Shown here: one piece after another, positions 1 to 32,232 of the stretch
Position numbering within the stretch: position 1 is the first letter of the stretch
Layout: every line of letters starts with the position of its first letter
Origin: Xenococcaceae cyanobacterium MO_188.B32
Lineage (GTDB): Bacteria > Cyanobacteriota > Cyanobacteriia > Cyanobacteriales > Xenococcaceae
Assembly (NCBI GenBank): GCA_030065635.1
Contig: JASJDJ010000070.1
Span: 1 to 32,232, forward strand
Length of the DNA: 32,232 bases
Direction of reading: 5' to 3'
Made by a program: the position numbers and the translations under genes
Notes under the pieces: model-generated
What the model saw: the letters and a program-made list of their open reading frames with translations, nothing else
The model's database searches: none
Told to the model about the DNA's origin: nothing

Positions 1-25
1 ATCCTTTGTACGTTTGGAATTTTAC

Positions 26-44
26 CGACGAAACTTCTTCGTCG
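26..44. repeat. Perfect 7-bp inverted repeat
   Basis: CGACGAA and TTCGTCG form a perfect 7-bp stem around a 5-nt loop. It lies about 125 bp beyond the stop codon of the minus-strand membrane ATPase gene. Neither side is followed by a T-run, so it is not a classical intrinsic terminator. It could be a protein-binding palindrome or an mRNA 3' hairpin. The remaining bases before the gene end (45-168) show nothing I can recognise. Confidence 0.35.
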
Positions 45-168
45 AACCCCATATTCCAAGTTTTCAAGGTTCTGCTTTGCACCAAGTTACAGCAATTTTT
101 AGCTAGATTTCTGGTACTTGAAAATATTATATATCGCTTAAAACCCTTATTCTATAAAGATTTAATGT

Positions 169-2868
169 CTAAATTGTTAAGTTATCGCGCTCGCTTTCAT
201 CCCGCCAGTAAACTGGGGGACTTCCCGCTCGCGAAGTTAAAACCCAGCGACGGAATAACTCGACAATAATGTAATAGTTGTAATCTTTTTCGGCGATGAC
301 ATCGTGGCGTTTTAAAGTTTCAATTGCTGCTTCTAAAGTTTCTGCATCTAAACCAGTTGTTGAAGCAAGGTTTTCTTTACTTAAGCCTTCAGGATGGGGT
401 GCTAAAGCTTTAATTATTTCCTGTTGTCCTATTGCGCCTTGGGCTGCTTGTCCCCAAACTCCTTCAAAATAGTATCTTCCTTGTTGGAAAAATTTTCGAT
501 CGGTTACAGCTTCGATATCTTCTACAGTAAAGGTATTATCGCGGGAACGTCCTTGTTCAAATACTCGATCGTTGTAGTTGCGGACTAATTGAAAGCCGAT
601 TAGTTGAACTAAGTAGGGTTGTCCAGAAGTTAGAGAATAGATTAAGTCTAGTGCTTCTCCTGTGTAGTCGAGAAGGAATTCATTTTCTGCTTCGTTATTA
701 ATTGAATTTTGATCCCCCCTATCCCCTCTTAGAAAGGTGTTTCGATCCCCCCTATCCCCCCTTAGAAAGGGGGGTAGATTGGATACTGGGTTGGCGAGAA
801 TTGTTTTAGTAGCACCAGGGTTGAGAAAGCTGACACGAATTGGGATGACGCTAGCAAAGAAGGGTTCAAAGTAATCGGCGGTCATTTCTTCTAGGGTGTG
901 CAAACCAGCGAAAGCAAAGGCGATTTTTTCTGGGTTCATTTGCACTAAACCCCGCAGAAAACCCATAAAAGCAGGATCGATTTGTCCACGTTCGATTAAT
1001 TCTTCAATGGTTTCAAATTCATCTAGGGCAATAATTACACCCCGATAAGGCATATTAGCAACTACTTGTTTGAGGTAGCGTTCAAAAGTGCGTTGGGGAA
1101 GTTTGAGAAAATTATTATCGTCTGGAGAAGAGATATTAAAAGCTGTAGCAATTTCATCACTAATTGCCATAAGCACTTCTGCTACACCCTGAGAAACTGC
1201 ACCCAAACGTTGTAAGTTGATGTAGATAACTTTGATTTGTGAGCCAGTAGCATTAGCAATATTAACCAGGATGGAACTCTTGCCCATGCGCCGATGACCA
1301 TAGAGGACAACAGACTGTAATTGATTTCCCGTAATCCACAATTCTTCTAGCTGGTGTAGAATATCTTCTCTACCCACAAATAAGCTTCCCTTAACAGGAT
1401 TGCCGATAACGTAGGGATTTTTGACTGGTTTGGTAATTTCAACGTTACCAATTTCTTTTCCAATTCTTTCTAGTGATTGTTTCCAAGTTTGAGCAATATC
1501 GACGATTAATTCTCGTTCTGCTTCGGGAATATTAGCTTGATTATCGATAACTTCTGCTAGTTCCCCGATAGCACGACTATAAGCAAAAGACTTGGTATTG
1601 CGAGAGACACTTTGTTGAATTAATTTAAGATCTTCTACTACTCGCCGTAGGCTATTCATCGTTTGCCAAGTAGTAGGGCGTAAGAGATTTTCTGTAGGGA
1701 AACTGGGAATAGTTAAATTAGCAATTGTATTTATTGTTTTAGCTTCCTGAAACATTGCTAGAGTGTGTGCGAGGATATATAGTTCTTCTCCGTAAAGTAG
1801 AGAACGAACTACGGCAAAAGCTTCAGTTGCTTTATTGGGTTGTTTTTCGTGGAGATACCAAAAACCAGCAGCACAAGCACGAGATGGAGTATCTAATCTT
1901 AAAGGAACTCTTAAGTTAGGGGAAAAAGATTCTTTATAATACCGAAAAAATAACAAACCTCGTATGCTTTGAGATTTTATTGCTTCGGATAAGGAAGCTG
2001 AAGTAAAACCTATCAACTTCCAATCAAAAGGGTGTTGAGCTAATTGAGTTAGACGGTAAATAATCTGTTCGTTAGGAATTTTAAGCAGTATTTTATTAAT
2101 AGCAGATACTACAGGAATGAATTGCAGGGAATATTGCAGAAGTTGATTGAGATTATTTATGGCTGTTTCCCAATCTTCGACTAACCAATTTTCTAAACGC
2201 ATAGTCAATTTCGGCAGAGGTAATGATGTTACACGGGGAAATAACCAGCTTTTATTTTGACTTGAAAATAAACTTACCAGGGTAATAGATAACCAATTAT
2301 CAGGGCGAATTATTGTCACGCCAAATGCCACGCCAAATGCCACGCCAAATGCCACGCCAAATGCCACGCCAAATGCCACGCCCCCTGCCACGCCAAATGC
2401 CACGCCAAATGCCACGCCCCCTGCCACGCCATATGCCACGCCATATGCCACGCCATATGCCACGCCAAATGCCACGCCCCCTGCCACGCCAAATGCCACG
2501 CCCCCTGCCACGCCAAATGCCACGCCTAATGCCACGCCCCCTGCCACGCCAAACCAGTCAATATCAATACCAATATGTTCTAGAGATTGACATAATAGAG
2601 CAGTACTAATAATGGTTAATAATATTCCTTGGAACAATAAACTACGCTGTATAGGATTTTGTCGTAATATTTGCAATCCCTTAGATAAATTCATTTCTGC
2701 TTCAGGACTATAACCACCCCCAAAAGTATCCACATACCACCGCAAAGCTTGAGGAAAATAAAAAACCCAATACAATAAACGCAAATAATCTAAGGGATTC
2801 CATAAAGACAAAGGGCGTTTGAGTTTGGGTGCTAAATCTAATTTGGGTACCGAATTATTTTGGCTCAT
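169..2868 (-). CDS. Membrane-associated STAND/AAA-like ATPase with a 20-unit xGVA repeat
   Basis: The protein has 899 aa when started at the ATG at 2868, which leaves 8 bp after the upstream stop codon; a start at 2907 would overlap the upstream gene by 31 bp. The N-terminus (residues 22-45) is rich in W/Y/F, followed by a hydrophobic segment (about 76-93). Twenty tandem tetrapeptides xGVA occupy 106-185. A helical linker region follows. The ATPase domain begins near residue 505 with a VGRE-like motif; its Walker [10 protein letters not shown], is near 523 and its Walker [10 protein letters not shown], near 610. A winged-helix-like C-terminus is plausible (about 800-880). A roughly 23-residue stretch near 697-719 is encoded by two copies of a palindromic interspersed repeat. 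The gene is second in an operon with the CHAT-ATPase gene. I infer a nucleotide-driven signalling or effector ATPase at the membrane; the exact function is unknown. The last 25 residues look like a run-on tail. Confidence 0.85.
711..777. repeat. Two copies of a palindromic interspersed repeat inside a coding region
   Basis: Two adjacent copies begin with GATCCCCCCTAT. The right copy contains a perfect 8-bp stem, CCCCCCTT / AAGGGGGG, with loop AGA (756-774); the left copy is degenerate. Read on the minus strand in the frame of the ATPase, each gives FLRGDRGD. This C-run/G-run palindrome looks like a dispersed cyanobacterial repeat that is sometimes accommodated in frame. Only these two copies lie in the window. 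Confidence 0.75.
2315..2554. repeat. 12-bp tandem repeat, 20 units, coding for (xGVA)20
   Basis: There are exactly 20 units of 12 bp. On the minus strand each unit is one variable codon followed by GGCGTGGCA. The variable codon is TTT (11 units), GGG (5), TAT (3) or TTA (1). The nine fixed bases are identical in all units except the last translated one, which ends in Thr (GTGACA). Unit changes keep the reading frame. Long open frames on the other strand here are by-products of the repeat. Confidence 0.95.
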
Positions 2869-2876
2869 CTTGTTTT

Positions 2877-4238
2877 TTAGCGATATAGCTGATAGATGTC
2901 GTAGCATAAGCGCATGACACTTTTGGGATGACCATTACTCTCTTGGATAATCATGGCAATTTCTTGTTGAGTAAAACTAATCGGATTGTCTTTTAACCTA
3001 CTAGTAATAAAATTCCTGATAGTTTGTCCGCACCACTTATGGATTGATTCTTCTACACAAACATTTTCAAAGGGGGATACCATACCGCTATCAGGAAACA
3101 AACAATTTAAAGGCTTACTTGCTGCAATTACTAAACGTAGAGGTGCATTAATTCCTTCAGCTAAAGCACGAATTTGACTTCTAATTTGATTAGTAAATCC
3201 ATCCCATGCCATATTTTCTACGTTATCTAAAATTAGCAATAGTTTATGTTTTTTGAGTGCGCGGGACAATTTAAAACCTTTAAGTTCAGGAATACCAACA
3301 AGTTCACATAAAGCATAATAAAAATCTTCTTCATCGTAAACCTCACCCAAATTAAGATAAATTGGCTTACGAGGTTGTATTAATTTACTAACTGATTGCT
3401 CTTCAATTAGTTTAAGCACAGAAGATTTGCCGATTTCTGGTTCACCGATAATGGCGACACTATTATTACTATTCAACAGTTCAAATATATTTTTGATCTC
3501 TTTTTCTCTTCCAAAAATTAAACTAGAATCTTCAATTCTCCCTGCCAAATGATTGAAAGGATTAGCAAAATTGGTTGGTATAGCAGTTGACGATGATAGT
3601 TTATTAAGAGGGTTTTTTGTTAGCAATACCAAAACTTTATGCTGAGGAAGCTCGATCGATTTGCCTTCTGCTTCTGAATAAACGGGAACTAACTTTCGCT
3701 CTTGGTTTGTATTGCTATAGATGTCTAATTGAATGCGGTTACAGCCAAATTCGTAAGCACGATCGATCGACTCTCCATTAAATAATGCTAGATAAAATCC
3801 TCTAGTAAATGCGATCGCTGCATCATCTCTAATCGATTTCTTTGTGCCGATAACATAATTAATATACTGGTTAATTACAGATGCTTGTGCCTGGGAATAA
3901 CAAGCATTTAGCACTACACTTTCTATATGCTTAGCAGATAATTTGAATAAGTCGCCAATAGCTTGTGTATTTATTAGCTGTTTTTGTCCAGATTCAGTTT
4001 CTAAAACTAATCCTTGACTACCAGTACCATGTCCGCAAAAATGAACAATATTCGGTTTTTCTTCTAGAATCGTTGATTGTAAATCTTTAACCCGAACCGC
4101 TACCGTTGGGATTAAAACAAATTGCTCTCTTTTTTTGGCACGTTCTAGTGCATCTTTAATCGCACGAATCTCTTGATTCAGAAGCAGTTGTTCTGTTCCT
4201 TGAGGATTAGATGCTAATACTAGAATCTTGGTTGTCAT
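2877..4238 (-). CDS. CHAT-domain protease-like / STAND NTPase fusion protein
   Basis: The protein has 453 aa with an ATG start. Residues 1-187 form a CHAT (caspase HetF associated with TPRs) domain: beta-strand KILVLASNP at the N-terminus, IVHFCGHG (65-71) with the expected catalytic His at 70, and VVLNACYS (108-115) with the candidate nucleophile Cys113. After a linker comes an NTPase domain: IFGREKEI (241-248), Walker A GEPEIGKSS (265-273) and Walker B LLLILDNV (333-340). The C-terminus (about 400-450) is helical and lacks the usual long sensor repeats such as TPR or WD40. CHAT domains are caspase-like cysteine peptidases and STAND ATPases act as ligand-triggered switches. The gene lies just upstream of the membrane ATPase gene, 8 bp apart, so joint expression is likely. 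A role in immunity or regulated cell death is inferred only. Confidence 0.88.
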   Translation of the reverse strand: MTTKILVLASNPQGTEQLLLNQEIRAIKDALERAKKREQFVLIPTVAVRVKDLQSTILEEKPNIVHFCGHGTGSQGLVLETESGQKQLINTQAIGDLFKLSAKHIESVVLNACYSQAQASVINQYINYVIGTKKSIRDDAAIAFTRGFYLALFNGESIDRAYEFGCNRIQLDIYSNTNQERKLVPVYSEAEGKSIELPQHKVLVLLTKNPLNKLSSSTAIPTNFANPFNHLAGRIEDSSLIFGREKEIKNIFELLNSNNSVAIIGEPEIGKSSVLKLIEEQSVSKLIQPRKPIYLNLGEVYDEEDFYYALCELVGIPELKGFKLSRALKKHKLLLILDNVENMAWDGFTNQIRSQIRALAEGINAPLRLVIAASKPLNCLFPDSGMVSPFENVCVEESIHKWCGQTIRNFITSRLKDNPISFTQQEIAMIIQESNGHPKSVMRLCYDIYQLYR

Positions 4239-4526
4239 TCCGTTCCCACAAAAGCCCGATTAATGAAAAGAAGTATTATTCTTAAACTACTTTAATAAAA
4301 ACAATTATGTAAATTATGTAAAGAAAAATCAATGGAAGTTAAAACCCTCTTTCCGTCACACCCTATTTAATAGTTATTAGTTAGTAGTTATTAGGAAGAC
4401 ACGGAGTGTGTAAATAATTTTCCTTGGGTATTTATACACAAAGTTTATTGACAATCAAATCTTAATCTAGACTTTACTAAGTAAACCTATGATAAATATA
4501 GTTTCACAGCTTAAAAAGAATAGGAA
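4239..4526. promoter_or_regulatory. Divergent intergenic region between the CHAT operon and the acidic-repeat gene
   Basis: These 288 AT-rich bases separate two genes read in opposite directions and must hold both promoters. A perfect 9-bp tandem repeat, AATTATGTA twice, lies at 4303-4320. Heptamer repeats lie at 4371-4394. A TTGACA box at 4448-4453 could be a -35 element for the rightward gene, but no good -10 sits at ideal spacing. I cannot place either promoter with confidence. Confidence 0.35.
4371..4394. repeat. Heptanucleotide short tandem repeat (TAGTTAT-type)
   Basis: Units TAGTTAT, TAGTTAG and TAGTTAT plus a partial TAG are in tandem. This is the short tandemly repeated heptamer type common between cyanobacterial genes. 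It lies in the divergent region, about 130 bp from both start codons. Confidence 0.6.
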
Positions 4527-5384
4527 ATGAATCAGCCTGCTCAAGCCAAGATTAGTAGCAAAATTTTAGAAAAGGCTATCACAAAAAGTGTAAAAAGAGC
4601 CATTGCTTCTCAAGGAATAAATACTACTACTCGCCAGGGAAATAAAGAACTTAAATTTTTGATAGGGAAAATTGCTCAATACTCTTTTGATAGCTTAGAG
4701 CAGGCTACTAGTATTGGGGAAAAGTTAGGGGAAAAAATTTCGGAAGTCTCTCAACAAAAAGGCAAACAAAACTTAGATAGAGGTGTAATTAGACAATTAA
4801 GAGATCGAAAGGAGTTATACTCGCTGATTGGATTACCTGCCGAACAACCTCAAGCTATTAATCAATCTTCCTCTCAAGAGGATTTGCCTGTAACCCATAC
4901 GGTTCAAGTTATTGAAGAAACCACTACAGAAGAGCAACCGAGCGATCGAGAAGCTCCTTTAGAAGAAGAAACTACTACAGAAGAGCAACCCATTAGTCAA
5001 GAAGCTCCTCTAGAAGAAGAAACCACTACAGAAGAGCAACCCATTAGTCAAGAAGCTCCTCTAGAAGAAGAAACCACTACAGAAGAGCAACCCATTAGTC
5101 AAGAAGCTCCTTTAGAAGAAGAAACCACTACAGAAGAGCAACCCATTAGTCAAGAAGCTCCTTTAGAAGAAGAAACCACTACAGAAGAGCAACCCAGCGA
5201 TCGAGAAACTCCTTTAGAAGAAGAAACCATTACAGAAGAGCAACCCAGCGATCGAGAAACTCCTTTAGAAGAAGAAACTACTACAGAAGAGCAACCCATT
5301 AGTCAAGAAACTCCTTTAGAAGAAGAGCCAACATATGCACCAGAACCTTCCCAACCTCAAGAGGAGTCCTTAACTCAAAGCTAA
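4527..5384 (+). CDS. Hypothetical protein with eight 17-residue acidic repeats
   Basis: The protein has 285 aa, and I do not recognise the family. Residues 1-110 are predicted helical and basic to neutral, with no signal peptide or membrane segment. Residues 131-266 are eight tandem copies of a 17-residue unit ETTTEEQP-(ISQ or SDR)-E-(A or T)-PLEE, giving a strongly acidic, Pro/Thr-rich and probably disordered tail. The tail ends with a short Pro/Glu/Ser/Gln segment. The gene is divergent from the CHAT-ATPase operon and followed 132 bp later by aroA. A linker, phase-forming or charge-shielding role is possible, but nothing in the sequence fixes it. The start ATG is preceded closely by AGGAA. 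Confidence 0.75.
   Translation: MNQPAQAKISSKILEKAITKSVKRAIASQGINTTTRQGNKELKFLIGKIAQYSFDSLEQATSIGEKLGEKISEVSQQKGKQNLDRGVIRQLRDRKELYSLIGLPAEQPQAINQSSSQEDLPVTHTVQVIEETTTEEQPSDREAPLEEETTTEEQPISQEAPLEEETTTEEQPISQEAPLEEETTTEEQPISQEAPLEEETTTEEQPISQEAPLEEETTTEEQPSDRETPLEEETITEEQPSDRETPLEEETTTEEQPISQETPLEEEPTYAPEPSQPQEESLTQS
4917..5324 (+). repeat. 51-bp coding tandem repeat, 8 copies
   Basis: Eight in-frame 51-bp units encode the acidic repeats of the preceding entry. Four consecutive units differ by only a few silent bases, which indicates recent duplication. Variants fall into two classes, ISQ and SDR, arranged SDR-ISQ-ISQ-ISQ-ISQ-SDR-SDR-ISQ. This suggests block duplication and gene-conversion-like homogenisation. 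Confidence 0.95.
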
Positions 5385-5516
5385 AAAATCAAACCAATTT
5401 TTTACGCACAGCACAATATTCGAACAATATTCGATTTTTGCTGTATCAAAATAAATTAAAATACCCAGAGTTTGCTAGAATCGGCAGTGGTTGATTACTC
5501 TTTGCCAAAAGCATCA

Positions 5517-6863
5517 ATGTCATCTTCTATTGTCACTACCCAAAATAATAACCAATCCCAAGATTTAATTATTAAACCACCATCCTCTGGACTATCTTTA
5601 CAAGGAAAGATAACCGTACCAGGAGATAAATCGATTTCTCATCGCGCTTTGATGTTAGGCGCGATCGCGAAAGGGGAAACAACTATCAAAGGTTTATTAT
5701 TAGGAGAAGACCCCAGAAGTACAGCTAGCTGTTTTCGGGCAATGGGGGCAGAAATATCGGAGTTAAATACACAAAAGGTAGTAGTTAAAGGTATTGGTTT
5801 GGGTAATCTGCAAGAACCAAAAGATATTCTCGATGCGGGGAATTCTGGCACGACTTTACGCTTAATGTTAGGGTTGTTGGCTTCTCACCCAGATAGATTT
5901 TTTACAGTGACGGGGGATAATTCTTTGCGATCGCGCCCTATGTCTAGAGTGGTTAAACCATTGCAACAAATGGGTGCAACCATCTGGGGAAGAGAAAACA
6001 ATAATCTGGCACCTTTAGCAGTCAAAGGACAGCAACTTAAACCCTTTCACTATCATTCTCCCATTGCTTCTGCTCAAGTTAAATCCTGTATTCTCTTAGC
6101 GGGTTTGATGACAGAAGGAAAAACTACGGTAACTGAACCAGCCCTTTCCAGGGATCATAGTGAAAGAATGTTGCAAGCATTTGGGGCAGAATTAGAGATC
6201 GATCCCCAAACTAATAGTGTGACTATTATAGGGCAACCAGACTTAATAGGACAGCACGTAATTGTCCCTGGCGATATCAGTTCTGCTGCTTTCTGGCTAG
6301 TTGCTGCTGCGATCGTACCTGGTTCAGAATTAGTTATTACCAATGTGGGGGTTAATCCTACTCGTACTGGTGTTTTAGAAGCCTTGGAGATGATGGATGC
6401 AAATATTACCAAGGAAAACGAGAGAATTGTAGCGGGTGAACCAGTAGCAGATTTAAGAGTAAAGTACGGTAAATTAAAAGCCTGTACTATTGGCGGTAGT
6501 CTTATTCCTCGTCTGATTGATGAGATTCCTATCTTAGCTGTAGCTGCTGCTTTTGCGGAAGGAACTACTATTATTAAAGATGCAGCAGAGTTGAGAGTAA
6601 AAGAAAGCGATCGCCTGGCAGTAATGGCAACAGAATTAACAAAAATGGGAGCAAAAGTAACCGAACTCCCCGATGGCTTAGAAATAAATGGTGGTAGCCC
6701 ACTAACTGGGCAAGAAGTAGATAGTCATCACGATCATCGCATTGCTATGAGTTTAGCGATCGCTGCTTTAGTTGCTACTGGTACTACTAACATTCATCGT
6801 GCTGAGGCTGCTTCTATTTCTTATCCCAATTTCGTGGCTACTTTACAGCAAATTATCGGTTAG
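5517..6863 (+). CDS. aroA: 3-phosphoshikimate 1-carboxyvinyltransferase (EPSP synthase), class II type
   Basis: The enzyme joins phosphoenolpyruvate to shikimate-3-phosphate in the shikimate pathway to aromatic amino acids. It has 448 aa from the ATG at 5517; a TTG at 5472 would add 15 residues of no family likeness. Motifs present are [10 protein letters not shown] (34-43), [11 protein letters not shown] (about 105), SAQVKS (about 184), SRDHSE (about 210) and NPTR (about 279). The GDKS, SAQxK, RDHSE and NPTR set marks the class II group of bacterial EPSP synthases. The key loop reads N-S-G-T, with Gly where the well-known CP4 enzyme has Ala. The length is normal and the gene looks intact. 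The stop codon lies only 3 bp from the stop of the convergent metallopeptidase gene. Confidence 0.97.
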
Positions 6864-6866
6864 AAG

Positions 6867-7862
6867 TTATTTCTTACTCTTACAAGTACTCCAAATTTTT
6901 CTCGTCCCAAACATTCCTGCGACAAAAAAGATGCCCAAACTAGGAGAAAATTCAAAGGGAACGGAACTACTATATACCGAACTATCTACTTCCCAACCAA
7001 TGTCTTGTAAACCAGCATAGTCTAAGTCAGTCAATAACTTGCGCTCTCCATCTGCAATACTAGGATCCATAGCTGTTTCTTGAGGATCTAATACACCCTT
7101 AACGTTACTTTCTGTGCCGTCTAACCAATGACCTAAATCGGGAGCAGGTTCAAGGGGAACATCACTGCCAAAAATAGTAGAAGATGTGTTTCCAGTAAAA
7201 TTCTCTCCTAATACTAAATTATCCCAATTCTCACTAGTACCAAAACCCATTACATGAGCAATTTCATGAATAGCTGTAGATAAAAAATCTGCTTGAGTAG
7301 TACCTATTGAACCAGCATCAGAGCCAAAATACCAGTCTGTACTATTTGCTCCACTATCTATATCAAATGAAATTGAGCCTCCCCATAAAGAAGCTTCTGC
7401 TTTTCTAGTTGTATAGGCGTTATCAAAATCACTGTTAGAAAAAAATGTTCTAGAAGAAGCACTTTTTTCCCCAAGTCCCAGAATTGGATTCCCCGATCCA
7501 TTGACGCCTAATTCATCAGAACCCACAAAAATAAGAATCTCATCTTGAGCGATGGTTCGATCGGATAAAGATATGTTTGCTCCTGTTGTATCACTAGGAT
7601 TCATAAATTCAATCGTGAAAGTTTCTCCTGGAGCTGGCTTAAGTGCTGGTAGGCTATCGTTAATATTATTTTCAAAATAACTAGCAGCTCGATTGAGAAG
7701 GGCTTGCCGATTAATGTCAGTAAAAAAACCTTTATTATCGTAAGTATAATCAATGGTAATATCGATCGCTCTAGCCTGTGGAGTATAGCCTACCAATGTT
7801 CCTAAAGAAAGAAAAGCTATACTGGAACCAAGTAATACACGTGAATGATTAGGCAATAACAT
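6867..7862 (-). CDS. Secreted metzincin-like metallopeptidase with PFE-CTERM-type tail
   Basis: The protein has 331 aa. It has a signal peptide (hydrophobic 9-25, likely cut after Ala-Arg-Ala at 32). The zinc site HEIAHVMGFG (199-208) gives HExxH. The classical third ligand position of HExxHxxGxxH is not His, but His245 in LGHW could serve, as in leishmanolysin-type enzymes. AMDPSI (264-269) fits a Met-turn and DYAGLQDIGW (281-290) is the usual ending of such domains. The C-terminus has VPFEFSPSLG (301-310), a hydrophobic stretch and a basic end, which is a sorting signal of the PEP-CTERM-like (PFE-CTERM) kind found in cyanobacteria. I infer a surface-attached peptidase; the substrate is unknown. 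GAAAGG lies upstream of the ATG. The gene is convergent with aroA. Confidence 0.85.
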   Translation of the reverse strand: MLLPNHSRVLLGSSIAFLSLGTLVGYTPQARAIDITIDYTYDNKGFFTDINRQALLNRAASYFENNINDSLPALKPAPGETFTIEFMNPSDTTGANISLSDRTIAQDEILIFVGSDELGVNGSGNPILGLGEKSASSRTFFSNSDFDNAYTTRKAEASLWGGSISFDIDSGANSTDWYFGSDAGSIGTTQADFLSTAIHEIAHVMGFGTSENWDNLVLGENFTGNTSSTIFGSDVPLEPAPDLGHWLDGTESNVKGVLDPQETAMDPSIADGERKLLTDLDYAGLQDIGWEVDSSVYSSSVPFEFSPSLGIFFVAGMFGTRKIWSTCKSKK

Positions 7863-8091
7863 AAAACCAACCTTTCATAAAAGTAAACCTAGTAATTAAA
7901 ACTTATCAATCCACAATAAATAGCTTCTAAATTAAGTCGAAGACCAAATACTGATGCGATCGAAGTTGTCAACTAGGCAATCTTATAGTTCCCATTTGTT
8001 CGTTTAGATTATCAAAATTTATATGAGCTTAAGTTTACTTAACTTTATGCAACTGAAATCTTTAAAAACACCAAAATTTTAGTCGTTTATA

Positions 8092-8442
8092 ATGACAGTA
8101 AGCTTAACTATTATTTATTATCTTTATTTTGGTTCTTATGGAATATTAATTCATCAAGACCAGTTACATTTAAGTTCTTGTATTACTCCTCAAGGAAGTA
8201 GTATAGTAAGCAAGACTAATTTTTACCAAAATTATCCTGCTTTTCAACTATTATCCGATCGCTTAGTCTTTTGGTTATTAGGAGAAAAGCCCATAGTAGA
8301 AAATGTATGCCTTTGGTCTCATTTATCTATTCCTATATCTGACTCATCTCCTGAAAAAGCTTATCTTACTTTAGAAAATGTTTGGTTTTCTTGGTATGAA
8401 CATTGGCATCCTTATTTAGTAACAATGGTAAATAGTAATTAG
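8092..8442 (+). CDS. Hypothetical protein, 116 aa
   Basis: I do not recognise this protein. An in-frame stop lies 12 bp before the ATG, so the start is well bounded. The first 20 residues are hydrophobic (TVSLTIIYYLYFGSYGILI) and could be a membrane or buried segment. The rest is rich in Trp, Tyr, Ser and Leu, including a WFSWYEHWH cluster near residues 97-105. It contains two cysteines and no known motif. Codon use resembles the neighbours. It ends two bases before a heptamer repeat block and 68 bp before the inositol monophosphatase-family gene. It could be a genuine lineage-specific gene or chance; I lean to genuine. Confidence 0.5.
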   Translation: MTVSLTIIYYLYFGSYGILIHQDQLHLSSCITPQGSSIVSKTNFYQNYPAFQLLSDRLVFWLLGEKPIVENVCLWSHLSIPISDSSPEKAYLTLENVWFSWYEHWHPYLVTMVNSN

Positions 8443-8443
8443 A

Positions 8444-8471
8444 TAATTGCTAATTGCTAATTGTTAATTAA
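8444..8471. repeat. Heptanucleotide short tandem repeat (TAATTGC-type)
   Basis: Four tandem heptamers are present: TAATTGC, TAATTGC, TAATTGT and TAATTAA. They fill much of the gap between the 116-aa gene and the next start codon. Confidence 0.65.
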
Positions 8472-8510
8472 TTAGCTATCAATCAATCAAAAAATAATTA
8501 ATAATCAATA

Positions 8511-9323
8511 ATGACTGATTTTTGGGAAGAAGTTTTAAATTTTTGCCAAACAATTACCAAACAAGTTGGCACTCAATTAATTGAAGATTTTGGTAAGTTA
8601 ACAGCAAATCAGAAAGAAGATGGTAGTTTAGTTACTAAAGCCGATCGATGGTCTGATAGAGAGATAAGAGAAGCGATCGCTAATGTTTTTCCCGACCATG
8701 GAGTTCTGACAGAAGAAACAACTCATATTTTCCCAGATAATGACTGGTGTTGGATTGTAGACCCGATCGATGGTACAACCAATTTTACTCGTGGTGTTCC
8801 TATTTGGGCTATTTCTCTGGGTTTGCTTTATAAGGGTACTCCTGTCTTTGGTTTTGTTTATCTACCTCCATTGCAACACTCTTTTCATGGCTATTGGTAT
8901 GGTAATTCTGGACTAACCGGACCGACAGGAGCTTATCTAAATAACGAAGCGATCCATACTAGCCAAGATACTCCCTCCAAAAGCCATCTTTTCAATCTCT
9001 GCGCTCGTAGCACTCAAGTATGGCAAAATCCTTTTCCTTGCAAAATCAGAATGATAGGTGTTGCTAGTTATAACATTTTACTAGTAGCTGTTGGGGCAGC
9101 ATTGGGGGGAGTAGAAGCCACCCCTAAAATTTGGGATATTGCTGCGGTTTGGGTCATTCTACAAGCTGCGGGGGGTAAGTTTGTCAGTTTGAATTCAGAT
9201 TCGATATTTCCCCTGCAAGTCGGTAACAACTATGGCAACATTTCCTATCCTAGTTTAGTTGTTGCCAGAGAAGAATTAGTCTCAGAATTTAAACCTCTAG
9301 TAGCTTTTTTGGGTAACAAATAG
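8511..9323 (+). CDS. Inositol monophosphatase family phosphatase
   Basis: The protein has 270 aa, a normal length for the Mg2+-dependent lithium-sensitive phosphatase family (IMPase, also HisN-like histidinol-phosphatases). Metal ligands are visible: Glu68/69 in LTEETT, the motif WIVDPIDGTTNF (81-92) with Asp84 and Asp87, and KIWDIAA (206-212) with Asp209. Likely substrates are inositol-1-phosphate or a related sugar or histidinol phosphate; the sequence alone does not decide. The start ATG has no clear Shine-Dalgarno sequence. It appears to be its own transcription unit, with 109 bp to the next gene. Confidence 0.92.
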   Translation: MTDFWEEVLNFCQTITKQVGTQLIEDFGKLTANQKEDGSLVTKADRWSDREIREAIANVFPDHGVLTEETTHIFPDNDWCWIVDPIDGTTNFTRGVPIWAISLGLLYKGTPVFGFVYLPPLQHSFHGYWYGNSGLTGPTGAYLNNEAIHTSQDTPSKSHLFNLCARSTQVWQNPFPCKIRMIGVASYNILLVAVGAALGGVEATPKIWDIAAVWVILQAAGGKFVSLNSDSIFPLQVGNNYGNISYPSLVVAREELVSEFKPLVAFLGNK

Positions 9324-9432
9324 AACTCGTTCAACATAAATTAATAAAAGTTAAAAATAATTAAGTAGGGTTTTATTTAAATCGAGCTAGGGGAATTATA
9401 AACAGCGTAAAGTTTAACTAAATCTCTTTGCT

Positions 9433-10206
9433 ATGAATCCCGTGAGAATTTGGGCGATCGCGAAAAACAGTTTTCAGGAAATAATTCGCGATCGTATTCT
9501 TTATTTCATCAGTTTTTTTACTCTGCTTCTAATTCTTGCTTCTCGCTTGTTACCAGAAATTGCTGCGGGTACTGATGAAAAGATCTTGCTTGATTTTGGT
9601 ATTGGTTCTATTGCCTTATTAAGCGTAGTCATAGCTATTTTTGTTGGTACGGGATTAATTAATAAAGAAATTGAAAAGCGTACTTTATTAATGCTGATTC
9701 CCAAACCGATCGCCCGTTCGGAATTAATTGTGGGTAAGCATTTAGGACTGCTTGGAGTTTTAACGGTAACTGTAGCAATTATGATGTCGATTTATTTAGG
9801 AATGCTAAGTTTTTCTAGTATTAGCTATCCTATTGTGCCTCTAAGTATTACTGCTATTTATTTATTAATAGAATTAGCTCTTCTGATTGCTGTAGCCATG
9901 GTTTTTGGCGTATTTACTAGTTCGATCTTGGCAACTTTACTTAGTTTTGGAGTGTATTTAATGGGGCATTTTAGTCAAGATTTAGTTGAACTAGGCAAAA
10001 TCAGCAAAAATGAAAGTATTGAAAATTTAACTAGTAGTCTTTATGTCATTTTACCTGATTTATCGAGATTAGACTTGAAAAATGAAGCTGTCTATGGTTT
10101 ATTACCAAATAATAGTGAATTACTAGCTCATGCCCTGTATGGCGTACTCTATACAATCTTACTTTTACTAATTGCTATGATGGTGTTTGCTCAAAAAGAA
10201 TTTTAG
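9433..10206 (+). CDS. ABC-2 type transporter permease, orphan
   Basis: The protein has 257 aa with about six hydrophobic segments (roughly 20-42, 56-80, 100-126, 133-162, 165-182, 232-252). The N-terminus MNPVRIWAIAKNSFQEIIRDRIL and the NKEIEKRTLLMLIPKPI segment (about 76-92) are typical of the ABC-2/NosY-like permeases in which a cytoplasmic amphipathic segment contacts the ATPase. No ATP-binding subunit gene is adjacent, so the partner must be encoded elsewhere. The substrate is unknown. The region 10207-10357 between this gene and the kinase gene holds nothing I can identify. Confidence 0.88.
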   Translation: MNPVRIWAIAKNSFQEIIRDRILYFISFFTLLLILASRLLPEIAAGTDEKILLDFGIGSIALLSVVIAIFVGTGLINKEIEKRTLLMLIPKPIARSELIVGKHLGLLGVLTVTVAIMMSIYLGMLSFSSISYPIVPLSITAIYLLIELALLIAVAMVFGVFTSSILATLLSFGVYLMGHFSQDLVELGKISKNESIENLTSSLYVILPDLSRLDLKNEAVYGLLPNNSELLAHALYGVLYTILLLLIAMMVFAQKEF

Positions 10207-10357
10207 ACTAAACTTAAAATAAATTGTGTCTTTTCTATGTCTAAAATTATTTAATATAATGCTCGATCGTCTATATAAATAACATTTGTTTACTTAGATA
10301 GTGTAGATAAAGAAATATTACAAGTAGATTCAATTCTAGAGCAAGTTTTGTGTATAT

Positions 10358-11581
10358 ATGTCCAATCTTTTCGGATTGATTTTACAATCACACCAGAAAC
10401 AATCTAAACTAAGCAATTTGAATCTACTGATTGTCAACGATGAAGGGACTAAAGTAGAGGGGATTGTCAAAGCGTTAGATAAAGCTAACGCAGATTTTAC
10501 ATATTGTATTATTTCTGTAAATGATATCTCTCTGTATTTGTCCGATTTAACTTATGATGCTATTTTGTACAACTACTCTCTACTCAATTCCTATCAAAGT
10601 TCACCATTACCTCTAGATAAACTACGCTGGTGGCAAAAAATTAAAAAAACAGTACCCTTAATTCTCATTACTGATGTTTTAGGTGATGAAATTGCGATCG
10701 AATGTATTCAAGCTGGAATTACTGGCTATGTTTTGAGACATAAATTATACAAACTACCAATTATTATAGAAAAGTCGCTCGCCAGCTTTGCTCAAAAACA
10801 AAAGCAAGAAAGTCAGTTGGCTATAATTCAGCACCAACAGGAATATATTAAGCAATTAGAACGAGAAAAACAAGAGCAAGAACAGGCAAACCCAGCTACA
10901 CAAGAATTTATTTCTCATTTAAACCACGAACTCCGAAGTCCTATTGCTGCAATACTGGGTTTTGCCAGAATGTTAAAAGAAGAAATTTATGGTTCGCTTA
11001 ACGATAAGCAAATGCAGTATATCCAAGCGATGGCGACAACGGGAGAACACGCTCTAGATTTGATCAATGACTATTTAGATTTAGCTAAAGTAAATGCAGA
11101 TAAAGAAGAGCTAGAGCCAGAAAAATTAGCAGTAGAAGATATTTGTAGGGCATCCTTAGCTATAGTAGCAGAAAAAGCCCGACAAAAAAGACTAAAGTTA
11201 AATTTAGATATCGATCGCGAAGTAGATTTTTGCCTAGCCGATAAGCTTCGTCTCCAACAAATATTAGTGAATTTACTATCTAATGCAGTCAAATTTACCC
11301 AAGAGGGGAGTGTTACTCTACGAATTACTCCTCAAGGACAAAATTTGCAATTTTCAGTAATAGATACGGGTATTGGTATCTCGGAAGCCAATCAAAAAAA
11401 GTTATTTCAGCCATTTCAGCAAATTAAAAACTCTGCTTGTCGAGAAGAGAAAGGAACGGGTTTGGGTTTAGCCTTATCTCGCAAACTAGCTATACTCCAC
11501 GGTGGCGATATTGTCCTCACATCTACAGAAGGTAAAGGTAGTTGCTTTACTCTCTACATACCTTGTTTCCCTAAGAATTAG
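10358..11581 (+). CDS. Histidine kinase with N-terminal degenerate receiver domain
   Basis: The protein has 407 aa and no membrane segment. Residues 20-140 have the fold pattern of a response-regulator receiver: LLIVNDEG (23-30), AILYNYSL (68-75), LILITD (101-106) and GYVLRHKL (123-130). The phospho-acceptor Asp position carries Asn72 and the usual Lys is Arg127, so phosphorylation is unlikely. A Gln/Glu-rich coiled coil (145-178) leads to a HisKA domain with LNHELRSP (His190). The HATPase domain follows: N-box QILVNLLSNAVKF (301-313), G1 DTGIGI (336-341) and G2 GTGLGLALS (366-374). It is a soluble kinase with a pseudo-receiver sensor. No response regulator is adjacent, so its partner is unknown. 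larE starts 37 bp downstream. Confidence 0.93.
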   Translation: MSNLFGLILQSHQKQSKLSNLNLLIVNDEGTKVEGIVKALDKANADFTYCIISVNDISLYLSDLTYDAILYNYSLLNSYQSSPLPLDKLRWWQKIKKTVPLILITDVLGDEIAIECIQAGITGYVLRHKLYKLPIIIEKSLASFAQKQKQESQLAIIQHQQEYIKQLEREKQEQEQANPATQEFISHLNHELRSPIAAILGFARMLKEEIYGSLNDKQMQYIQAMATTGEHALDLINDYLDLAKVNADKEELEPEKLAVEDICRASLAIVAEKARQKRLKLNLDIDREVDFCLADKLRLQQILVNLLSNAVKFTQEGSVTLRITPQGQNLQFSVIDTGIGISEANQKKLFQPFQQIKNSACREEKGTGLGLALSRKLAILHGGDIVLTSTEGKGSCFTLYIPCFPKN

Positions 11582-11618
11582 CTATAGTTTTCTTAGAGAG
11601 TGTGCGTAGTGTTGATTA

Positions 11619-12425
11619 ATGGTTGCAGAAAAGTTAGAGCAGTTAAAAGATTTATTCAAACAGATGGAACGGGCTTTAATTGCCTATTCTGGTGGTGTAG
11701 ATAGTACCTTAGTTGCTAAAATTGCTTATGATGTATTAGGCGATCGAGCTTTAGCTGTAACGGCTATATCTCCCTCTCTTTTACCAGAAGAACTAGAAGA
11801 AGCAAAGCGACAAGCAGATTTTATCGGTATTAGGCATGAGTTAATTGAAACTCATGAAATGGAAGACCCCAACTATACTAGTAACCCAATTAATCGCTGC
11901 TACTTCTGTAAAAGCGAACTCCACGACACCCTTAAACCTATAGCGATTCAAAAAGGCTATCCCTATGTAATTGATGGAGTAAATGCTGACGATTTACAAG
12001 ACTATCGCCCAGGTATCCAAGCAGCCAAAGAAAGAGGAGCGCGTTCTCCTTTAGCGGAAATAGGTATTACTAAAGCAGAAGTTAGAGAAATATCTCACAA
12101 ATTAGGGCTTTCTTGGTGGGAAAAACCAGCCCAACCTTGTCTTAGTTCTCGTTTTCCCTACGGCGAGGAAATTACTGTTAGTAAGCTACAAAGAGTAGGC
12201 AGAGCAGAAGTATACTTGCGTCAATTAGGCTATCGCAATCTCAGAGTTCGATCGATAGGGGATACTGCTAAAATTGAACTGCCATCTGAACAAATACCAT
12301 CTTTTGTTGCCAACACAGATTTAGCTAAACTAGTAAAAACTTTTCAAGATTTTGGTTTTATCTACGTTACCTTGGATTTAGAAGGCTATCGCAGTGGAAA
12401 ATTGAATCAGGTTTTGAGTAGGTAG
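11619..12425 (+). CDS. larE: ATP-dependent sulfur transferase LarE
   Basis: The protein has 268 aa and is a PP-loop enzyme. The P-loop is SGGVDST (24-30). Family signatures are NRCYFCKSEL (92-101) and PAQPCLSSRFPYG (170-182). LarE adenylates the carboxylated pyridinium precursor and inserts sulfur to build the nickel-pincer nucleotide cofactor of lactate racemase (LarA) and related enzymes. Cys174 aligns with the sacrificial cysteine of the Lactobacillus enzyme. The only other cysteines are Cys94 and Cys97; a three-cysteine pattern has been connected with iron-sulfur cluster use in some PP-loop sulfur transferases, so this copy may not consume its own cysteine. No larA, larB or larC lies in the window, so the recipient pathway is unclear. 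Confidence 0.93.
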   Translation: MVAEKLEQLKDLFKQMERALIAYSGGVDSTLVAKIAYDVLGDRALAVTAISPSLLPEELEEAKRQADFIGIRHELIETHEMEDPNYTSNPINRCYFCKSELHDTLKPIAIQKGYPYVIDGVNADDLQDYRPGIQAAKERGARSPLAEIGITKAEVREISHKLGLSWWEKPAQPCLSSRFPYGEEITVSKLQRVGRAEVYLRQLGYRNLRVRSIGDTAKIELPSEQIPSFVANTDLAKLVKTFQDFGFIYVTLDLEGYRSGKLNQVLSR

Positions 12426-12445
12426 GGACGTTCCAAGTCACGTCC
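12426..12445. repeat. Inverted repeat directly after larE
   Basis: GGACGT and ACGTCC are separated by 8 nt, starting one base after the larE stop codon. It resembles a worn copy of a palindromic repeat with GGGACGTTCC arms seen widely in cyanobacterial genomes. It may help end larE transcription, but no T-run follows. The rest of 12446-12576 shows nothing identifiable. Confidence 0.45.
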
Positions 12446-12576
12446 GTATGGTAGTTAGTTACTGATTTTGAATTAGGATTGACTTTGGCAAAAGTTTTAC
12501 AATAACTCCCGCTCCCTAACCTCTGACTCCTAATCACAAATGATATCTCTCATTATGTTCAAAAATTAGTATAAAT

Positions 12577-13215
12577 ATGACTACTATCACTAAAGTTATA
12601 ACAGATACTTGGGTGTCTGCAACCTGGGAAGAATATCTGCAAAACATAGAAAACCCTATTTATAAAAAAGCTAAAGGCTACTATTACAAAGATGAATATA
12701 GAATTGAAATGACTCCTATCGGTAACGATCATTCAAAAGATCATTCTCTTATTAATTATGGGATACATTTATATGCTGCGCTTAGAAGTATCCCACTAAA
12801 TATTACAGATAATTGTAGTTACCGCAAACCTGGTGTTGTCGAAATTCAACCCGATCTATCTTGTTACGTTGATGAAAATGCCAATGCTATTCCGTGGGGA
12901 ACAGGAATAGTTAATTTAGATAAATATCCTGCGCCCAATTTAGTAATTGAAGTTGCTAATACTTCTTTATCAGACGATCTCGGACAAAAGAGATTACTTT
13001 ATGAAGATTTACAAGTACAAGAATATTGGATTGTTGATGTGAAAAATATACAAGTTATTGCTTTTACCATTGAAAACGAGGGGAGCAAAAGAATAACTGA
13101 ATCACAAGTATTACCAGGATTGGAAATTAAAATATTAACGGAAGCTTTAAATCGATCGCGCCATAGCAATCATACAGAAGTAAGTGCTTGGTTGCTAAAA
13201 CAATTCCAAGACTAA
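12577..13215 (+). CDS. Uma2 family (DUF820) PD-(D/E)XK nuclease-like protein
   Basis: The protein has 212 aa. The Uma2 pattern is clear: [12 protein letters not shown] (87-98) with Asp93, [12 protein letters not shown] (119-130) with Glu125, then [11 protein letters not shown] (134-144) with Lys138 and VQEYWIVDV (147-155). Asp-Glu-Lys matches the PD-(D/E)XK nuclease core. The family is greatly expanded in cyanobacteria; cellular roles are largely unproven and some members are thought to be linked to mobile DNA. All key residues are present, so it appears intact. It starts at an ATG after a 151-bp gap and ends 38 bp before the Nudix gene start. Confidence 0.9.
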
Positions 13216-13253
13216 AAATAGACTTAATTACTTATTACTTAAAGCGCAGCGAC

Positions 13254-13682
13254 ATGACTTATCGCAATCCCGCACCTACTGTAGATATAATTATCGAACT
13301 AGTCGATCGCCCTTCTCGACCAATTATTTTAATTGAAAGGCGTAACCCCCCCCATGGTTGGGCTATTCCAGGTGGTTTTGTTGACTATGGCGAATCTGTA
13401 GAAACGGCAGCTATCAGAGAAGCAGCAGAAGAAGTCAGTTTAGATGTAAAATTAATCGAGCAATTTCAAGTATATTCCGAACCCGATCGAGACCCTCGTC
13501 AGCACACTTTAGCAATAGTATTTATTGCAGCAGCAGCAGGCAAACCTCAAGCTGCCGATGATGCTAAGAATATTGGTATTTTTTCTCCAGGAGAAATACC
13601 GACTAATCTGTGCTTCGATCATGACCGTATTATGCAAGATTATTGGCGTTACCGTTACTATGGTATTCGCCCTCATTATTAA
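13254..13682 (+). CDS. Nudix hydrolase
   Basis: The protein has 142 aa from the ATG at 13254; a TTG at 13188 would overlap the Uma2 gene and add a tail lacking Nudix likeness. The Nudix box runs from Gly41 to Val64: GFVDYGE, seven residues, then [11 protein letters not shown], giving GX5EX7REUXEE with metal-binding Glu59 and Glu60. The Gly that usually follows EE-x is Ser62. The upstream [14 protein letters not shown] is typical of MutT-like or ADP-ribose/ADP-sugar pyrophosphatases. It hydrolyses nucleoside diphosphates linked to another moiety; the precise substrate cannot be read from the sequence. It lies 124 bp before the rhamnose operon, and a link to nucleotide-sugar control is conceivable but unproven. 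Confidence 0.9.
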
Positions 13683-13806
13683 ATCCGTTATCTGGTCTAT
13701 TTTTAAGAGAAAGTAAGATTAAATTAACAAATATAGTCGTTCTTGTCAGTTAAAATGATCGCGTATCTGGCCTATTCACAAAAAGCTGCGGTCTTAAGAA
13801 CATGCG

Positions 13807-14352
13807 ATGAAGGTAATCAAAACAAAAATTCCTGATGTCCTAATTATAGAACCACGAATCTTTGGAGATAATCGCGGTTTTTTCTACGAAAGCTTTAACG
13901 CTAAAGTTTTTGCCGAACAAACGGGAATAACAACTCAATTTGTTCAAGATAATCATTCTCGCTCTAGCCAAAATGTTCTGCGAGGTTTACATTATCAAAT
14001 TCAAAATTCTCAAGGAAAGCTAGTCAGAGTAGTGAGAGGAGAAGTTTTTGATGTCGCTGTAGATATTAGAAAAAGTTCTCCTACTTTTGGAGAATGGGTA
14101 GGTTGCATTCTCAATGAAGAAAATAAAAAACAATTATGGATTCCACCTAACTGCGCTCACGGATTTGTAGTTTTATCTGAATATGCTGACTTTCTTTACA
14201 AAACTACAGATTACTATTCTCCAGAATACGAAAGAGCAATATTGTGGAACGATCGAGATTTAGGCATAGATTGGCCCATAGAAGGGGAACCAATACTTTC
14301 AGCTAAAGACAAAGCTGCCCAACCTTTTCAAACCGCCGAGGTGTTCCCATGA
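13807..14352 (+). CDS. rfbC: dTDP-4-dehydrorhamnose 3,5-epimerase
   Basis: The protein has 181 aa, full length for RmlC. It epimerises C3 and C5 of dTDP-4-keto-6-deoxyglucose, the third step to dTDP-L-rhamnose. Residues: DNRGFFYES (21-29), DNHSRSS (48-54), VLRGLHYQ (57-64) with catalytic base His62, NCAHGFVV (115-122) and DFLYKTTDYYSPEYE (128-142) with Tyr131 as likely acid. It is first in the rfbC-rfbD-rfbA-rfbB set. Its stop overlaps the rfbD start by 4 bp (ATGA), implying translational coupling. The promoter should lie in 13683-13806, but no clear boxes are visible there. Confidence 0.97.
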   Translation: MKVIKTKIPDVLIIEPRIFGDNRGFFYESFNAKVFAEQTGITTQFVQDNHSRSSQNVLRGLHYQIQNSQGKLVRVVRGEVFDVAVDIRKSSPTFGEWVGCILNEENKKQLWIPPNCAHGFVVLSEYADFLYKTTDYYSPEYERAILWNDRDLGIDWPIEGEPILSAKDKAAQPFQTAEVFP

Positions 14353-15224
14353 AAAAAATTTTACTGACAGGAGTTACGGGGCAAGTTGGTCGAGAGTTAC
14401 AAAAAACCCTAGTTCCTTTAGGCGAAATAGTTAGTGTAACTCGTCAAGATATAGATTTAACTAAGCCAGAACTAATTCGCAGTGCGATCGCCGAACTTAA
14501 ACCCGATATAATTATTAATGCAGCAGCCTATACGGCAGTGGACAAAGCAGAAACCGAACCTAAATTAGCTACAGCCATCAATGGTGTTGCTCCGACCATC
14601 TTCGCCGAGTCAGCCCAAAAACTAGGTGCGACTCTGGTTCATATCTCTACAGATTATGTCTTTAACGGTCAAAATTATACTCCTTACACAGAAGAAGACC
14701 GTCCCAATCCCTTAGGGGTTTATGGCAAATCAAAATTGATGGGGGAAGAAGGAGTCAGAAATAATTGCGATCGCCATCTAATTCTCCGTACTGCTTGGGT
14801 TTATGGTTCTCGCGGGCATGGCAACTTTGTCAAAACTATGCTAAGACTGGGGGCAGAAAGAGAACAATTGCGGATAGTCGCCGATCAAATAGGTTCTCCT
14901 ACTTGGTCTTATGATATTGCCACCACTATTACTCAACTAGTTTCTAAGTCCGTTACGGGTACTTATAATTTTAGTAGTTCAGGTGTAGCTAGTTGGTATG
15001 ATTTTGCTGTAGCGATTTTTAGTGAAGCCAAACAATTAGACTTTCCTTTAAAAATTAAACAGATTATACCTATTACTACCGCTGAATATCCTACTCCCGC
15101 CCAACGTCCTGCCTATTCAGTTCTTTCTAAAGTCAAAATCACCCAAACCTTGGGCAACTATCCACCCCATTGGCAAAAATCCCTCAAACAAATGTTGTCA
15201 GAATGGCGATCGATAATCAGTTAA
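14349..15224 (+). CDS. rfbD: dTDP-4-dehydrorhamnose reductase
   Basis: The protein has 291 aa. It is a short-chain dehydrogenase/reductase that reduces the C4 ketone to give dTDP-L-rhamnose with NAD(P)H. The nucleotide motif is GVTGQVGREL (8-17), the active-site strand HISTDYVFNG (98-107) and the YxxxK pair Tyr125/Lys129 in VYGKSK. Length and motifs are normal. It is coupled to rfbC by the ATGA overlap. After its stop comes a 94-bp gap filled mostly with heptamer repeats before rfbA. Confidence 0.96.
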   Translation: MKKILLTGVTGQVGRELQKTLVPLGEIVSVTRQDIDLTKPELIRSAIAELKPDIIINAAAYTAVDKAETEPKLATAINGVAPTIFAESAQKLGATLVHISTDYVFNGQNYTPYTEEDRPNPLGVYGKSKLMGEEGVRNNCDRHLILRTAWVYGSRGHGNFVKTMLRLGAEREQLRIVADQIGSPTWSYDIATTITQLVSKSVTGTYNFSSSGVASWYDFAVAIFSEAKQLDFPLKIKQIIPITTAEYPTPAQRPAYSVLSKVKITQTLGNYPPHWQKSLKQMLSEWRSIIS

Positions 15225-15227
15225 CAC

Positions 15228-15318
15228 TCATCAGTTATCAGTTATCAGTTATCAGTAAAGCAACAACGACTAACAACTAACAACTAACAACTAACAACTA
15301 ACAACTAACAACTAACCA
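15228..15318. repeat. Two heptamer tandem repeat arrays abutting the rfbA start codon
   Basis: The first array (15228-15256) repeats AGTTATC about four times. The second (15270-15318) repeats CTAACAA six times plus a seventh unit CTAACCA, whose last base directly precedes the ATG of rfbA. No Shine-Dalgarno sequence lies between the array and the start codon, so the repeat itself forms the translation initiation region of rfbA. The heptamer identities differ from those at 4371 and 8444. Confidence 0.9.
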
Positions 15319-16392
15319 ATGAAAGCAATTATTCTCTCTGGTGGAAAAGGAACTAGGTTACGTCCCTTAACTTATACTGGGGCAAAACAATTAGTACCTG
15401 TAGCTAATAAACCTATTCTTTGGTATGGCATTGAATCTATAGTTGCTGCTGGTATTACAGATATCGGTATTATTATCAGTCCAGAAACAGGAGGAGAAGT
15501 AAAAGCGAAAACAGGAGATGGCGATCGCTTTGGTGCCAAAATAACCTATATTCTCCAAGATAAACCCTTAGGACTTGCCCACGCGGTAAAAATTGCCCAA
15601 CCTTTTTTGGGAGATTCTCCTTTTGTGATGTATTTGGGAGATAACTTAGTCCAAAGTGAGTTAGACTTATTTTTGGATAAATTTCAATCCTACCATCTCG
15701 ATGCTCTAACTCTACTCTGTGAAGTAGAAAATCCTAGTGCTTTTGGGGTAGCCAAAGTAGATGCCCGAGGAAAAGTACTGCAACTAATCGAAAAACCTGC
15801 TGTACCCCCTTCCAATTTAGCATTGGTAGGAGTATATTTGTTTTCTCCTGCTATTCACGATGCGATCGCTAAAATAAAACCTTCAGCTAGAGGAGAATTA
15901 GAGATTACCGATGCTATTCAGTACCTCATAGACCAACAAAAAAACGTCGATTCTTTTCGTTTAGAAGGTTGGTGGTTGGATACAGGTAAAAAAGATGACT
16001 TACTCGCAGCTAATCAAATTATTTTAGACAGTTGCCTCAATTTGACTATCGAAGGGTCAATCGATGCTCCTAGCAAAGTTAGTGGTAGAGTTCACATTGG
16101 CTCTGGCTCTCGTATTATTAATAGTACTATTAGGGGGCCTGTAACTATCGGTCAAAATTGCCAGATCGAAAACTGTTTTATTGGCCCTTACACTAGTATT
16201 GCTGATGAGTCTACCTTAATTGATACGGATATCGAACACAGTGTCATTCTTAAAGGAGCAAAAGTAATTGGCATTCACCAGCGTATTGTGGATAGTTTAG
16301 TAGGAGAAAGGGCACATCTTAAAATCGCCCCTCAGCGTCCCAAAGCTCTTAGATTTATGATTGGTGATGATTCGCAAATTGAATTAATTTAA
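15319..16392 (+). CDS. rfbA: Glucose-1-phosphate thymidylyltransferase, long form
   Basis: The protein has 357 aa, against about 290 aa for the enterobacterial short form. It forms dTDP-glucose from dTTP and glucose-1-phosphate, the first step to dTDP-rhamnose. The N-terminal nucleotidyltransferase domain has SGGKGTRLRPLT (7-18), KQLVPVANKP (23-32), YLGDNLV (about 110) and VEKP-like LIEKP. The C-terminal part (about 245-340) has hexapeptide repeats (VHIGSGSRI, VTIGQNCQI, IENCFIGPY) of a left-handed beta-helix. This layout matches the long RmlA/StrD-like group of cyanobacteria and actinobacteria. The ATG directly follows the heptamer array, without a visible Shine-Dalgarno sequence. The start is supported because the family motif begins within six residues. 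Confidence 0.95.
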   Translation: MKAIILSGGKGTRLRPLTYTGAKQLVPVANKPILWYGIESIVAAGITDIGIIISPETGGEVKAKTGDGDRFGAKITYILQDKPLGLAHAVKIAQPFLGDSPFVMYLGDNLVQSELDLFLDKFQSYHLDALTLLCEVENPSAFGVAKVDARGKVLQLIEKPAVPPSNLALVGVYLFSPAIHDAIAKIKPSARGELEITDAIQYLIDQQKNVDSFRLEGWWLDTGKKDDLLAANQIILDSCLNLTIEGSIDAPSKVSGRVHIGSGSRIINSTIRGPVTIGQNCQIENCFIGPYTSIADESTLIDTDIEHSVILKGAKVIGIHQRIVDSLVGERAHLKIAPQRPKALRFMIGDDSQIELI

Positions 16393-16430
16393 ATTTCGGT
16401 TAATTTTTAATTGTTGATTGGTAAATTTTA

Positions 16431-17525
16431 ATGGCATCTGTCAAACAAACTAATTCTCGAAAACCTCGAAAAATCTTGATAACTGGTGGTGCTGGATTTA
16501 TTGGTTCCAATTTTGTTCATCACTGGTGCAATAATTATCAAAGCGATCGCATAGTAGTTTTAGATGCTCTTACCTATGCTGGAAATCGCAACAATATCGC
16601 AGCACTAGAAGACAATGCTAATCTTTTATTCGTGCAAGGAAATATTTGCGACCGTTCTTTGGTCGATCGATTATTAGCAGAAGAAGAGATCGATACAATA
16701 GCTCATTTTGCCGCCGAATCTCATGTCGATCGATCTATTCTCGCTCCCGATGCTTTTATCCAGACTAATGTTGTCGGTACTTTTACATTATTAGAATCTT
16801 TTCGACAACGATGGGAGAACCAAGGCAAACCCCTAGATTATCGTTTTCTTCATGTTTCTACCGATGAAGTTTATGGTAGTCTTGCTCCTGACGACCCTGC
16901 TTTCACGGAAACTACTCCCTACGCTCCCAATAGTCCGTACTCTGCTTCTAAAGCAGGTAGCGATCATCTTGCCCGTGCCTATTATCATACCTATGGAATG
17001 CCAACCATTATTACTAACTGTTCTAATAATTATGGCTCCTATCATTTCCCCGAAAAGCTGATCCCCTTAATGTGCATCAATATCCTTCTGGGTAAACCTT
17101 TACCAGTTTATGGAGATGGACAAAATATTCGCGACTGGCTATATGTAGAAGATCATTGTCGTGCTTTAGACGTAGCGATCCATCAGGGCAAACTAGGGGA
17201 AACTTATAATATTGGTGGCAATAACGAAGTTAAAAATATCGATCTAGTCGAGCAAATTTGCACGTTAATGGATGAATTAGCGCAAGACTTACCAGTAAGT
17301 CCAGCCAAAAAGCTGATTACCTTTGTTAAAGATAGACCGGGACACGACCGCCGTTATGCGATCGACGCTACTAAAATTAAAACCGAACTAGGTTGGAGTC
17401 CTCAAGAAACCATCGAAGGAGGCTTAAGACGTACAGTTCAATGGTATCTTAACAACCGTGATTGGTGGCAACCTCTATTATCTCCAGAATATCAAACCTA
17501 TTATCAACAAGTTTATTCTGAGTAA
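16431..17525 (+). CDS. rfbB: dTDP-glucose 4,6-dehydratase
   Basis: The protein has 364 aa. It is an NAD+-dependent extended short-chain dehydrogenase that turns dTDP-glucose into dTDP-4-keto-6-deoxyglucose. It has NAD-binding GGAGFIGS (19-26), [11 protein letters not shown] (92-102), catalytic Thr144-Asp145-Glu146 in STDEVYG, and YSASK (170-174). An N-terminal extension of about 12 residues rich in Lys/Arg precedes the family start. It is the last of the four dTDP-rhamnose genes, 38 bp after rfbA. Its stop lies only 2 bp from the stop of a convergent gene, so no terminator fits between them. Confidence 0.97.
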
Positions 17526-17527
17526 TT

Positions 17528-18250
17528 TTAACGTTTTAGAGCAATAATACTAAGATTAACGATATCTTGATTTTCCAATAAAACCTGAATTTCTAGTTCT
17601 GCTTTTGTGGGAATACCCACTACTGATAGAGAAGTTTCAAACCCACTTTTTCCTGCTGCTGCAATATCTGGGTAATATTGAGTAACACCAGGAGAAGGTA
17701 AATTCACAGGAGTCTCTACTAAAGTTTTACCTTGATGATTAAGCCTGATTGTAGTAGCTAGAGACTTTTTGCCCAGTACCCAGCCTTTAACTATAATTGA
17801 ACCCCCTGATATTTTTGTTTCAGCCTTGGGTGAAGCAATACTAAAACCCCATAAAGAATCAAAATCTTCTTGGGGCAAACGTTTGACCTCTAAAACATCT
17901 ACAGTTGTTTGTAGTTGTTGATACCAATCTTCATAACTAACTGGCTTAGTGGAAATTTGCTTTATTTCTTGCTGCTGTCGTGTTAACTGTTGTTGACAGC
18001 GAAGCAACTTATTGGAGGTCTCTTTAAGCTTTAGTTGAGTCTCTCCTAATTCTATCTGAAACCCTTGAGATATCAAAAGTTGAGCTTTAGCTTGTTCTTC
18101 TTCTCTTTTGGAGTACTGTAGTTGTTTTTTGAGATTATCTACATTTATCTGTGCCTTCTGTAGCTTTGCTTTAGTGGATTCTGCTTCTCTTTGATACTTT
18201 TTTAGTAACCCACCAGAAAGCCAATCTGATAGTTTTAATCGCCAACTCAA
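17528..18250 (-). CDS. Coiled-coil protein with C-terminal beta-sandwich-like domain
   Basis: The protein has 240 aa. A short basic N-terminus is followed by a long coiled coil (about 15-105, rich in Gln/Lys/Glu/Leu). Residues about 128-240 form a beta-rich domain: LWGFSIASP (133-141), IIVKGWVLGKKS (151-162), ETPVNLPSPGVTQYYPD and AAAGKSGFETSLSV. Similar GWVLG...YPD...GF patterns occur next to or within cyanobacterial glycosyltransferase and sulfotransferase proteins, which fits its place between the rhamnose genes and the glycosyltransferase run. It has no catalytic motif. The start codon is TTG, chosen because a perfect AAGGAG lies 7 nt upstream. It could be a scaffold or glycan-recognition protein. 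It is convergent with rfbB, 2 bp apart. Confidence 0.75.
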   Translation of the reverse strand: MSWRLKLSDWLSGGLLKKYQREAESTKAKLQKAQINVDNLKKQLQYSKREEEQAKAQLLISQGFQIELGETQLKLKETSNKLLRCQQQLTRQQQEIKQISTKPVSYEDWYQQLQTTVDVLEVKRLPQEDFDSLWGFSIASPKAETKISGGSIIVKGWVLGKKSLATTIRLNHQGKTLVETPVNLPSPGVTQYYPDIAAAGKSGFETSLSVVGIPTKAELEIQVLLENQDIVNLSIIALKR

Positions 18251-18257
18251 ACTTTTG

Positions 18258-18263
18258 CTCCTT
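18258..18263 (-). promoter_or_regulatory. Ribosome binding site fixing a TTG start
   Basis: On the minus strand AAGGAG is followed by 7 nt and then TTG at 18250. It is the strongest Shine-Dalgarno match I noticed in the window and decides the start of the coiled-coil gene. Confidence 0.75.
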
Positions 18264-18379
18264 ATTCTACAGTATTTATGCTTAAGATATTATTTCTAAG
18301 CTGCTCGAGTCAATTTTACTTCAGTAGTTATTTTCTAAATAATACCCGAATCTAATTTTTCTTTATTAAGTATTTCATT

Positions 18380-18414
18380 ATACAAAAAAAAATACGCGAG
18401 TAAGTTTTTTGTAT
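18380..18414. repeat. 10-bp inverted repeat with 15-nt spacer
   Basis: ATACAAAAAA (18380-18389) and TTTTTTGTAT (18405-18414) are exact reverse complements. The arms are A/T-rich, so chance is possible. The location in a divergent promoter region suggests an operator. Confidence 0.4.
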
Positions 18415-18515
18415 TCTAGGTTACAATTTTATTTTTTGTTGGTAACTTGAGTTGAAAAATTAAGTAGTTAATGCTTACTATAACAATTTGTTTTTTTTTT
18501 GTATTTTAGATGACA
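18405..18515. repeat. Pair of 21-bp direct repeats, 90 bp apart
   Basis: Positions 18405-18425 and 18495-18515 match at 18 of 21 bases; both begin TTTTTTGTATT, then C or T, then TAG. The first copy overlaps the right arm of the inverted repeat. They could be paired regulator sites in the long upstream region. Confidence 0.4.
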
Positions 18516-18846
18516 TTAAAAACTAATTAAAAATTTGTAGCTCACAAAATTAATAGAGTAGATATTAATAAACAAGACCAGATAAAAAGTTTATTTCTCT
18601 CTTGACTAGTATGATAGAATTTGCGTAGCTTCTAAGTATTTTTGACTAATAAATAACTATTAAGTTGAAATATTTAGGTATAAATAGTTAAATATAAAAA
18701 ACGAAAAAGCTATATCATCAAAAAAGATTTCGCCAAGAGAATTAGGTATTAAAACTTACATAAAAGTTATTTAATACTGCATATAAATAGTTGGTTATTC
18801 ATCAAAACAAAAGCACTTTCTTCTTCCTAAGCTCGGCATTATACTC

Positions 18847-21474
18847 ATGTTGAATCAATTTAAGAATATCTTCTCTTCACCTTTATCAAACCAAGAAGAT
18901 ATAAGCCATCAGAAAAAAGGTAGTTATACGCTTAAAAATTCTATATTAGCTGAAAGTTTAAAATTTCAAATACAGGAGGGAGACAAACTATATCATCGAG
19001 GTGAATTAGAGCAGGCGTTAATTTATTACGATCGAGCTGTGGAGATAGATGGAAACTCTGCTCAAGCCCATCAAAAGCTAGCTATGGCTTTGCAAAAGCA
19101 AGGCAATCTTCCCCAAGCAATGATTCATTATCGCAAGGCAATTGTCCTTAATAATGCTCGGGAAAATTTTGAAGAAAAGAAACAGTCGGTAGAATTACAA
19201 GTGAAAAATTTTGAACAAGACCTCAAAAAATCTACTCAAATTACCGCATCTAAGTCTTTTGAGCTTTCCTCTCCCCTAATAAGTACGCGGAATCCTCAAC
19301 CATACCAGGAAAGTATAACTCAATCTGCTTTTGTCCCAGCCGAGAAAGTAACTCCAAATTTAAAACGAGAAGCAGCCGAAATATATTTGCAACAAGCTTT
19401 AGCTTATGGTGATGAACAGAAATGGCAAGAAGTAATCAATGCTTGTCAGCATGCAGTACAGATTATCCCAGATTTAGCAGAAGCTTATAAGCTGTGGGGA
19501 AATGCTTTACAAAGAATGGGTAAAACCTCAGAGGCGATGGGATTTTACGCTAAAGCCTTAGAAATTCAGCCAGATTTAGCAGAAGTGTATGCTAACTTAG
19601 GAAGTCTTTATGCCCAAAAGAAAAAGTGGCAAAAAGCAGGGGAATATTACCAAAAAGCAGTTATAATCAAGCCAAATTTCCCAGGAGTTTATCGTAATTT
19701 GGCAAAAGTATGGAAAGAATTAGGTGAGCCAGAGAAAGCAGCCGAATGCTACCAGAAATCCTTGAGTTTAGAGCCAAAGGCGGTTAACGCAACAGAATAT
19801 ATTCTAGCAGGCGATCGCTTAATTGGCGAAAGTAAACCAGAGCAAGCGATCGAGTATTATCTTCAGGCAATAAAACTCTCGCCAGATTCACGCATTAGTT
19901 ACAAAAAAGCAGCCGAAACTTGGGAAAAATTGGGAAAATGGCAGGAAGCAGCCACTTACTATCGGCAAATGCTCAAATTAAAACCCGATAGCTCCGATAG
20001 ACAACCTAAGTTACCAGGGGAGAACACGGTATATGCTTTGCCTTCTAAGCAATTTCCCCTAGCCAAGTTACCTGTAAGTAGAAAACCACTACAATTATCC
20101 CTAGCAGGACAGATCGATTCTTCCCAGCACGATGTTGCCACTCAAAATAACAATGACAAAATTAACAAGTTAGATATAGCTATTGCCAAATACGAGCAAA
20201 AAGCCCAAGAGGTAACAGATTCTGCCCCACTACAAGCTAATCTGGGTAGTTTATACGCACAAAAACAAGATTGGCAAAAAGCAGCCCAGTTTTATCAAAA
20301 AGCAATCGAGTTGAACCCTAATATGGCAGGAGCATATCGCAATCTTGCCAAAGTACTAGAGAAGTTAGGGAAGGAAGTCGAAGCAGCCAAATGTTGGTAT
20401 CAGGCATTTAGTATAGAACCTCAGAGTGCCGATGCCGAACAACACTATCAGTTAGGAGATACATTATTCAAACAAAACCAACTAGAAAAAGCCATAACTT
20501 GTTATCGTCGGGCGCTCGAATTAGAGCCTAATTCTGCCCGAGCTTATTTTCAGATAGGTGAAGTGTTGAATAAATTAGGCAAGTGGGATGAAGCAGTGAT
20601 TGCTTATGCCCGCGCTCTCAAACTAGACAAAAACATACCATCTATCTATCAGAAGTTAGGTAACGTCATACAACAAAGAATAAAGCTAGATAAAAAGAGA
20701 GCCTTAGAGCTATATTTGCATGCAATCCAACAACAACCAGAAAACGAAGAAGTTTATCTTAAAGCTATAGAAATAAAATCAGATGAACCAGAGCTTTATC
20801 TAAAGTTAGGGAATATCTTACTTCAGCATAAGCGTGTTGACGAAGCAATTTTTGCTTATTCTAGGGCAATCGAGCTTCAACCAGAAAATAGCGAACTTCG
20901 TTTAAAACTGGGCGATATTTTGATACAGCAAGAACAATGGGATAACGCGATCGATTGTTATACTCAGGCAATTAAAGTCAATCCCAATTCTGATTCAGCC
21001 CATCTTGCTTTAGGGAAAGTCTTAATAAAGCAAAATCAGTTGGATAAAGCAGTCGAGTATCTGCGCCAAGCAACTAAGCTCAACCCCAATTTAGAAGAAC
21101 CTTATCAATATTTAGCAGAGGGATTATGCCAACAAGGTAATCTCGATGAAGCAAGTATAGTCTACTTTAAATTAGGTGAGATTTTATCTAAAGAAGGAAG
21201 ATTAAACGAAGCGATTTCTGCCTTTAATCGCACCCTCCAAATAAATCCCAATTACTACTGGGCTTATCATTGTCTGGGGAATATATATGTTTGGCAAGAC
21301 AAGCTTGATGAAGCGGTCTTTGCTTACCGTAAAGCTATTGAATTGCAACCCGACTTAGCTGCGTCTTACAAGAATTTAGGGGATGTTTTGGCGAAGCAGG
21401 GGAAAGTTGAAGAAGCAAGCGAGGCTTATCGTCAAGCCCTTCAATTTGACTCCCAAGTTATCCAAGTTATCTAA
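18847..21474 (+). CDS. Large tetratricopeptide repeat protein (about 19 TPRs)
   Basis: The protein has 875 aa and no signal peptide or catalytic domain. A short N-terminus (1-35) is followed by two TPRs (about 43-113), a Ser/Thr/Gln linker (about 114-175), six TPRs (about 178-380), a second linker (about 381-455), then about eleven TPRs to the C-terminus. Units carry the usual W/L-G/A-Y-A-P pattern, for example ending in A(I/L)ELxP. The linkers separate superhelical blocks. Two stretches starting LGSLYAQK (near 252 and 462) are alike over about 50 residues, indicating internal duplication. It heads the glycosyltransferase run, with the next gene 23 bp downstream. I infer a scaffold or regulator for the polysaccharide machinery; a role as an O-GlcNAc-transferase-like enzyme is unlikely because the catalytic half is missing. 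Confidence 0.9.
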   Translation: MLNQFKNIFSSPLSNQEDISHQKKGSYTLKNSILAESLKFQIQEGDKLYHRGELEQALIYYDRAVEIDGNSAQAHQKLAMALQKQGNLPQAMIHYRKAIVLNNARENFEEKKQSVELQVKNFEQDLKKSTQITASKSFELSSPLISTRNPQPYQESITQSAFVPAEKVTPNLKREAAEIYLQQALAYGDEQKWQEVINACQHAVQIIPDLAEAYKLWGNALQRMGKTSEAMGFYAKALEIQPDLAEVYANLGSLYAQKKKWQKAGEYYQKAVIIKPNFPGVYRNLAKVWKELGEPEKAAECYQKSLSLEPKAVNATEYILAGDRLIGESKPEQAIEYYLQAIKLSPDSRISYKKAAETWEKLGKWQEAATYYRQMLKLKPDSSDRQPKLPGENTVYALPSKQFPLAKLPVSRKPLQLSLAGQIDSSQHDVATQNNNDKINKLDIAIAKYEQKAQEVTDSAPLQANLGSLYAQKQDWQKAAQFYQKAIELNPNMAGAYRNLAKVLEKLGKEVEAAKCWYQAFSIEPQSADAEQHYQLGDTLFKQNQLEKAITCYRRALELEPNSARAYFQIGEVLNKLGKWDEAVIAYARALKLDKNIPSIYQKLGNVIQQRIKLDKKRALELYLHAIQQQPENEEVYLKAIEIKSDEPELYLKLGNILLQHKRVDEAIFAYSRAIELQPENSELRLKLGDILIQQEQWDNAIDCYTQAIKVNPNSDSAHLALGKVLIKQNQLDKAVEYLRQATKLNPNLEEPYQYLAEGLCQQGNLDEASIVYFKLGEILSKEGRLNEAISAFNRTLQINPNYYWAYHCLGNIYVWQDKLDEAVFAYRKAIELQPDLAASYKNLGDVLAKQGKVEEASEAYRQALQFDSQVIQVI

Positions 21475-21497
21475 ATTTTATAGACAGAAATCGATCG

Positions 21498-23867
21498 ATG
21501 AGTCCAACTCCGCCATTTGCTAGCGTTAGTGAATTTATCCAAATACTCACTAATAGAAAACTCGATTATGCTAACTCTTTTGTTAGCGATCCACCAGCAG
21601 TATCCATAATATCTTCCTTTTATAATGTTCCAGAAGAATATTTTAGACAGGCAAATTATTCGATCGCGCATCAGACTTTCCAAAATTACGAATGGATTAT
21701 CGTTGATGATTGTTCGACTGAGTCAGAAGCAAAAAAGTTATTTGATTTTTTGCCCCAATTAAATCCTAAAATCAAAACCTTGCGCCATCAAAAAAATAGA
21801 GGTTTAGCAGCAGGAAGAAATACCGCTATTACTAATGCAAGAGGTAAGTATCTATTGTTTATGGATACCGATGATATCCTCGAACCAACTTTTATTGAGA
21901 AGTGCGTTATTTTTTTAGAAACTCATCCAGAATTTTCTTTTGTTAATTCCTACTCTGTAGGCTTTCAAGCACAAGAATATTGGTGGACAAATGGATTCGA
22001 TCGACCGAGTAAATTTATCGAACAAAATTGGGTAACGGGAAGACTTTTATATAAAAAAGAAGATTTCGATCGATTGGGACAATTTGATGAAAAATTAAGA
22101 TTTTATGAGGATTGGGAGATGTGGCTAAAAGCATTTAGTCATCATCAAAAAGGATGGACAATTCCCGAATTTTTGGATTGCTATCGTCGTAGTAATTCAG
22201 GTTTATTAGCAATTTCGAGACAAAGAATTGCAGAAGAACAACAAGTTACTAATTTAATTAAATCTCGTTATCAAAAGTTTTTTGAAGAAAATAATTTAGC
22301 TGATATCTACATAGAAAGACCTATGTTTGATGTTAGTGTATTGAGACAAAAAATAGAAATTAAAAATAGTCTTTATTTGCATAAAAATGGTAAGCGGGTT
22401 CTCTGTTGGCTACCCCACATGGAAGTAGGAGGGGCTGATAAATTCAACCTAGATTTGTTTGCTGGTTTAAAACAGAGAGGATACGATCTGACAATCGTTA
22501 CTACCGTACCTGCCCAAAATCTTTGGCAAGCCAAATTTTACCAAATTACCCCCGATATTTTTCATTTACCTGGTTTTCTTCACTACGGTCATTGGCTCAC
22601 ATTTGCCCGCTATTTAATTGAATCTCGGCAAATAGATATTGTTTTTATTTCTAATGCTTATTATGCTTATTATTTAGTTCCGATTTTAAGACAAGAATTT
22701 CCTCAAGTTGCTTTTGTAGACTACACCCATACAGAAGACCCTAACTGGCGGGAAGGAGGATATCCTAGAGTTTCCTGTCAATTTACCGATTTTTTAGACT
22801 GTCAGATAGTAACTTCTGCATATTTAGCTAACTACTATCAGCAACTCGCTCCAAAAACTCAAAATAAATTAAGAGTTTGCTATATTAATGTAGATAAACA
22901 TAAATGGCAGTTTTCGTCGCAAAAGAGAAGAGAATATCGTCAAAAATTAGCGATTAATGATAATATCATTTTGTTGATTTTTCCAGCAAGAATAACTCAG
23001 CAAAAAAGGCCTCTATTTTTGGTAGAAATAATTAAGAAATTAAGCCAAAAATCTTTACCTATTGCTATACTTACTTTGGGTAAAGGAGATATGTTTGCTG
23101 AATTTAATAACAAGATAAATAGTCTGGGTTTGAGTTCGGTTTTTAAACTTTTATCCCATGTCTCTCCAGAAGAAATGGTAGGCTACTATTCGGCAGCAGA
23201 TATTCTTTTACTACCATCAGAATACGAAGGAATTTCGTTAGCAATTTATGAAGCAATGGCTATGGGTTTACCAATTATTGCTTCTGATGTAGGAGGGCAA
23301 AAAGAATTATTAACACCAGGAAGTGGTTTTTTAATTCCTAAAACATCTGGAGATTTAACTGAAATTGAAAAATATGTAGAAGTTTTAGAATCTCTAATTA
23401 ATGATCGAAAAAGACGGCAACAAATAGGTAAATCTGCTAGAGCTAGAGTGGAAAAGCATTTCTCTTTAGAAATTACGCTCGACAGGATAGAAACTATTTT
23501 TGATGAAGCGAAGAAATTGAGAATTACCAGCTTTAAAAATAAAATAAATTCTGCTATTTCAGAAGAAATGTTGCTTTGGATTCAAGAGTATTTAGCTTTG
23601 GATAGATTTTGGCACGAATCACAAAAATCGAGTCAGAGATTAAAAGAACTCAATGCTTGGAATAATCACCTTCAAAAAGACACAGATATGTTTAAAAATC
23701 AGAGCATAGCTTGGAAAAAAGTGGCACGACAAATGCAAAAAGAATTAGAGCAATTAAAAACTCAATACCATCAGGCGCAAGCAAATATAAAAGCCTTAGT
23801 ATTCCAGCTTAAAAATGCAGATTTGAGTAGTAGTAATGAGTCAGTTATTGATAGCTTTTTATCGTAG
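21498..23867 (+). CDS. Two-domain glycosyltransferase (GT2 + GT4) with C-terminal coiled coil
   Basis: The protein has 789 aa. Residues about 33-260 form a GT-A, family 2 domain: VSIISSFYN (35-43), IIVDDCS (67-73), RGLAAGRNTAI (101-111) and FMDTDD (121-126) with the metal-binding DxD. Residues about 297-650 form a GT-B, family 4 domain starting KRVLCWLPHMEVGGADKFN; it has LIFPARITQQKRP and the E-x7-E donor motif EYEGISLAIYE (about 574). Residues about 690-780 are a coiled coil. Both catalytic domains look intact, so one polypeptide may add two sugars in sequence. No membrane segment is seen, so it is probably cytoplasmic or peripheral. It belongs to the plus-strand run after the TPR gene. Confidence 0.92.
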   Translation: MSPTPPFASVSEFIQILTNRKLDYANSFVSDPPAVSIISSFYNVPEEYFRQANYSIAHQTFQNYEWIIVDDCSTESEAKKLFDFLPQLNPKIKTLRHQKNRGLAAGRNTAITNARGKYLLFMDTDDILEPTFIEKCVIFLETHPEFSFVNSYSVGFQAQEYWWTNGFDRPSKFIEQNWVTGRLLYKKEDFDRLGQFDEKLRFYEDWEMWLKAFSHHQKGWTIPEFLDCYRRSNSGLLAISRQRIAEEQQVTNLIKSRYQKFFEENNLADIYIERPMFDVSVLRQKIEIKNSLYLHKNGKRVLCWLPHMEVGGADKFNLDLFAGLKQRGYDLTIVTTVPAQNLWQAKFYQITPDIFHLPGFLHYGHWLTFARYLIESRQIDIVFISNAYYAYYLVPILRQEFPQVAFVDYTHTEDPNWREGGYPRVSCQFTDFLDCQIVTSAYLANYYQQLAPKTQNKLRVCYINVDKHKWQFSSQKRREYRQKLAINDNIILLIFPARITQQKRPLFLVEIIKKLSQKSLPIAILTLGKGDMFAEFNNKINSLGLSSVFKLLSHVSPEEMVGYYSAADILLLPSEYEGISLAIYEAMAMGLPIIASDVGGQKELLTPGSGFLIPKTSGDLTEIEKYVEVLESLINDRKRRQQIGKSARARVEKHFSLEITLDRIETIFDEAKKLRITSFKNKINSAISEEMLLWIQEYLALDRFWHESQKSSQRLKELNAWNNHLQKDTDMFKNQSIAWKKVARQMQKELEQLKTQYHQAQANIKALVFQLKNADLSSSNESVIDSFLS

Positions 23868-23924
23868 ATAGAAGCGGAAAGATAAAATCAACCAAAAATA
23901 GATTTTGATAAGAGAGATAAATAC

Positions 23925-26900
23925 ATGAATAGAGCTACCGTAATAACTAATGAGACTGTTGAAGATTGTATCGATAAAGCCAATCAATTAAGGCAAGAAG
24001 GTAAATTGGATGAGGCGATCGCTCTTTATCAGCGTGCCATAGAACTAGACCCCAATTCTTATCAGTCTTATCACTATATGGGAGAAACTCTGGCACAAAA
24101 AGATGAGTTGGAAGCAGCAGCTAACTTTTATAATTTAGCCTTAGAAATTAACCCCGAGTTTTTTTGGTCATATCATTGTTTAGGACTAGTTTTATTTTGG
24201 CAGGGTAAGTTGGACGAAGCGATTGCTGCATCTCGTAAGGCGATCGAGATAGAGCCAAATAAAGCCATATTTCACTATCAATTAGGACAGTATCTGGAAC
24301 GTCAGGGACATATAGAAAAGGCGAGCGCAGCTTACAAAAAAGCGATAACAATTGAACCAGATTTTTCTATAGTCCGTCAAACCCTAGAAAATCTTGTTGA
24401 GAACAAAAAGACTGCCAACAAACTAGCATTTTTAATACCAGAACTAAGTAAATCAAGCAGTCAAAATGAAGATATTTTGCAAATTTTGCTATTTGCAGCC
24501 TCAAGAATTGAGCAAGAATTGGCAAGAAACCCTGACAATTTGGCTGTTAGCATAATTTCAGTAAATGCAGATACTAGTGGTTGGGAAGACTTATCTAATT
24601 TATTTTCTAAAAAAGCTTTAGATCATATATCTTTAGTTAAGCTTGAAGAGCCGACAACACCAAATCTATGCAGTGGCAACCATAAAACAACCTATGATTT
24701 GCTGGAATATCTGAAAAATAATCCTTGCGATGAAATTCACTATCTAGATTATCGTGGCGTTGCTTACTATGCCTCACAGGCTAAACATCTCGGTCTTTAT
24801 TTTTTAGAAACCATTTTTGCTGCCCACATAGTTGGGGGAACAGTTTTTCGCAAGCAAGCTGACTCTAGTTTGGTTGATGATGTACTAGTTTTAATGGACG
24901 ATCTTCTGGAAATAGGAAGCATTGAAAAGGCAGACGCTATCTATGTCCATGACAACAAAGCTTGGTCATGGTACTTGGATAAGATAGAATTATCCTCCAA
25001 TACGAAGATTTACGATTTATCTCACATAAAACTCGAACAGCAGATTCAAGAATTTATTCCCACAAATACTACTGATAAACTACCGATAGTGTTTTATGGT
25101 TTGTTAAGTGAGGATGGAGGACTTCCTCTATTTTGTAATGCGATTAGTCGAGTAATTAGTAAAATTGAAAACCCATTTGAAATAGTGTTTATCGGTTCAC
25201 CGCGACCAATTGCTGGAATGGATGCGATAAGTTATATCAGGCTACGTAGTGCCAAATGGGGTGTACCAGTAAAAATAGAACATCAACTGACTATTACTGA
25301 GGAAATCGCTTTAATCGCTGAACTTAATGGGATTGTATTTTACAGCAAAATCAAGCGAGAAGGACTGAGATGCCGATTGATAGAAAGTTTAGGTGTTAGA
25401 AGTATAAAAATCGATTCTACTAATCCTAACAAGATCGATCGACCAGATAATATATGTTCTGCTAATCCAGGCAAGGTTGCTAAAAAAATAGTTGCCTTAA
25501 GCCAAGTTCCTATTCCCAGAATTCCTCAATTTTCCTTGAGTTTAACTGAACTTTGGCAAGCTGGCAGAATTGATTTTATCCTTGAAGGCTTAGAAGATAT
25601 AAGTTCATCTCCCTCATTGCAACTACTAACTCCAGATCGACAACCTAAAGTTAGTGTCTGCATAACTCATTTTTCCCGTCCTCAGAAACTTCGAGAAGCG
25701 ATCGACTCAATTCGCCAACAAACTTATAGTAATCTTGAAGTTATCGTTACCGATGATGGTAGTCCTGACCCTGAGGTTCAAAAGGAATTAGCAATAATTA
25801 AAGAAGAAATCCAACAGTTAGGTTGGAAGTTAGTCAGTCAAGAAAATAAATATTTGGGAGCAGCACGTAACTTTGGTATGAGTCACGCAAAGGGTGATTA
25901 CATACTATTTATGGATGACGATAATTTGGCAAAACCCCAGGAAATTGAAACTTTAGTGGCGATCGCTAAAAGGACGGGAGGAGAAATTATCAATTCCTTT
26001 TGTGATACTTTTGAAACGGATAAACCACCTGAAGCCGAACCGCCAAGGATCAGATTTACACCGTTTGGAGCAGATCCTGCTCTGGGAGCTTTTAGTAATT
26101 GTTACGGCGATGCTAACGCTCTCTTTTCCAAAGAAGTTTTGGATAGGCTGGGAGGATTTACGGAAGATTATGGATTGGGACACGAAGATTGGGAATTGTT
26201 TTCTCGCGCCTCATTAATGGGGGTAAAAATGGTTTGTGTTCCAGAGCCTTTATTTTGGTATCGGGTAGATTCAAGTGGGATGTTACGCAGTCAGCTTCAC
26301 AAGAGTGCGGATTTAAAGCGTAGTATTCGACCTTTTATCGAACATTTACCCTATCATCAAGCCAAGTTAGTCTTATTGGCTCAAGGACTCGTTAACAAGT
26401 TACCAGTTACCGTCGAACCAGCTACCCAAAGAGCAACACCTAAAAGTTTAGGCAACAAACAAAAAACTCTTCCCTATGGTCGAGTTGCGGTTATCACTAG
26501 AACAAAAGATCGACCTTTACTACTAGCTAGAGCAGTTCAAAGTGTACTTTCACAAACCTTTAAAGATTGGATACTTGTAATAGTTAACGATGGAGGTAAA
26601 GTAGAAAGTGTTGAGTTAGTAGTAGATAGGTTTAAAGAAGAACTTAATGGTCGTGTCGTCGTCATTCACAATCCTACTTCTTTGGGGATGGAAACCGCTT
26701 CTAACTTGGGAATTAGCAATTGTGATAGTGACTATATTGTTATTCATGATGATGACGATAGCTGGAAACCAACATTTTTAGCTCGCACAGTTTCTCACCT
26801 TGATAATTGTGCTTGGGATGCAAAACTTGGCGGAGTTGTCACTTGGTCTAACGTAATTATTGAAGAGCTTGAAGACAATGGAGAGATAACTATTCAAGAT

Positions 26901-28025
26901 AGCTATATCTTTAATGACAGTCTGCGGAATATCTCAATACTCGAGTTGGCTGTAGAAAACCGATTTCCACCTATATCATTTATTTTTCGGCGTGCAGCAT
27001 TAGATGTGGTAGGGCCTTTTGATGGCAATTTAAGGGTTCTTGGGGACTGGGAGTTTCATCTAAGAATTCTCAGAAAATTTAATATAGATGTCATTACTGA
27101 ACCTCTAGCTAATTATCATCATCGTCCTAAAGTAAAAGGAGGCATTTATTCTAACTCCGTACACGGTCAAAGTGATTTTCATCAATCAACTCGCGTTAAG
27201 CTGATGAACGATATCTTCCGTCAAGAGTTAGCCAAGGAAAATGGATTATCGTTGGCTCAGTTATTATCGATGGGGGATATGCAAAGCTTGTTGATTCGCG
27301 AGCAAAATCAAAAATTTCAACAGCTTAATAACTATATTTGGACAATTGAGCAGTTTTTGAAGTTTCACATTACCAATTTAGACAAAGGAGTTGAGCAAGT
27401 AACCTCATATTTAGGAATTAAGCCTGAGGAACAGGCACAAAAAAGCGGTCGCAATGTTTTTTACAATGGAGATTTTCGCATTTGGGGAAAAACCGAAATT
27501 GTTGAAAATCAACCAGCTTATTCGGAAGTTTGCCCTAATGTTTTCGTCTCCTACAATGGAGACAATGTTTCCTACCGCATTACAAGTCATCAATGTCAGG
27601 AAGAAAATGAGAGTTTACCCCAGGGTAAAACTTATCTCCATTTGGAAAATGACGGAGTGACGGAAAATGGAAATTACTTTTTCCTAGAATTTCTTATATC
27701 TTCGGCTCTTATATTTTCTGATCAACCTGTATGCATCTCTGGTGTTTCTCGCCTTCAAGGTGCTGATTCGATTAAGATAAGTGGTCGTCACTTTTTGGGA
27801 AATGGTCGGCAAATCGATCTTCCTTGGCAACAAGTAAATTTATCTTCTGAGTTCAAGCCTTGGAGTTGTTCTTTTATTTATCCGTCAATTGACGAATCTG
27901 AGATTGCCACAGGTCATCATCACAGAATATTCCTAATTTCCCCTCACAATAAAGCTTTTGAGTTTGATTTAACTAATTTTCAGGTAGAATTTGGTGAAAA
28001 ACCAACGGCATTTGAGTATTTATAA
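23925..28025 (+). CDS. Giant TPR / GT4-like / GT2 / GT2 / beta-sandwich glycosyltransferase
   Basis: The protein has 1366 aa, preceded by GAGAGAT as Shine-Dalgarno. Order of domains: four TPRs (about 14-147); a GT4-like region (about 165-545) recognisable from DEIHYLDYRGVAYYASQAK but lacking a clear E-x7-E donor site (REGLRCRLIESLG near 480 is the nearest); a GT2 domain (about 573-800) with VCITHF, VTDDGSP (near 607) and FMDDDN (near 661); a second GT2 domain (about 850-1085) with VAVITRTKDRP, VNDGG and HDDDD (near 940); a helical linker; and a beta-rich C-terminus (about 1173-1366) starting VFYNGDFRIWG, like carbohydrate-binding jelly rolls. I infer a multi-step glycan assembly enzyme with a probably inactive GT4 module. 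It looks intact, with no frameshift. Confidence 0.9.
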   Translation: MNRATVITNETVEDCIDKANQLRQEGKLDEAIALYQRAIELDPNSYQSYHYMGETLAQKDELEAAANFYNLALEINPEFFWSYHCLGLVLFWQGKLDEAIAASRKAIEIEPNKAIFHYQLGQYLERQGHIEKASAAYKKAITIEPDFSIVRQTLENLVENKKTANKLAFLIPELSKSSSQNEDILQILLFAASRIEQELARNPDNLAVSIISVNADTSGWEDLSNLFSKKALDHISLVKLEEPTTPNLCSGNHKTTYDLLEYLKNNPCDEIHYLDYRGVAYYASQAKHLGLYFLETIFAAHIVGGTVFRKQADSSLVDDVLVLMDDLLEIGSIEKADAIYVHDNKAWSWYLDKIELSSNTKIYDLSHIKLEQQIQEFIPTNTTDKLPIVFYGLLSEDGGLPLFCNAISRVISKIENPFEIVFIGSPRPIAGMDAISYIRLRSAKWGVPVKIEHQLTITEEIALIAELNGIVFYSKIKREGLRCRLIESLGVRSIKIDSTNPNKIDRPDNICSANPGKVAKKIVALSQVPIPRIPQFSLSLTELWQAGRIDFILEGLEDISSSPSLQLLTPDRQPKVSVCITHFSRPQKLREAIDSIRQQTYSNLEVIVTDDGSPDPEVQKELAIIKEEIQQLGWKLVSQENKYLGAARNFGMSHAKGDYILFMDDDNLAKPQEIETLVAIAKRTGGEIINSFCDTFETDKPPEAEPPRIRFTPFGADPALGAFSNCYGDANALFSKEVLDRLGGFTEDYGLGHEDWELFSRASLMGVKMVCVPEPLFWYRVDSSGMLRSQLHKSADLKRSIRPFIEHLPYHQAKLVLLAQGLVNKLPVTVEPATQRATPKSLGNKQKTLPYGRVAVITRTKDRPLLLARAVQSVLSQTFKDWILVIVNDGGKVESVELVVDRFKEELNGRVVVIHNPTSLGMETASNLGISNCDSDYIVIHDDDDSWKPTFLARTVSHLDNCAWDAKLGGVVTWSNVIIEELEDNGEITIQDSYIFNDSLRNISILELAVENRFPPISFIFRRAALDVVGPFDGNLRVLGDWEFHLRILRKFNIDVITEPLANYHHRPKVKGGIYSNSVHGQSDFHQSTRVKLMNDIFRQELAKENGLSLAQLLSMGDMQSLLIREQNQKFQQLNNYIWTIEQFLKFHITNLDKGVEQVTSYLGIKPEEQAQKSGRNVFYNGDFRIWGKTEIVENQPAYSEVCPNVFVSYNGDNVSYRITSHQCQEENESLPQGKTYLHLENDGVTENGNYFFLEFLISSALIFSDQPVCISGVSRLQGADSIKISGRHFLGNGRQIDLPWQQVNLSSEFKPWSCSFIYPSIDESEIATGHHHRIFLISPHNKAFEFDLTNFQVEFGEKPTAFEYL

Positions 28026-28099
28026 AGGCTTGCTTTTTCGACCGACTCTTAACGACATATCAATTAAGTAACAGGCATTAAATAAATAGAGATTATTCA

Positions 28100-28873
28100 A
28101 TGGAAACAAACAAAAATAACAATTCCAACATAGTATTTTTGATAGCTAACGAGCGTTCTGGAACAAATTTTTTACGAAGTTGTTTAAATTCTCATCCTGA
28201 GATCGACTTTCGTGGAGAATGTTTATGGCCTGGTTTGTTTGACTGGGGATATTATCGGTTCTGGAGCGACAAAATCAAAGAAGATGCAGAAAATATCCTT
28301 CCTCCCAACCGAGTAAAAGTCTTTGAAGATTATCTATTTAAATTCAGAGCTAAAAGTCAGGCTGAATGGTTTGGACTTGACATTAAGTATCCGCAATTAG
28401 AAGGAAATTACTCTTTTTCAAAAGTTATTTTTTCTGGTCGATTTTATATTTTACACTTGCTGAGAAAAAATCTTCTTAAGCAGGTTGTTTCACAAGATAT
28501 TATGTATAAACGTATTAATTCTGGCGATAAGAAGATACATAGAAATTATGTTCCCGAAATTTATAGATATAAACCAGACCCAAAAGTAATTATAAATAAG
28601 ATTAAGAGATTTAAAAATTTGCAGGTCAAATATTCTCGAATTGCCAGGGAAAGTCAGGCAAAATATTTAGAAATTTATTATGAAGACATAGCTGACGAAA
28701 AAAGTGATTTTGGCAAGATTTTCAAATTCTTAGGCGTTGAAGAAATTAAACAAAAATCACATCTAAAAAAGCAAAATCCTTGGTTGCTCAAAGACATTCT
28801 TATAAACTATCAAGAAATACAACAAGAAATATCAAATACAAATTTCAAGCATATGCTTCAGCTTCCTGGTTAG
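28100..28873 (+). CDS. Sulfotransferase family protein
   Basis: The protein has 257 aa. The N-terminal P-loop-like 5'-phosphosulfate site is ANERSGTNFLRSCLNSHP (16-33), typical of PAPS-dependent sulfotransferases, followed by an ...FRGECLW segment. Region 115-135 (VIFSGRFYILHLLRKNLLKQ) fits the 3'-phosphate binding strand and helix, with the usual R...S pattern changed to LRKNLLKQVVS. The C-terminal half is helical and basic. The expected reaction is transfer of sulfate from PAPS to a hydroxyl, here likely of the cluster's polysaccharide. It lies 74 bp after the giant glycosyltransferase gene. It is GC-poor and lacks HIP1 sites. Confidence 0.82.
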   Translation: METNKNNNSNIVFLIANERSGTNFLRSCLNSHPEIDFRGECLWPGLFDWGYYRFWSDKIKEDAENILPPNRVKVFEDYLFKFRAKSQAEWFGLDIKYPQLEGNYSFSKVIFSGRFYILHLLRKNLLKQVVSQDIMYKRINSGDKKIHRNYVPEIYRYKPDPKVIINKIKRFKNLQVKYSRIARESQAKYLEIYYEDIADEKSDFGKIFKFLGVEEIKQKSHLKKQNPWLLKDILINYQEIQQEISNTNFKHMLQLPG

Positions 28874-28880
28874 AAATTCA

Positions 28881-28904
28881 ATTAATAAGTTAATTAATAA
28901 GTTA
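28881..28904. repeat. 12-bp perfect tandem duplication
   Basis: ATTAATAAGTTA occurs twice in tandem just after the stop of the sulfotransferase gene. It is probably a slippage product in AT-rich intergenic DNA. The rest of 28905-29005 shows no clear signal. Confidence 0.6.
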
Positions 28905-29005
28905 GAAGAAATGAGGTTTTCAGCTAATGTATATTAACATAAATAAGAGTTAGAAGATAATTTTATTCTTATTTCAGAAATGCTCAGTACAGCTAGTATT
29001 GTTTT

Positions 29006-30001
29006 ATGACAAGAGAACTAAAAATGGAAAGTGTATTCATTGGTGTTCATATACCTAAAACAGCAGGGACAACACTAATAAAAATTCTCGAAAAAGAATT
29101 TGGATTCAATGGATTTCATCAAACAACAAATCTTCAAAAAAATGCCGATATTGGTATTCCTTTTATTGAGGAAATGCACGATAATAGTAATTATAAGGTA
29201 CTGTTTGGACATCATATTGATGAAAAAACCTTGTTTCATTTTTTAAATAGGAATATATATCTTTTTACTTTTATTAGAGAACCTATCCAAAGAATATTAA
29301 GTCAATATCGTTTTTGTATTGGACTAGCGAAAAGGCAGAATAGCCAACCAATTGATTTTGATAGTTTTTATTCTGCTCTTCAGAAAAATTTATTGTGTAA
29401 TTGGATAATAAGTCGATTTCCTTCCTTTCTAGATGATAATGACATTTCTTTACCTCTTCATCAGAAAGCTATAAAGATTTTGCGTTGTTTTAGATTTATT
29501 TGTTCTACTGAAGAATTTGATTCAAAAGTAGTAGATCTTTTAGGCGAAATGAAAGTAAGTTCGGAGAACATGATTATTCCTAGAGCTAACGTAAGTGGTC
29601 AAAAGAATGTCGAAATGGAATTCGATCTCGAAACAATTAGGAATGATAATAAAGAAGATATAGCTTTGTACAGCAAGTTTTGCGAAGCCAGAAAAATAAA
29701 TTTCTTGGCGCAAAATCCTTTGATTTTTGATAGTGATTATTATCAAAGAAAAATATTAGAGCTTTCATCTCAATCTTATAATAAACAACAACGTCTTAAG
29801 TCTTGTTTTAATCAAGCTGCAAGGGAATATAAAAGTTACGGCAATTTAGAGAGAGAGATTAAGAAAACAAAAATTGATATTTTAAATAAAGCTTTAAAAT
29901 TAGAAGTTTTATTGTCACAATTTAATAATTTAGACCTTCAAGAAGCAGATTTTTCAAAAAAAATCGAAGCTGTTATTGATTCTGTTTGTAACCTAGATTG
30001 A
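29006..30001 (+). CDS. Sulfotransferase (family 2-like) with helical C-terminus
   Basis: The protein has 331 aa. HIPKTAGTTL (15-24) is the classic phosphosulfate-binding signature of carbohydrate sulfotransferases of the heparan/dermatan 2-O type and their bacterial relatives; FTFIREPIQRILSQYRF (87-103) gives the 3'-phosphate site with Arg91 and Ser99. It is a second PAPS-dependent enzyme beside an unlike one, which suggests sulfation at two positions. Residues about 240-331 are helical with coiled-coil character and exceed the catalytic core. An ATG at 29024, 7 nt after AAGAGA, is an alternative and perhaps better start (325 aa). It is AT-rich, with no HIP1 site. Confidence 0.85.
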   Translation: MTRELKMESVFIGVHIPKTAGTTLIKILEKEFGFNGFHQTTNLQKNADIGIPFIEEMHDNSNYKVLFGHHIDEKTLFHFLNRNIYLFTFIREPIQRILSQYRFCIGLAKRQNSQPIDFDSFYSALQKNLLCNWIISRFPSFLDDNDISLPLHQKAIKILRCFRFICSTEEFDSKVVDLLGEMKVSSENMIIPRANVSGQKNVEMEFDLETIRNDNKEDIALYSKFCEARKINFLAQNPLIFDSDYYQRKILELSSQSYNKQQRLKSCFNQAAREYKSYGNLEREIKKTKIDILNKALKLEVLLSQFNNLDLQEADFSKKIEAVIDSVCNLD

Positions 30002-30101
30002 GTATAGTAGTCTTTAAGTTAGATTTAAACAATAACCCATATCTTGGGAAGATTTTAACTATCTAAAAATCTCAATACAATTACTTGATTTGAAAAGCAA
30101 T

Positions 30102-32102
30102 ATGAGCAATTTATTGTCTATATTTTCTCCGAGCAATCAAAAGTGCCATCTAAATTCACAACAAGAATTTAAAAAAATACTATCAGTTGTTTCTACAGTT
30201 TCTTTCGACCTATTTGATACTTTAGTTTGGAGAGAAAAGTTATTCTCTCCTAAAGACCTATTTTATCAAGTAGAAGAAATGGCAAAAAGTAAGCTAGGAA
30301 TTCCTCTTAGAAACTTCAATGCTTTGCGGGTTCGGGCAGAAGAAATAGCTCGCGTTCGTGCCTGCGGAAATAACTTAGAAGAAATTACTATAGAAGAAAT
30401 TTATCGAGAATTATCAAGACTATTAAAAATAGATTCAGAACAAGCAAACAGTATCTTAAAAATTGAATTAGAACTAGAAAAGTCTAGAATAAAAACCCTT
30501 GACGCTGGTAAGCAACTTTTTGACAAAGCGATTTCGGCTGGAAAAAAAGTTGCGATTGTTTCTGATATTTATTTTGATAAAAATTTTATCGAGGATATTG
30601 TCAATCAAAATGGCTACTCAGAAGCTGCAAAAATTTATATTTCTTCCACATACCGTAAAACTAAAGCAGAAGGTTCACTCTATGACATTGTTATTAAAGA
30701 TTTAGGTTGCTTGCCAAATCAACTACTGCACGTAGGAGATAATAAGCATTCTGACATTAGCATGGCTCTTAATAAAGGCATAAGAGTCTGTCTGGCATCT
30801 AACGCCAGAAAACAGTTTAAATGGAGGTGTGGAATTGGCGATGTTCCCAGCGGAGATTTAATTACATCTGCTATGTTATGCAAAATTAGTGAGATGTATT
30901 ATGAACGACAAGACACAGAAATCAAAGATTCTGTCTTAAAACGTACCGCCATAGAAAATTTATCTCTGCTTTATTATGGCTATGCTGCTTGGCTATTAGA
31001 AAAAGTAAAAAAAAGGCGTTATCAGCGGATATATTTTGCTGCTCGGGATGGGTGGATTGTTAAGCGTTTCTTCGATCTTCTTGCTGATGCTGCAAATCTA
31101 ACTGTAGATTCAAGATATCTGTATGTTTCCCGTGCTGCTCTTTATCCGAGTCTAATTTTTACAGAACCAGAAACTGCGCGTAAACAATTTTGTCAAAACT
31201 GGGATTTATTAACAATAGAACAAGCATTAAAAAGAGCATCTTTAAGTTTTGAAGAATGTAAAGATAGCCTTATAAAACATTATTTGGCCGAACCAGGATT
31301 ATTACTCAATCACTCTACATTACCAAGATTTAAAGCTTTTCTTGAAGATATTTGGTCTTTAGTAGAAAACAAAAATAAAGAGCGTTACGAATTAATAGTT
31401 GAATATCTACATCAGGAAAAATTTTTGGAATCAGAAACAGTAGCTTTTGTTGACTTAGGATGGCATGGTTCTTTACAAAATTGCCTAATGAAACTCCTCA
31501 AATATCTTGGGATCAAAAAAGAAATAAACGGTTACTATCTAGGTACTTTTGCCAAACCTTCAAAAGCAGAACCTAATTTTACTGTTGAAGGATATTTACT
31601 AAATGACGATCGACCACACTGGATTTCTGAATTAGTTAGATATGGACCCTCCGTACTCGAACTATTTCATAATGCCAATCACGGAACGGTTGTTGGCTAC
31701 AAACATCAAGATAATCAAATATCACCTATTCTAGAAAATAACCGAGTAGAACTTGAACAGTTTCATAAAATAATCGAGCCAGTTCAAAACGCTGCATTTG
31801 ATTTTGTATCTCAACAACTCAGAAGCTTAGGGTTTACTACTATAAAAGCTCCAGAAATAGCACTTATCGCCAGAATGGCATTACGCGTAATTTATAACCC
31901 AACTATAGAGGAAGCTCAGACTTTTGGTCGCCTCAAGATAGCTTGTGACTTTGGTGAGGGAGCAACGATGAGAAGTATTACAGGAATGCTTGAGTATAAT
32001 CTGCAAAATATTCAAGAAGAACACCTACCTGATGGAACTATTCCTATTTGGCGACCAGGTTTTAATACTTTAAAGTCATCTAATATTAAAGTCATCGCCT
32101 AG
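30102..32102 (+). CDS. Large HAD-superfamily protein with C-terminal domain, polysaccharide-cluster type
   Basis: The protein has 666 aa from the ATG at 30102; a TTG 12 bp upstream is less likely. The N-terminal HAD hydrolase has motif I VSFDLFDTLVW (Asp36, Asp39), a helical cap (about 50-130), motif II VAIVSDIYFD (near 155), a conserved Lys in RKTKAEGSLY, and motif IV LLHVGDNKHSD (near 210). All four catalytic motifs are present. The remaining 400 residues start near YYGYAAWLLEKV and include IYFAARDGWIVKRF, a pattern I associate with HAD-fused proteins of O-antigen and exopolysaccharide loci. The biochemical role of that second half is unknown to me. I infer phosphatase activity on a sugar or lipid-linked intermediate. 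It ends the gene run in this window. Confidence 0.85.
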   Translation: MSNLLSIFSPSNQKCHLNSQQEFKKILSVVSTVSFDLFDTLVWREKLFSPKDLFYQVEEMAKSKLGIPLRNFNALRVRAEEIARVRACGNNLEEITIEEIYRELSRLLKIDSEQANSILKIELELEKSRIKTLDAGKQLFDKAISAGKKVAIVSDIYFDKNFIEDIVNQNGYSEAAKIYISSTYRKTKAEGSLYDIVIKDLGCLPNQLLHVGDNKHSDISMALNKGIRVCLASNARKQFKWRCGIGDVPSGDLITSAMLCKISEMYYERQDTEIKDSVLKRTAIENLSLLYYGYAAWLLEKVKKRRYQRIYFAARDGWIVKRFFDLLADAANLTVDSRYLYVSRAALYPSLIFTEPETARKQFCQNWDLLTIEQALKRASLSFEECKDSLIKHYLAEPGLLLNHSTLPRFKAFLEDIWSLVENKNKERYELIVEYLHQEKFLESETVAFVDLGWHGSLQNCLMKLLKYLGIKKEINGYYLGTFAKPSKAEPNFTVEGYLLNDDRPHWISELVRYGPSVLELFHNANHGTVVGYKHQDNQISPILENNRVELEQFHKIIEPVQNAAFDFVSQQLRSLGFTTIKAPEIALIARMALRVIYNPTIEEAQTFGRLKIACDFGEGATMRSITGMLEYNLQNIQEEHLPDGTIPIWRPGFNTLKSSNIKVIA

Positions 32103-32232
32103 TAGGGAAGATTGGCTCTTTCAGACTAAGTATGACAATTTAATAATAAAAAAGAGTTGCAAGCTCAAGAGATTTTGAAATTCAATCGAGTGACAATCCC
32201 TACTGTGTATTGACTAAAGGCCATTTTAAATG
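32103..32232 (+). other. Region after the HAD gene, window edge
   Basis: The region is 130 AT-rich bases with no clear terminator. The last three bases are ATG, which could be the start codon of a next gene in the cluster; this cannot be judged without the following sequence. Confidence 0.3.

Follow-up and report, generated by a model that had tools for sequence, protein, structure and literature searches.

This locus raises the question of what a single polypeptide joining TPRs, a GT4-like domain, two GT2 domains and a beta-sandwich does, and whether its GT4-like part is still an enzyme. The window analysed here is one whole contig of 32,232 nucleotides, whose features are listed in Table 1. 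The ORF (P0001) is real, and all five modules that the original prediction read in its 1366 aa were confirmed by Pfam or profile matches together with a structure model, in the order TPR, GT4-like (hereafter GT4*), GT2a, GT2b and C-terminal sandwich. This architecture is not a chance product, since a protein from an Anaerolineae MAG (L036, 7995-11729; 51% identity over 1226 columns) has the identical order minus the TPRs. A Solidesulfovibrio protein (L047) carries GT4*-GT2a-GT2b and no sandwich. The module order of P0001 was not described among the top matches in open-access literature. The GT-B fold, the GT4 decay, the two GT2 domains and the sandwich of the earlier interpretation all stood; its absence of E-x7-E did not, and it had left out a ribofuranosyltransferase-family partner.

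Table 1. Features of the window, with positions in nucleotides of the contig
Feature	Position	Strand	Basis
rmlC, rmlD, rmlA (long), rmlB; dTDP-L-rhamnose pathway	13807..17525	+	NCBIfam TIGR01221, TIGR01214, TIGR01208, TIGR01181, above cut-off
TPR protein, 875 aa	18847..21474	+	
GT2-GT4 fusion (order reversed), GT4 recognised by Pfam	21498..23867	+	PF00535 E 1e-27, PF00534 E 1.6e-30
Five-module ORF (P0001), 1366 aa	23925..28025	+	ATG start, open throughout
TPR module, about aa 15-160	23967..24404	+	Pfam TPR_11 E 1e-25
GT4*, GT-B fold without glycine loop and Arg/Lys pair, aa 165-562	24417..25610	+	motif alignment, profile, model
SSSQNED, roughly where the GT4 RNGGIGT loop sits, aa 177-183	24453..24473	+	alignment
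Conserved N-lobe stretch HYLDYRGVAYYASQAK, aa 272-287	24738..24785	+	alignment
YGLLSEDGG replacing FGRLxxRKG, Arg and Lys gone, aa 391-399	25095..25121	+	alignment
E-x7-E, EGLRCRLIE, aa 479-487	25359..25385	+	alignment
GT2a, aa 574-780, FMDDDN 662-667, GHEDWE 752-757	25644..26264	+	PF00535; own profile E 2e-92
GT2b, aa 853-1067, HDDDDS 941-946, LGDWEF 1039-1044	26481..27125	+	Pfam/profile
Predicted helical linker, about aa 1083-1174	27171..27446	+	model, low pLDDT
CBM4-like beta-sandwich, aa 1176-1366, NGDFRIW ... QVEFGEKPTAFEY	27450..28022	+	model, profile
Sulfotransferase-like	28100..28873	+	PF13469 E 1.8e-6
Sulfotransferase-like	29006..30001	+	PF03567 E 1.8e-9
Partner, bipartite ribofuranosyltransferase family (HAD phosphatase + gPRT)	30090..32102	+	PDB 7shg, Bcs3

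The GT-B fold that had been predicted for aa 165-545 is borne out, as the model of aa 167-562 matches GT4 structures with Z about 22 (GlgM 6tvp: Z 22.3, rmsd 4.4, 332 aligned; BshA 6n1x: Z 21.9, rmsd 4.2, 324 aligned); the VIA lists of structural matches are a second look at Foldseek matches and not a search. Compared profile to profile, the GT4* trio of P0001, L036 and L047 matched 11 intact GT4 regions at 99.9% and E 7e-32. No Pfam match was found for aa 165-557 of P0001 even at E 10, and PF00534 was matched in the five relatives scanned. The decay itself is seen at two sites. The N-lobe glycine-rich loop, RNGGIGT in relatives, is replaced by SSSQNED in P0001 and APQNEAV in L036, and the GRLxxRKG site reads GLLSEDGG in P0001, GALSADSG in L036 and GPLRAQNG in L047, with loss of the Arg and Lys that in GT4 enzymes bind the diphosphate. 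The HxxxYRGxxYYxxQAK-type acceptor half had been recognised correctly, at H272-K287. What had been missed is the donor E-x7-E, said to lack a clear counterpart: EGLRCRLIE (E479/E487) is present and aligns ungapped with ENSPYTVLE of intact relatives, and what is really gone is the Arg/Lys pair together with the glycine loop. With an E-x7-E in place, some remaining GT4 activity in P0001 is conceivable.

That GT4* remains an active transferase whose donor site has changed, making P0001 a three-GT enzyme, we consider unlikely. The E-x7-E motif, the intact GT-B fold and the retained acceptor-side stretch are what such an enzyme would have; against it, the glycine loop and both basic residues are lost in all three proteins, the second Glu is Lys in L036 (ENLRARLIK), the region is partly deleted in L047, and Pfam sees no GT4. 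Judged by its sequence, GT4* descends from intact GT4-GT2 fusions. These fusions (L037, L038, L042 and the G006 paralogs L002, L030 and L032) are evident relatives of the P0001 ancestor, sharing GT4 followed by GT2a with about 29-35% identity to P0001 over both domains. They differ in having intact GT4 motifs, one GT2 and no GT2b, with no ribofuranosyltransferase match in their loci. The dead GT4 looks retained, because its pace of divergence is close to that of intact GT4 domains: P0001 and L036, the one ortholog pair behind this estimate, share 45% identity over GT4*, versus 48% predicted at the same GT2a divergence from 253 homolog pairs not classed as decayed. The GT4* of L047 is just 18-21% identical to those of P0001 and L036.

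The first 28 rows obeyed a strict rule by which a second GT2 implies a dead GT4; a wider sample weakened it. The first rows comprised 24 of 31 ORFs with a GT4 or C-terminal match, P0001 and three G006 paralogs. All five proteins with more GT2s lacked both the Arg and the Lys of GRLxxRKG, and among the other 23 both were kept in 21 and one was lost in two; the GT2a tree of these rows needs two label changes. The wider sample took from 190 sources every ORF of at least 400 aa in which a GT4-type region directly precedes a GT2, which gave 103 ORFs, 74 of them distinct at 98% and 60 of these with an aligned C-lobe motif (7 multi-GT2, 53 single-GT2). Both residues were missing from six of the seven multi-GT2 proteins, L171 being intact, and from 4/53 single-GT2 proteins (L073, L129, L139, L143); a further 7/53 lacked one residue (L044, L135 = L048, L136, L138, L144, L148, L158) and 42/53 were intact. 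In the remaining 14 of 74 the motif was absent or unalignable (multi-GT2: L053, L172; single-GT2: L059, L064, L065, L066, L068, L069, L071, L146, L150, L152, L154, L164), several of them being GT2 proteins that probably lack a GT4. Another single-GT2 protein, L145, has a degenerate C-lobe and falls outside the spacing rule of the sample. The sample grew out of searches seeded by this family and does not amount to a survey, its rows are related, and a domain may be missing from ORFs truncated at contig or locus ends. Fisher tests took earlier hand counts as input (7/8 vs 3/40 for the rule, 5/5 vs 3/78 for the linkage described below) and ignore descent.

The claim of two intact GT2 domains holds for their acidic motifs: both match PF00535 and keep a DxD-type motif and the C-terminal acidic base, and both are probably working transferases, going by these motifs. 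The Pfam or profile matches span aa 577-742 for the first and about aa 853-1065 for the second. Their best PDB fold matches, and nearest solved tandem relatives, are the E. coli K4 chondroitin polymerase K4CP (2z86; Z 25.1 for the GT2a model) and heparosan synthase 2 (8vh7), which likewise hold two GT2/GT-A modules in one chain. In these two enzymes the modules alternate. We know of no GT-B, TPR or CBM module in either, nor of a ribose transferase partner.

A candidate for such a partner lies 2 kb downstream of P0001. It matches PDB 7shg, 'Ribofuranosyl transferase', at E 2.9e-21 (query 146-622) and Bcs3 at E 2.2e-24 (query 36-488), and its C-terminal gPRT module alone matches 7shg at E 5e-27; by these matches it is probably a PRPP-dependent ribofuranosyltransferase that adds ribose. 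The gene lies downstream of the polymerase ORF and co-oriented with it in 3/3 genomes (window, Anaerolineae, Solidesulfovibrio), with 52% and 29% identity to the window copy in the latter two, and the motifs DxFDT, GDN, RDG and DxGWHG are invariant in all three copies. A GT2b-type domain adjoins the HAD family plus a gPRT or gPRT-like module in 5/5 loci, and the same HAD family occurs in 3/78 other loci; the GT2b loci are those that the searches turned up, not a full survey, the plasmid part covering two of 25 listed records out of 103. The gPRT homology in L003/L131 was found by hhalign at E 3e-8, and the gPRT-like module of L178 alone had no PDB match. The Rfam scan of the window gave no match.

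Two described systems come close. In the Klebsiella pneumoniae O7 polymerase, a single protein carries two GT2 modules at its C-terminal end, both using dTDP-Rha, and a stand-alone ribofuranosyltransferase accompanies it (ORF6^O7 and ORF7^O7, PMC11231755); likened by description and not by sequence, the present locus shares tandem GT2s in a long protein, a separate ribofuranosyltransferase and the dTDP-rhamnose pathway. Where O7 has a methyltransferase-kinase terminator and a coiled coil before its GT2s, P0001 has TPRs and a dead GT-B; neither an O7-type terminator nor a long coiled coil was found in P0001, which has only the low-confidence helical linker of aa 1083-1174. Unlike O7, it also has a C-terminal CBM-like sandwich, with sulfotransferase genes in the locus. 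The Hib capsule polymerase Bcs3 (PDB 8a0c) carries a polymer-binding domain (PMC10299916) and, like the machine proposed here, combines it with a GT-B module; its HAD phosphatase and its PRPP-dependent ribose transferase are homologues of the partner gene. It differs in that everything lies in one chain, the GT-B module is an active ribitol-phosphate transferase and no GT2 is among its named domains.

The same enzymes could instead assemble short repeat units on a lipid carrier for a Wzx/Wzy pathway, each module adding one sugar once and a separate Wzy polymerising, which strikes us as less likely than direct chain elongation. The further GT modules in the reversed fusion (21498-23867) would suit such a pathway, as would the ABC genes: no glycan ABC exporter pair occurs among the ORFs scanned on the cut contig, and a lone ABC-2 permease-like ORF (9433-10206) lies far upstream between a phosphatase and a histidine kinase. 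The contig ends at 32232, 130 bp past the partner, so that any ABC or Wzx/Wzy export genes farther downstream would lie beyond it. Against this pathway, the nearest solved tandem-GT2 proteins are polymerases, as is the described pairing of a ribofuranosyltransferase with a double GT2 (O7, PMC11231755), and a chain-binding module suits elongation better.

The C-terminal jelly-roll of the original prediction appears as a carbohydrate-binding-type sandwich in a model of low confidence (mean pLDDT 59.6, core mostly 75-85), which matches CBM4-2 (2y6j) with Z 12.0 and rmsd 3.2 over 155 aligned residues. Against the phage tail-fibre C-terminal domain phrog_4492, the L036 copy scored E 2.5e-6 and the window copy E 0.0023. 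Unlike the tail-fibre end and CBM4-2, the P0001 copy ends a glycosyltransferase that is presumably cytoplasmic. Plain sequence searches gave no credible relatives in 291 order genomes (two other matches, E 0.004-0.008, contain stop codons) and none in phage records, a pattern search gave none in viral contigs, and leads came from the PHROG profile and the fold alone. By analogy, the sandwich may bind glycan.

The TPR module looks like a locally captured piece, its DNA matching, at 79% identity over 376 bp, a stand-alone 179-aa ORF in a same-genus genome (G001). This bears on whether P0001 could be a protein glycosyltransferase of the TPR-GT kind, whose TPRs bind a protein acceptor (pilus, S-layer or flagellin-like). 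The TPR-GT arrangement fits, and O-GlcNAc transferase is among the PDB matches, through its TPRs; the idea is nevertheless improbable, given the apparent local capture, the missing TPRs of L036, and a partner and operon of polysaccharide type. Searches for full-length GT4* relatives hit the own genome only, both in the phylum (386 genomes sampled, with 5 further partial matches) and in the order (291 genomes, with 8 further partial matches). The same held for the 249 genomes of the Anaerolineae genome's class and for the class of the Solidesulfovibrio genome (247 genomes, with 3 further partial matches), where the query genome itself was the sole full-length hit, and no GT4* relatives were found in viral contigs.

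We put at about an even chance that P0001 serves a polysaccharide polymerase as its Leloir-type elongating subunit, working with the ribofuranosyltransferase partner and using its dead GT4 as scaffold or grip. The product would be a ribofuranose/rhamnose-type polysaccharide analogous to Klebsiella O7. GT2a and GT2b would add one or more sugars to the chain end; with rmlABCD upstream, dTDP-rhamnose is a sensible candidate donor, and L-rhamnose is thus the best guess for the GT2 sugar. The partner would add ribofuranose-5-phosphate from PRPP and then remove the phosphate, alternating with P0001. Meanwhile the dead GT4 would serve as a scaffold or hold the acceptor, linking chain and GT2 pair, the sandwich would hold the nascent chain, the TPRs, a local addition, would dock the complex to a host protein, and the sulfotransferase genes may sulfate the product. 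More tentatively, P0001 could be a polymerase with a pseudo-glycosyltransferase built in: once replaced by a second GT2, the GT4 part of a GT4-GT2 enzyme would have lost catalysis and stayed on as an acceptor clamp or ruler of GT-B fold, passing the chain between the two GT2 sites and the ribofuranosyltransferase, with the module set having travelled between phyla and similar conversions having happened more than once.

PRPP-dependent enzymes of ribofuranose polysaccharides have been described only recently, and this locus ties a so far unassigned cyanobacterial gene cluster to such polysaccharides, possibly sulfated and rhamnose-containing. The pairing of GT2b with a ribofuranosyltransferase is usable as a marker for similar clusters elsewhere, and P0001 itself is an example, concrete enough to test, of a glycosyltransferase domain that became a non-catalytic polymerase part.

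P0001 is encoded by an uninterrupted ORF of 1366 aa, and the window that carries it is one complete contig. A Pfam scan found TPRs and two GT2 domains, with zero Pfam matches in the middle (residues 165–557) or the C-terminus at thresholds up to E 10. Together with the GT-B module described below and a beta-sandwich model of the C-terminus, this bears out the five-module polypeptide of the original prediction. P0001 is a genuine, unusual multi-module protein whose individual parts are already known; no description of the combination was found in the literature searched. The pairing of AAA-ATPase and CHAT plus AAA proteins listed in the table occurs in signalling or defence-type systems. Residues 107–239 of the 240-aa ORF resemble parts of two proteins from a TPR-glycosyltransferase locus of G001, a genome of the same genus (34–37% identity).

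Coordinates of features in the window and at related loci
Sequence	Position	Strand	Feature
Window	169-4238	-	AAA-ATPase-like protein overlapping CHAT plus AAA protein
Window	13807-17525		rmlC, rmlD, rmlA, rmlB; upstream of the P0001 ORF
Window	17528-18250	-	240-aa ORF, no Pfam match
Window	23925-28025	+	P0001
Window	30090-32102	+	Partner
L036 (Anaerolineae MAG)	505-16471		Ortholog among cellulose-synthase-like GT2 and membrane glycosyltransferase-like proteins (translations, by eye)
L131 (Methylorubrum extorquens AM1 megaplasmid NC_012811)	~2805-9812		Cluster of polysaccharide type, no features listed
L176 (G001)	9601-14649		1683-aa TPR-GT2-GT2 protein
L178	9838-12009		gPRT-like module joined directly to GT2b, preceded by HAD, methyltransferase, GT2 and TPR-like genes

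In a search of 60 relatives, three paralogous proteins of a same-family genome aligned to P0001 residues ~216–825 at 31–35% identity, and the five homologs scanned with Pfam were GT4 plus GT2 proteins. The locus set comprised the best 80 of at least 521 relatives from a genome contig search; 31 ORFs in it matched the GT4 or C-terminal region, and 24 of these were aligned. In a profile-profile comparison, the divergent modules of P0001, its closest ortholog (L036) and the Solidesulfovibrio locus L047, here GT4*, matched 11 intact GT4 regions (99.9%, E 7e-32). Residues 167–562 of an AlphaFold2 model (aa 167–1366; 22-row alignment, mean pLDDT 74.2, pTM 0.58) superposed on GT4 structures at Z 20–22 (GlgM 6tvp: Z 22.3, rmsd 4.4, 332 aligned). 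Since profile and structural alignments both lead to GT4, the middle module is GT-B in fold and GT4 in descent, as had been proposed for residues 165–545. Its catalytic residues are mostly lost: SSSQNED replaces RNGGIGT, and GLLSEDGG replaces GRLxxRKG. The anticipated decay is seen in these motifs, but E-x7-E, of which no clear copy had been noticed, persists in P0001, though it is gone from the Anaerolineae ortholog.

Identity between these two proteins is 45% for GT4* and 71% for the core of GT2a, against 48% expected for GT4 from a line (residual SD 0.06) fitted on 253 homolog pairs from 23 proteins not classed as decayed, two of which lack one of two basic residues. Compared with the remaining proteins, the three GT4* modules fall 12–16 points under this line, and that of L047 is far more divergent, at 18–21% identity to the other two. 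In these alignments, and on the strength of one ortholog pair, GT4* looks like a domain that took on a different role and has since been maintained. Both basic residues are missing more often from multi-GT2 proteins (6/7) than from single-GT2 proteins (4/53). Because some single-GT2 proteins lost both and one multi-GT2 protein keeps its GT4 motifs, we treat a takeover from GT4 by GT2b as a hypothesis only. Five single-GT2 GT4-GT2 fusions (L048, from a Methylacidiphilaceae MAG; L136, L138, L139 and L148, from the class of genome G588) have the GT4 Arg (GPLESRKRL type), glycine pair and first Glu altered, another recurrent decay of the same GT4.

Both GT2 modules carry DDD-type motifs and acidic bases, so two intact domains were rightly anticipated. 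The best Foldseek matches of the P0001 model were K4 chondroitin polymerase (K4CP) and heparosan synthase 2. The K4CP match reached E 5e-24 over 544 columns but with an rmsd of 15.8, so GT2a/GT2b packing in the model differs from that enzyme; GT2a alone gave Z 25.1 on K4CP over 233 residues. The C-terminal model, built from two sequences, was weak overall (pLDDT 59.6; core mostly 75–85), and it matched CBM4-2 2y6j (Z 12.0, rmsd 3.2, 155 aligned), phage tailspike domain 8iq9 (Z 11.6, rmsd 3.5, 145 aligned) and viral tail-fibre models (E ~1e-8 to 1e-7). As further beta-sandwich proteins (cyclases, meprin domains) scored just 1–2 Z lower, the modelled fold is clear and the nearest kin are not. 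Tail-fibre PHROG 4492 matched the Anaerolineae copy over the whole domain at E 2.5e-6 and the window copy at 0.0023. The sandwich is the least conserved P0001 module (37%).

The TPR head is probably local, because its DNA occurs in G001 (376 bp, 79%) as a separate 179-aa ORF on the opposite strand. This ORF adjoins the TPR-GT2-GT2 protein of L176, which has a TPR part homologous to the window's 18847 gene and 78% identical to it at the DNA level over ~1.26 kb. TPR and GT modules are thus shuffled within this genus. The P0001 body looks horizontally moved, because it shares 51% identity with the Anaerolineae protein (GT2a 68%), as against 46% between the window's EPSP synthase and the one identified in the Anaerolineae genome, and because full-length relatives were absent beyond its own genome among 386 sampled phylum genomes. 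Apart from the TPRs, the same domain order was recovered in the Anaerolineae ortholog. L036 is a MAG contig and may therefore be misbinned; G+C across the ORF (0.36–0.42) offers no contrast with the window (0.37).

In all three GT4*-GT2a-GT2b genomes, a co-oriented HAD-domain protein of ~670 aa lies downstream of the GT protein, separated from it in the window by two sulfotransferase-like ORFs. The window's partner shares 52% identity with that of L036 and 29% with that of L047, and its PDB matches include 7shg, "Ribofuranosyl transferase" (E 2.9e-21; C-terminal module by itself, 5e-27), and the Hib capsule polymerase Bcs3 (E 2.2e-24). In such enzymes, according to PMC11127046, the gPRT transfers Ribf-5-P from PRPP and the HAD phosphatase removes the phosphate. 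Among loci up to L132, GT2b profile scores above 200 bits were confined to the window, L036, L047, L003 and L131. The L003/L178 genome, of the same family, has the order TPR-like protein, GT2, methyltransferase, HAD, gPRT-like-GT2b fusion, an alternative layout of the same gene kit. L131 has an ABC transporter pair, then two GT2b, HAD, methyltransferase and gPRT-like genes (transporter and methyltransferase identified by eye from translations). The L003 and L131 gPRT-like modules are related to the partner gPRT by hhalign (95%, E 3e-8), a kinship that simple search did not detect. The HAD family with a gPRT or gPRT-like module was present in 5/5 GT2b loci encountered in these searches, and the HAD family in 3 of the 78 other loci of the 80-locus set (L065, L066, L081), with a gPRT alongside in L065 and L081. 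Members of the partner family are present in 13 of 148 genomes of the order, its own included.

In K. pneumoniae, as PMC11231755 describes, O7 O-antigen is made by a polymerase whose C-terminal part holds two GT2 modules that use dTDP-rhamnose, together with a ribofuranosyltransferase encoded as a protein of its own, and the window likewise has a tandem GT2 and ribofuranosyltransferase-family pair. From this pair and the rml genes we infer the same division of labour, by analogy: GT2a and GT2b would add Leloir sugars and the partner would add Ribf. On this view the sandwich and the dead GT4 would be non-catalytic parts on the acceptor side; that a polymerase should contain a domain for binding its polymer is plausible because Bcs3 has one, as described in PMC10299916. 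There is fair support for placing P0001, its function assigned by inference, among the multi-module glycan polymerases.
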